From a virus, in IMG/VR virus record IMGVR_UViG_3300042467_001553, positions 1 through 43,435 of that record: a stretch of 43,435 nt of DNA; one strand, written 5' to 3'. Positions 1 through 43,435 of the stretch are shown here, piece by piece. The notes beneath the pieces were generated by a model. The model was not told the DNA's origin. It searched no databases and saw nothing but the letters and a program-made list of their open reading frames with translations. The stretch's first letter is position 1; every line of letters begins with the position of its first letter. A program made the translations under genes and the position numbers.

Positions 1-2
1 AA

Positions 3-848
3 AGACAAGAAAGTGAATGGGATGTTGAAAATGGTGACGACGAATCTGAAAGAACTGAAGCTCTATATGAATACTTAGAACAAAATGGTGATGTTGACAC
101 GGTTGAAGATGAAGAGGGAAATGAGAGTCCTGAAGACAAATATTACATATACCCAAGTGGAAGAGCAACCTATGGTTATGGAAAAAATTATGAATGGTTA
201 GGTGGTGATAATGGATTTAATCCAAATACCTATGATGTTTATGCAGAAGATGAAATTGATTCAGCGGCAAAACATGCGGTTGAAAGTTTGTTAGATGATA
301 TGGGAATGGATTCTTTTTCAGATTGGGTCTTTGATGATGCATTAGACAAACAAAGTTGGACAAGTTGGTTATATGACTTCTATGATGACTATATAAGACA
401 AGACCCTGGGGATTGGGACATTCCTTTAGAGTTATCACAACAACAAACGAGACAAATTAATCAACTCCAAATAACTTTAGATTCATTGAATCAAAAAATT
501 GAAAGAGAAGGTATAAGTAATGAAGAATATGAACAACTTAGAGAAAAAATTGATGGTTTAGAGGAAACAATAGAAGAAATTAAAGAAGATCCACAAGGTG
601 GTTATGATGAAAGTACTATTGAAAATGAAGTAAATGATAGAGTTAGAGAATGGGAAGACGACATAAAAGGTTTTATTAATCACTACGGTTATGATAAGAC
701 CTTCATAATGGATTTTATTGATACTGATAGTATTGTAAACACGGTAATTAGTTCAGATGGTTATGGATCTTTATTAAACTCATACGATGGAGACTATGAA
801 ACTTTTGATATAAATGGAACCGAGTATTATGTAATGAGGGTCTCTTAG
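3..848 (+). CDS. Acidic coiled-coil protein, 5' end outside window
   Basis: The reading frame is open from the left edge (first full codon at 3) to a TAA at 846-848, so the N-terminus is missing. A TTG or ATG near 288-300 could be mistaken for a start, but the frame stays open and coding-like upstream. The protein is very acidic, with Asp/Glu-rich stretches and many Tyr and Asn. A Gln/Glu-rich stretch (about codons 140-195 of the visible part) has heptad character and probably forms a coiled coil. I recognise no domain. A virion or internal structural role is possible but not shown. Confidence 0.7.
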   Translation, partial: RQESEWDVENGDDESERTEALYEYLEQNGDVDTVEDEEGNESPEDKYYIYPSGRATYGYGKNYEWLGGDNGFNPNTYDVYAEDEIDSAAKHAVESLLDDMGMDSFSDWVFDDALDKQSWTSWLYDFYDDYIRQDPGDWDIPLELSQQQTRQINQLQITLDSLNQKIEREGISNEEYEQLREKIDGLEETIEEIKEDPQGGYDESTIENEVNDRVREWEDDIKGFINHYGYDKTFIMDFIDTDSIVNTVISSDGYGSLLNSYDGDYETFDINGTEYYVMRVS

Positions 849-888
849 GACTTTATTTATTTATATTTTTCTTTTATGTTTTTATTCG

Positions 889-1653
889 ATGACAAGAAGA
901 AAAAAAATAGAGTTTTTAATGGAGACCGATTGGATGTTTGAAAAACCAATTGATCGAGAATACAAAGAATACAAACTACTTTCCTACTTTCAAAAAATGG
1001 GAGATAAACTCGACAAATTAGAGTTATATCCAGGTTTTATTGAACTTTCATTACACTTGATGAATGTCCAAGCACTTATGAGAGATCATAAAATAATTTA
1101 CACCGACAAAAAACTCACCAATATTGACGATGAGATAATGGTTAAAGATCTTAAGTTCAAAGAAATCCCAAAAATGTCCGAACAAGAATCACAAGAGTTT
1201 AAAAAAATCCTTATGTATTCTGCTCCAAGAATAATGGAATATTTTAACATAGCTAAATCAGTTTGGACAATAGTTTTTGATTCTTTAGATATGAAAATAA
1301 AAAGAAATAAAAAAAATATCTTACACCCGAAAGGTTTTTTTTATTTCATAGACCATGAAAAAAAACACTATGTTTGGGAATACACCATTAAACAAGAAAC
1401 AAGATATAATCCCCAACAAATGACAAAAGTTAAGTTGATTTATCAAGATCAAATTAACGAATTGACAATACCAAAAATTATAAATACATTTTCTACGTTT
1501 GAGAGTATTGATAAAAAAACCGGACCAATATTTTTAATGACATCAAAAGATATTTTTCCAATCAACGAAACTTTACTTCCGATGTTTAAAAGAAGAATTG
1601 CCGGAATCATTTCTCAAACAAAAAAATATGAACAAATAACAAAAGAAAAATAA
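889..1653 (+). CDS. Uncharacterised 254-aa protein
   Basis: A complete frame from the first ATG, 40 nt after the acidic gene, ending one base before the glutamine synthetase start. It is Lys-rich and basic, without signal peptide or membrane segment. The middle has alternating Tyr/Phe and charged residues as in a beta-rich fold, and the end is strongly basic. I recognise no family. The near-zero spacing to the next gene suggests co-transcription with glutamine synthetase. Confidence 0.7.
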   Translation: MTRRKKIEFLMETDWMFEKPIDREYKEYKLLSYFQKMGDKLDKLELYPGFIELSLHLMNVQALMRDHKIIYTDKKLTNIDDEIMVKDLKFKEIPKMSEQESQEFKKILMYSAPRIMEYFNIAKSVWTIVFDSLDMKIKRNKKNILHPKGFFYFIDHEKKHYVWEYTIKQETRYNPQQMTKVKLIYQDQINELTIPKIINTFSTFESIDKKTGPIFLMTSKDIFPINETLLPMFKRRIAGIISQTKKYEQITKEK

Positions 1654-1654
1654 A

Positions 1655-2773
1655 ATGAAAATTAAATTGGAGTATGTTTGGTTAGACGGATATAAACCAG
1701 AACCAAACTTAAGAAGTAAAGTTAAAATTGTTGAATACGAAAAAGTTAAAAATGCCTTTTTAGATGGAAAATTTCCAATATGGAACTTTGATGGATCATC
1801 AACAGGACAGGCAAACACTGAAAAATCAGATCTTTTATTAAAACCTGTAAGACACTATGTTCAAGACATGCAATCTACCGTTTATGTTTTATGTGAGGTA
1901 TTAAACCCAGATGGGACACCCCATGAATCGAATAAAAGATCAAAAATTGGTGAAGGTTATGAAGACCTTTGGTTTGGGTTTGAACAAGAGTATTTCATTC
2001 GTGAAGAAATCAATGGAAACATTTTAGGACACAAGAGAAATATTCTTAAAGGACAGGGCGAATATTACTGTGGAGTTGGACATAATGTGGTGGGTCGTCC
2101 ATTTGTTGACGAACATTTGAACATGTGTTTAAATTATGGAATTGATATTACAGGAACAAACGCTGAGGTTGCTTTAGGTCAATGGGAATATCAAGTGTTC
2201 TCACAAGGAAAACATAAAGGTGGTGATGATCTTTGGATGACTCGTTATTTCTTGTTTAAAACTTCAGAAAAATATGGATACCACATTGAACTACACCCAA
2301 AACCATTAACACACGGTGAATGGAATGGATCAGGTCTTCATACAAACTTTTCGACTGACATGATGAGACATGAAGGGAATGAAGAATATTTTATGGCACT
2401 ATTCAATGCATTTGAATCAAGACATGAAGATCACATCAAAGCATACGGATCACAAAATCATTTAAGACTTACTGGTGAATATGAAACTCAGGCGATTGAT
2501 AAGTTTAGTTGGGGTGTGTCTGATCGAGGAGCATCAATTAGGGTTCCAAAAGACACGGCCGAAAATTGGAAGGGTTATGTTGAAGACAGAAGACCAGGTT
2601 CAAATGCCGATCCATACAAAATCATTCGTGAGATTGTTAGATCGTTAGACACCACTCATCAAATTTATGAAATGAAAAATATGATGAATTCGTATATTGA
2701 CGCAAAAACATTGGAAGGAAAATACGGGACAAAATCTAATGATGAGTTATTAAAAGAATATAGAGAAGAATGA
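1655..2773 (+). CDS. Glutamine synthetase, type II-like
   Basis: Catalyses ATP-dependent formation of glutamine from glutamate and ammonia in the cytosol. The 372 residues match the short eukaryote-like (GSII) form rather than the roughly 470-residue bacterial GSI. Visible signatures are the N-terminal beta-grasp part with WNFDGSSTGQA, the metal/glutamate-binding GFEQEYF, the ATP-binding segment around GEWNGSGLHTNFST, NHLRLTGEYET, and the arginine-rich SDRGASIRVP and EDRRPGSNADPY near the C-terminus. No key motif appears lost, so the enzyme should be active. It overlaps the DUF3310 gene by 4 nt (ATGA). As a viral metabolic gene it probably serves nitrogen supply during infection (inference). 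Confidence 0.93.
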   Translation: MKIKLEYVWLDGYKPEPNLRSKVKIVEYEKVKNAFLDGKFPIWNFDGSSTGQANTEKSDLLLKPVRHYVQDMQSTVYVLCEVLNPDGTPHESNKRSKIGEGYEDLWFGFEQEYFIREEINGNILGHKRNILKGQGEYYCGVGHNVVGRPFVDEHLNMCLNYGIDITGTNAEVALGQWEYQVFSQGKHKGGDDLWMTRYFLFKTSEKYGYHIELHPKPLTHGEWNGSGLHTNFSTDMMRHEGNEEYFMALFNAFESRHEDHIKAYGSQNHLRLTGEYETQAIDKFSWGVSDRGASIRVPKDTAENWKGYVEDRRPGSNADPYKIIREIVRSLDTTHQIYEMKNMMNSYIDAKTLEGKYGTKSNDELLKEYREE

Positions 2774-3000
2774 TGGAACATGTAAATCACCCGAATCATT
2801 ATGGAGGAAAAAATAATGAATATGAGGCCATCAAAGTGATTGATGCTTGGGATCTAGGATTTAGTTTAGGAAACACAGTAAAATATATTAGTCGTGCAGG
2901 AAAAAAAGGAAAAGATAAAGAACTCGAGGACCTCAGAAAGGCCTTATGGTATCTCGAACACCACATCAAAACACTTGAAGAAAAAAACCGGAATAAATAA
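2770..3000 (+). CDS. DUF3310 family small phage protein
   Basis: The 76 residues carry the DUF3310 hallmarks: an N-terminal HPNHY motif followed by an acidic segment, then NTVKYISRAGKK and a C-terminal DLRKALWYLEHHI helix. The family is common in phages; its biochemical role is uncertain, although older annotations call it a nucleotide kinase. It starts inside the stop of glutamine synthetase (ATGATG; either Met is possible), which implies translational coupling. Confidence 0.88.
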   Translation: MMEHVNHPNHYGGKNNEYEAIKVIDAWDLGFSLGNTVKYISRAGKKGKDKELEDLRKALWYLEHHIKTLEEKNRNK

Positions 3001-3010
3001 AGAAATAAAT

Positions 3011-3289
3011 GTGTTGGATGCAATCACAACACCAAACGAATTGTTAAGGGAAACTCTTATAAATTTTTCGTGGGGATTTTTAGGGAATTCAATTGTAGTT
3101 TTTGTTTCAAAAGAACTGGACTTATTAGTATTACTCAACTATATTGTCTATTACATACTAATTTCGTATATTGTGAATAGAAAGAAATATGATACGATAC
3201 TTGGAAAGTTTATTGTGTTACCTGGTTCGGCGGCCGCAGGGGCTTTTACAGGATATAAAGTGGCTCAACTTTTAGTAAATATGGTATGA
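3011..3289 (+). CDS. Small predicted membrane protein
   Basis: The frame extends back to 2894, but that would overlap DUF3310 by more than 100 nt with low-complexity basic sequence, so a GTG at 3011, just after the DUF3310 stop, is a better start. The product has two hydrophobic segments: a long one (LLVLLNYIVYYILISYIV) and a C-terminal Gly/Ala-rich one (SAAAGAFTGYKVAQLL). This looks like a small integral membrane protein. Function unknown; the non-ATG start is the main uncertainty. Confidence 0.55.
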   Translation: MLDAITTPNELLRETLINFSWGFLGNSIVVFVSKELDLLVLLNYIVYYILISYIVNRKKYDTILGKFIVLPGSAAAGAFTGYKVAQLLVNMV

Positions 3290-3384
3290 AGTATTTCTAT
3301 AGAATGTTAGCAATTACACTAACCATTTTTTGGTTAAGTTTTACTTGGAAATTACTATGTAAATTAATAAAAATAATATTTTAA
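3286..3384 (+). CDS. 32-aa hydrophobic peptide
   Basis: A short frame that begins in the stop of the preceding membrane gene (ATGA) and ends 3 nt before the methyltransferase start. It encodes one hydrophobic helix rich in Leu, Ile, Phe and Trp with a basic tail. The coupling at both ends and single-TM character support a real small membrane peptide; homology cannot be judged by eye. Confidence 0.5.
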   Translation: MKYFYRMLAITLTIFWLSFTWKLLCKLIKIIF

Positions 3385-3387
3385 AAA

Positions 3388-4239
3388 ATGATTGAAACAA
3401 GAAAAATAATAAATGGTGATTGTGTTGAGGTGATGAAAACACTACCTGAGGGATCTGTCGATCTAATTGTAACATCACCTCCCTATGGCGTAGGTATTGA
3501 TTACGATGTTCACGAGGACGATATGGAGTTCAACGACTACGTTGAGTTTGCAAAATCATGGTTGAGTGAAGCTTATAGGTTATTAAAGGATGATGGAAGA
3601 ATTGCCCTTAACATTCCTTATGAAATAAACAGACAAAAAAAAGGTGGTCGTATTTTCTTTGTTTCAGAGATGTGGCAAATTATGAAAGAGATCGGTTATG
3701 GTTTTTTTGGTATTGTCGATTTAGAGGAACAATCACCACATAGAAGTAAGACCACAGCTTGGGGATCATGGATGAGTCCATCGTCCCCGTACATTTATAA
3801 CCCGAAAGAATGTGTAATATTGGCCTACAAAAACAAACATATCAAAAAAGTAAAAGGACAACCTGAGTGGACTGGTGAATTAACGGAAATTGAAAATGAG
3901 GATGGGAGTAAAAGAAACAAAATGGTTTATAGTGAGAATGATAAAAAAGAGTTTATGGAACTTGTCTTTGGTCAGTGGAATTATTTTGCTGACACTAAAT
4001 CTCTCACTAAAGCGACCTTCTCGATGGACATCCCAACCAAGGCGATCAAGATCTTGTCATACAAGAACGATGTAATTTTGGATCCATTTGCTGGTTCAGG
4101 GACTACATTGGTGGCGGCGGAAATATTAGATCGTAAATGGTTAGGAATTGAACTTTCACCAAATTATGTTGAAATTGCAAAATCAAGAGTTAAACCATTT
4201 ATTGAGGAAAAAACAAAAATAACGGTTCAAATATTTTAA
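3388..4239 (+). CDS. DNA amino-methyltransferase (beta class, TSPPY)
   Basis: S-adenosylmethionine-dependent methyltransferase acting on an exocyclic amino group of DNA (N4-cytosine or N6-adenine). The catalytic motif IV, TSPPY, lies at residues 29-33, and the SAM-binding motif I (DPFAGSGTT) near residue 235. This order (IV before I) defines the beta class. TSPPY is most often N4-cytosine but also occurs in N6-adenine enzymes of this class. The length (283 aa) is normal. No restriction partner is adjacent, so protection of phage DNA or regulation is likelier than a restriction system. Confidence 0.9.
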   Translation: MIETRKIINGDCVEVMKTLPEGSVDLIVTSPPYGVGIDYDVHEDDMEFNDYVEFAKSWLSEAYRLLKDDGRIALNIPYEINRQKKGGRIFFVSEMWQIMKEIGYGFFGIVDLEEQSPHRSKTTAWGSWMSPSSPYIYNPKECVILAYKNKHIKKVKGQPEWTGELTEIENEDGSKRNKMVYSENDKKEFMELVFGQWNYFADTKSLTKATFSMDIPTKAIKILSYKNDVILDPFAGSGTTLVAAEILDRKWLGIELSPNYVEIAKSRVKPFIEEKTKITVQIF

Positions 4240-4580
4240 AATATTTCTACTTGATCTCCATCGTTGATATTGTATTTTTTACAAGTTCCTCCAGGTAACT
4301 CCAAAACAAGATCACCATACCCATCGTATGTTTTACAATCTTTGGTTTTACATGGAGGACAATAATGTTGGATATTATTTATTTTTTCACCATCAATAAA
4401 AATAATGTCTAATGGAACGATACAATTTTTCATCCAAAAACCTTGAGGACCCTTTTCCATAAAAAATAACATACCATCAAAACTTGAATCGAATTTTTTA
4501 TTCATCATTCCTTTTTGTATATCTTTTGATGTTATAAGGGGAATGACATTAAAAAGGTTGTCTTTTATTTTTATTTCCAT
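4236..4580 (-). CDS. DUF192 family protein
   Basis: The only convincing minus-strand gene. It has the DUF192 signatures: a GMM motif after an N-terminal strand region, a MLFFMEK-like stretch, FWMKNCIVPLDIIFID in the middle, and a C-terminal VLELPGG segment. In most bacterial members the protein is exported, but I see no signal peptide here (114 aa). It converges with the methyltransferase with a 4-nt overlap and diverges from the Nudix gene across only 14 nt, so the two divergent starts share an AT-rich promoter region. Confidence 0.85.
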   Translation of the reverse strand: MEIKIKDNLFNVIPLITSKDIQKGMMNKKFDSSFDGMLFFMEKGPQGFWMKNCIVPLDIIFIDGEKINNIQHYCPPCKTKDCKTYDGYGDLVLELPGGTCKKYNINDGDQVEIF

Positions 4581-4594
4581 ATTTATAAATATAA

Positions 4595-5011
4595 ATGAAA
4601 AAGTTTAAAAAATATTCTGGCATAATTTTACAAAACGAAGATGAAATACTTCTTTGTAAAAGATCACCTGATAAATCAATGCCTAACGTTTGGTCAATAC
4701 CTTCAGGTAAAATTGAAAGTGGAGAAAATCCTGGTCAAGCGGCAATTAGAGAATTCTATGAAGAAACAAATATTGAATTAGATAATGAATTAGATTTTGT
4801 CGGTTTTATTGATAAGTTCAAACAAGATGGGACAAAAAAAGGACATATGTTTGTTTTTTACAAAAAAACTGAAAAGAAACGTATTCCTGATTTAACTAAA
4901 GCTCAAGACGGATTTGAACACACCGAATGTCAATACTTCAAAAAAGACGATTTACCAAAAGAAGAAGAAAATGAAGAATTGATGACTTTGATAAGAAAAA
5001 TTCTTAAGTAA
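4595..5011 (+). CDS. Nudix hydrolase
   Basis: Hydrolyses a nucleoside diphosphate linked to another moiety; the substrate cannot be told from sequence. The Nudix box is at residues 38-60: Gly38, Glu44, then REFYEE at 52-57, with Asn59 where the consensus has Gly. Upstream is the usual WSIPSG strand. The length of 138 aa is typical of a single-domain MutT-like enzyme. Possible roles are pool sanitation or removal of 5' caps or adducts on RNA. Confidence 0.9.
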   Translation: MKKFKKYSGIILQNEDEILLCKRSPDKSMPNVWSIPSGKIESGENPGQAAIREFYEETNIELDNELDFVGFIDKFKQDGTKKGHMFVFYKKTEKKRIPDLTKAQDGFEHTECQYFKKDDLPKEEENEELMTLIRKILK

Positions 5012-5043
5012 TTTGTTTTATAAAAGTATTTCTATTATATTTG
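5012..5043 (+). promoter_or_regulatory. Bacteroidota-type promoter
   Basis: TTTG at 5012-5015 and TATATTTG at 5036-5043 with a 20-nt spacer match the Bacteroidota -33/-7 consensus. It lies 19 nt before the ATG at 5062. Confidence 0.7.
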
Positions 5044-5061
5044 TAGAAATAACAAATCAAT

Positions 5062-5337
5062 ATGATCAAACCAACATTTCAACACACAATAACAATCATG
5101 TCCGAAAAATTCGGAAATATACTTACTGAGTCCTTTATGGATCCAATTCAGTTTAAGATTTTTTTAAAGATGGTTGATGGTGCTTTGAATCTGAAAGAAG
5201 ATTTGTCGTATTTTGATGGAAACACATTTTTGGTTCATATACCACATAAGATCTTAAAAGAGTCATTGGTAATCACAAATGTAAAAGAAGTGTCCTTAGT
5301 TGAACAAGTTAGAAACAAAATTGAAACCTTAGTATAA
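5062..5337 (+). CDS. Uncharacterised 91-aa protein
   Basis: A complete frame placed directly behind a good promoter. It is soluble, of mixed charge, and ends one base before the lipoprotein start, so the two are probably one transcript. No domain recognised. Confidence 0.65.
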   Translation: MIKPTFQHTITIMSEKFGNILTESFMDPIQFKIFLKMVDGALNLKEDLSYFDGNTFLVHIPHKILKESLVITNVKEVSLVEQVRNKIETLV

Positions 5338-5338
5338 T

Positions 5339-5773
5339 ATGAAATATTTCTCATTACTTATTGTCCTTTTTTTATTGATAACTTCTTGTGTCAAAGAAGA
5401 TATCAAACCACAACAACCTTTGGGGCCACAACCAATAATCACAGATACAACTTTTGTTGATAGCACCGTGACATTGAAAAACTCAACGTGGGTTATTTTT
5501 AAAGTATTGAATACTAGTTTCAATCAAGAAGTTCGATCTGACACACTTGTTTTTCTAACAAATAATACTTATAGTTTTAACGGATTTCAGTCAACCTATA
5601 GTTTATATCCAAGTAATGTAGGATTTACTTTGACTTTAAATAACACACCATGGGGACATATAAGTGGAACTGTGTATGAATATAATTTAACTCAAGGTTT
5701 AATTGAAAATTGCCAATTTAAAAATTATTTTACAAATCAAAATAGTGTGAAAATTTGGATGGTAAAACAATAG
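5339..5773 (+). CDS. Predicted lipoprotein
   Basis: A 16-residue hydrophobic signal ends in the lipobox ITSC, with the lipidated Cys at residue 17. The residues after the Cys (VKED) are charged, resembling the acidic signal that sends lipoproteins to the cell surface in Bacteroidota. The rest is a roughly 125-residue beta-rich domain with many Thr, Asn and Phe, lipocalin- or Ig-like in look but not assignable. A phage-encoded lipoprotein suggests modification of the infected cell surface, for example superinfection exclusion (inference). Confidence 0.8.
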   Translation: MKYFSLLIVLFLLITSCVKEDIKPQQPLGPQPIITDTTFVDSTVTLKNSTWVIFKVLNTSFNQEVRSDTLVFLTNNTYSFNGFQSTYSLYPSNVGFTLTLNNTPWGHISGTVYEYNLTQGLIENCQFKNYFTNQNSVKIWMVKQ

Positions 5774-5809
5774 TTTCCTTGTTCTAATAAAAAATAAGGT
5801 GGTGGAGAA

Positions 5810-5826
5810 TCGACATTCAATGTCGA
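5810..5826. repeat. Short perfect palindrome
   Basis: TCGACATT and AATGTCGA flank a single C, giving an 8-bp perfect inverted repeat between the lipoprotein gene and a terminator. It could be an operator or an RNA hairpin; its role is unknown. Confidence 0.4.
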
Positions 5827-5837
5827 CCTAAAATAAA

Positions 5838-5863
5838 AGGTGATGAAATTCACCTTTTTTTTT
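5838..5863 (+). terminator. Intrinsic terminator after lipoprotein gene
   Basis: The stem AGGTGA / TCACCT has a 6-nt loop and is followed by a run of T. It ends the 5062-5773 transcript before the gene at 5893. Confidence 0.75.
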
Positions 5864-5892
5864 GTTTTGATATATTTATTTAAAAAAATAAA

Positions 5893-6396
5893 ATGAGAAA
5901 CAAGTTTATTATTTCGGAAGACGAAAAAAGATCGATCTTATATCAACACAAATCAAAATTCGGTTGGTTAAATGAAGAAGAAACAACAAATCCGGCGTCA
6001 ATAAATACCACAACAACACCAACAGACGCATCAAAGGGTGGTGTAACGGTAGCTTCCGCTCCATCACAAGCGGAACAAAGGTGGGAAAAACTAAAAAAGG
6101 AGGGCAAAATGGATTTGGCATTACAAGCAAGAATCAATGATACTTGTCCTAATTTGGTCCTTCAGACTGTTTTAGAAAACTATCCTAAAGCAAGAACGGG
6201 ATCATATCCAAACTATAAATTGAAAGAGGATTCAACATTTGGACCAGGAACCGAAGCCGCGGCTAAAGCATGTAAACCTCATTTTGGAAAATCTCAGACC
6301 GCTTCGGCACAAGCCTCGGGTCAAGGAACTACAGTTGCAGGGCCAAAATTAGGTGAACCATTAACCGCAAATGATATTGCAACATTAACAAGTTAA
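5893..6396 (+). CDS. Protein with C-terminal peptidoglycan-binding-like segment
   Basis: The 167 residues begin with a short hydrophobic/charged motif (KFIISEDEKRSIL) similar to the starts of the next two genes. A Thr/Ser/Ala-rich linker follows (about 30-60). A segment near residues 110-132 (LKEDSTFGPGTEAAAKACK) recalls the FGPxTExAVKxFQ motif of peptidoglycan_binding_1 domains. The tail is low complexity. It could be a cell-wall-associated or virion protein; the domain call is tentative. Confidence 0.6.
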   Translation: MRNKFIISEDEKRSILYQHKSKFGWLNEEETTNPASINTTTTPTDASKGGVTVASAPSQAEQRWEKLKKEGKMDLALQARINDTCPNLVLQTVLENYPKARTGSYPNYKLKEDSTFGPGTEAAAKACKPHFGKSQTASAQASGQGTTVAGPKLGEPLTANDIATLTS

Positions 6397-6407
6397 AAAA
6401 TAAAATC

Positions 6408-7235
6408 ATGGGAAAAATACAGTTAACCGAAGGTCAATACGAAAGACTTAAAAAAAGATTAATAAATAATATGGTAGAGTCATATGACACAGGAAAGCTC
6501 ACTACTGCTCTTGTTCTGGGAGGTGTAGGTGGTGTTGCTTTACAACTGCTTCAGGGCAGTAGTGGATCTATGGATGGTGTAAAAAAAATTTTTGATTCTT
6601 GTAGTAAATCAGGTATGGGTAAATCAACTATGAATGATACTACTTTAGATAGTATAACCTCTGACCTTAGAGACATGCAAGGGGCTTATGGTTATAACAC
6701 AGATGAAGATTTATTAAAAAGTGCTTTGAGTCAAATTCAAACAATTCCTGATTTATGTGCCGTTGTTCAAAGGTATTCGGAAAATTATCCAGGTGATGAT
6801 TTATTCGATGATATAAATACACAAATTGACGATGATGATGAGTGGAACGAATACGTATATCTTCCTTTACTTAAAGCAAAAAGAAAAACCGAAAGTTTAA
6901 GTAAAGGGGCTATCAGTCAAGGGACTGAATTGGTAGCAAAATCTGCAAATAAAGCAACAAGTGATAAATTATGGTATAATTTTCCATGTGTCCCGAGTAA
7001 CTCAGGTGCTAAATCGGCTCAAATGTCTAATGGAAGCACAGTATATACAATTGGAACTGAAAAATACTATAACAATGGAAGAATGAAAAAAAGTGATGGA
7101 ACAATGGTGAATTATTATTGTGATACAAATAATAAAATTGTTGTGGGTAATAAACCAACCGGAGGTAAATCAACATCACAAAAAACATATAGTAAACCTA
7201 AAACAACATCTAAAGCCTCAGATTATTTAGACTAA
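6408..7235 (+). CDS. Uncharacterised protein with KIxLTExQ N-terminus
   Basis: A 275-aa protein starting with KIQLTEGQYERLKKRL, a motif shared with the proteins at 7240 and 24452. The middle is rich in Asp and Ser with a Gly-rich hydrophobic patch near residues 28-45. The end is rich in Lys, Thr and Ser. No enzyme motif is visible. It lies 11 nt after the previous gene and 4 nt before the next, so it belongs to the same operon. Confidence 0.65.
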   Translation: MGKIQLTEGQYERLKKRLINNMVESYDTGKLTTALVLGGVGGVALQLLQGSSGSMDGVKKIFDSCSKSGMGKSTMNDTTLDSITSDLRDMQGAYGYNTDEDLLKSALSQIQTIPDLCAVVQRYSENYPGDDLFDDINTQIDDDDEWNEYVYLPLLKAKRKTESLSKGAISQGTELVAKSANKATSDKLWYNFPCVPSNSGAKSAQMSNGSTVYTIGTEKYYNNGRMKKSDGTMVNYYCDTNNKIVVGNKPTGGKSTSQKTYSKPKTTSKASDYLD

Positions 7236-7239
7236 TATT

Positions 7240-8487
7240 TTGAAAATAATTTTAACAGAACAACAATTACAAATTTTAACCGAAGCGTTAGGAGTTCCTG
7301 ATGAAATCTTGGATGCCTCAGAAAAACTTTATCAGGTAATTTTAGAAAATTTGAAAACAATACAAGATAAAGAAGACGAGTATAATTTTTCTGGCTCTTT
7401 AAATGTTGAAATTGGGAAAAAAAAGAAAATCAAAATTAAACACTATAATTTAACAATTACAGTTGAAGAGATAGACGATTATAAAGAAAAACCTGACATT
7501 TCTTCTATGGGAGTCCAATCAGGGTTTATGTTTGATAGAAATGTTTTACTTCAAAGAAATCAAATAAAAGAAGATTTAGATCTTTTCATAACCTTTGTTG
7601 TAAATCCAAATTGGGAACCACATGAGTTGGTTGAAAAGATGGTTGAAGATCAAAATTACCAAACAGCATCTTTAGCTCACGAATTAAAACATCAATATGA
7701 TAAACAAGCAAAAGAATTATCATTAGTTGGAAAAAGTGCAGACTATCAAGCAATCCAACAAACAAGCACATTTGGTATTCCAGCAATCGACCGTAAATTT
7801 TTTAGATATGCTTATTTCATTTCAATGTCCGAAAACTTAGTTAGACCAGTTGAAGTTGCATCACAAATGAGATCGGCAAACGTATCAAAATCAAAATTTA
7901 GAGATTTTATTGAAAATGAAAGAGTTTATAAAGAATTACTCGAAATAAAAAACTATACTTTTGATAAATTCATCGAAGAGTTGCACGAACAAATGTTCAG
8001 AGTAGATGCATTACTTGATCATATTGGTACAGATTATTCAAATATGACTGATGATGAAAAAATTAAAGAAGCATTAGAGTTAGTGTATATGGATAGTGTA
8101 AATAAAAGAATGGATATTTTCGTAAATATGACAAGTGAAAGTTTTGATGAATTAATTGAGATGTCAAAATTATTTGGAAATGTTCCTTCAATGTTGCAAT
8201 CAAAGGTTAAGGGACTCGAAGAAACAAATAAGGTTAGACAAAAATTTTTGAATCAAGCAGTAAAATATCAAAAAAATCCTATAAAATTTTTTGAAGATGA
8301 GATAGAAAACTTCAACTTTGTTGCAACAAAATACTTAAAAAAAATTGGAAAACTTTATGCGATGGCCAAGGATGACGAAAATATGAATGAATCTATACAA
8401 AATTGGGACTTACATCAAAAATTAATGGAAAAAAAATATGGTAAAAGAAAAATTTCAACAACTTACAAATACAAAAATTTTAAATAA
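7240..8487 (+). CDS. Zincin-like metallopeptidase with KIILTEQQ N-terminus
   Basis: The start is TTG (7240), chosen because it gives MKIILTEQQLQILTE, matching neighbouring N-termini; no ATG fits. The motif HELKH at residues 147-151 (context LAHELKHQYD) is the HExxH zinc-binding signature of metallopeptidases. A third ligand cannot be fixed by eye. The rest (415 aa) is largely helical and Lys/Glu-rich. It may process virion or host proteins. Its 3' end overlaps the RlpA-like gene by 50 nt. Confidence 0.68.
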   Translation: MKIILTEQQLQILTEALGVPDEILDASEKLYQVILENLKTIQDKEDEYNFSGSLNVEIGKKKKIKIKHYNLTITVEEIDDYKEKPDISSMGVQSGFMFDRNVLLQRNQIKEDLDLFITFVVNPNWEPHELVEKMVEDQNYQTASLAHELKHQYDKQAKELSLVGKSADYQAIQQTSTFGIPAIDRKFFRYAYFISMSENLVRPVEVASQMRSANVSKSKFRDFIENERVYKELLEIKNYTFDKFIEELHEQMFRVDALLDHIGTDYSNMTDDEKIKEALELVYMDSVNKRMDIFVNMTSESFDELIEMSKLFGNVPSMLQSKVKGLEETNKVRQKFLNQAVKYQKNPIKFFEDEIENFNFVATKYLKKIGKLYAMAKDDENMNESIQNWDLHQKLMEKKYGKRKISTTYKYKNFK

Positions 8488-8860
8488 ATTAATAATCTTT
8501 TTTATATCGGGTATTTTATTATCATTTACACCTTCAGATCCAACCAAATACAAAGGAAAAGCAACATACTACGGACAACATTGGACAGGAAGACTTACAG
8601 CGTCAGGTGAAAGATTTTACGCCGATAGTTTAACCGCAGCACACAAATACTTTAAGTTTGGAACAATACTAAAAGTGACTAATTTGAATAATGACTCTGT
8701 GTGTTATGTTAAGGTTAATGATAGACTTCCAAAATCATCATCATTTCTTATTGATCTTAGTTATGGAACCGCAAAACAACTTAATTTTTTAAAAATAGGT
8801 GTTATTTACGTAACACTGGAACCCGTTGACACGGTTTTAATCGTTAAAGTGAAAAAATAA
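8438..8860 (+). CDS. RlpA-like double-psi beta-barrel protein
   Basis: A signal peptide-like hydrophobic segment (residues about 16-34) is followed by a domain with RlpA hallmarks: GKATYYGxxxxGRxTASGE, then LTAAHKYFKFGTILKVTN and VKVNDRLP. RlpA domains bind or cut denuded peptidoglycan glycans in the periplasm. The start lies inside the preceding gene in another frame, which is needed to include the signal peptide. A role in cell-wall remodelling or lysis is plausible. Confidence 0.82.
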   Translation: MVKEKFQQLTNTKILNKLIIFFISGILLSFTPSDPTKYKGKATYYGQHWTGRLTASGERFYADSLTAAHKYFKFGTILKVTNLNNDSVCYVKVNDRLPKSSSFLIDLSYGTAKQLNFLKIGVIYVTLEPVDTVLIVKVKK

Positions 8861-9020
8861 TAAGTCAAAAGTTGGTTTTGCTCAATAGAGTTAAAGTAAT
8901 ATATTCTTATTACGTATTTCTTCGTATTTATTAGTAGTCTCGACCGGCCCATGGTAGATGGGGGTTTCCAATAGGATTCTTCAAGTGAGCGTTAAATTTA
9001 CTTAAACAAGTTTGTACGCA

Positions 9021-12000
9021 ATGAAGAATTTATTATTATCGATTTTTGTTTTTATTACAAGTTTTGTTTTTTCACAATCTTGCACACATACGATCAGACT
9101 GACTGATACATTTGGTGATGGTTGGAATGGAGGTGCGGTTTCTGTATCGGTAAACGGAGTGACTGTATTGAGTAATATAACATTTACTTCAGGATTTGGC
9201 CCTGTCAATTTCAATTTTACGGCAGCAACTGGTGCTACAATTAGAGTTTGGAGAACTTTAGCGGGAAGTTGGCCAAGTGAAATGAGGGTTCAAATAGTAA
9301 ACAACACAGGAACAATTCTTTTAAATACCATACAACCTGTTACGGGAACAGCAACGACGGGTGGTTATACATGTAATGCTATTTGTTTTATTGTAACTCC
9401 AGGTTGCACTAACGTTTCTTCATATGGGTCTGCAGTTGCTCCATCTACACCAACTACTGTTACAATTAGCTCTTGTAATTTTCAAAGTGAATACAGCACG
9501 GTTTCAGGTATTGTTGCTGGTCAAACATATCAATTTGGTTATAGTCTTGGAGGTTATATTACGGTTCATACAGGAACATATAACGGACCTATCGTTGCTT
9601 ATGGAAATGCACCATTAAATTGGGCATCAAGTTATACTGGAACCGTTTATGTCCACTACAATACAAATTCAAGTTGTGGAACGACATCTTCATGTGGAAC
9701 ATCTACTGTGACTTGTGTTACTTGTTCCGCTCCAGCGGCCCCTGCAAATGATTTAGTTTGTAACGCAACACCAATTGTCTGTGGTCAGATGATATCAGGA
9801 ACAACAGTAAATGCAACTAACAGTGGAACGGGAGAAAATGGTATTTGTGGTATTTCACAAACAATGCCAGGTGTTTGGTATAGAGTTACAGGTAATGGTC
9901 AAATAATGACCGCTCATTTATGTAATACTGCTTGGGATAGTAAAATATCTGTTTTTAGTGGAACTAGTTGTTCCGCATTAACTTGTGTAGGTGGGAATGA
10001 TGATAACGGACCATTATGTGTTGGAACTTCAGCATCATATCAATGGACATCAGTTGTTGGACTTAACTATTATATTCTTGTTCATGGATATAGTTCATCA
10101 AGTGCATTTCAATTAGGATTAACATGTTCAACTCCACCACCACCAAACCCAACCTCAATTACAGCAACTTCAAATACAATATGTGTTGGTCAATCAACTA
10201 CATTAACGGCAAACGGGGCAAGTGGAACTGTATATTGGTTTACAGGAGGATGTGGTGTAGGTCAGATTGCAACAGGGAACTCAATAAGTGTAACCCCATC
10301 GACAACCACAACATATTACGCAAGAAACTACAATGGAGTTCAGTTTAGTAACAATTGTGTGTCTACAACAGTAACGGTAAATAACAATCCGGTCGTATCA
10401 ACTTCTGCAAGTTTAAGCACAATTTGTCAGGGTTCATCAACACAACTAAATTCATCTGTTACGGGAGTGTCATCTCCAGGTTCTCTTGCAGTTACAATAA
10501 CAGGGGGATTATTAGATGAAACAAGTTGGACTCTAACAAATAATCTTGGAGTTATAATTGGTTCAGGAGGTCCTTATTTCACATCACCTAACGTCACAAA
10601 TATTGCTTCTTCTGCTAATGGTCCTTATGTTTTTTATATTGAAACTATGGGAAGCTGGAATGATAATGTCCCAACCTTTACTATAACTTGTAATGGGTCT
10701 ACAATACTTTCAGGCTCAATTGGAGGGGGTTCACAAAATAACTATTGGGTATCAAGTTGCACAACAGCTCCGGTTGTAAATTATATTTGGTCACCATCAA
10801 CAGGGTTGTCAAACCCAAATATACAAAATCCGATAGCAAACCCATCAACTACAACAACCTATACTGTTACTGCAACTTCTAATGGTTGTAGTGGAACTTC
10901 AAGTAGAACAATAACCGTAAATCCATTACCGAATGTAAGTGCAGGGTCTAATCAAACTGTTTGTTCAGGAACTCAAGTAACACTTAATGGTTCTGGAGCA
11001 TCAACATACTCTTGGAATAACAGTGTGACTAATGGAGTGGCTTTTACACCAACATCAACGCAAACTTATACGGTTACAGGCACAAACGCAAATGGATGTT
11101 CTAATACCTCAAGCACTACCGTCACTGTTCTATCCAATCCTTTGGCAAGCGCAGGAGGGTCTAATAATGGAACATCAACTTGTGGTATAAATCAAGTAAC
11201 TTTGGGGGCTAACACACCACAAGCGGGTGAAACAGGAACATGGTCAGTTGTAAGTGGTGTTGGAGGAAGTTTTTCAAATATAAATTCACCCACATCTACG
11301 TTTATTGGAAACTATGGCTCAACATATACTCTTCAATGGACTGTCTCAAACGGAAATTGTTCTACACCCAATAATATGTTAGTTACATTCAATCAACCAA
11401 ATGCTTCGTCTTTAGGAGGTGCAATTGGAACAAACGACTTTTTATGGGGAGGGCTCACTTCTGTTGATTGGTCAACTTCAACAAACTGGTATCAAAAACA
11501 AGCTGCAGGACATTTCATTAGAATGTCAGGAGTTTCACTTCCAACAATAGCAAGTCAGGTTTTTACTTTGGACCAAGTAAATGGCGGAATTTGTATTGGA
11601 AACACAACACCAACTTTAAGTGTGAATGGAGATGCTTATGACGTTTTTATAAATTCAGGAATTACTCTTAATTTAACAAACGACAGTTTGAAAATATCAC
11701 ATGATATCGTAAATAATGGGACATTGATCGCAAATACTGGAACTATAAATTTTGTTGGAAATCAAAACTCATCTTTCAATGGAAACGGAACATCACAATT
11801 ATTTAACATGAAAGTTAATAAATCACAAGGGGCAACACTAACACTTGGTAACCATGTGAATGTTACTGGTAACTTAAATATGATTCAAGGAAATATTTTT
11901 ACCTCAAACAACTCCTTATTAACACTAGGTTCAAGTAGTTCAAATATAGGTTCATTAACATATAATACAGGAACAATCGTTGGACCGTTCAAAAGATTTT

Positions 12001-13052
12001 TTAATAATTTATCAACAAACGGTAACGAGGGACTATTTCCCGTTGGAACTTCAAACTACAACAGATATGCAAGTTTTCAGTTCACAACTTCTCCTGGGGT
12101 GAATCAGTCTTTAACTGTTCAATATAAGAATGGAGCTCCAATTGTTAATGGCACACCTTTATATAATGGACTTCCATTTATGGCCTCAAACGCACTTATT
12201 CAAAATTATTCAATTGACGGATATTGGGAAGTTATACCGACATCAAATAACTATTCGTCTTCAATTTGTCAAACACCGTATAATCTAACTTTATTTGCAA
12301 ATAACCTTAACGGAATGACAACTCCACAAATATGCAGAATTATTAAATCTCCTGGTTCAGTTCATACAAGTTGGCAACCATGCGGAAGTCATGTTGCAAT
12401 ACCTGCAAATGCTAATCCAATGGCATTTTTAATTACAAGCAATAATACACAAGGGTTTAGTTGGTTTAATATTGGGTCGTCTAATTCACAAATTCTTCCT
12501 GTTGAGTTATTATCATTTGATGGATCTTGTAATGATAATGTCATCACATTGGACTGGAAAACAGCAACTGAACATAATTCACATTATTTCGAAATACAAA
12601 AATCAAGGGATGGTGAAAATTGGTCTTCACTAACAACTTTGGGATCTGCCGGTAACTCAACTCAAGAATTGTCATATACCACAAAAGATGAAAATGCAAT
12701 CGACGGAAACAATTATTACAAATTAATTCAATATGATATTGACGGACAATTCAAAGAATATGGACCAATCAATGTGATTTGTAATGGAAACACAAAAGGA
12801 TATTTTTCAATATTTCCAAATCCAAGTTCAGGAGATTTTCAAGTTATATTAAATAATAAAAAAATGATTGGTGAAGGACTATTTATAGTTAAGGATACTA
12901 AAGGGTCTGAAGTTTATAACCAAGACATAAAAGTTTCAACCGGAATAAATTTGTATAATATTTCTGGTTTAAATTTAAGTCCGGGGGTTTATTATGTTAG
13001 CATAACTTCTAATGGAATAACTTCTGAAACTATAAAACAAATAATAAAATGA
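9021..13052 (+). CDS. Large secreted adhesin with type IX secretion C-terminal domain
   Basis: A 1,343-residue secreted protein. The frame opens at a TTG (9012), but the ATG at 9021 gives a clean signal peptide (MKNLLLSIFVFITSFVFSQS). Regions in order: a TFGDGWNGG module; a Cys-rich jelly-roll-like module starting PANDLVCNA; several Ig/PKD-like repeats with TTTTYYA or TTTYTV motifs and Cys pairs; a Gly/Asn/Ser-rich beta region; and a C-terminal domain beginning ILPVELLSFDG and ending with the type A sorting domain (FPNPSSGDF, then SPGVYYVSI). Sorting tails of this kind direct export by the Bacteroidota type IX system. It would be displayed or released by the infected cell, or become part of the particle. 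Confidence 0.85.
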   Translation: MKNLLLSIFVFITSFVFSQSCTHTIRLTDTFGDGWNGGAVSVSVNGVTVLSNITFTSGFGPVNFNFTAATGATIRVWRTLAGSWPSEMRVQIVNNTGTILLNTIQPVTGTATTGGYTCNAICFIVTPGCTNVSSYGSAVAPSTPTTVTISSCNFQSEYSTVSGIVAGQTYQFGYSLGGYITVHTGTYNGPIVAYGNAPLNWASSYTGTVYVHYNTNSSCGTTSSCGTSTVTCVTCSAPAAPANDLVCNATPIVCGQMISGTTVNATNSGTGENGICGISQTMPGVWYRVTGNGQIMTAHLCNTAWDSKISVFSGTSCSALTCVGGNDDNGPLCVGTSASYQWTSVVGLNYYILVHGYSSSSAFQLGLTCSTPPPPNPTSITATSNTICVGQSTTLTANGASGTVYWFTGGCGVGQIATGNSISVTPSTTTTYYARNYNGVQFSNNCVSTTVTVNNNPVVSTSASLSTICQGSSTQLNSSVTGVSSPGSLAVTITGGLLDETSWTLTNNLGVIIGSGGPYFTSPNVTNIASSANGPYVFYIETMGSWNDNVPTFTITCNGSTILSGSIGGGSQNNYWVSSCTTAPVVNYIWSPSTGLSNPNIQNPIANPSTTTTYTVTATSNGCSGTSSRTITVNPLPNVSAGSNQTVCSGTQVTLNGSGASTYSWNNSVTNGVAFTPTSTQTYTVTGTNANGCSNTSSTTVTVLSNPLASAGGSNNGTSTCGINQVTLGANTPQAGETGTWSVVSGVGGSFSNINSPTSTFIGNYGSTYTLQWTVSNGNCSTPNNMLVTFNQPNASSLGGAIGTNDFLWGGLTSVDWSTSTNWYQKQAAGHFIRMSGVSLPTIASQVFTLDQVNGGICIGNTTPTLSVNGDAYDVFINSGITLNLTNDSLKISHDIVNNGTLIANTGTINFVGNQNSSFNGNGTSQLFNMKVNKSQGATLTLGNHVNVTGNLNMIQGNIFTSNNSLLTLGSSSSNIGSLTYNTGTIVGPFKRFFNNLSTNGNEGLFPVGTSNYNRYASFQFTTSPGVNQSLTVQYKNGAPIVNGTPLYNGLPFMASNALIQNYSIDGYWEVIPTSNNYSSSICQTPYNLTLFANNLNGMTTPQICRIIKSPGSVHTSWQPCGSHVAIPANANPMAFLITSNNTQGFSWFNIGSSNSQILPVELLSFDGSCNDNVITLDWKTATEHNSHYFEIQKSRDGENWSSLTTLGSAGNSTQELSYTTKDENAIDGNNYYKLIQYDIDGQFKEYGPINVICNGNTKGYFSIFPNPSSGDFQVILNNKKMIGEGLFIVKDTKGSEVYNQDIKVSTGINLYNISGLNLSPGVYYVSITSNGITSETIKQIIK

Positions 13053-13252
13053 TTTTAACTTTTATTTTTTTAACAATCATAATTTTATTATTTATGATAT
13101 CAGACATTATAGATTTTGTAAAATATTCTATAAAAAATTTTCCTTTAACATCGACCGCAATTATTTGGTTTATTTTATTTCTTCTAACTTGTTTTTTGTT
13201 TGATCACATTATACAAATCAAGAATTTTATTTCAACATACTTTCCGGGGTAA
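13049..13252 (+). CDS. Small two-TM membrane protein
   Basis: The gene starts in the adhesin stop (ATGA). Its 67 residues form two hydrophobic helices (about 3-20 and 36-55) separated by a short basic loop. Coupling to the adhesin suggests co-expression. Function unknown. Confidence 0.65.
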   Translation: MILTFIFLTIIILLFMISDIIDFVKYSIKNFPLTSTAIIWFILFLLTCFLFDHIIQIKNFISTYFPG

Positions 13253-13276
13253 TATTTTTTTCATATATTTACCACT

Positions 13277-13879
13277 ATGAAAGCGATATTCTTGGATCAT
13301 GATGGTGTAATTTGTCTCTCTAATAACTGGGCTGGACGATCAAAGAAATGGGCAAAATACCGTTCAGCAAATCCTGACAGTAGTAGGGAAAAGAAAGACG
13401 CCCCTGTATTTGTTCGATTTGACGACTTTGATAAAAAGGCAATTAAAATCCTTAATGAGATTATTGAAGAGACAGGATGTGAGATTGTTGTGAGTTCTGA
13501 TTGGAGACTTCATGCAAATTTAGAAGAACTTGGAGATTACTACATCAGTCAAGGTATTATTAAACGACCAATTGCCTTTACTGATATATTCAAAGACATC
13601 TTTCCTAAAGAATGGAACGCTTTTAGATTTCGTGCTGATCTAGAACTAGAAAGAAGTATGGAAATTAATCATTGGTTAGATAACCACCCTGAAATAACTC
13701 ATTGGGTTGCTGTTGATGATTTAAACATGAGTTTAGAGTTTTTATCAAAATACTTTTCAGATGGCGAATCTGATAAAAATCCTGGGTTATCTAATTTTGT
13801 GTTAACACCAAGATCAAGTGAAGGTATTAAACAATCTGGAATTAAAGAAAAAATAATTAAATATTTGAAAGATGAGTGA
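13277..13879 (+). CDS. HAD-superfamily protein, RNA-repair-associated type
   Basis: The N-terminus FLDHDGVICLS is HAD motif I (DxDGV), with the nucleophile Asp7 and acid/base Asp9. VVSSDWR near residue 75 is motif II, and WVAVDDLN near 155 the acidic motif IV. This arrangement resembles the HAD domain found in Swiss-army-knife RNA repair systems. It is a likely phosphatase; the substrate is unknown. A close paralogue lies at 25673-26260, within a duplicated block. Confidence 0.78.
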   Translation: MKAIFLDHDGVICLSNNWAGRSKKWAKYRSANPDSSREKKDAPVFVRFDDFDKKAIKILNEIIEETGCEIVVSSDWRLHANLEELGDYYISQGIIKRPIAFTDIFKDIFPKEWNAFRFRADLELERSMEINHWLDNHPEITHWVAVDDLNMSLEFLSKYFSDGESDKNPGLSNFVLTPRSSEGIKQSGIKEKIIKYLKDE

Positions 13880-14045
13880 CAAGTTTAAAAATCTTAAAGT
13901 AGGAGATAGAATAAAAACTAAATTATCAGGAATGGCAACCGTAATTGAAGTTGGTTGTTATAACGGGACTATGGTTAAATTAAAATGTGATGATCTAAAG
14001 TGGTATTGCCCTTATTTTTATGAAACTGAATTAGAATTGATATGA
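13872..14045 (+). CDS. 57-aa basic beta-strand protein
   Basis: A short gene overlapping the HAD gene by 8 nt and the next by 4 nt. The sequence alternates strands and Lys (LKVGDRIKTKLSGMATVIEV), like a small SH3/KOW-type barrel. It has no counterpart in the second copy of the block. Confidence 0.6.
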   Translation: MSDKFKNLKVGDRIKTKLSGMATVIEVGCYNGTMVKLKCDDLKWYCPYFYETELELI

Positions 14046-14425
14046 CTATAGAAGAAATGAATGATTACCTTGAGTCAATTGGAGGACTTGAGAATGGTAT
14101 GTATTCGAACAAACCAAAAATAACCAGTTGTGATTTTTTTGATGTTCAGGTTGGTTGGTATCCATTAATTAAAAATTTGATTGATGAACTCATAACATTG
14201 GGTTGGGATAAACAAGTGATACAAGTAAAAGAAAAATTTGGAGGATTGAGATTCTACATTAATGGTGGGTCCGATGAAATATATAACAAAATTACCGAAG
14301 CGGAAAAGTTAAGTTATGAAATATGTGAACTTTGCGGTAAAAAAGGAGAATTAAGGACAAAAATACGTTGGTTTACAACTTTATGTGATGAACATTATGA
14401 AAAAAAACATACACCACTTATTTAA
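14042..14425 (+). CDS. Zinc-ribbon protein, paralogue of 26351 gene
   Basis: The 127 residues have a conserved front (LESIGGLENG, VKEKFGGLRFYING) and a C-terminal zinc-binding motif CELCGKKGEL...LCDEH (two Cys, then Cys and His). The gene at 26351-26737 encodes a clear paralogue with the same motifs. The family is unnamed to me; nucleic-acid binding is possible. Confidence 0.72.
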   Translation: MTIEEMNDYLESIGGLENGMYSNKPKITSCDFFDVQVGWYPLIKNLIDELITLGWDKQVIQVKEKFGGLRFYINGGSDEIYNKITEAEKLSYEICELCGKKGELRTKIRWFTTLCDEHYEKKHTPLI

Positions 14426-14711
14426 AACAAATCCATCACTTTTAGATAATGTTGAAGTTCAAGAACTAATTGAATATTGTCGGGAACTTGAAGGTGTAAT
14501 ACTTGAAAGAAAAATTGAAGACGAATACAACAAAGAACAACACTATAAACAAGTCTTCAAAGAAATATACCAAAGTTGTTGTGAAACTCTAAAAGATGAT
14601 GAGTTGTCAGAAAGATTTAAGGAAACACCAAAAGTTGATTTCAAAGAAACAATATTCAATTTGAAAAATTATATGCTCGAAATGTGTAGATTATATAAAT
14701 TAGATTTGTAA
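14397..14711 (+). CDS. Helical protein, paralogue of 26706 gene
   Basis: The ATG at 14397 is preferred over the upstream ATG (14385) because it aligns with the paralogue at 26706 (MKKNI versus MKNIN). About 104 residues, mostly helical and acidic, with ELIEYCRELEG and DDEL segments conserved between copies. It overlaps the zinc-ribbon gene by 29 nt in both copies. Function unknown. Confidence 0.65.
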   Translation: MKKNIHHLFKTNPSLLDNVEVQELIEYCRELEGVILERKIEDEYNKEQHYKQVFKEIYQSCCETLKDDELSERFKETPKVDFKETIFNLKNYMLEMCRLYKLDL

Positions 14712-14735
14712 AGTAAAAAAACTTTATTATCTTTG
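14705..14735 (+). promoter_or_regulatory. Bacteroidota-type promoter
   Basis: TTTG (14705-14708), 19-nt spacer, TATCTTTG (14728-14735), immediately before the ATG at 14740. The very short leader implies nearly leaderless translation. Confidence 0.7.
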
Positions 14736-14739
14736 TTTT

Positions 14740-14922
14740 ATGAAAAAACCCTGTAAAGAATGTCCTCATTTTATTCGTAATCGTCATAATGATATGATTG
14801 TGGAGTTTGGTAAAAGAACCGGGAAAAGTCACAATTGTCATATGACTGAAGGTGTGAAGGATTTATGGAATGTTAAAAATAAAAAATTAGAATGTTATGG
14901 CTCAAGAAAAGATAGAAACTAA
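14740..14922 (+). CDS. DUF6283-like Cys/His small protein
   Basis: Sixty residues beginning KKPCKECPHF and containing HNCHMT, the Cys-Pro and Cys-His pattern of DUF6283-like proteins, probably a metal-binding site. It follows directly on a promoter and overlaps the next gene by 26 nt. Confidence 0.62.
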   Translation: MKKPCKECPHFIRNRHNDMIVEFGKRTGKSHNCHMTEGVKDLWNVKNKKLECYGSRKDRN

Positions 14923-15232
14923 ATTTGGAACTTATTATGTGGAAACTGAAACAAACACAAAGAAAACTAGCGACAAGATTAAGGTATTCGTAGAGAGATT
15001 AAAAAAGATTGGCATTGAAGTTAAACTTGTGGGTAACTACCCTTGGGTTTATATTGACGAAATTTGTGGTGTTAAGGTAAAAGAAAAGTTTGAAGGAAAT
15101 TGGGGATTTACTCTAATATTCTTACCGGCAAGAACCGACTCACCACCTTCAGAATTCACAGACATCACAAAGATATTCAAGTTAATTAGAAAATATAAAA
15201 ATGAAAAAGTTCAGATTACCAAGGAAGACTAA
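14897..15232 (+). CDS. Uncharacterised 111-aa protein
   Basis: Overlaps genes on both sides. The sequence has a helix (VFVERLKKIGIEV) followed by strands (YPWVYIDEICG, WGFTLIFLP) and resembles small alpha/beta phage proteins. No motif for function. Confidence 0.62.
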   Translation: MAQEKIETKFGTYYVETETNTKKTSDKIKVFVERLKKIGIEVKLVGNYPWVYIDEICGVKVKEKFEGNWGFTLIFLPARTDSPPSEFTDITKIFKLIRKYKNEKVQITKED

Positions 15233-15422
15233 AAAGAGATTAAAAAAAGATTTCTACACTTATCCAAAAAGTGAAAGAGATACTTATTTGGTTGCTTGGC
15301 CATCAAAATACGAGGAAGATTATATTGCATATAAAAAAGGATTGTTAATAGGTTTAAAAGAAGAATCAAAAAAAAGATTAAAAGATGAAAGAAAGAGAGA
15401 TAATTTACGGAGTGTGCGATAA
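15201..15422 (+). CDS. 73-aa strongly basic protein
   Basis: More than a third of the residues are Lys or Arg, with basic clusters at both ends around a YPKSERDTYLVAWPS core. Nucleic-acid binding is suggested by charge only. It starts within the previous gene and ends within the next. Confidence 0.55.
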   Translation: MKKFRLPRKTKKRLKKDFYTYPKSERDTYLVAWPSKYEEDYIAYKKGLLIGLKEESKKRLKDERKRDNLRSVR

Positions 15423-15606
15423 GACAGGATCTTGTGATTCTTACTTTGGTTTTTTTAAGACCAAGGAGGATGCTGAACACGAAGTTGAGATACAAGCAAA
15501 ACAACTCAAAGAAGATTTGGGTATGATGGATATTGAAATCAAATCAGACCGAGCTTTGGTTGAAGGTAAGTTAGTAATAGTTATTCACCAGTATATGTTG
15601 AGGTGA
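15385..15606 (+). CDS. Uncharacterised 73-aa protein
   Basis: Alpha/beta composition with a YFGFFKTKEDAEHEVEIQAKQL helix-turn pattern. It ends the small-gene run; about 130 nt of very AT-rich sequence without a clear gene separate it from the aminotransferase. Confidence 0.58.
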   Translation: MKEREIIYGVCDKTGSCDSYFGFFKTKEDAEHEVEIQAKQLKEDLGMMDIEIKSDRALVEGKLVIVIHQYMLR

Positions 15607-15738
15607 TGAGAGAATACATTTTTGTAATTTTCATTTTTGAATCAAAAAATTGAAATTTTTTAAAATTATATGGTCTCGGATAATTGATTGATTCGGTGAT
15701 TACTATTATATTTTTTGAAATATTAAAAAGATTTTAAG

Positions 15739-16986
15739 ATGCAAAAACTATCATTTTTAGGAAACAATATTGTAGGATCTGAGATTATAAAAATTTCACA
15801 ACAGATCAAAGAAGTTTCCAAATCAAAACCTGTTGAAAATTTTAGTATCGGGGATTTCAATCCTGTAGTAAATCCGATACCCAAAAAACTCAAAAATTAT
15901 ATAGTTGAATCATATGAAAATGATTTGACTAATTATCCAATGTCTTCAGGTGAATTGGATCTTAGAACATCAATAAGTAATTACTTAAGAAAAAAAAGAA
16001 AAATATCTTATGGTGAAGATGAAATTCTTGTTGGTTGCGGTGTTAGACCTTTAATTTATACCATATTCAAAAGTATTGTCGATCCTGGAGATGTCGTTAT
16101 GTATCCTGTTCCGTCTTGGAACAACAACCATTATTCTTTTTTACATAACGCAATTAAAATCCCAATAGAATGTAAACCCGAGAATTCTTTCTTTCCAACT
16201 TTTGACGATGTTAAAGATAAGTTAGTAAACACAAGATTACTTTGTTTATGTTCACCTCAAAATCCCACAGGACGAGTTATCGATAAGGATACACTTAAGC
16301 AAATATGTGATGAAATAGTTAAAATTAACAAAGAAAAGAGTAAAAAAACTTTTTTGTTTTTTGATCAGATTTATTCTGATTTAGTTCCTGAAGGATTATT
16401 TACACATCCTTTGGATGTTTGTCCTGAAATTAGAGAATATTTAATTTGTGTTGACGGAATCTCAAAATCCTTGTGTGCCACAGGAGTTAGGGTGGGTTGG
16501 ACATTTGGTCCAAAAAGTGTAATATCAAAAATGACTGAAATTTTTTCTCACATCGGGGCTTGGGCACCAAAACCAGAACAGATTGCCGTTGGAAAATTTT
16601 TGAATGACTACCAAGAAATTAATGATTTTATTTCTTCAAAAATAAATCAATATTCTTTTATTTCCAATCAGATTTGTGAATCTTTGGATGATTTGAAAAA
16701 ATCAAGATTTAATATTGATTATCAAAAACCAGAAGGTGGGATATACATATCAATTTATTTTGAACACGTTTCATATTTCGGTAGTGTTGAAAATTTTGTC
16801 GAATTTTTAATCAAAAGTTGTGGCGTCGGAATGGTTCCGTTTGAATATTTTGGATCAAAAGAAAATGAAGGTTGGTTTAGAATGTCTATTGGGGGGATAG
16901 ACCCAAATAATATTGATAACATAAAGTCAGTTTTTAAAAAAATATGTCTAAATTCAATATCAGAAATCAATTCATGGATAGTTTAG
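15739..16986 (+). CDS. PLP-dependent aminotransferase, class I/II
   Basis: A fold-type I aminotransferase of normal length (415 aa), cytosolic. Signatures: NYPMSSGELDLR near the N-terminus, the YPVPSW segment, CSPQNPTGRV, FFDQIYSDL (cofactor-ring Asp and Tyr), the Schiff-base lysine K243 in DGISKSL, and VRVGWTFG. Donor and acceptor cannot be told; the aspartate/tyrosine aminotransferase group is closest in look. With the glutamine synthetase it suggests that the virus carries genes for host amino-nitrogen metabolism. Confidence 0.87.
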   Translation: MQKLSFLGNNIVGSEIIKISQQIKEVSKSKPVENFSIGDFNPVVNPIPKKLKNYIVESYENDLTNYPMSSGELDLRTSISNYLRKKRKISYGEDEILVGCGVRPLIYTIFKSIVDPGDVVMYPVPSWNNNHYSFLHNAIKIPIECKPENSFFPTFDDVKDKLVNTRLLCLCSPQNPTGRVIDKDTLKQICDEIVKINKEKSKKTFLFFDQIYSDLVPEGLFTHPLDVCPEIREYLICVDGISKSLCATGVRVGWTFGPKSVISKMTEIFSHIGAWAPKPEQIAVGKFLNDYQEINDFISSKINQYSFISNQICESLDDLKKSRFNIDYQKPEGGIYISIYFEHVSYFGSVENFVEFLIKSCGVGMVPFEYFGSKENEGWFRMSIGGIDPNNIDNIKSVFKKICLNSISEINSWIV

Positions 16987-17007
16987 TTTCTGAAATGCTA
17001 AAATAAA

Positions 17008-17559
17008 ATGATTAACCCAACAGGAAAAAAATTAGAGAAACTTTTATTTGGAATGTTTGACGACGCCATACAAGGTGTTGATACATATAACCATAATGGT
17101 AGTATGTGGTTGATCTTTACTGATGAAATGAAATGGGTTGTGGAATACACTAAAGAACAAACACTATGGTATAATTACTATTTCTTCAAAAACGAAATGG
17201 AAATGATAAACTTGGATTGTGTTGATAATAAAGACCTTATTCAAAAATGGTTTGAGTCAAGATTTTTGAATAAGAATGAGGTTAAAGAAACTGACAAATC
17301 TAATTCCAATTATCGTTTGTGTGTTAAAGACACCATTCAAAATGGTGTAAAAAACACCTGCTGGAATCGTGGAAGCAAAAACACCCGAGTTAAAGACACC
17401 ATTCAAAATGGGGTAAAAAACACCCGTGGATATGTAAAACAGATTGATTCGTTGGTTAAAGACACCATTCAAAATGGGGTAAAAAACACCCAAGCCCCTT
17501 ACCATTCGTTATATGAGTTAGTTAAAGACACCATTCAAAATGGGGTGAAAGAAAAATAG
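17008..17559 (+). CDS. Repeat-tailed protein A (TIQNGVK repeats)
   Basis: The first of three paralogues. Residues 1-95 form a domain shared with the genes at 28044 and 28735 (NPxGKKLEKLxFxxFD, then GSxWLIFT, WVVExT, TLWxNY, WFExRFL). The C-terminus is four copies of VKDTIQNGVKNT, each separated by exactly 10 unrelated residues; at DNA level these are 36-nt repeats and 30-nt spacers. The last repeat diverges and reaches the stop. The domain is unknown to me. The start ATG follows an A-rich leader. Confidence 0.72.
   Translation: MINPTGKKLEKLLFGMFDDAIQGVDTYNHNGSMWLIFTDEMKWVVEYTKEQTLWYNYYFFKNEMEMINLDCVDNKDLIQKWFESRFLNKNEVKETDKSNSNYRLCVKDTIQNGVKNTCWNRGSKNTRVKDTIQNGVKNTRGYVKQIDSLVKDTIQNGVKNTQAPYHSLYELVKDTIQNGVKEK
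17323..17556 (+). repeat. CRISPR-like array A, 36-nt repeats with 30-nt spacers
   Basis: Repeats lie at 17323-17358, 17389-17424, 17455-17490 and 17521-17556; spacers between them are each exactly 30 nt and unrelated to one another. The first three repeats differ at one base. Each holds an inverted repeat around CAA (ACACCATT / AATGGTGT in repeat 1). The array is in frame with the upstream gene and has no cas gene nearby, so it is not called a functional CRISPR locus. Confidence 0.8.
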
Positions 17560-17579
17560 ATTTACAAAAAAATTATTTA

Positions 17580-17587
17580 TATATTTG
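17580..17587 (+). promoter_or_regulatory. Promoter -7 box (TATATTTG)
   Basis: TATATTTG 8 nt before the ATG at 17595; no good TTTG lies at the expected upstream distance. Confidence 0.45.
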
Positions 17588-17594
17588 TGTTATT

Positions 17595-18008
17595 ATGAAG
17601 AAGATTTATTTAGACGATGTTAGAACGCCTGTTGATAAAGAATGGATTGTTGTTCGTTCTTACGATGAGTTCGTTGAAAAAATAAATGAGATTGGTTTGA
17701 ATAATATCCAACTCATTTCGTTAGATCACGATTTGGGTGATACCGCAATTGATGAGTGGAAAAGAAATGTTTATACAAACTACACAATTAATTACGATAA
17801 CATTACCGAAAAGACCGGTATGGATTGTGTTAAATGGTTGGTTAATGAATGGATGAATGGTAAACCTGTTGTTGATGTTGTGGTTCATTCACACAACGCA
17901 ATTGGAAGTGGTAATATGTGTGGTTATATCAACAACTACAGACACATCAATCGTTTAAAACAAAATTGCATTAGACTTGAGTGGGATTATACAATAGAAA
18001 AAATATAA
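17595..18008 (+). CDS. Cyclic-phosphate-processing receiver-domain (cPPR) protein
   Basis: The 137 residues match the receiver-like domain linked to processing of cyclic phosphate ends of RNA: N-terminal YLDDVRTP, RSYDEF, the acidic ISLDHDLGD, GMDCVKWLV, and C-terminal VHSHNAIGSGNMCGYINNYR. The Asp cluster corresponds to the receiver metal pocket. It lies two genes before an RNA ligase, fitting a role in RNA end healing. Confidence 0.77.
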   Translation: MKKIYLDDVRTPVDKEWIVVRSYDEFVEKINEIGLNNIQLISLDHDLGDTAIDEWKRNVYTNYTINYDNITEKTGMDCVKWLVNEWMNGKPVVDVVVHSHNAIGSGNMCGYINNYRHINRLKQNCIRLEWDYTIEKI

Positions 18009-18011
18009 GAA

Positions 18012-18536
18012 ATGGATTTAACTAAACTAACAATGGACGAACTTATTTCTTTAAGAAATAAAATTGAAGGACTTATTCATTCATATGAGGACGGTTATAT
18101 CTACATATGTTCTGTTCGTCAGTTCGGTAGTGTTTGGGAAGAAAGACCAACCAGTCTGTATTCATTAAGGGAATTGTGTGATTCTTATTACGGCGACAAT
18201 GGAATTGTTGATGTTTATACCAATAATCCAAATTTGGAATTTCCTGAAATGGAGTTTTATAATTATGGTGATGTTATGTATATCAATTCAGAATATGATT
18301 ACAGGGAGTGGATTAAACACACTAAGGCTAAAAATCTTATTGAAGATGTAACTGAACGACTTGATGAGTGGGACAAAAGTAAAGATAAACCATTTCAATA
18401 CCGACCATCTTCCAAACCAATATGGACAAGAGAAGATGTTAGTGAATGGATTAAAGAGTTTGAAAATACCAAGTGGGATTTTGTTGAACCAAGATCTATG
18501 AAGAAAGAATATTCTGAAGAAGATAGTGACGAATAA
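18012..18536 (+). CDS. Uncharacterised 174-aa acidic protein
   Basis: Lies 3 nt after the cPPR gene. It starts with a helix (LTMDELISLRNKIEGLIH), has a Tyr-rich strand region in the middle, and ends in an acidic tail. No domain recognised. Its position between two RNA-repair-type genes suggests, but does not show, a related job. Confidence 0.65.
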   Translation: MDLTKLTMDELISLRNKIEGLIHSYEDGYIYICSVRQFGSVWEERPTSLYSLRELCDSYYGDNGIVDVYTNNPNLEFPEMEFYNYGDVMYINSEYDYREWIKHTKAKNLIEDVTERLDEWDKSKDKPFQYRPSSKPIWTREDVSEWIKEFENTKWDFVEPRSMKKEYSEEDSDE

Positions 18537-18548
18537 AAAAAATATTAT

Positions 18549-18556
18549 TATTTTTG
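18549..18556 (+). promoter_or_regulatory. Promoter -7 box (TATTTTTG)
   Basis: TATTTTTG 5 nt before the RNA ligase ATG, in an AT-rich gap; the upstream box is not clear. Confidence 0.4.
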
Positions 18557-18560
18557 TAAA

Positions 18561-19688
18561 ATGGAAAATTTAAATAGTGTTGCATATGTAGGTAAAGTTG
18601 GTGTTCCAACTCAAATACCAGGTGCTGATAATATAGAACTTGTTACGGTTAATGGTTGGATGGCCATAACCAAAAAAGGTGAATATAAAGAAGGAGACTT
18701 GGTTGTTGTTGCAACTACTGACGCTGTAATACCACAAGAATTATCTGATAGTATGGGAGTAACTGGTTACCTTCGTAAAGGTCAACGAGTTAGAACCGTG
18801 AAACTTCGTGGAGTTTACTCTGAATGTTTAATAATACCAACTAAATACATACCCGGATATGGAGATCAATATTACGAGGGTATGGATATGATGGAAAGGT
18901 TGGGTATATTCAAATACGAACCTCCTGTTAAGATGGTTGAAATGAGTGTTGGTGGAAGAAAAATCAAATACTACCAAAATCCAAACTTCCATGTTTACTA
19001 TAAGTTTCCAAATCAAAAGAATGTGCCCGATATGTTCAATGAAGAGGACGAAGTGGTTATAACAAGAAAACTTCACGGAACTAATGCTCGTTATGCGATA
19101 GTTAGGAAGAAAAAACTTTCTTTGTGGGACCGAGTTAAAATATTCTTCGGTGATAAATGGAAGGCCTTTGATTACATCTATGGGTCTCATAATGTTGAGA
19201 AAGGATCTGACTCACAAGGGTTTTATTCTACAGATGTTTGGGATGAGGTTGCAAAAAAATACAATATCCGATCAAAACTTTGGAATCACCTAAAAGATAC
19301 TTACAATCCTGAAGATTTGGAACAGGGTTTTATTATATATGGTGAAATATATGGTGCTGGCATACAAAAAAACTATGACTATGGTTTATCTGATATAAAA
19401 TTTGCAGGATTTGATGTTGAGGTTGATGGAGAATACGAACCATATATGAGAGAAAAAACACACTTCGAGGTAATGGATTTACCACAAGTTGATGTGTTAT
19501 ATCATGGTAATTGGAATAAAGAAGAACAAGACAAATACGTCTTCAACAACTTTATTGAAGGATCTAAAGTTCCTCATGAAGGTGTTGTTGTAAAGTCAAT
19601 TACCGGTGATCGTCACAAAGTGGCAAAAGTTATCAATCCTGACTATTTGATCTACGGAGAAAAAAATAATGTTGGTGACTCCCATTAA
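18561..19688 (+). CDS. RNA ligase, DraRnl-like (KxHGTN)
   Basis: An ATP-dependent RNA ligase that seals 3'-OH/5'-phosphate ends through a lysyl-AMP intermediate. Residues 1-100 form an N-terminal OB-like domain (KRGxY/EGD pattern, VRTVKLRGVYSECLI). The nucleotidyltransferase part has motif I RKLHGTN with the nucleophile K170, motif III-like GEIYGAGIQ, motif IV GVVVKS near residue 345, and motif V (HKVAKV). The N-terminal OB domain and KxHGTN are features of the Deinococcus Rnl5 type. The stop lies inside the following terminator stem. Confidence 0.88.
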   Translation: MENLNSVAYVGKVGVPTQIPGADNIELVTVNGWMAITKKGEYKEGDLVVVATTDAVIPQELSDSMGVTGYLRKGQRVRTVKLRGVYSECLIIPTKYIPGYGDQYYEGMDMMERLGIFKYEPPVKMVEMSVGGRKIKYYQNPNFHVYYKFPNQKNVPDMFNEEDEVVITRKLHGTNARYAIVRKKKLSLWDRVKIFFGDKWKAFDYIYGSHNVEKGSDSQGFYSTDVWDEVAKKYNIRSKLWNHLKDTYNPEDLEQGFIIYGEIYGAGIQKNYDYGLSDIKFAGFDVEVDGEYEPYMREKTHFEVMDLPQVDVLYHGNWNKEEQDKYVFNNFIEGSKVPHEGVVVKSITGDRHKVAKVINPDYLIYGEKNNVGDSH

Positions 19689-19709
19689 CTTGATGGGATC
19701 ACCTTTTTT
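19674..19709 (+). terminator. Intrinsic terminator after RNA ligase
   Basis: The stem GGTGACTCCCAT / ATGGGATCACC has a short loop and is followed by six T. The last codons of the ligase lie within the 5' arm. Confidence 0.8.
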
Positions 19710-19737
19710 ACTTATCATTTAAAAAAACAAATAAATT

Positions 19738-20004
19738 ATGCCTTACTTAAGATTACATGTAGATATTGACGAGATCTACGACGACATGGATAGAAGTGAC
19801 AAAAGACAAATGGCCGAATGGTTATATGATGATGGGACATTGGGAAAACACCCCAATCCTGATATTAGAAGACTTATAAGGGGTGAAGAAGAAACACACG
19901 GAGAAGCAGAACTTCGAGACAATCTCACCAAACTATGGAACGGACATTTTAGACTTTCCAATGAAGACGAAGAAATTATTAAAAAAATTGCAAACAAATT
20001 GTGA
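19738..20004 (+). CDS. Uncharacterised 88-aa acidic protein
   Basis: Asp/Glu-rich and helical, with DIDEIYDDMDRSDKRQMAEWL near the start. Begins a new run of overlapping genes after the terminator; the stop overlaps the next ATG (TGATG). Confidence 0.62.
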   Translation: MPYLRLHVDIDEIYDDMDRSDKRQMAEWLYDDGTLGKHPNPDIRRLIRGEEETHGEAELRDNLTKLWNGHFRLSNEDEEIIKKIANKL

Positions 20005-20198
20005 TGGAAAATGAATATTTGGTTCGATTCGCAAATGAAAGTTATTATCAAACAAGATTAAAAATTGATTCATCCAAAGTTAAAGACCCTCTCGAATTAA
20101 GAGAAGAGGTATTTTTTACTATCGATGATGTAAGAATGTCGGTGAAAAAAGAAGATTGGAAAAAGATAATAAATAAAGAAGTTAAAAATAAAATATGA
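20004..20198 (+). CDS. Uncharacterised 64-aa protein
   Basis: The ATG at 20004 in the TGATG overlap is preferred to the GTG one codon earlier. Mixed alpha/beta, basic tail, no recognised domain. Its end overlaps the AAA+ gene by 4 nt. Confidence 0.58.
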   Translation: MENEYLVRFANESYYQTRLKIDSSKVKDPLELREEVFFTIDDVRMSVKKEDWKKIINKEVKNKI

Positions 20199-21202
20199 TG
20201 GATAAAGAATTTGAAAAACTAATTGAAGAATTAGACAACTTAGAAATTAATGAACCCATAAGTATTATGACTAAGTATTCAGATGAACCTTCATTTGATT
20301 ATAATCAAGAAGAATCTTCTATAAACACTAACTCGGCAACTCCAACATGTTGGGGAACATTACAAGACGAAGAATTTGTTCCTGCATTTAAGTCTGTAGA
20401 TAAAGTTCCTTCTGGTATTTATGAGATAGTATGGAATAGACAAGTATCTCAACACACAATAAAAAAACAACCTTTTAAAACAGATGAATTATATCAGTTA
20501 CCTTCTTACGAAATTCAAGACATCCTTAAAGACATCCAAAATTTTTGGGATCGTAGAGACAAATATAGAGAGTATAACTTTGTTCATAAGCGTGGGATTC
20601 TAATGTATGGTGAACCTGGTTGTGGTAAGTCAGGTATCATCCAATTAATATCAAAACAACTAATTGAAAACGACGGGATTATTCTAAACATTAAAGATCA
20701 TGACGATGTAGAATACTTTATTGACTTTATTGCGACTTTTAGAAAGATTGAACCAAATAGACCATTAATTGTATTATTGGAAGACATTGACTCAATCGCA
20801 GGGGAAAGTAATCACTCAACAAGTAAGTTGTTGAATATATTAGACGGTGTTAAACAGATCGAAGATGTTGTATATATTGCAACAACCAACTATCCTGAGA
20901 AACTACAAGAACGTATTACAAATCGACCATCTCGTTTTGATCGGAGATATAAAGTTGAACTTCCAAATGAAGAAATTAGAGAAGCATATATTCGTCACAA
21001 ATTAAAAGATGAGGATTTGAAAAATGTAAACGTCTCTGAGTGGGTAAAAAGAACTGAAGGAATGTCTCTTTCACACTTGAAGGAAGTCGTAATTTCAACT
21101 ATTGTTATGGGTAGAGAATTTGAAGAAGTTATGGATAATTTGGAAGGGTTGAAAAAAGCTCCAACAATTAAAGGATCAGGTAAAGTAGGTTTTGGGCGAT
21201 GA
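20195..21202 (+). CDS. AAA+ ATPase
   Basis: A cytosolic P-loop ATPase of 335 aa. Walker A GEPGCGKS has its lysine at about residue 145; Walker B is LIVLLEDID; sensor 1 is in ATTNYPE; and RPSRFDRRYKVELP carries the arginine-finger region. The C-terminal helical lid ends in a Gly/Lys-rich tail. Residues 1-110 are a distinct N-terminal domain. The motif spelling is closest to the BCS1/FtsH-type classic AAA clade. Substrate unknown. Confidence 0.88.
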   Translation: MMDKEFEKLIEELDNLEINEPISIMTKYSDEPSFDYNQEESSINTNSATPTCWGTLQDEEFVPAFKSVDKVPSGIYEIVWNRQVSQHTIKKQPFKTDELYQLPSYEIQDILKDIQNFWDRRDKYREYNFVHKRGILMYGEPGCGKSGIIQLISKQLIENDGIILNIKDHDDVEYFIDFIATFRKIEPNRPLIVLLEDIDSIAGESNHSTSKLLNILDGVKQIEDVVYIATTNYPEKLQERITNRPSRFDRRYKVELPNEEIREAYIRHKLKDEDLKNVNVSEWVKRTEGMSLSHLKEVVISTIVMGREFEEVMDNLEGLKKAPTIKGSGKVGFGR

Positions 21203-21351
21203 AAAGATTAATTTTGTATTCACCTTTAATCATTATGATGTTATTTAATGTTTTTGCAAGTTTATACTCCAAAAATTTAACATCTTTTTTAATATCAATA
21301 ATACTAATAGTATTTTTTTACTTTTTTTATACAAAAAACACAAACAAATGA
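21199..21351 (+). CDS. 50-aa membrane peptide
   Basis: Starts in the AAA+ stop (ATGA) and stops in the next start (ATGA). Two hydrophobic helices (about 3-22 and 28-44). Both couplings support it being a real gene. Confidence 0.55.
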   Translation: MKRLILYSPLIIMMLFNVFASLYSKNLTSFLISIILIVFFYFFYTKNTNK

Positions 21352-21527
21352 AAATAGAACACGACGGAGATATTTATGAAACGGTAATAACTAAACCAAT
21401 TTTGGAAGGTGATTACTATTACGATTGTATGACCCATGAAGTCAAAAAATGTAAAACCTACATTTGTTTTGATCCATGGTCACTAAAAATGGAAATAATA
21501 AAAGAACATGAAACTACAGATGAATAA
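21348..21527 (+). CDS. Uncharacterised 59-aa protein
   Basis: A soluble acidic protein with three Cys (DCMTHE, KCKTYIC), possibly binding metal. ATGA overlap upstream; its 3' end overlaps the lipoprotein gene. Confidence 0.55.
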   Translation: MKIEHDGDIYETVITKPILEGDYYYDCMTHEVKKCKTYICFDPWSLKMEIIKEHETTDE

Positions 21528-21738
21528 AAATCGAACCATTTATTTAACCATCAAATTAATTTTGATTATGGTTTATGTAACTCTAACAAGTTGTAAATCA
21601 AGTAAATCAGGATGTGATGCTTATGGAACAAACTACGAACTAAAAACCGATTCAACAATCGTTAAATTCCAACATTGTCATATTCCAAAGGAAAATTATT
21701 GTTATTACACAACCGATACAATTTATCTAAAAAAGTAA
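21520..21738 (+). CDS. Small lipoprotein (SCKSSKSGCDAYG)
   Basis: From the ATG at 21520 (another lies at 21508) a signal peptide ends in TLTSC, with the lipid Cys at residue 25. The following SSKSGCDAYG resembles a small lipoprotein motif I know from Bacteroidota chromosomes, so the gene may be host-derived. The mature part has only about 48 residues with further Cys and Tyr. It is the second lipoprotein in the window. Confidence 0.68.
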   Translation: MNKNRTIYLTIKLILIMVYVTLTSCKSSKSGCDAYGTNYELKTDSTIVKFQHCHIPKENYCYYTTDTIYLKK

Positions 21739-21769
21739 TACAAGACTTTTTTATCTCACTTTTAATGAT

Positions 21770-21777
21770 TACTTTTG
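21770..21777 (+). promoter_or_regulatory. Promoter -7 box (TACTTTTG)
   Basis: TACTTTTG 4 nt before the ATG of the kinase at 21782; the upstream element is poor. Confidence 0.4.
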
Positions 21778-21781
21778 TATC

Positions 21782-22174
21782 ATGGAAAAAATACTATACA
21801 TAATTAGAGGATGCCCAAATTCTGGCAAATCGACTTTGGCAAAACAATTGACGGCAAACGTATTCGAAGCCGATCATTATTTTTATGATAATGATGGTAA
21901 TTATAATTTTGTTCCTTCAGAAATAAAAGAGGCTCATAAAGAATGTCAAGAGTTTGTTAAACATGCGATGACATCGGGTATTAAAAAAATTGCGGTGTCC
22001 AATACCTTCACACAAGAGTGGGAAATGAAACCATACTTTGAACTTGCAAAAGAACATGGATATATGGTCTTCAGTATTATAGTAGAAAATCGTCACGGAA
22101 ATACCAACCAACACGGAGTTCCTGATGATAAAATAGAACAAATGAAAAATCGATTCCAAATTAAATTAGTATGA
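21782..22174 (+). CDS. P-loop kinase, polynucleotide-kinase-like (AAA_33)
   Basis: Walker A GCPNSGKST lies at residues 10-18, followed by an acidic EADHYF segment, as in the small P-loop kinases related to T4 Pnk and N4BP2. A TFTQEWEMKPYF region and a C-terminal KNRF segment fit the lid. At 130 aa it is a kinase domain alone, without a phosphatase. The next gene supplies a separate phosphoesterase, overlapping by 4 nt, suggesting a split RNA or DNA end-healing pair. Confidence 0.75.
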   Translation: MEKILYIIRGCPNSGKSTLAKQLTANVFEADHYFYDNDGNYNFVPSEIKEAHKECQEFVKHAMTSGIKKIAVSNTFTQEWEMKPYFELAKEHGYMVFSIIVENRHGNTNQHGVPDDKIEQMKNRFQIKLV

Positions 22175-22824
22175 AGTTTGATGATATATTAGTAACAGGT
22201 AAAGTTTGGGTTACCTCAGATATTCACTACAGCCACAAAAATATTTGTCGAGGTGTAACAAATTGGAGAACTCAAGACGGACAAATCCCAATCAATTCTA
22301 CGAGGGATTTTCAAACAATAGACGAAATGAATGACGTGTTGGTAAATAACATCAATTCAAAAGTCGGACAAGATGATACATTAATAATGTTGGGAGATAT
22401 TGTTTTTGGTGGATTTGAAAATGTTAGGAAGTTTTTAGATCGTTTAGTTTGTGAAAATATTCATCTTGTTTTAGGAAATCACGATCACCACATACGAAAC
22501 AATCGAGAAAATATTCGAGAAAGTTTCAGTAGTGTATCTGATTACTTACAAGTTAAAATCTACGGACAAAACTTTGTGATGTGTCACTATCCCTTCTCAA
22601 GTTGGAACGAATTAAATAAAGGATCAATTCACTTACACGGACACGTTCATTTGTCTAATAAAGATAAGTGGGGTCGAGGTAAACGACTTGATGTTGGTGT
22701 TGATGGAAATAATTATCACCCATATAGTTTAAGTGAGATTGTGCATATGATGGATCGAAGATCAATTAGTTCTGAATTAGATGTTGATCACCATTTGGAT
22801 GATTTAGTTGGAGTTGTTGGATAA
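22171..22824 (+). CDS. Calcineurin-like metallophosphoesterase
   Basis: Has the full two-metal phosphoesterase set: TSDIHYSHKN (DxH), LGDIVFGG (GD), LVLGNHDHH (GNHD), and a late LHGHVHLS (GHxH), in 217 aa. It could remove phosphates from nucleic acid ends or nucleotides. It is coupled by ATGA to the kinase. Confidence 0.87.
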   Translation: MKFDDILVTGKVWVTSDIHYSHKNICRGVTNWRTQDGQIPINSTRDFQTIDEMNDVLVNNINSKVGQDDTLIMLGDIVFGGFENVRKFLDRLVCENIHLVLGNHDHHIRNNRENIRESFSSVSDYLQVKIYGQNFVMCHYPFSSWNELNKGSIHLHGHVHLSNKDKWGRGKRLDVGVDGNNYHPYSLSEIVHMMDRRSISSELDVDHHLDDLVGVVG

Positions 22825-22840
22825 TTTTTTTTTCAAAAAG

Positions 22841-22871
22841 TTTGGTGAATTAATTTTTATCACTATCTTTG
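22841..22871 (+). promoter_or_regulatory. Strong Bacteroidota-type promoter
   Basis: TTTG (22841-22844), 19-nt spacer, TATCTTTG (22864-22871), close to consensus; 29-nt leader to the gene at 22901. Confidence 0.78.
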
Positions 22872-22900
22872 TAGTGTAATCATTTAAACACACCATCACT

Positions 22901-23629
22901 ATGTCAACTTTAACTCTCGTCCAAAATTATCAAGGTTCTAACTCTTTCGTCCTTAAAATGAAAGATGTAATTTCTAAATATGGCAAACTAACTGTAAGTC
23001 AAGCGGCTACTGTTGAAAAGATCTTAAATGCTCCTGTTGAAGCAAAACAGGTTGAGTTGACTGAGGACATGAAAAAAATTCAAGCCTACACTGGTGAGAA
23101 TTCTTTCGTGAAAGATATCCAGTCTAAACTTGAGAAATATGGTAAGTTGTCTGATAAACAAGTGTCAGCGGCTTTGAACCAAATTCAAAAAGAGGAAAAT
23201 AAAGCGGCTACCAAGAAAATGAATATCCCCGCTGAGGGAGATACAATTCAAGTTGGTCGAAAAATCGGTCAACAAATGAAAGAGACTTATGGTCTTCAGT
23301 TTAATCCTACAATTTTGGATATCACTAAAGTTTTAGGAATTTCACCTAAAGCCGTTAAGTTCGCAGGTAAGATGACTGTGAAGAGAGCAAAAGTTTGTGT
23401 GTGTTGTGCAAAGACTTTGACTGACGAGTTTTCAATGTTGACTACGATGGGTAAGACATGTGCTAAACACATGGGTGTTGAATACATCAAAGACAAGAGT
23501 CAGGCGGATCGTTTCCGTGAGGACTACCTAAAACGAGTAGAAGAGATCGGTGTGATGGAATTTTGGGTTCCTAAGTCACAACTTAAGAACTGGGAAGGTG
23601 ACACCAACTTCTTACTTGAAATTTTATAA
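22901..23629 (+). CDS. Protein with two NSF...KYGKL repeats and a Cys-rich segment
   Basis: The 242 residues include two tandem repeats (about 10-43 and 48-81: GxNSFVxxxxxxxxKYGKLxxxQ). A later segment has the cysteines of KVCVCCAKTL and MGKTCAKHMG, probably a zinc site. Its own strong promoter and terminator, and codons more GC-rich than in neighbouring genes, suggest high expression. I have seen similar proteins in large phages but know no function. Confidence 0.72.
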   Translation: MSTLTLVQNYQGSNSFVLKMKDVISKYGKLTVSQAATVEKILNAPVEAKQVELTEDMKKIQAYTGENSFVKDIQSKLEKYGKLSDKQVSAALNQIQKEENKAATKKMNIPAEGDTIQVGRKIGQQMKETYGLQFNPTILDITKVLGISPKAVKFAGKMTVKRAKVCVCCAKTLTDEFSMLTTMGKTCAKHMGVEYIKDKSQADRFREDYLKRVEEIGVMEFWVPKSQLKNWEGDTNFLLEIL

Positions 23630-23634
23630 TTAAA

Positions 23635-23660
23635 TCCCCACTTTAATGTGGGGTTTTATA
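23635..23660 (+). terminator. Intrinsic terminator
   Basis: The stem CCCCAC / GTGGGG with loop TTTAAT is followed by TTTTAT. It closes the monocistronic unit at 22901-23629. Confidence 0.75.
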
Positions 23661-23670
23661 TTTATATCAT

Positions 23671-24189
23671 ATGAAAAGACTAATAGAAAGAGTTATTAAA
23701 CAATATTTGTTTGAAATCAGAAAATTCCCAAAACAAAAAGGAACTAAGGTTTACAATGATATGATGTATAAAATAATATCAACATATCATCAATGGTTTG
23801 ATAGACATGGTGACAATACTTATGATGAGAATTATGATTTGTTTTTTGAAAAAAATCTCTCAGATGATGGTTACAGAGTTGGTGTTCCTGATGAAATATT
23901 GGTTCCTATAATACAGAATAAAATAGAAAAAATTATTGAGAGTTTTAAAATTCACAATCCATGTAATAAAAGAATTATTTTTACTAAAGTAAGAAACGAT
24001 AATCAAGATGAAGAATATTTTGATTTTGTTGAATTTGTGATTCAAAAAGATGATAATGAGTTAAAAATTATAAGTTCGGCATTTTCGGAGGACGGTAACT
24101 TTTTATATTTTGGAGTAAAACCAAGAAGTAAAAAAGAAAATTTAAAAGAAAATTCATGTAAAAGTGGTGAAATAGTTGTGCAGTTGTAA
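23671..24189 (+). CDS. Uncharacterised 172-aa protein
   Basis: Starts with a basic amphipathic helix (MKRLIERVIKQYLFE), then a mixed alpha/beta body with many Asp/Glu. No domain recognised. It could be a cargo-type protein like those with related short N-terminal helices, but this is a guess. Confidence 0.62.
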   Translation: MKRLIERVIKQYLFEIRKFPKQKGTKVYNDMMYKIISTYHQWFDRHGDNTYDENYDLFFEKNLSDDGYRVGVPDEILVPIIQNKIEKIIESFKIHNPCNKRIIFTKVRNDNQDEEYFDFVEFVIQKDDNELKIISSAFSEDGNFLYFGVKPRSKKENLKENSCKSGEIVVQL

Positions 24190-24205
24190 AAAATCACTAT
24201 CTTTG
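24175..24205 (+). promoter_or_regulatory. Promoter for a non-coding transcript
   Basis: TATCTTTG at 24198-24205 with GTTG 19 nt upstream (24175-24178). No gene begins for about 245 nt, so it probably drives the structured RNA that follows. Confidence 0.62.
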
Positions 24206-24428
24206 TTTAAGAATTGATTGTTATTGGTTCAATCATTAAAAAATACCAATCGTAGGGTGTCTGGCGTAATCCGACACAGGTTGAAAATCCCACCCCTAGG
24301 TAAAATTATCCCCATCTTAATGGTGGGGATTTTATTTTAAGAGACCCCATCCTTAGTGGTGGGCTTTTAGGACCGTTATCCGTTAGGGTAACAATTAAAA
24401 GGGGGAATTCGCTACTCCCCCTTTTTTT
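24206..24428 (+). ncRNA. Candidate structured non-coding RNA
   Basis: About 220 nt without a usable frame, between a promoter and a terminator, holding at least five hairpins. TGATTG/CAATCA lies at 24215-24235. A branched stem TAGGG(T)G / CACCCCTA encloses GTGTC/GACAC at 24253-24298. ATCCCCAT / ATGGTGGGGAT lies at 24308-24330, a CCCA/TGGG hairpin at about 24345-24363, and GTTATCC/GGGTAAC at 24375-24392. G+C is concentrated in the stems, unlike the AT-rich surroundings. No tRNA, tmRNA or riboswitch that I know fits. It might instead be a long leader of the gene at 24452. Confidence 0.6.
24399..24428 (+). terminator. Strong intrinsic terminator
   Basis: GGGGGA / TCCCCC with a 9-nt loop and seven T. 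It ends the structured RNA 24 nt before the next gene. Confidence 0.85.
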
Positions 24429-24451
24429 ATTTAACAAAGTATTTATCTTAT

Positions 24452-24898
24452 ATGAAAATAATAATAACAGAAAGTCAGTATAATCTTTTATTTGAAAATA
24501 AAAAAAATCAATCTTTAATTGATATTATTAAAGAAGAAGGTTGGGAATCTGCCGCTGAATTAGTTGGAGGTATTGAGAATCTTAAAAAATTGACAGGAAT
24601 TGAAACTCCTATAGATTTTTTAAATATTTTTACTGATTTGGATGTTGTTCAGAGTGAAGAAGAACCTAATTGGACTTTATTTAGGTATGAAAAAAAAAAT
24701 AATGTAATGATTTACGATAGAAAAAATAACAATGTTTATATATATTATGATGTTATTTGGCCATTTTTAGAAGAAGGTTTTGATCTTAAAAACTCTGAAA
24801 TACAACAACTTACAGAAGAGTGGTTGTCTGAGGCTTACAATTTGAGGGGAGTAACAACTTATCCATCTATAATGGGTCGGCACTCATTAGTTGTCTGA
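24452..24898 (+). CDS. Uncharacterised protein with KIIITESQ N-terminus
   Basis: A 148-aa acidic protein whose start (MKIIITESQYNLLFE) matches the N-terminal motif of the 6408 and 7240 genes. The body has no recognisable domain. A short direct repeat (TGTCTGAGGCTTACAAT) occurs near its end and again just across its stop, so the 3' end may have been rearranged. Confidence 0.62.
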   Translation: MKIIITESQYNLLFENKKNQSLIDIIKEEGWESAAELVGGIENLKKLTGIETPIDFLNIFTDLDVVQSEEEPNWTLFRYEKKNNVMIYDRKNNNVYIYYDVIWPFLEEGFDLKNSEIQQLTEEWLSEAYNLRGVTTYPSIMGRHSLVV

Positions 24899-24966
24899 GG
24901 CTTACAATCTATAATGAAATAGTTATACTTTCTTTTCTATTTTATATAAACCACTATAATTTGATT

Positions 24967-25041
24967 ATGGTTGGTATTTTATTTACATTTGCAGTATTAG
25001 TAATTGGTGTTTTAGGAAAACACAGAAAATTTTTAAAATGA
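24967..25041 (+). CDS. 24-aa single-TM peptide
   Basis: A Met start, a hydrophobic helix, then GKHRKFLK; the stop overlaps the next start (ATGA). The coupling supports expression. Confidence 0.42.
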   Translation: MVGILFTFAVLVIGVLGKHRKFLK

Positions 25042-25673
25042 AAGTTATATTCTTGGATATTGATGGAGTTATGAACTCTAATGTTTTTTATAAAGAAAGA
25101 CATAGAAGACGATGGAGAAAACCTATCACATGGTGGTATGAATTAAAGCGATTGGTTAGAAAATTGTTTAGAATTAAATCAAAAGGAGTTTCTTTGGCGG
25201 ATTATAAACCACCTAAAAAGTCTTTCACTTTTGAATATCAATTCAAGGATTTACGAGAAGAAACTTGTGATCAAAAGTGGAAATGGTTGAGCGAATGGTG
25301 TAATAAAACTAACACAAAAATTTGTGTTTCTTCGAGTTGGAAACATCACTTTCGTATTGAGGATCATATATCAACACCTTATAGATGGGAAGACGCATTT
25401 GTTAAACTTGGATTTAAACCAGGAACTTATGTAGGAATCACTGGTAATAGAAGAACTTTACGAGGTGAAGAAATTAAAGAGTGGTTGGATCAACACCCTG
25501 AAGTTGATGATTACGCAATATTAGACGATGATTCAGATATGTTGACAGAACAATTTTCAAAGTTCCATCACTGTGACACTTGGTTTGGTTTATCCCCAAA
25601 CCACTTGTATAGAATTGGAAGACAATTTGAAAACAAAAGTAATTACGAAAGATTAACACAAACAATAAGATAA
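25038..25673 (+). CDS. HAD-superfamily protein, divergent
   Basis: Motif I FLDIDGVMNS, motif II CVSSSWK near residue 100, and the acidic AILDDDSDM near 160 mark a HAD phosphatase-like fold of 211 aa. A basic insert (residues 20-55) is unique to this copy. It sits directly before the second duplicated HAD gene, sharing only the motif core. Confidence 0.75.
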   Translation: MKVIFLDIDGVMNSNVFYKERHRRRWRKPITWWYELKRLVRKLFRIKSKGVSLADYKPPKKSFTFEYQFKDLREETCDQKWKWLSEWCNKTNTKICVSSSWKHHFRIEDHISTPYRWEDAFVKLGFKPGTYVGITGNRRTLRGEEIKEWLDQHPEVDDYAILDDDSDMLTEQFSKFHHCDTWFGLSPNHLYRIGRQFENKSNYERLTQTIR

Positions 25674-26260
25674 TGAAAGTTATATTCTTAGATCATGATA
25701 GTGTAATTTGTCTCTCTAATAATTGGGGTAGTCGTTACAAAAAACAACACAAATGGGGAGGAAGAAAATTATCCATGACCCCAAGAGAAATTCCGGTGCA
25801 ATATCGTTTTGATGACTTTGATAAAGGGACAATTAAAGTTCTAAATGAGATCATTGAAGAAACTGGATGTGAAATAGTGGTAAGTTCTGATTGGAGATTA
25901 CATGCAACACTTGATGAACTTGGTGATTACTATATTAGTCAAGGTATTATTAAACGACCAATTGCGGTGACTGACATATTTAGAGACCTTTTTCCAAAAG
26001 AATGGAATGCGTTTAGATTTCGTGCTGAGTTGGAATTAGAACGAAGTATGGAGATCGGACATTGGTTAAAGAATCATCCTGAAGTCACACATTGGGTTGC
26101 GATTGATGATCTTAATATGAGTCTTGAGTTTTTATCAAAATACTTCTTGGATAGTGAGGATAAAAACCCTGGTCTAACTAATTTTGTTTTAACACCAAGA
26201 TCAAGAGAAGGTATTAAACAAAGTGGGATTAAAGAAAAGGTTATTAATTTTTTAAAATGA
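25673..26260 (+). CDS. HAD-superfamily protein, paralogue of 13277 gene
   Basis: A close paralogue of the 13277 protein along most of its length (EETGCEIVVSSDWRLHA, FPKEWNAFRFRA, DDLNMSLEFLSKYF are shared). In motif I the Gly of DHDGV is replaced by Ser (FLDHDSV); both Asp residues remain, so activity may be kept or altered. It starts in the stop of the previous HAD gene (TAATG). Confidence 0.77.
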   Translation: MKVIFLDHDSVICLSNNWGSRYKKQHKWGGRKLSMTPREIPVQYRFDDFDKGTIKVLNEIIEETGCEIVVSSDWRLHATLDELGDYYISQGIIKRPIAVTDIFRDLFPKEWNAFRFRAELELERSMEIGHWLKNHPEVTHWVAIDDLNMSLEFLSKYFLDSEDKNPGLTNFVLTPRSREGIKQSGIKEKVINFLK

Positions 26261-26340
26261 AAAGAACAATTCAAAAGATTCTTCTTTGGTGGTCGTTTAG
26301 ATTTCCAAAGAAAAAACGAAAATCAATTTGGAATCTTTAA
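26257..26340 (+). CDS. 27-aa basic peptide
   Basis: MKRTIQKILLWWSF followed by a Lys/Arg cluster; an amphipathic, possibly membrane-associated peptide overlapping the HAD stop by 4 nt. It lies where the first block has the unrelated 57-aa gene. Confidence 0.4.
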   Translation: MKRTIQKILLWWSFRFPKKKRKSIWNL

Positions 26341-26350
26341 ATTATATTAT

Positions 26351-26737
26351 ATGACAGATAAAGAAATGAATGAGTTTTTGGAATCCATTGGAGGATTAGA
26401 AAATGGATTTTACAATGATAGACCACCAATTAAAGACTCCGGATTCTTTGATGTTGGTTCTGGTTGGTATTCACTAATTAAGGATCTTATAATTGATCTT
26501 ATTGAGTTAGGATGGGATAAACAAACTTGTCAGGTGAAGGAAAAGTTTGGTGGATTAAGATTTTATATTAACGGGGCATCAAACGAGGTTCATAAAAGAA
26601 TAAGTCGGGCGGAAAATCTAAGTTATGAAACTTGTGAGAAATGTGGCGAAAAAGGAGAATTAAGAACAAATATTGGTTGGCATACCACATTATGCGATAA
26701 ACATTATGAAGAACATAAATCAAATATTCAAAGGTAA
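26351..26737 (+). CDS. Zinc-ribbon protein, paralogue of 14042 gene
   Basis: Shares LESIGGLENG, VKEKFGGLRFYING and the C-terminal CEKCGEKGEL...LCDKHYE metal site with the 14042 protein. 128 aa. Part of the duplicated three-gene block. Confidence 0.72.
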   Translation: MTDKEMNEFLESIGGLENGFYNDRPPIKDSGFFDVGSGWYSLIKDLIIDLIELGWDKQTCQVKEKFGGLRFYINGASNEVHKRISRAENLSYETCEKCGEKGELRTNIGWHTTLCDKHYEEHKSNIQR

Positions 26738-27017
26738 TGAACATTTAATGGATTTGGCACCTATTGAGGAGTTAATCGACTATTGTGTTGAGTTGGAAGG
26801 TCAGGTGCTTGAAAAAAAAATAGATGATACTTATAGTAAAGAAGAAATTTATTTACAGATACTAAAAGACATCTATGATAGTTGTATCAATACTTTGACC
26901 GATGATGAGTTGGCTCAAACATTTGAAGAACTACCAAAAACAGATTTTAAACAATCTGTAATAAATTTAAAAAAATACATGGAGGCCGTATCAGAATTAT
27001 ACGGTATTAGATTATGA
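26706..27017 (+). CDS. Helical protein, paralogue of 14397 gene
   Basis: The start at 26706 (MKNINQIFKGN) aligns with 14397, so the upstream ATG at 26673 is rejected. Conserved features are the IEELIDYCVELEGQVLEKKI helix and a DDELAQ region. Overlaps the zinc-ribbon gene by 32 nt, as in the first block. Confidence 0.65.
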   Translation: MKNINQIFKGNEHLMDLAPIEELIDYCVELEGQVLEKKIDDTYSKEEIYLQILKDIYDSCINTLTDDELAQTFEELPKTDFKQSVINLKKYMEAVSELYGIRL

Positions 27018-27331
27018 GTGAAACAACAAAACAAAAAGTAAAAATGATTATGGTCCAAGAAAAACCATATATCGTATCGTTAGAGAAAATCGAAATCGGT
27101 GATAATGTTATAGTTACAGTTGCAGGTCAACACGGATCACTTATAAAATGTGAAAACGAGACAATTTATAATTTGGTCACACAAAATAAACTTTCTTCAA
27201 ATCAGGCGTATAAGGTCTTCATGGAACCAGAAAACATTAAATTTCAAGCAGATCAAATTGAAAAGATCTTGGAAAATGATGGGTTAATGGACGTTGAGTT
27301 TGAGAATGGAGTATATAAATACAGCATATGA
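27014..27331 (+). CDS. Uncharacterised 105-aa protein
   Basis: Beta-rich N-terminal half, helical C-terminal half ending KILENDGLMDVEFENGVYKYSI. The end is repeated almost unchanged as a fragment at 36353-36436. ATGA overlaps on both sides. Function unknown. Confidence 0.65.
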   Translation: MSETTKQKVKMIMVQEKPYIVSLEKIEIGDNVIVTVAGQHGSLIKCENETIYNLVTQNKLSSNQAYKVFMEPENIKFQADQIEKILENDGLMDVEFENGVYKYSI

Positions 27332-27438
27332 CAAACGTTTTAGAAACTTATGTTCATCTATATGGAATATTATTTGTAATCAACATAATCGGGTTTTATT
27401 TACTCTATAGATATTTTAAGAAAAGAAAAAAGAAATAA
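27328..27438 (+). CDS. 36-aa single-TM peptide
   Basis: One hydrophobic helix ending in a Lys/Arg cluster (YRYFKKRKKK). A clear paralogue lies at 36433-36540 with the same end, and both overlap their neighbours the same way, so this is a real conserved small gene. Confidence 0.65.
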   Translation: MTNVLETYVHLYGILFVINIIGFYLLYRYFKKRKKK

Positions 27439-27653
27439 TGGCTTATATTGAACACAACTTCTTTCCCTTAAAAGTTTGGGTTAGAAATGAATACATGTAT
27501 CAACATAAAAAAGGACTTGGTGAATTGACACCAGGAGTTATAATCTCTGTTAGATGCATGCCAGGTCAAGCGGCACTATTTCAGGTGTTATTGGAAAATG
27601 GTGTTTTAAGAGACAAACTCCCAAGTCATGCTTTATGGTTAAGATCAAGATAA
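27438..27653 (+). CDS. MAYIEHN protein, short copy
   Basis: 71 residues nearly identical in plan to the first 66 residues of the 36540 protein (KVWVRxEY, VIISVRCMPGQAALFQVLL, RDKLPSHAL). It then ends, where the other copy continues for another 140 residues, so it looks like a truncated copy or a minimal form. Confidence 0.65.
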   Translation: MAYIEHNFFPLKVWVRNEYMYQHKKGLGELTPGVIISVRCMPGQAALFQVLLENGVLRDKLPSHALWLRSR

Positions 27654-27689
27654 ATTTATTTTGAACGAAAAGTTTAGTATAAATACCTA

Positions 27690-27720
27690 TTGTCTGAACT
27701 TTAAAAAAATCTTATATTTG
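27690..27720 (+). promoter_or_regulatory. Bacteroidota-type promoter
   Basis: TATATTTG at 27713-27720 with TTG 20 nt upstream (27690-27692), 4 nt before the ATG at 27725. Confidence 0.58.
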
Positions 27721-27724
27721 TATT

Positions 27725-28042
27725 ATGGAAAAAGTTATTATTGAAAAAGATAAATTACGCAAATGTGTGATCTTGGAAAAAGATGGTGAATATGTATTTC
27801 GTTCAGGACATGGAGAGTTCCACGAAGATGTTGCAAATAGATCCAAAGAACTTGAACCAGAATTAAAGGATTGGAGAATTCTTGGTGGTGGAAGAGTTAG
27901 ATGGTCTGATCTTGGAATTAGAGTATATGGACGATCAATTGATTATGGTTATATGGATAAAGAGATCGTGGAAGAACTTGTTTCAGAGTTCGCAAAAGAA
28001 AATGGTGTTGAATTTACTAACGATACAGGAATAGGATATTAA
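27725..28042 (+). CDS. Janus/Ocnus (PHPT1)-like phosphohistidine phosphatase
   Basis: A 105-aa protein matching the PHPT1/janus fold by eye. The HGEFHEDV segment aligns with EYHADI, which bears the catalytic His. RILGGGRVRW aligns with LGGGRI, IRVYGRSIDYG with IHVYGYSMAYG, and the end NDTGIGY with the family's NDGY. The family removes phosphate from histidine (and lysine) side chains. It lies just before two repeat-tailed genes under its own promoter. It is unusual in a phage and might counter a histidine-phosphate signal (inference). Confidence 0.75.
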   Translation: MEKVIIEKDKLRKCVILEKDGEYVFRSGHGEFHEDVANRSKELEPELKDWRILGGGRVRWSDLGIRVYGRSIDYGYMDKEIVEELVSEFAKENGVEFTNDTGIGY

Positions 28043-28043
28043 A

Positions 28044-28613
28044 ATGAAAAATCCATCAGGAAAAAAATTAGATAAGATTTTGTTCAAACTATTTGACCAA
28101 ATGATTGAAGGTGTTGACCAATACAATCATAGTGGTAGTTTATGGATCATCTTTACCAATGAACGACAATGGGTTGTTGAATATACCGAAGGAGGAACTC
28201 TATGGTATAACTACAAACTATTCAAAAATGAAATGGAATTGGTTGGTATGGATTGCGTTGAAAATAAAGAATACATAACCAGATGGTTTGAATATAGATT
28301 TTTGAATAAACCAAAGGTTGATAAAACTTGGGACAATCCGGTAGATGTGTGGTATCAAATTGAAGACACCATTCAAAATGGGGTGAAGAACACCAAGGTT
28401 AGGTCCGCATTGCGCAGGATATCAGTTGAAGATACCATTCAAAATGGGGTGAAACACACCGGCGGAAAATTGGCTTCGCTGGCCGACCTGGTTGAAGACA
28501 CCATTCAAAACGGGGTAAAGGAGACCCAAGAGTGGCGTTTGGATGCGACTCATTATATTATAGACACAATTGAAAATGGAGTGAAACAAACAAAACGAAG
28601 TTATGATGGTTAA
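28044..28613 (+). CDS. Repeat-tailed protein B (TIQNGVK repeats)
   Basis: The N-terminal domain (residues 1-95) is paralogous to the 17008 and 28735 genes. The C-terminus has four repeats ([IV]EDTIQNGVKxT) with 10-residue intervals; the stop falls inside the fourth spacer, and repeat-like DNA continues non-coding to 28730. The first three spacers are clearly richer in G+C than the flanking genes. 189 aa; function unknown. Confidence 0.72.
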   Translation: MKNPSGKKLDKILFKLFDQMIEGVDQYNHSGSLWIIFTNERQWVVEYTEGGTLWYNYKLFKNEMELVGMDCVENKEYITRWFEYRFLNKPKVDKTWDNPVDVWYQIEDTIQNGVKNTKVRSALRRISVEDTIQNGVKHTGGKLASLADLVEDTIQNGVKETQEWRLDATHYIIDTIENGVKQTKRSYDG

Positions 28614-28730
28614 AGAAAACAGAGAACGAAATATGTCGTTGAAAATGGGGTGAAACACACTACAGGAACATCAACTGACTTACGATATAAAAGGGTTGAA
28701 TATACCATTCAAAACGGAGAAAAAATTAAA
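28359..28730 (+). repeat. CRISPR-like array B with decaying tail
   Basis: Repeats lie at 28359-28394, 28425-28460 and 28491-28526, and a diverged one at 28557-28592, all with 30-nt spacers. Two further diverged repeats (28626-28661 and 28695-28730) follow with 33-nt gaps beyond the gene's stop. The repeat core is GACACCATTCAAAATGGGGT. The last copy keeps only its left two thirds and runs up to the next gene's start. Confidence 0.77.
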
Positions 28731-28734
28731 TAAA

Positions 28735-29925
28735 ATGAATAATCCATCAGGAAAAAAATTAGAGAAACTTGTCTTTGGGTTGTTTGACCAAATGATTGAA
28801 GGTGCAGACAAGTATATTACAGAACAAGGTTCAACTTGGTTGATCTTTACCGAAGACAAAAGATGGGTGGTTGAATTCACAAAAGATAAAACTTTGTGGT
28901 TCAACTATAACCTATTTCAAAATGAGTTAGATCTAGTCAGTAAGGACTGCACTCAAGAAAGAGATTTGATCAAGAACTGGTTTGAATCAAGATTTTTGGG
29001 TATTGATGTGGTTGAGGAAAGTTTAAGCACTGCTGGAAAACCATTGAAGGTTAAAGATACCATTCAAAATGGGGTGAAACACACTTGGGATTTAAATGCG
29101 GATGAAATTTCTGCAGTTAAAGACACCATTCAAAATGGGGTAAGACACACCGATTATTTTGAATATACTAATAATACCTTAGTTGAAGATACCATTCAAG
29201 AGGGGGTGAAAGAAACCAATTACAAAATTGGTTACCGAAAAGGTGGTATTGAAATCGCAATTCAAAATGGTGTAAAAGAAACACGAACATTCAATTCACC
29301 ACCAATTAAATACATTGAAGACACCATTCAAAATGGGGTGAAAGAAACAACACCTAGTGGTTATTTGGGTTCAATGGAGATGAAAGGGAAAATAGTTCAT
29401 CAAATTGAATCTCCAAAACAAAATAATGAGGTTGAAGACACCATTCAAAATGGGGTAAGACACACCGAAGTAGATGGGATGAGGATAAGGAGTGGGGTTA
29501 AGGACGCCATTCAAAATGGAGTAAAGGACACTGTGTTAGCAAAAACGGATAGATTAGTCGGTATTGAAGACACCATTCAAAGTGGTATTAAAGACGTATC
29601 TGATAGACCATTCACATTTGGATCAAGTATTGATGATGCCATTGAAAATGGTGTTAAAGAAACTAGAGAGGTAACATTCTTGAACCAAATGTTTATTGAA
29701 GAAACAATTGAAAAAGTTACACCAGATGGTGGAGTTGAAATTCCTTCTGATATGAAAGTTGGAACTGGATTGATGAATATGGTAAAAGAATTACGTGATA
29801 ATGAATGGAGAACATTTGAACATCACGATAATTGGATTAAAAACGAACATTATCCAAATCCAACATTTGAACAACAATTTGATACAGGTAATGCTTATAA
29901 AGAAATGTTAAAAACTAAAATTTAA
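28735..29925 (+). CDS. Repeat-tailed protein C (TIQNGVK repeats)
   Basis: The start at 28735 (MNNPSGKKLEKL) aligns with the paralogues; an upstream TTG lies in repeat DNA. Residues 1-95 are the shared domain. Ten repeats follow, with 10-residue variable intervals except one longer interval (27 residues). The last repeats are diverged (IDDAIENGVKET, IEETIEK). A unique C-terminal segment of about 65 residues follows (MVKELRDNEWRTFEHHDNW). 396 aa. It is the longest and most protein-like member of the family. Confidence 0.74.
   Translation: MNNPSGKKLEKLVFGLFDQMIEGADKYITEQGSTWLIFTEDKRWVVEFTKDKTLWFNYNLFQNELDLVSKDCTQERDLIKNWFESRFLGIDVVEESLSTAGKPLKVKDTIQNGVKHTWDLNADEISAVKDTIQNGVRHTDYFEYTNNTLVEDTIQEGVKETNYKIGYRKGGIEIAIQNGVKETRTFNSPPIKYIEDTIQNGVKETTPSGYLGSMEMKGKIVHQIESPKQNNEVEDTIQNGVRHTEVDGMRIRSGVKDAIQNGVKDTVLAKTDRLVGIEDTIQSGIKDVSDRPFTFGSSIDDAIENGVKETREVTFLNQMFIEETIEKVTPDGGVEIPSDMKVGTGLMNMVKELRDNEWRTFEHHDNWIKNEHYPNPTFEQQFDTGNAYKEMLKTKI
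29050..29730 (+). repeat. CRISPR-like array C, ten repeats in frame
   Basis: Repeats start at 29050, 29116, 29182, 29248, 29314, 29431, 29497, 29563, 29629 and 29695. The period is exactly 66 nt except for an 81-nt interval at 29350-29430. Repeats vary mostly at third codon positions (GGG/GGT/GGA, GTG/GTA/GTT, GAC/GAT). Spacers share no sequence. G+C is lower than in arrays A and B. Confidence 0.8.
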
Positions 29926-29929
29926 AACT

Positions 29930-30580
29930 ATGATGAAAATTGAAGCAAAAAAAGACGGTAAAGGAAACATTGTAATATCGGAAGATTCCTTTGAAATGAT
30001 ACTGGCTTGTTTAGACAATCAAAAATTTGTTGGTGAACAGCCACAAAATGGTGATTCGCTTTCGGTAGGCGAAGACAACTATTGGAAAGGACAAGAAGAT
30101 ATTCAAAACACTATTGACCATTATAATAGAGAATGTAGAAAAATATTACATCAAAAATATGTTTTAAGAACAGAATGTGATGGTTATTTTCTTGCAAAAA
30201 AATACGAACATCAAACAGAAGATGCTGAATGGACTGGTGAAGATGTTGGATTAGTATATGAACTATTCAAAGATACAAGAATAATTTATAATGAAACAAG
30301 AGATTTATTACCATTGGATGGCTCGGAAAAAATTATAGAGGGAACTGAACCTATTGGTAAAACGAAAGATGGTTGGATTGCAGTTAAACCTGAACCAACA
30401 CCTTGGTTAATTGAAAGACCATTAAGGTATGATTATCAATATTTGACAATTTCAGAAGACGGTAAAACAAATAGAACTTGGAAACAAGATGAAATTAACA
30501 AAATTCAAGAATTATTTAATGGTGGGGGAGAAAAAAGAAAAGAAAAAGATATTACAGACGAACCTTCAATCGAAGACTAA
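29930..30580 (+). CDS. Uncharacterised protein preceding first attC
   Basis: A 216-aa acidic soluble protein, 4 nt after the repeat-tailed gene, whose stop lies 13 nt before the first attC. No domain recognised. Because the first attC can be rebuilt with sequence after the last attC, this gene may have been the original gene associated with the resident attC. Confidence 0.65.
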   Translation: MMKIEAKKDGKGNIVISEDSFEMILACLDNQKFVGEQPQNGDSLSVGEDNYWKGQEDIQNTIDHYNRECRKILHQKYVLRTECDGYFLAKKYEHQTEDAEWTGEDVGLVYELFKDTRIIYNETRDLLPLDGSEKIIEGTEPIGKTKDGWIAVKPEPTPWLIERPLRYDYQYLTISEDGKTNRTWKQDEINKIQELFNGGGEKRKEKDITDEPSIED

Positions 30581-30593
30581 ATGTAGTATTACT

Positions 30594-30685
30594 GCTAACG
30601 TTGAAGCATTTGTGTCAGGCGGGCATAGATGCAACTTAATATTAACCGCAAGCTGTCCGCCCGCTTGCACAAATGCAGTGTTAGC
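30594..30685 (+). repeat. attC 1
   Basis: R'' GCTAACG and R' GTTAGC; the L arms ATTTGTGTCAGGCGGGC and GTCCGCCCGCTTGCACAAAT pair imperfectly. The R'' matches the sequence after attC 14 rather than the adjacent R', showing that this is the left part of the resident site. Confidence 0.8.
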
Positions 30686-30698
30686 TGCCGTTTAATTA

Positions 30699-30904
30699 TG
30701 GAAAGAACAATTAGAACATTAAAAGAAATGCGTGAAAAGGCTGAAAGGTCTTTTATTGAAAACTCTATCATTGTCCACAGGGCAAGTTTGGACAGTCCAA
30801 TACCCGATACAAAGTCGGATTTGGAAATGATTATTGAGTTGAACCAAGCAATATCAATTTTGCAAAATGCTACTATGGCGAAGTCTGTCGTAAATGGCAG
30901 CTAA
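30699..30904 (+). CDS. Cassette 1 gene, 68-aa helical protein
   Basis: The ATG at 30699 just after attC 1 is chosen; the frame also opens inside the attC loop (30629). The sequence is helical (IRTLKEMREKAERSF). Its TAA stop is part of the next attC's GCTAACG. Function unknown. Confidence 0.6.
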
Positions 30905-31028
30905 CGAAAAAGGCTTTGTGCAGGTGGGGATTTGGAACACGAAAGTTTCAAATCAGTACAAAAGCCTATTAGAATTACTGCTGTTTAATTTAGCAATTCA
31001 GCCCCACTTGCACAAAACCGATGTTACC
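30900..31028 (+). repeat. attC 2
   Basis: R'' GCTAACG, R' GTTACC; L arms TTTGTGCAGGTGGGG and CCCCACTTGCACAAA differ at one pair. Long loop. Confidence 0.8.
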
Positions 31029-31086
31029 TGCCGTTTTTTGTCGGTAACTCACAGATTTGATTTATAAACAATTAAAATAAAGTAAA

Positions 31087-31446
31087 ATGGAAAATTTAAA
31101 AGTAGTAAAAATTGATTCAGATTCATTAGAATTTGATAATGGAATGATTTTATTTTCAGACCACGACCAACAATGCTGTGAGCATCACTATTTGTCTTTG
31201 TCAGATTTGACATTGGATGATTTTAAAGGATTGGAATTTGATTTGTCAAATGATGATTTCTTTGAAAGAATAGAAGATTATGGAATAGCCTTAAAGCCTA
31301 AAAATGGACATCCTGTTAGAATACCTGGTTATGGCTCAAACAACGGCTACTATTCATCAAATCTTGCTTTGATTATAACTAATACTGATGGTCGTGGTGT
31401 ATTCAAGCAATATGATATTACTGAATGTCAAGAATGGAACGATTAG
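31087..31446 (+). CDS. Cassette 2 gene, 119-aa protein
   Basis: Contains SDHDQQCCEHHYLSL and a GSNNGYYSSNLALIIT segment, a pattern I have seen in small phage and bacterial proteins (DUF7448-like, tentative). Soluble and acidic. The start follows an A-rich leader. Confidence 0.65.
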   Translation: MENLKVVKIDSDSLEFDNGMILFSDHDQQCCEHHYLSLSDLTLDDFKGLEFDLSNDDFFERIEDYGIALKPKNGHPVRIPGYGSNNGYYSSNLALIITNTDGRGVFKQYDITECQEWND

Positions 31447-31466
31447 CGGTCTGTCTTAAAATGGCA

Positions 31467-31596
31467 GGTAACGGTACTTGTGTAAATTTCAGTGCCGTAA
31501 AATTAGTATAAACTTTAAATTAAAAATAAAATGAAAAATCAAGTAGAAAATTATCAACAAAGCACTGCACAGGCATTGAATTTACACAATGTTAGC
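31467..31596 (+). repeat. attC 3, with start codon in loop
   Basis: R'' GGTAACG, R' GTTAGC; arms TTGTGTAAATT / AATTTACACAA. The long loop carries an A-rich leader and an ATG at 31531 that opens the frame of the following cassette gene. Confidence 0.78.
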
Positions 31597-31764
31597 AGTA
31601 GTGCCAAAGGTGGACTTCGTAAAATTAAAGATGCAGAGCAACCTTGCCTACATCCTGACCATAACCCACCGATGCACATTTATTTAACAGCAGGAACTTA
31701 TGAATATACCTGCCCTTCTTGTGGCAAGGTTACGACATTTACAGTACCATTGATTACGTTTTGA
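31531..31764 (+). CDS. Cassette 3 gene, zinc-ribbon protein started in attC 3
   Basis: 77 aa. The first 20 codons lie in attC 3; the cassette proper begins at GTT AGC (codons 21-22). The C-terminal half has CLHPDH and YTCPSCGK, a likely zinc ribbon. A shorter product could begin at an internal ATG before HIYL. If the attC start is used, the protein's N-terminus comes from the neighbouring cassette's recombination site. Confidence 0.65.
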   Translation: MKNQVENYQQSTAQALNLHNVSSSAKGGLRKIKDAEQPCLHPDHNPPMHIYLTAGTYEYTCPSCGKVTTFTVPLITF

Positions 31765-31774
31765 TGGCATTACT

Positions 31775-31857
31775 GCTAACGGTTTCAAATATGAGAAGTA
31801 AATTTTACCTATAAAAATTTGGAAAATCAAAATTTATTTCTTATATTTGTTGTTATA
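31775..31857 (+). repeat. attC 4, promoter-bearing
   Basis: R'' GCTAACG, R' GTTATA; arms CAAATATGAGAAGTAAA and TTTATTTCTTATATTTG pair. The right arm is also a promoter -7 box. Confidence 0.78.
31818..31849 (+). promoter_or_regulatory. Promoter inside attC 4
   Basis: TTTG (31818-31821), 20-nt spacer, TATATTTG (31842-31849). Faces cassette 4. A second -7-like box (TATTTTTG) lies at 31867-31874. Confidence 0.68.
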
Positions 31858-31898
31858 AGTATGTATTATTTTTGTTTTACCTTATAAAAAAATTAAAT

Positions 31899-32174
31899 AT
31901 GGAAAATTATATTATTAAAACCCCTGAAATAGAGTTTAATAAAGAAGATGTATCAGATTATAAGTTCTTAGGTACATTTAAAGATGTTGATAGTGGAATA
32001 CCTAAAGTAATTGTATCAAAAATAGAAGATACATTAAAAAATTTAGATTCTAATTTGAAAGTCACACCAATGATGGTTGACCCAGAAACTTTAGATATTG
32101 TATTCGGTATATTAGAAACAAATGAAGAAAGTGTTAAGTTAAAATATCATATAAAAATCACAAAACAAAAATAA
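31899..32174 (+). CDS. Cassette 4 gene, 91-aa protein
   Basis: The ATG at 31899 follows an A-rich leader; an upstream TTG is unlikely. Acidic alpha/beta protein (VIVSKIEDTLKNLDSN, LDIVFGILE), no recognised domain. Confidence 0.6.
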   Translation: MENYIIKTPEIEFNKEDVSDYKFLGTFKDVDSGIPKVIVSKIEDTLKNLDSNLKVTPMMVDPETLDIVFGILETNEESVKLKYHIKITKQK

Positions 32175-32181
32175 TATTACT

Positions 32182-32300
32182 TATAACGGTTGCAAATATA
32201 AGCAGTTATTAACGAAACTTAATTAAAAGAACAAAATTAAATATTAACCAACAACATTTATTTGGAAGTAATGAAATAATTGCTTATATTTGTTGTTATA
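32182..32300 (+). repeat. attC 5, promoter-bearing
   Basis: R'' TATAACG, R' GTTATA; arms GCAAATATAAGCAGTTATT / AATAATTGCTTATATTTG. Same right end as attC 4. Confidence 0.78.
32261..32292 (+). promoter_or_regulatory. Promoter inside attC 5
   Basis: TTTG (32261-32264), 20-nt spacer, TATATTTG (32285-32292), 21 nt before the ATG of cassette 5. Confidence 0.68.
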
Positions 32301-32313
32301 AAACGTTATTTAT

Positions 32314-32514
32314 ATGGAAATAAAATTTTATTGGAACGGAAGTTTTGCTGGTACTAATCACAGTATGACTATAAATAAAAAAGAGATTAGATTAGGTGGA
32401 GTTGTTTCAAACGAAGATGAAGCAAAACTGGAAGCAATTGAAATACTCAAAAGAGATTATAATATTGACTACAATGTTGATGAAATAAAATTTGAGTGGG
32501 GTGGTCGTTTATAA
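32314..32514 (+). CDS. Cassette 5 gene, 66-aa protein
   Basis: A small beta-alpha protein (MEIKFYWNGSFAG, then EAKLEAIEILKRDY, ending IKFEWGG). The symmetric strand pattern suggests a small sandwich. Function unknown. Confidence 0.6.
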   Translation: MEIKFYWNGSFAGTNHSMTINKKEIRLGGVVSNEDEAKLEAIEILKRDYNIDYNVDEIKFEWGGRL

Positions 32515-32519
32515 TGTTT

Positions 32520-32649
32520 TATAACGGTTGAGTATAACCGAAGGTGGGGATTAAAAGTGCTAAACCCAGACTTACCTACAAAAGTAAATTAGAAGCACAA
32601 TAACTGATTTTGGGAACTACCGCCCCACTTTTGGTTATACTTTGTTAGC
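32520..32649 (+). repeat. attC 6
   Basis: R'' TATAACG, R' GTTAGC; arms GTATAACCGAAGGTGGGG / CCCCACTTTTGGTTATAC; long loop without a clear start. Confidence 0.78.
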
Positions 32650-32670
32650 GGTATGTAAAATTTACGTATT

Positions 32671-32856
32671 ATGAAAGAAATAGAATTGTTAATCAGAAGA
32701 GAAAATGCTTTATCTAAGCAAAATTTGTTATACCAATTATTAGGTAAATTTGGTGATGATTTACCTAAACAGATACAAGATGCTGTAAGATTGATGGCAG
32801 AAGAAGAAGGTAGAGAGTATAACAAATTAGGTACTAAGGTTGCGGAACGGTTGTAG
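32671..32856 (+). CDS. Cassette 6 gene, 61-aa helical protein
   Basis: Almost wholly helical and charged (KEIELLIRRENALSKQNLLYQLLGKF, then IQDAVRLMAEEEGREY). It resembles a small DNA-binding or antitoxin-like helix bundle, but no family is clear. Confidence 0.58.
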   Translation: MKEIELLIRRENALSKQNLLYQLLGKFGDDLPKQIQDAVRLMAEEEGREYNKLGTKVAERL

Positions 32857-32870
32857 TAAATTTTATTACC

Positions 32871-32951
32871 GCTAACGTTTTGCGGCTTTGTGTCAGGCTG
32901 CGAAGCGTTGGCATTGAGCGGTCGGGCAGCTTGCACAAAACCGCTGTTATA
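32871..32951 (+). repeat. attC 7
   Basis: R'' GCTAACG, R' GTTATA; arms GCGGCTTTGTGTCAGGCTGC and GGGCAGCTTGCACAAAACCGC, of the same type as attC 1. Confidence 0.78.
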
Positions 32952-32988
32952 CGCTGGCACGGTTAATTAACAACAAAATTTAATTGAA

Positions 32989-33366
32989 ATGAATATAGAT
33001 GACTTATTTAAAATCGAACCACAAGAGCCATACAAGATGAGCCAAAAAGAGTTCGTTGAAAAAACAAAATCTGTTTTAGAAAAAATCTACAATGCTTATT
33101 CAAAAGGATGGCAAAGTAGGGTTTTGAGAGATGGAGAACACCCCGAAGAAAGTGTATGTGATAAATGCACTGGTTGTGGTGTTTTCTTGGAAAATGGAGA
33201 AGAAAGAGATTGTGTTCAAGATAGAGAACAAGGAGATTGTTTTCACAGATTTTGTGATTACGAACAGGTAGGAATGGATTTAGAAACTCATCTTGCAGAT
33301 ATATCCGATTTACTTTCGGTAGATGAAATTGTCAATACGGAGCAGAATGGTAGTGCTTGCGTATAA
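32989..33366 (+). CDS. Cassette 7 gene, Cys-rich 125-aa protein
   Basis: A helical N-terminus (MSQKEFVEKTKSVLEKIYNAY) and a middle with CDKCTGCGVF, DCVQD, DCFHRFCDY: enough Cys/His for one or two zinc sites. The TAA stop is part of attC 8. Confidence 0.63.
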   Translation: MNIDDLFKIEPQEPYKMSQKEFVEKTKSVLEKIYNAYSKGWQSRVLRDGEHPEESVCDKCTGCGVFLENGEERDCVQDREQGDCFHRFCDYEQVGMDLETHLADISDLLSVDEIVNTEQNGSACV

Positions 33367-33413
33367 CGTCCGATGATAAACAATCGTTTTAATGTTGTTT
33401 ATCATTTGTTATG
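33362..33413 (+). repeat. attC 8, short hairpin type
   Basis: R'' TATAACG, R' GTTATG; arms ATGATAAACAA / TTGTTTATCAT with loop TCGTTTTAATG. Nearly identical to attC 10 and 12. Confidence 0.82.
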
Positions 33414-33452
33414 TGTAGTAATTTTGTGGGTGGAAATTCTTAATTTGAACTA

Positions 33453-33502
33453 TTTATATATAAAATCTCAGATATATTCAGTTCTGAGATTTTATATATA
33501 AA
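33453..33502. repeat. 20-bp perfect inverted repeat in cassette 8
   Basis: Arms 33453-33472 and 33483-33502 are perfect complements with a 10-nt loop, 21 nt before the cassette 8 gene. Not an attC. It could be an RNA hairpin or an operator. Confidence 0.65.
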
Positions 33503-33523
33503 CTTAAAATAAAAGACAGAACT

Positions 33524-33796
33524 ATGAAAGAGAATAGAATTAAGAGATTTAAAAACTTCTTAAAAGAAGGAAAATCATATTTAGATGGTTCTGGTGAAAG
33601 AGGATTTTCACCGATGGAAATCAAACAACTAAATATAGGTGATAAAATAACTTTTCACTTTAATAAATCTTTAATGGACGGTGTTATAACAGATAAAGAA
33701 GAACTTCAAAACGGAGACACTTTGTTTAGTATAGAAACAGAAAAAGGAGTATTGAAGAAAAGTCATAGAAATTTAGAAGTTTATAAAATTTATTAG
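33524..33796 (+). CDS. Cassette 8 gene, 90-aa protein
   Basis: N-terminus IKRFKNFLKEGKSYLDG is of a style common to phage capsid-associated proteins. The body is a small beta barrel-like segment (LNIGDKITFHFNKSLMDGVI). This may be a phage gene caught in a cassette. Confidence 0.6.
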   Translation: MKENRIKRFKNFLKEGKSYLDGSGERGFSPMEIKQLNIGDKITFHFNKSLMDGVITDKEELQNGDTLFSIETEKGVLKKSHRNLEVYKIY

Positions 33797-33819
33797 TAGG
33801 TGGGTAAAAAATTATTACA

Positions 33820-33951
33820 CATAACGGTTGGGCGGTTGGCGTTCGTTGCCGACTTTGGAACACGAAACTTTAATTTAAAAACAAAATTTGATATGGAAAA
33901 CAACACTTCAATTAACCACGAAAACGGCAATGACGCTAACCGCTTGTTAGC
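33820..33951 (+). repeat. attC 9, with start codon in loop
   Basis: R'' CATAACG, R' GTTAGC; arms GCGGTTGGCGT / ACGCTAACCGC. The loop has an A-rich leader and an ATG at 33893. Confidence 0.75.
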
Positions 33952-34174
33952 GGCTGGTGCGGATTTAATCGGAAAGTTTTACGAAATGTTAAATCTTGAT
34001 GATTCCGTAATGCACCGTTTTAAAATAAAGCATGTACGCACAGAAACGACTCCTGCTATTGACCATTCCGATGGCAGTCATTCACCAAGCAAAACACATG
34101 TTTTGGTTTCGGCAGAAGGTTCAGGGTGGTTTCGTTTGTATGGCGGTAAAACTGATAGAGTGGTGGAGGAGTAG
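33893..34174 (+). CDS. Cassette 9 gene, 93-aa protein started in attC 9
   Basis: The ATG at 33893 in the attC loop is preferred over a frame start at 33800 that reads back through the attC arm. The first 17 codons are attC sequence; a shorter start (MLNLDDS) lies inside the cassette. The body has a VHVLVSAEGSGWFRLYG-like beta end. G+C is higher than in surrounding genes, consistent with foreign origin. Confidence 0.58.
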   Translation: MENNTSINHENGNDANRLLAAGADLIGKFYEMLNLDDSVMHRFKIKHVRTETTPAIDHSDGSHSPSKTHVLVSAEGSGWFRLYGGKTDRVVEE

Positions 34175-34182
34175 CACTTGCC

Positions 34183-34234
34183 GCTAACGTCCGATGATAA
34201 ACAATCGTTTTAATGTTGTTTATCATTTGTTATA
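34183..34234 (+). repeat. attC 10, short hairpin type
   Basis: R'' GCTAACG, R' GTTATA; arms and loop identical to attC 8. Confidence 0.82.
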
Positions 34235-34255
34235 AGTTGTTTTTTATTATATTTG
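34226..34255 (+). promoter_or_regulatory. Promoter spanning attC 10 and cassette 10
   Basis: TTTG (34226-34229) lies in the attC right arm; TATATTTG (34248-34255) lies in the cassette, spacing 18 nt. The ATG at 34259 follows at once. Confidence 0.58.
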
Positions 34256-34258
34256 AAT

Positions 34259-34669
34259 ATGGTAGATTTAATAGTAAAGGAAATTGATGACTTTTATATG
34301 AATGAATTCAATCTTTTAAAAGAAGAAGTTCAAAAAAACATAAAAGTTGAGATTATAGATAGTTCAAAATTTGGGGATATAGGTGGGAGATTTAATTTTT
34401 TGAAACAGATAATATATGTAAATTCAGAACAATCTAATGAGAATATGTTTCTAACACTTCTACATGAATATGGACATTTTCTAACTTTTAGAGATTATAT
34501 CTATGTATATAATGTTTGTCCTTACGAATATGGTAGAAATGTATTAAAACGAGAATTAGGTGCGTATTATCATGGGTGGAAATTCATAAAATCTAACTCA
34601 ATTGGAGTTTCAAAAAATAAATGGAGAGAACACCATATTCAAATATTAAAAGATTATGAGATATTATGA
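34259..34669 (+). CDS. Cassette 10 gene, zincin-like protein (HEYGH)
   Basis: 136 aa. HEYGH at residues 69-73 (LLHEYGHFLTF) is an HExxH zinc motif, followed about 25 residues later by RELGAYYHGWKF, whose Glu could be the third ligand, as in ImmA/IrrE- or M48-like zincins. The ATG at 34259 is preferred over TTG 34253. It may cleave a host regulator or repressor (inference). Confidence 0.68.
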   Translation: MVDLIVKEIDDFYMNEFNLLKEEVQKNIKVEIIDSSKFGDIGGRFNFLKQIIYVNSEQSNENMFLTLLHEYGHFLTFRDYIYVYNVCPYEYGRNVLKRELGAYYHGWKFIKSNSIGVSKNKWREHHIQILKDYEIL

Positions 34670-34677
34670 AAATAACT

Positions 34678-34749
34678 TATAACGTTTTGCACATACACGC
34701 TGTGAGCGTTGTATTGAGGGCAGGGAAATAGCGTGTATGTGCTGTTATA
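34678..34749 (+). repeat. attC 11
   Basis: R'' TATAACG, R' GTTATA; arms GCACATACACGCT / AGCGTGTATGTGC are perfect complements. Confidence 0.82.
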
Positions 34750-34802
34750 GGCTGTATTTAAAAGTTTTTAGCGAAGGAATTAACAATTAAAATAAACATA
34801 AA

Positions 34803-35360
34803 ATGAAAAAAGTAAAAGAAGCATACGATGAAATTTTAAAAGCATTACATAAACACAGAGAAATTTGCGTTTTTGATGTAAGTGAATTGGAAAGAAAAGC
34901 CAAAACACATTTATTTGGACTTGAACTGAAAGAAGTTTACGGGCTAAATATTGACTCTAAACAAATTAAAAATATGGATTGGGTTAGGTTTGGAGAATAT
35001 AGGGCGATTGGGATGTGGGGCGAAAAACACAGAAGAACTATAATTTGGAGCGTTGATGGAATACAGCCCGAAGATGAAATGTTATTACAAATATGCTTTC
35101 CAACTGGTGCATACATTTTTGGAGAAGATTATGCCGTAAATTTCTTTCAAAAGTTTTGGCTTGAATTAAAATCATTTACGCCTGATTACATAGACGAAGT
35201 AAATCTCGGATTATATTGGAAATTAGAAAACGCAAAAGATGTTTTTAACTCGTTTGATTTGCTTTTAAAAAAGTACTACGACCTTAATAAAGAAGATGCG
35301 AAACAAAGGAGAATTGAAAAGATGAAAAAAGAACTTGAGCAACTTGAAAACTCTAAATAG
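34803..35360 (+). CDS. Cassette 11 gene, 185-aa protein
   Basis: The largest cassette gene. Helical N-terminus, central beta region with several Trp (MWGEKHRRTIIWSVDG), and a basic coiled-coil C-terminus. No family recognised. Confidence 0.65.
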   Translation: MKKVKEAYDEILKALHKHREICVFDVSELERKAKTHLFGLELKEVYGLNIDSKQIKNMDWVRFGEYRAIGMWGEKHRRTIIWSVDGIQPEDEMLLQICFPTGAYIFGEDYAVNFFQKFWLELKSFTPDYIDEVNLGLYWKLENAKDVFNSFDLLLKKYYDLNKEDAKQRRIEKMKKELEQLENSK

Positions 35361-35391
35361 TGCAATGGCAAAAAAACTTTTAAATATTGCC

Positions 35392-35443
35392 TATAACGTC
35401 TGATGATAAACAATCGTTTTAATGTTGTTTATCATTTGTTATA
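35392..35443 (+). repeat. attC 12, short hairpin type
   Basis: Same arms and loop as attC 8 and 10 with one change near the left end (TCTGATG for TCCGATG). Confidence 0.82.
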
Positions 35444-35520
35444 TTCAGTTATTTTTTCAATTATTTCAAAAAACCGTTTTTTTTTTATTAATATATAGAT
35501 TATAAAAAAAAATTAAAACT

Positions 35521-35853
35521 ATGAGAAAATTAAAATTTTTAAAAACATTTGAATCTCTTTTGGAAGATGATTTCTCTAAAGAAAATATATTGGACAATAT
35601 TTTAAGTAAAATAGAGAAAGAATTTATGAATTCACCTATTAAATTTACAGAAATACTTAAAAGAGGAGATAATAGTATCTACATTAAATATGAAATTGAC
35701 TGGGAGATGCCAGAGACTATGGAAGATTGGTGGGATTATGAGGAATTTATAGAAAAACATTTAAATAAATTATCAGATAATTTGAATATATTTGAATATA
35801 ATTATGATTTAACTAGTATTAGAATATATCCCCGTAAAAATAAAAATAATTGA
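35521..35853 (+). CDS. Cassette 12 gene, 110-aa acidic protein
   Basis: N-terminus KLKFLKTFESLLEDD is like short capsid-targeting starts in large phages. Body acidic and mixed. As with cassette 8, a phage-type gene in a cassette is suggested. Function unknown. Confidence 0.6.
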   Translation: MRKLKFLKTFESLLEDDFSKENILDNILSKIEKEFMNSPIKFTEILKRGDNSIYIKYEIDWEMPETMEDWWDYEEFIEKHLNKLSDNLNIFEYNYDLTSIRIYPRKNKNN

Positions 35854-35854
35854 A

Positions 35855-35982
35855 TATAACGGTCGCAGATATGCCCAGTTTGGGATTAAATAGTATAAAC
35901 TTTAAATTAATATAAAATGAACAAAGAAGAACAAAATTTGAATAACGCAGAGAACCCCAAATTGGATATATCTGATGTTAGC
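35855..35982 (+). repeat. attC 13, with start codon in loop
   Basis: R'' TATAACG, R' GTTAGC; arms AGATATGCCCAGTTTGGG / CCCCAAATTGGATATATCT. The loop shares AGTATAAACTTTAAATTAA with attC 3 and has an ATG at 35917. Confidence 0.78.
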
Positions 35983-36153
35983 GGTAGTTATTTATGGATT
36001 CCTGTAACGGAGCGACTACCTGAAACCGAAGATTACTATGCAGTTAGATTTGAAAACGGCATTGAAGATGAAAAACCTTTTAGGATTAGACCAAAGAAAA
36101 ATATCTTCGGTTTTATGACTATGGAGAAAGTTACACATTGGGCGGTTCTATAA
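35917..36153 (+). CDS. Cassette 13 gene, DUF551-like protein started in attC 13
   Basis: The cassette part encodes LWIPVTERLPE...VTHWAVL, the N- and C-terminal signatures of DUF551. The domain begins almost at the cassette edge, and no in-frame ATG lies before it within the cassette. The only ATG is in the attC 13 loop, exactly 20 codons before GTT AGC, the same distance as in cassette 3. This is the best case for an attC-supplied N-terminus. Confidence 0.7.
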   Translation: MNKEEQNLNNAENPKLDISDVSGSYLWIPVTERLPETEDYYAVRFENGIEDEKPFRIRPKKNIFGFMTMEKVTHWAVL

Positions 36154-36158
36154 TTACC

Positions 36159-36211
36159 GCTAACGTTTTGCGTGTATAAAATCGTTTTAATGTTTTATAC
36201 ACGCTGTTAGC
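36159..36211 (+). repeat. attC 14, last of array
   Basis: R'' GCTAACG, R' GTTAGC; arms GCGTGTATAAAA / TTTTATACACGC, loop TCGTTTTAATG as in attC 8, 10 and 12. The sequence that follows its R' (AGTAGTAC) pairs with attC 1's R''. Confidence 0.82.
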
Positions 36212-36318
36212 AGTAGTACGGTAATTAACCACAAATGCTCATTCGGAGAACTGAACCTTTTTCTTTTCTTTTTTGTGGGTTGGACAAAATAAATTTGAAA
36301 AATTTAAAAATAAATAAT

Positions 36319-36363
36319 ATGAAATTAGAAACAATTGAAAATGGAGTTAAAGATGGGATTTGA
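36319..36363 (+). other. 14-codon frame with one repeat unit
   Basis: Met-Lys-Leu then ETIENGVKDGI, matching the 12-residue repeat of the repeat-tailed proteins, followed by a stop. Probably a remnant of such a gene left at the array's right flank. Confidence 0.4.
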
Positions 36364-36436
36364 TAAAAAAATATTAGAAAATGATGGGTTGTTGGATGTT
36401 GAATTAGATAATGGGGTTTACAAATATAGTCTATGA
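36353..36436 (+). pseudogene. 3' fragment of a 27014-gene paralogue
   Basis: Encodes KKILENDGLLDVELDNGVYKYSL, matching the last 22 residues of the 27014 protein; the first 80 or so residues are absent. The overlap with the next gene (ATGA) is kept. It marks a recombination joint next to the cassette array. Confidence 0.65.
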
Positions 36437-36540
36437 CGTTACTTGAAACATATGTACATGTGTTTGGGATTTCTTTAACAATAATATTATTGGGAGGATA
36501 TCTTACATACAGATACTTTAAGAAAAGAAAGAAAAAATAA
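36433..36540 (+). CDS. 35-aa single-TM peptide, paralogue of 27328
   Basis: Same layout and end (YRYFKKRKKK) as the 27328 peptide; overlaps its neighbours by ATGA and TAATG. A conserved small membrane gene. Confidence 0.63.
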   Translation: MTLLETYVHVFGISLTIILLGGYLTYRYFKKRKKK

Positions 36541-37172
36541 TGGCTTACATTGAACATAATTTTTATCCTTTAAAAGTTTGGGTTAGAGACGAATACTTTT
36601 ATCAGGGTAAAAATGGAAAGGGTAATTTCACTCAAGGGATTATTATTTCTGTGAGATGTATGCCAGGTCAAGCGGCCTTATTTCAAGTTCTATTAGATAA
36701 TGGGGTTATGAGAGATAAACTCCCGTCACATGCACTACTAACAAAACCTGAATTACCAAATCCAGATCTTCCATTTCATTATTTACAATTATGGAATTGT
36801 TTTTCATATAATTTCACACTTCTTAAATTAAATTTTGTTTCAGGTGGACCTGTTGAAGTTTATATGAAAGATAGAAAATTTTATTCGGGTAAATATTTTG
36901 CCACTATAAATTGGGGTTCAAATGATATTAATACTGATATCACATTGTCCGAAGATCCAATGGAACATAAATCCCATCACATAATATTATTAGATAACGG
37001 ACAAATTGCCTTACAACCTAATAATAGAATTAAATGGTCCGAACCAAGTTTTGTGACCAAACCCTTTCCTGAAAAACCAGATTACCTCGTTTGTAATGAA
37101 TTTTATAATGTGGAAGACCATGAAAAATGGCACACAGAAGACAGTGAGAGAATGTTTTATGATAACGAATAA
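36540..37172 (+). CDS. MAYIEHN protein, long copy
   Basis: Residues 1-66 match the 27438 protein. The extra C-terminal 140 residues contain a VEVYMKDRKFYSGKYFATINWG strand pair and an acidic end. The shared VRCMPGQAALFQVLL segment is the most conserved part. Function unknown. Confidence 0.68.
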   Translation: MAYIEHNFYPLKVWVRDEYFYQGKNGKGNFTQGIIISVRCMPGQAALFQVLLDNGVMRDKLPSHALLTKPELPNPDLPFHYLQLWNCFSYNFTLLKLNFVSGGPVEVYMKDRKFYSGKYFATINWGSNDINTDITLSEDPMEHKSHHIILLDNGQIALQPNNRIKWSEPSFVTKPFPEKPDYLVCNEFYNVEDHEKWHTEDSERMFYDNE

Positions 37173-37222
37173 TAACATATCTCATTGGGCGATCAACGCC
37201 ATAATACACAAATTCATTTATT

Positions 37223-37444
37223 ATGAAAACACTTGATTTACATGGAGTTAAACACGCTGACGTTGCCAAGTTAATGGATCAATTTATTTGGGAACAGATG
37301 AATAAAAAATCTAAGGAGATTGAAATCATCACCGGCATAAGCCAAACGATGAAAGATGTGGTCATCAAAAATCTAAAAGATTATGAGTTCACCTATAACG
37401 AAGCGTGGAACAACCCTGGTAAGTTGATAGTAAGTTTAGTTTAG
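37223..37444 (+). CDS. Smr-domain-like small protein
   Basis: The 73 residues follow the Smr pattern: LDLHGVKHADV at the start, IEIITGIS in the middle, a helix, and a final GKLIVSLV strand. Smr domains cut or nick RNA or branched DNA. The typical GKG after the middle strand is replaced by GIS, so nuclease activity is uncertain. Confidence 0.68.
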   Translation: MKTLDLHGVKHADVAKLMDQFIWEQMNKKSKEIEIITGISQTMKDVVIKNLKDYEFTYNEAWNNPGKLIVSLV

Positions 37445-37461
37445 TGAAAAAAAAGTGTGAT

Positions 37462-37490
37462 CCCCCGGTTGAATAAGTCGGGGGTTTTTT
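37462..37490 (+). terminator. Intrinsic terminator after Smr gene
   Basis: CCCCCG / CGGGGG with an 11-nt loop and six T. It overlaps the promoter of the next gene. Confidence 0.82.
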
Positions 37491-37499
37491 CTATCTTTG
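37469..37499 (+). promoter_or_regulatory. Bacteroidota-type promoter overlapping a terminator
   Basis: TTG (37469-37471) in the terminator loop, 20-nt spacer, TATCTTTG (37492-37499), 4 nt before the ATG at 37504. Terminator and promoter share sequence. Confidence 0.65.
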
Positions 37500-37503
37500 T
37501 GTT

Positions 37504-39240
37504 ATGTTGCAAGTAGAAGGTAAAACATTTCATAAGTTTATTGAGTTAAAGTCTTATAAAACGCAGACTTTCAAAAACTCCTGTCCTATAGAGTATGGAC
37601 CTGTATATCGTAACGGGAATAATGAATGTATTATAAAAAAAACAGGTAGATTTTATTACGACGAACTCTTTTTGTCTGAAGAAGACTATGTTAAAAATTT
37701 TGGAAACATATGGGCTCAAGTAGACTTTACAAGACAACGAGTTTTTATTGAAGAAGGGGAAGACTCAATTTCAATAAAGGCTCAGTATTACCATAAATGG
37801 AGAATAGTAGGAAAAAGATTCTTTGTGGTAAGAAAACACACAAACTACCTATCCTTCAATTTCAAAACCAAAATGTTCTACACAGGTACATTCAAAGGAA
37901 AGAATAAAACAAAGATTGGAAACTCCATGAAGGTTGATCCAAGTTTTAGAGCTATTAGAGATTTAGAATACACTTTGAAAATTCATAATTCTGTTAGACC
38001 TGAAAGTTATTTTTATTTTTTTTTAGAAAAAATATGGGATAGACTTGGACTTGAAAACACACAAAACTTTGAGACAAAAAATCCTTTTACCCATTATAGT
38101 TTAACAAAGTATTTGATCAAAGGTGTAAAAATACCAAACAATTGGATTCAATACACCGACACATTTGTCCCAATCAAAACTCTTAGAAGTTGTGATATGA
38201 ACTTAGTTGATGGGGTTATGAAAATGTTAAAATTAAAAGGGTCAAAAATTAAAAGAATTCTTAATGAAATCCCAAATGTCAATTTTGATAGACTTACAGG
38301 TCTCTACTATTTGTTAGGAATTGATAGATTCAATAAACTACCTGATAAAATATTCGATTATCAATTCTCAAATGATAGATATGGTAACCCCATTGAAGAA
38401 AATCCTGCGGGAGGACAATATTGGTATTGTACCCATCAGGACTATTTTAAAGATTTTAAAAGAAAGTTTCCTGAGTTAACTAATAAAGAAAAAGATAGAA
38501 TCCTAACCCTTGGTGAACATCTTGATGATGCGGTATTTCATACACTTATTGAACATTTAGAGTTCAAAAAGAAACTAAATGAACTTGGTGAAGATGTTAA
38601 GTTGAAATTTCAAAATAGAAGTACCTTCAATTTAGAACACGAAGAGTTTAGTAGATTACTTACTTCATACACAAGAGGTGAGGTTGAAAGATATTATGGT
38701 GAAATTGATACTTTAGAAACACCTATTGAACACGAGGGTGAAACATATTATCCTGTACTATTGAGAAAAACACTAGATTACGAGAAAGAATCACAACACC
38801 AACATAATTGTGTAAGAACATATTGTGAAAGACCCGATTCAATAATCTTCTCAATTCGAAAAGGTTCTATAAATGGTCAAGAAAGGATTACTGTTGAATA
38901 CCAATTTAGAAAAAATGAAATTCTTAATGTTCAAGAAAGAGCAAGGTTTAATGAGTTACCAAATGAAACATTTTCTCATGTTGCAAAAATTCAGTTGGCA
39001 AATATTAATTTAGAATATAAACTTGGGACACTTAAACTTCCAAAGTTGACTAAAAGATATCGTAATGGTAAAATAACGGAACAGTTCTCGACTTTTGAAA
39101 TTGACTTTGATAATGGAACAAGAGTTATTCCTATGACACCAAGATGGAATTATGAAACACTTGAGTTCAATTCATGGCAAAACGAAATTTTAGATATGCA
39201 ACAAGTTCCTGTGAATGATTTTTGGGATGAATTACCATAA
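37504..39240 (+). CDS. PcfJ-like protein
   Basis: A 578-aa soluble protein. The C-terminal third has the PcfJ pattern: YYPVLLRKTLDYEKE, then HQHNCVRTYCERPDSIIFSIR, then QERARFNELPN. PcfJ-like proteins occur on conjugative elements and phages; their activity is unclear. The N-terminal two thirds are Lys/Tyr/Phe-rich without recognised domain. It has its own promoter. Confidence 0.75.
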   Translation: MLQVEGKTFHKFIELKSYKTQTFKNSCPIEYGPVYRNGNNECIIKKTGRFYYDELFLSEEDYVKNFGNIWAQVDFTRQRVFIEEGEDSISIKAQYYHKWRIVGKRFFVVRKHTNYLSFNFKTKMFYTGTFKGKNKTKIGNSMKVDPSFRAIRDLEYTLKIHNSVRPESYFYFFLEKIWDRLGLENTQNFETKNPFTHYSLTKYLIKGVKIPNNWIQYTDTFVPIKTLRSCDMNLVDGVMKMLKLKGSKIKRILNEIPNVNFDRLTGLYYLLGIDRFNKLPDKIFDYQFSNDRYGNPIEENPAGGQYWYCTHQDYFKDFKRKFPELTNKEKDRILTLGEHLDDAVFHTLIEHLEFKKKLNELGEDVKLKFQNRSTFNLEHEEFSRLLTSYTRGEVERYYGEIDTLETPIEHEGETYYPVLLRKTLDYEKESQHQHNCVRTYCERPDSIIFSIRKGSINGQERITVEYQFRKNEILNVQERARFNELPNETFSHVAKIQLANINLEYKLGTLKLPKLTKRYRNGKITEQFSTFEIDFDNGTRVIPMTPRWNYETLEFNSWQNEILDMQQVPVNDFWDELP

Positions 39241-39254
39241 TTTTATTATATTTG
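39221..39254 (+). promoter_or_regulatory. Possible Bacteroidota-type promoter
   Basis: TATATTTG at 39247-39254 with TTTG at 39221-39224 (22-nt spacer), 15 nt before the ATG at 39270. Confidence 0.52.
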
Positions 39255-39269
39255 TAAAAAACATATAAA

Positions 39270-39551
39270 ATGACAGAAAGACAACAAGAACTTTTGATTG
39301 AAATGGTTACCAAAATTGATGAAGCCAGAACTTATAATCTAATTTCAGGTGTCTTGACATTCTTGTGGTTATTTGAATTCATATACTTAATTTTTTGGGA
39401 TAACAATCTCAATATAACTTTATATTTTACTATTTGGTTGGTTTGTATGGTTGGTTGGGTTCACATGGATAGAAAGTTTAAAAAGAGTATGAAAGAATAT
39501 AACGAATTAAAAGACGAATACATAACAGAATTTGGAGATGAAAACATATAA
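39270..39551 (+). CDS. Two-TM membrane protein
   Basis: 93 aa with two hydrophobic helices (about 20-41 and 50-69) between a helical N-terminus and an acidic, Lys-rich C-terminus. Function unknown. Confidence 0.65.
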   Translation: MTERQQELLIEMVTKIDEARTYNLISGVLTFLWLFEFIYLIFWDNNLNITLYFTIWLVCMVGWVHMDRKFKKSMKEYNELKDEYITEFGDENI

Positions 39552-40119
39552 ACAACTACCGATCCCTGAAGACACGGCTTGGGATAGATCAACATTATAC
39601 GGGAGATTACATTGGAGAATTAGAGATTTTATAACCAGTTGTCATAACTTAATCAAGTGGTTTCCAACTATTTGGAACGATAGAGATTGGGATGATAGTT
39701 TTATCTTAAAGATTCTACAAAAGAAAATTGAATTTCAAAGAAAAGAACTTGTTAATTCCAACCGACACATGAGAATTGAACTTGATAATCGTGATATGAC
39801 TTTAGCTCTTAATTTACTTGAAAGAGTAAATGAAGAATACTACCAATTGGAGTGTATGGATTATTGGGATAACGATATGATATTCGACGATGTTCCTGAT
39901 AAACCTGGATTTAAATCAATTGATTTTGAGGAAAAGTGGGAAAAATATGATGAATACCTTTCTAAATATCCTTCTTCAGTTCGTGCGGTTGTTAAAGAAC
40001 ATGGAGAACAAGATGACAAAAAGCGTTTATGTTTATTGGTTTCCCATTATAATCATAATAAAGCAAATAAACTACTATTCAGAGTGCTTGAGGAAAGACT
40101 TGCATTTTGGTGGGATTAA
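39538..40119 (+). CDS. Uncharacterised 193-aa Trp/Asp-rich protein
   Basis: The ATG at 39538 is preferred over TTG 39532. It contains the segment WFPTIWNDRDWDDSFI, which I have seen in other large phages, and is acidic and helical. Overlaps the previous gene by 14 nt. No function known to me. Confidence 0.67.
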   Translation: MKTYKQLPIPEDTAWDRSTLYGRLHWRIRDFITSCHNLIKWFPTIWNDRDWDDSFILKILQKKIEFQRKELVNSNRHMRIELDNRDMTLALNLLERVNEEYYQLECMDYWDNDMIFDDVPDKPGFKSIDFEEKWEKYDEYLSKYPSSVRAVVKEHGEQDDKKRLCLLVSHYNHNKANKLLFRVLEERLAFWWD

Positions 40120-40130
40120 AAAATAAAATT

Positions 40131-40307
40131 ATGGATAAAAGAATGATTCAAGGACAGTTAATGAATGAGCATCGTTTGATATCAAACGAGATTGCCGATA
40201 TCAAAGCATCAAGTTTTGAATTAACTAAAGAACAAAAACAAAGAATCTCTGAACTTGAAATTAAATTAAAAGTAATTGCTCAAAAGTTATATACACTATA
40301 CCTATAG
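40131..40307 (+). CDS. 58-aa coiled-coil protein
   Basis: The ATG at 40131 is chosen over 40107, which overlaps the previous gene. Entirely helical with heptads (LMNEHRLISNEIADIKA, then QRISELEIKLKVIAQKL). Confidence 0.58.
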   Translation: MDKRMIQGQLMNEHRLISNEIADIKASSFELTKEQKQRISELEIKLKVIAQKLYTLYL

Positions 40308-40310
40308 TTT

Positions 40311-40562
40311 ATGGATGGATATTTGATATTTTTCGAAAATCAATGGGTGGTAAAAAATTTATCCCAAAATGATAATAAAGTTTATCCAATATGGGAAGAA
40401 AACCAAGAATGGATCAATAAACCATCAACAAAAAAAATACTTAAAGATGGTGTTGAGGTTGTATTTGACATCATAACTTCTGGTGAATATAGTGAAGAAA
40501 AACAACAAATTATTAAAACTGATTTTGCTAAAATTAAGGCAATTTATTTTGAAAGTTTATGA
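40311..40562 (+). CDS. Uncharacterised 83-aa protein
   Basis: Aromatic-rich N-terminus (YLIFFENQWVV), acidic middle, 4-nt overlap with the next gene. No domain recognised. Confidence 0.6.
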   Translation: MDGYLIFFENQWVVKNLSQNDNKVYPIWEENQEWINKPSTKKILKDGVEVVFDIITSGEYSEEKQQIIKTDFAKIKAIYFESL

Positions 40563-40864
40563 AATTTGATAAAAGAATTTTAGATCTTAGTAAAACGATA
40601 TATCAAACTTCGGTTATGTGTCATGAGTCCAAACAAGACCCAAATAAACAAATTGATAAAATAAAAACGATGATTCGTGAGTTTATTAGACTTGAGGTTG
40701 TTCCTTATGAGCTAACAGAACAAGAAAAAACAAGTTTTATTATTGAAAATGAATTAAAGATTATTGAGGCGGTTAGGAATGGGCACAAACCATGTGATAA
40801 TGATGAATTTTCGAAAACAAGGGAAAAAATAAATAAATACAGAAAAGATTTAAAATTAATATGA
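40559..40864 (+). CDS. Uncharacterised 101-aa helical protein
   Basis: Lys/Glu-rich helices with two Cys; coupled to neighbours by ATGA at both ends. No domain recognised. Confidence 0.6.
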   Translation: MKFDKRILDLSKTIYQTSVMCHESKQDPNKQIDKIKTMIREFIRLEVVPYELTEQEKTSFIIENELKIIEAVRNGHKPCDNDEFSKTREKINKYRKDLKLI

Positions 40865-41148
40865 GCGAAGATAGAATACCTTACCCGTTAGACGACTCTC
40901 AAGGAGGTCCTGATGGTGCATTTAAAGATAAAAATGTAAAATCAACTTGTATTGGTTCAGAAGGATATTACCACGACGACGAGGATATGTCAATTTGGGA
41001 TAATACCCTTCGAGATGGATTACAGGAGTTTGAAGTTTATGAAACCATTCAAAAAATAAGAAACTATTATAATGGTCATCATAATATTGACGGAAGACCA
41101 CCTTCAAGAAAAGATTTTAATGATTACCTTGATTCGTTAGAAAAATAG
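40861..41148 (+). CDS. Uncharacterised 95-aa acidic protein
   Basis: Starts with PYPLDDSQGGPDGAF, acidic in the middle (HDDEDMSIWD), ending in a RPPSRKDFNDYLDSL helix. No domain recognised. Confidence 0.6.
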   Translation: MSEDRIPYPLDDSQGGPDGAFKDKNVKSTCIGSEGYYHDDEDMSIWDNTLRDGLQEFEVYETIQKIRNYYNGHHNIDGRPPSRKDFNDYLDSLEK

Positions 41149-41163
41149 TTTTATTTTTAAACC

Positions 41164-41412
41164 ATGACAGAAAAAGAATTACATTTATTAGGATTCGATA
41201 AAGAATTTATCGACGAATACGAAGGAGACGAAACTTATTATTACTACTACGAAATTGCCAGTGGTCTATCACTTATTTCTTGTTCAAGTGAAGATGTTGA
41301 AGACCATATGTGGTATGTTGAGGTCTTCAACACAGAACCATCAATTAGATTTACTGAGTTTGGACAACTACAAGGTCTTATTAATTTATTGACTTCTGCA
41401 ATAGTAAAATGA
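41164..41412 (+). CDS. Uncharacterised 82-aa acidic protein
   Basis: A helix (KELHLLGFDKEFIDEY), Tyr-rich strand, and a C-terminal helix; overlaps the DUF1653 gene by 4 nt. Function unknown. Confidence 0.6.
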   Translation: MTEKELHLLGFDKEFIDEYEGDETYYYYYEIASGLSLISCSSEDVEDHMWYVEVFNTEPSIRFTEFGQLQGLINLLTSAIVK

Positions 41413-41693
41413 GTAATCTAATTAAAAATTACCCAAAGCCGGGTGAAAAATACCAACACTATAAAGGTGGTCAATACGAAGTTATTTGCATGTGTAATCA
41501 CACAGATACTGACGAACCGCTAGTCATTTACAAATCACTTTCTTTTGGATCACAATATGCAAGACCATTTTCCGAGTGGAATGATCAAGTCGATACTCAA
41601 AACTACGGAGGTAAAGAACAACCAATTTTTAGATTTAAAAAAAATAGAAAAGTAATGATGAATAATTTAGTTATCAAAAAAGATAGTAATTGA
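41409..41693 (+). CDS. DUF1653-like protein
   Basis: 94 aa matching DUF1653: PGEKYQHYKGGQYEVICMCNHTDTDEPLVIYKS, split here as PGEKYQHYKGG, CMCNHTDT and LVIYKS, then a RPFSEW segment and a final RF. A small beta barrel-like family, function unknown, widespread in bacteria and phages. Confidence 0.78.
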   Translation: MSNLIKNYPKPGEKYQHYKGGQYEVICMCNHTDTDEPLVIYKSLSFGSQYARPFSEWNDQVDTQNYGGKEQPIFRFKKNRKVMMNNLVIKKDSN

Positions 41694-41735
41694 ATATAAA
41701 AATAAGATAGTAGATATTTATAATAAACAAGTAAA

Positions 41736-42584
41736 ATGATTATCTATAAAATAACTAACAATCTTAATAATAAAATCTATATCGGTCAAGATAGAAATAA
41801 TAACCCATCTTACTTCGGAAGTGGTAAAAAAATACAAAGAGCCATAAAAAAATATGGTAAAGAAAATTTTGTAAAAGAAATTTTAGAAGAGTGTGTTGAT
41901 GAAAATCATATGAATGAAAGAGAAGTTTACTGGATATTAAAATATAATAGTCAAGATAGAAAAATTGGTTATAATATAAGTAATGGTGGTAAAGAGGGTG
42001 ACAGACAAATAGGTCAAGACATTACTAAAAACGGAATTTATAATTATTGGGTTGAAAAACACGGTCAGGAAGAAGCTGATATTAGAAAAAAACAACAAAT
42101 TGAAAAAATCATAAAACATAACAAGGAAAACGGCACAGAACTAACTAAAAAAGGTCGTTATAGTTTATGGTTAGAAAAATATGGTAAAGAAGAGGCCGAT
42201 AGAAGACATTTTGAATGGAGATTAAAAATATCACAACATCAGCAATATAAATTAGAGAATGGGTGGAAGCATACTGACGAAGCCAAAGAAAAAATATCAA
42301 AGGCGGGTAAAGGTAGGAAACTATCTGAAGAAACAAAAAATAAAATGAGAAAACCTAAACCAAAAGGGTTTTCAGAAAAACTATCAAAATTGAAAAAAGG
42401 TGTGTCAACAGGATCATCAAAAAAAAGATTACAGGTTTTACAATTTGATTTAAATGGTAATTTACTTTATACTTGGGATAGTATAACAGAAGTTGAAAAA
42501 CAATTAAAAATATTCAATATATCTGCGGTATGTAAAGGAAAACAAGAAACCGCTGGTGGTTATAAATGGGAATATAAAAAATAA
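41736..42584 (+). CDS. GIY-YIG homing endonuclease with NUMOD-like repeats
   Basis: A free-standing DNA endonuclease of 282 aa. Residues 1-90 hold the GIY-YIG domain (IIYKITN, KIYIGQD, then an Asn/Glu-rich segment). The middle has two YWVEKHGQEEAD / LWLEKYGKEEAD repeats, then Lys-rich DNA-binding segments with SEETKNKMRK (NUMOD3-like). The end is a NUMOD1-like helix-turn-helix (LQFDLNGNLLYTWDSITE). It lies 5 nt before thymidylate synthase, recalling I-TevI in the T4 td intron; no intron is visible. Confidence 0.88.
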   Translation: MIIYKITNNLNNKIYIGQDRNNNPSYFGSGKKIQRAIKKYGKENFVKEILEECVDENHMNEREVYWILKYNSQDRKIGYNISNGGKEGDRQIGQDITKNGIYNYWVEKHGQEEADIRKKQQIEKIIKHNKENGTELTKKGRYSLWLEKYGKEEADRRHFEWRLKISQHQQYKLENGWKHTDEAKEKISKAGKGRKLSEETKNKMRKPKPKGFSEKLSKLKKGVSTGSSKKRLQVLQFDLNGNLLYTWDSITEVEKQLKIFNISAVCKGKQETAGGYKWEYKK

Positions 42585-42589
42585 CGAAA

Positions 42590-43435
42590 ATGAATAATTT
42601 AGACAAACAATACCAAGATTTACTTCAAGATATTTTGGATAATGGGGTAAAAAAAGAAACAAGAAATGGAGGAACCATCAGTGTTTTTGGTCGTCAGATC
42701 AGACACAACATGAGTGAAGGATTTCCTTTACTCACAACCAAGAAAATGTTTTGGAAAGGAATTGTAACTGAATTGATTTGGTTCCTACGTGGTGATACGA
42801 ACATTAAATACCTTATAGATAATGATTGTCATATTTGGGACGGTGATGCTTATAAGAACTACGGTCAAAAGATTATCTCTGGAGGTTACCAAAATTTAGT
42901 TGCAATAGGATGGCCTAGTACACAAGAAGAGTTCATCAACAAAATCAAAACAGATGATGAGTTTGCTAAGAAGTGGGGAGATTTAGGTCCTGTGTATGGT
43001 AGACAATGGAGAGCGTGGGGTGGCTTTGATAAAAAACCTTCAGGATGGAATCATGGGGCTGTTACTCATTTTTCTGAAGTGCCTAAACTTGACCAGATAA
43101 AAAATCTTATTCACGACCTTAAAACAAATCCTGATAGCCGAAGATTGATGGTTACAGCTTGGAACCCATCGGAATTGGACCAGATGACTCTTCCACCTTG
43201 TCATTATGGATTTCAAATTTATACAAGAGAGTTCAGTTTACAGGAAAGAAAAGACATATATGATAAATCGTCTTATGTTAAAGATATTTTTCCGACAGAT
43301 GAAAATGGATGGAATAGTTTATTCAATGATTGTAGTATACCAACCAGGGCAATCTCTTTAATGTTCAATATGAGAAGCAATGATGTTCCGCTCGGGCTTC
43401 CATTTAATTTGGCTTCATATGGGTTACTTTTGATG
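42590..43435 (+). CDS. thyA: Thymidylate synthase, 3' end outside window
   Basis: Methylates dUMP to dTMP using methylenetetrahydrofolate. Visible motifs: TISVFG near the N-terminus, the FPLLTTKKMFWKGI segment, ELIWFLRGDTNI, GPVYGRQWRAW, DPDSRR-like NPDSRRLMVTAWNP, and the catalytic cysteine C204 in LPPCHYGFQ. After it comes an insert of about 30 residues (YTREFSLQERKD onward) before MRSNDVPLGLPFN. The frame is open at the right edge; about 30 residues are probably missing. The gene adjoins a homing endonuclease. Confidence 0.93.
   Translation, partial: MNNLDKQYQDLLQDILDNGVKKETRNGGTISVFGRQIRHNMSEGFPLLTTKKMFWKGIVTELIWFLRGDTNIKYLIDNDCHIWDGDAYKNYGQKIISGGYQNLVAIGWPSTQEEFINKIKTDDEFAKKWGDLGPVYGRQWRAWGGFDKKPSGWNHGAVTHFSEVPKLDQIKNLIHDLKTNPDSRRLMVTAWNPSELDQMTLPPCHYGFQIYTREFSLQERKDIYDKSSYVKDIFPTDENGWNSLFNDCSIPTRAISLMFNMRSNDVPLGLPFNLASYGLLLM

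Follow-up and report, generated by a model that had tools for sequence, protein, structure and literature searches.

A cassette array without an integrase in a phage genome fragment and the apparent integron-like system of related Bacteroidota phages

Results

The window, that is, the whole 43,435-nucleotide stretch analyzed here (IMG/VR virus record IMGVR_UViG_3300042467_001553), was searched with a custom anatomy scan for the pattern TAAC, 5–7 nt, arm, loop, arm, 2–4 nt, GTTA. The scan recovered 14 attC-like hairpins, all on the + strand between positions 30596 and 36209, and none in the rest of the window, while the expectation for Markov-shuffled sequence with the same scanner is 0.25 sites per 43 kb, counting both strands. 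All 14 sites start with TAACG and end with TGTTA, and they delimit 13 units with a single + strand gene each, in agreement with the original prediction. Their R cores are conserved and their loops vary, and as imperfect inverted repeats in tandem they have the structure expected of an integron array or CALIN.

The array, in which every feature lies on the + strand, begins with an outer left end, GTAGTATTACTGC (30583–30595), able to pair with the sequence that follows site 14. Site 1 (30596–30683) is followed by gene 1 (30698–30904; 68 aa, hypothetical), whose stop codon overlaps the TAAC of site 2 (30902–31026), and by gene 2 (31087–31446; 119 aa), a DUF7448 gene with similar DNA in Winogradskyella phage Peternella_1. 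The loop of site 3 (31469–31594) contains the start codon of gene 3 (31531–31764; 77 aa, with a weak zinc-ribbon match). Site 4 (31777–31855) carries a Bacteroidota-type promoter, TTTG-N20-TATATTTG, at 31818–31849 ahead of the hypothetical gene 4 (31899–32174), and the same type of promoter is located at 32261–32292 in site 5 (32184–32298), upstream of gene 5 (32314–32514; 66 aa). Then follow site 6 (32522–32647) with gene 6 (32671–32856; 61 aa, hypothetical), site 7 (32873–32949) with the cysteine-rich gene 7 (32989–33366; 125 aa), and site 8 (33364–33411), of a short type with the loop AATCGTTTTAATGTT, with gene 8 (33524–33796; 90 aa, hypothetical). Site 9 (33822–33949) again holds the start codon of its gene in the loop (gene 9, 33893–34174; 93 aa, hypothetical). 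The short-type site 10 (34185–34232) precedes gene 10 (34259–34669; 136 aa), a borderline ImmA/IrrE-like metallopeptidase with a homologous cassette in another phage array. Gene 11 (34803–35360; 185 aa, hypothetical) lies behind site 11 (34680–34747), and gene 12 (35521–35853; 110 aa, hypothetical) behind the short-type site 12 (35394–35441). The start codon of gene 13 (35917–36153; 78 aa, DUF551), whose DNA is 91% identical to that of the huge phage LR756500, is found in the loop of site 13 (35857–35980). Site 14 (36161–36209), with a short-type loop, and the outer right end, GCAGTAGTACGGT (36210–36222), which can pair with the stretch left of site 1, close the array.

Repeats of AGAAACAATTGAAAA mark the approximate junctions with the phage sequence: at 29652–29706 a repeat gene of the phage continues into a cassette gene, and at 36319–36345 the start of a cassette gene runs into phage sequence. 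The left-flank gene (29930–30580, + strand) is probably former cassette cargo, since its homologue in a relative (G009) sits between two array stretches.

Searches of Pfam, PHROGs and PADLOC left most cassettes without an assigned function. The original prediction had proposed a store of counter-defence genes. None of the 13 cassette genes of the window gave a confident defence-related match, and the 140 cassettes of related phages include about three DNA methyltransferases, the majority being without an assigned function, so that this idea agrees with the data only in part.

Neither a recombinase gene nor an attI-like motif was found within the window; in this respect the array is integrase-free, as originally described. 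Since the window is a genome fragment, an integrase may lie in another part of the genome. Related phages have the integrase beside attI and array, as in a complete integron, and in a 256-kb relative of the window's phage, array, attI and recombinase lie close to the homologue of the left-flank gene. A search of phage contigs by recombinase yielded a family of tyrosine recombinases of about 267 aa with invariant catalytic residues R, K, H, R, H and Y. Among the 57 loci with at least 1.5 kb of upstream DNA, 56 have attC sites on the same strand upstream of the recombinase; 339 sites occur in 357 kb of upstream sequence vs. 1 in 499 kb downstream. Terminase matches (E < 1e-15) were obtained for 14 of 33 recombinase-bearing records. 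No attC array was seen near two candidate-phylum (CPR) recombinase loci.

The phage recombinases lack the IntI-specific additional domain, an insert in IntI1 that is reportedly necessary for IntI activity, and are therefore not IntI proteins in the strict sense; their TIGR02249 scores lie below the model cut-off. They score 165–194 bits with NF040815 (cut-off 220) and about 131–164 with the XerC/D models (cut-off about 330), and give no full-length XerA, XerC or XerD match above the curated cut-off. The integron-integrase models NF011946 and TIGR02249 were rejected as discriminators, as proteins of control genomes match them too.

The original prediction held that the virus acquires its cassettes through a host integron integrase, and a capture of the array from a Bacteroidota chromosomal integron, moved by such an enzyme, agrees with several observations. 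The window has no integrase; Bacteroidota chromosomes carry the same general attC type beside related recombinases and have a comparable attI-like motif; and in Qi 2023 (PMC9892861) IntI1 was shown to recombine attC sites of isolated phages, one of them in Polaribacter phage P12002L, with five of six tested phage sites recombined. Against this, relatives sharing the attC type have a recombinase and attI of their own at the array end, and gene orientation is opposite: genes are inverted relative to attC in 324 phage cases vs. 2, while all 26 Bacteroidota chromosomal units are classical. The attC family sought in hosts is present there as a general type, but its short type occurs in just 1 of 396 Bacteroidota genomes, namely the seed genome, and in at least 119 viral-contig stretches vs. 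8 in a far larger genome collection. In the tree, the recombinases of phages group separately from almost all those of hosts, with a p-AU of 0.12 for a possible single phage clade and one Bacteroidota-genome row inside it. We consider this host-dependent reading unlikely.

Because the genes are inverted relative to attC, each phage site stands upstream of its own gene. The rule for CALINs that attC lies at the 3' end of its gene does not hold in phages, as seen from this orientation, from the start codons within sites 3, 9 and 13 and from cassette pairs, 11 of 16 of which have higher conservation at the upstream site and 2 at the downstream site. Two sequenced isolates, Muminvirus mymlan and P12002L, have sites of the same orientation, the latter with short-type sites upstream of co-oriented genes. 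The full Bacteroidota promoter was detected in 18 of 408 sites and never in antisense; as a general property of the sites it was rejected on account of this low number.

A conserved attI-like site is located between array and recombinase at 65 of 68 loci examined, its motif being conserved to the right of TAA^C and variable to the left. The cassette end that adjoins it differs from phage to phage, and the ends of the last cassette before it pair (run of at least 5) in 37 of 50 cases. Near-identical cassettes recur in unrelated neighborhoods with breaks exactly at TAA^C, and where site plus gene are identical (e.g., L016/L106), the sequences part at TAA^C on either side; unit boundaries and recombination points therefore coincide in cassettes shared between related phages. 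Several pairs have the same gene with different hairpins; gene and hairpin thus do not always move together. The recombinases belong to the Xer/phage-integrase superfamily and might serve phage integration or genome resolution, with the arrays as a by-product of the attachment site. This is quite improbable, as the attI has the position and core of an integron attI, different cassette ends are joined to it, and many arrays comprise 3–17 sites.

In each of the 13 units of the window, the bases that follow GTTA at the 5' end can pair with those that precede the next TAAC at the 3' end of the same unit, in runs of 5–6 consecutive bases and mostly longer, so that a unit's ends would form an R pair in a circle, while complementarity of the sequences flanking each site is at background level. 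Across 18 arrays, unit ends self-pair in 84 of 116 cases, and pairing across a site was seen in 0 of 134. Self-complementary ends without pairing across the site are the signature of excisable cassettes, and the proposed attC/cassette architecture was thereby confirmed. Related short-type sites, 18 in all, show covariation: pairing holds for 98.4% of cells, and 50 cells have double-sided changes vs. 14.7 in shuffles, while slid structures fail. Hairpins between small phage genes, some with promoter motifs, could also be terminators, promoters or other hairpins, but this reading, which we hold to be very improbable, conflicts with unit ends that pair with themselves and never across sites, the TAA^C breakpoints, the linkage to recombinase and attI, and an Rfam search that returned no match.

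Two further IMG/VR contigs cover the array and its flanks: L282, with a different dataset prefix, is 99.993% identical to the window over 24220–38577, and L286 is 100% identical over 35639–43435, so that array and both flanks are a single molecule, as the original prediction required. A chimeric assembly of phage DNA with that of a bacterial integron, conceivable for a metagenomic contig, is highly improbable given these near-identical contigs with other dataset prefixes, the recurrence of the architecture in dozens of contigs and the sites of the same orientation in the isolates Muminvirus mymlan and P12002L.

Pairing of the outer flanks as a general mark of a "founder site" was dropped, since only the window and one other array (L166) show it; in the window it is explained by insertion of a circle. 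Recombination of a circle at a 15-nt repeat, not a resident integrase, apparently brought the array into this lineage.

Discussion

Recombinase linkage, attI and TAA^C breakpoints suggest that some phages carry their own integron-like system, and the window is very likely an integrase-less cassette array of such a phage-specific system. On the coding strand of related phages, the layout is an array of attC hairpin–gene units, an attI-like TAA^C-TATTATATATA and the tyrosine recombinase on the same strand. The recombinase would bind the folded attC strand, and the TAA^CG of a cassette would recombine with another attC or with attI, so that cassettes would leave as circles and enter beside attI, as in integrons. 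A comparison with class 1 integrons places the crossover at the left TAA^CG, which assigns each hairpin to the downstream gene. Relative to attC, the genes point the other way from those of bacterial integrons, so that the hairpin precedes its own gene and can carry a promoter. The sequences themselves show the sites, the self-complementary unit ends, the TAA^C breakpoints, the linked recombinase and attI, and the orientation, whereas catalysis, the strand used, expression and a benefit to the phage are inferred.

Integrons are commonly viewed as a bacterial (and archaeal) device occasionally acquired by phages. Our results suggest that Bacteroidota phages, some of several hundred kb, probably have an integron class of their own, with a recombinase free of the IntI domain, a phage attI, promoter-capable inverted cassettes and a gene pool largely separate from that of bacterial integrons. 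If so, viruses would gain a dedicated route to acquire, lose and reshuffle small genes, which would shed light on why gene content varies in large phages, and the need for the IntI-specific domain in attC recombination would be put to the test. The attI motif, the recombinase family and inverted attC sites provide search signatures for unknown phage cassette genes.

Phage attC clusters are already published: Qi 2023 (PMC9892861) reports attC arrays in temperate and lytic phages, with methyltransferase cassettes, and the integrases it found belonged to bacterial integrons captured by phages (Vibrio, P1/class 1, Shewanella); the sections covered here describe no phage-specific recombinase family, attI or systematic cassette inversion. 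We found no literature report combining a phage-specific recombinase, attI and inverted layout.

The class 1 integron (control locus AB571791) shares with the phage system the integrase, attI, attC geometry, the TAACG..TGTTA core, the TAAC junction at attI and the cassette ends. In contrast, IntI1 has the additional domain and about 28% identity to the phage recombinases, and the cassette genes of AB571791 run in the opposite direction relative to attC. The best sequence and fold matches of the phage recombinase (model pLDDT 77, moderate) are XerA and IntI4 structures (5hxy, 4a8e, 2a3v); XerA resolves chromosome dimers, and IntI4 has an extra domain. The closest cellular relatives are Bacteroidota chromosomal recombinases resembling the NCBIfam NF040815 "XerA/integron integrase". 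They likewise lack the IntI domain, and their arrays have the same attC core and a similar attI motif, but many have an N-terminal extension, their cassettes are in the classical orientation, and the recombinase is upstream and co-oriented.

Structure and distribution of the hairpin array

The window (43,435 bases, the entire IMG/VR viral record; GC content 31.8%) carries 14 TAACG...TGTTA hairpins between positions 30596 and 36209, all on the + strand. The anatomy scanner, for which 0.25 hairpins are expected per 43 kb, returned the same 14 and no others in the window, and each of the 13 genes between them lies on the + strand. The loop core AATCGTTTTAATGTT is common to sites 8, 10 and 12, which are of the short type, and to site 14, which has a short-type loop. 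Among 18 short-type sites from the window and other records the arms covary around a constant loop, with 50 double-changed arm cells vs 14.7 in shuffles. IMG/VR records are frequently fragments. Since two IMG/VR contigs with different dataset prefixes match window positions 24220-38577 (L282, 99.993% identity) and 35639-43435 (L286, 100% identity), the array and its flanks belong to one molecule.

The short-type pattern was found in only 8 stretches of the genome collection (257 Gb) and in at least 119 stretches of viral contigs, with contigs of up to 465 kb among the viral matches listed; both the scanner and the pattern searches are biased toward the TAAC/GTTA core. Across 396 Bacteroidota genomes it occurred once, in the seed genome. 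Three contigs assigned to candidate-phylum (CPR) bacteria (L004, L005, L008) have single sites in which the loop is unchanged and the arms are different.

The phage recombinase and an attI-like site

With the IntI model as query, 13 of the first 32 viral records proved to have a tyrosine recombinase, intact or broken, close to their array. A recombinase-first search, using an alignment (A2) of nine array-linked recombinases, identified 90 viral loci, of which 80 were retained. In 56 of the 57 loci with at least 1.5 kb of upstream sequence, attC sites were present upstream on the same strand; 339 sites were located upstream, 1 downstream and 8 on the opposite strand, and the median gap was 460 nt. 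The phage identity of the records that bear a recombinase is supported by terminase matches (E < 1e-15), present in 14 of the 33.

The catalytic positions do not vary among the phage recombinases. Their top profile is NF040815 (XerA/integron integrase), with a score under its cut-off, and they lack the IntI-specific insert. In a predicted model of moderate confidence the nearest folds are XerA and IntI4. A quick tree places the phage recombinases close to, yet separate from, those of Bacteroidota, with one Bacteroidota-genome row inside the phage cluster. Two copies (L161, L162) have internal deletions, and in a 465-kb phage contig (L160, 13336-14735) the gene is split by a GIY-YIG nuclease gene. 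Among the closest plasmid relatives, with ~47% identity, is a recombinase adjoining tet(X3) on Acinetobacter plasmids (L366, 4043-4708); no attC was found near it.

In 65 of the 68 recombinase loci examined, the last-cassette end NNNNNTAA is joined to a conserved CTATTATATATA-type sequence, located 41-78 nt before the recombinase match begins. The right side of TAA^C has high information content and the left side low, and 37 of 50 last cassettes have an end that pairs with their own start. In both location and behaviour this motif matches the attI of an integron. Bacteroidota chromosomes have a similar TATATAA..G^TTA motif, located after the recombinase gene.

Cassette ends

In all 13 window units the 5' end (after GTTA) is complementary to the unit's own 3' end (before the next TAAC), and the two flanks of any single site show no mutual complementarity. 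Over 18 arrays, pairing runs of at least 5 join the ends of the same unit in 84 of 116 units and span a site in none of 134, as would be expected for ends that meet in a circular cassette. Where phages with unrelated contexts have a cassette in common, divergence begins right outside TAA^C on both sides; in L016 and L106, two such contigs, site and gene are 100% identical and the surroundings differ. The hairpin is not retained in every shared-cassette pair. Recombination itself, the strand it would use and the benefit to the phage are inferred from sequence.

Probable origin of the array and host of the phage

In G009, a 256-kb relative of the window's phage, arrays, attI and recombinase surround a homologue of the left-flank gene (window 29930-30580, + strand), and sequence like window 36210-36341 lies directly 5' of sequence like 29700-30496. 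In the window these pieces flank the array, one on each side, and both are joined to phage repeat sequence at an identical AGAAACAATTGAAAA. These reciprocal junctions are most simply read as the insertion of a circle (site 14 through the flank gene to cassettes 1 to 13) by a single crossover at the AGAAACAATTGAAAA repeat. Paralogous genes built of short VKDTIQNGVKNT-type repeats lie at 17008-17559, 28044-28613 and 28696-29925, and such repeats may be the array's entry point.

The promoter type, together with a CHU_C-associated Ig-like domain and a secretion-system C-terminal sorting domain (a weak type IX sorting tail) in a 1346-aa protein (9012-13052), points to a Bacteroidota host. The window also contains a glutamine synthetase gene (1655-2773) and diverged duplicate gene blocks at 13277-14425 / 25673-26737 (about 71-82% DNA identity) and 27261-27622 / 36366-36724 (76%).

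Comparison with known integrons

Qi 2023 (PMC9892861) described attC clusters in phages and the use of phage sites by IntI1. The literature searched, mostly without subscription papers and without preprints, yielded no published description of a phage-specific recombinase-attI-attC system; given this coverage, priority is not assured. The additional IntI domain is given as a defining, necessary feature (Messier and Roy 2001, cited in PMC9668308), and IntegronFinder 2.0 lists Salinibacter as the sole complete integron in Bacteroidetes proper (PMC9024848). Bacteroidota chromosomal attC arrays (L262-L281, L372-L391) adjoin XerA-like recombinases without the IntI domain.

Several observations agree that the phage hairpin stands upstream of its gene. 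The start codons of window genes 3, 9 and 13 sit within the upstream hairpin; where a shared cassette has different neighbours in two phages, conservation favours the upstream site in 11 of 16 pairs and the downstream site in 2; and a full Bacteroidota promoter is directed into the gene at 18 of 408 sites and in the reverse direction at none (0.8 expected from shuffles). Two isolates show the same layout: in Muminvirus mymlan five sites, all on one strand, lie within a block of co-oriented genes that includes methyltransferases, and in Polaribacter phage P12002L three sites precede genes of matching orientation. In a class 1 integron, TAACG reads on the strand antisense to the cassette genes, as it does in 26 of 26 units near related recombinases on Bacteroidota chromosomes, whereas the phage units comprise 324 sense, 2 antisense and 43 unclear cases; the phage genes are therefore inverted relative to attC.
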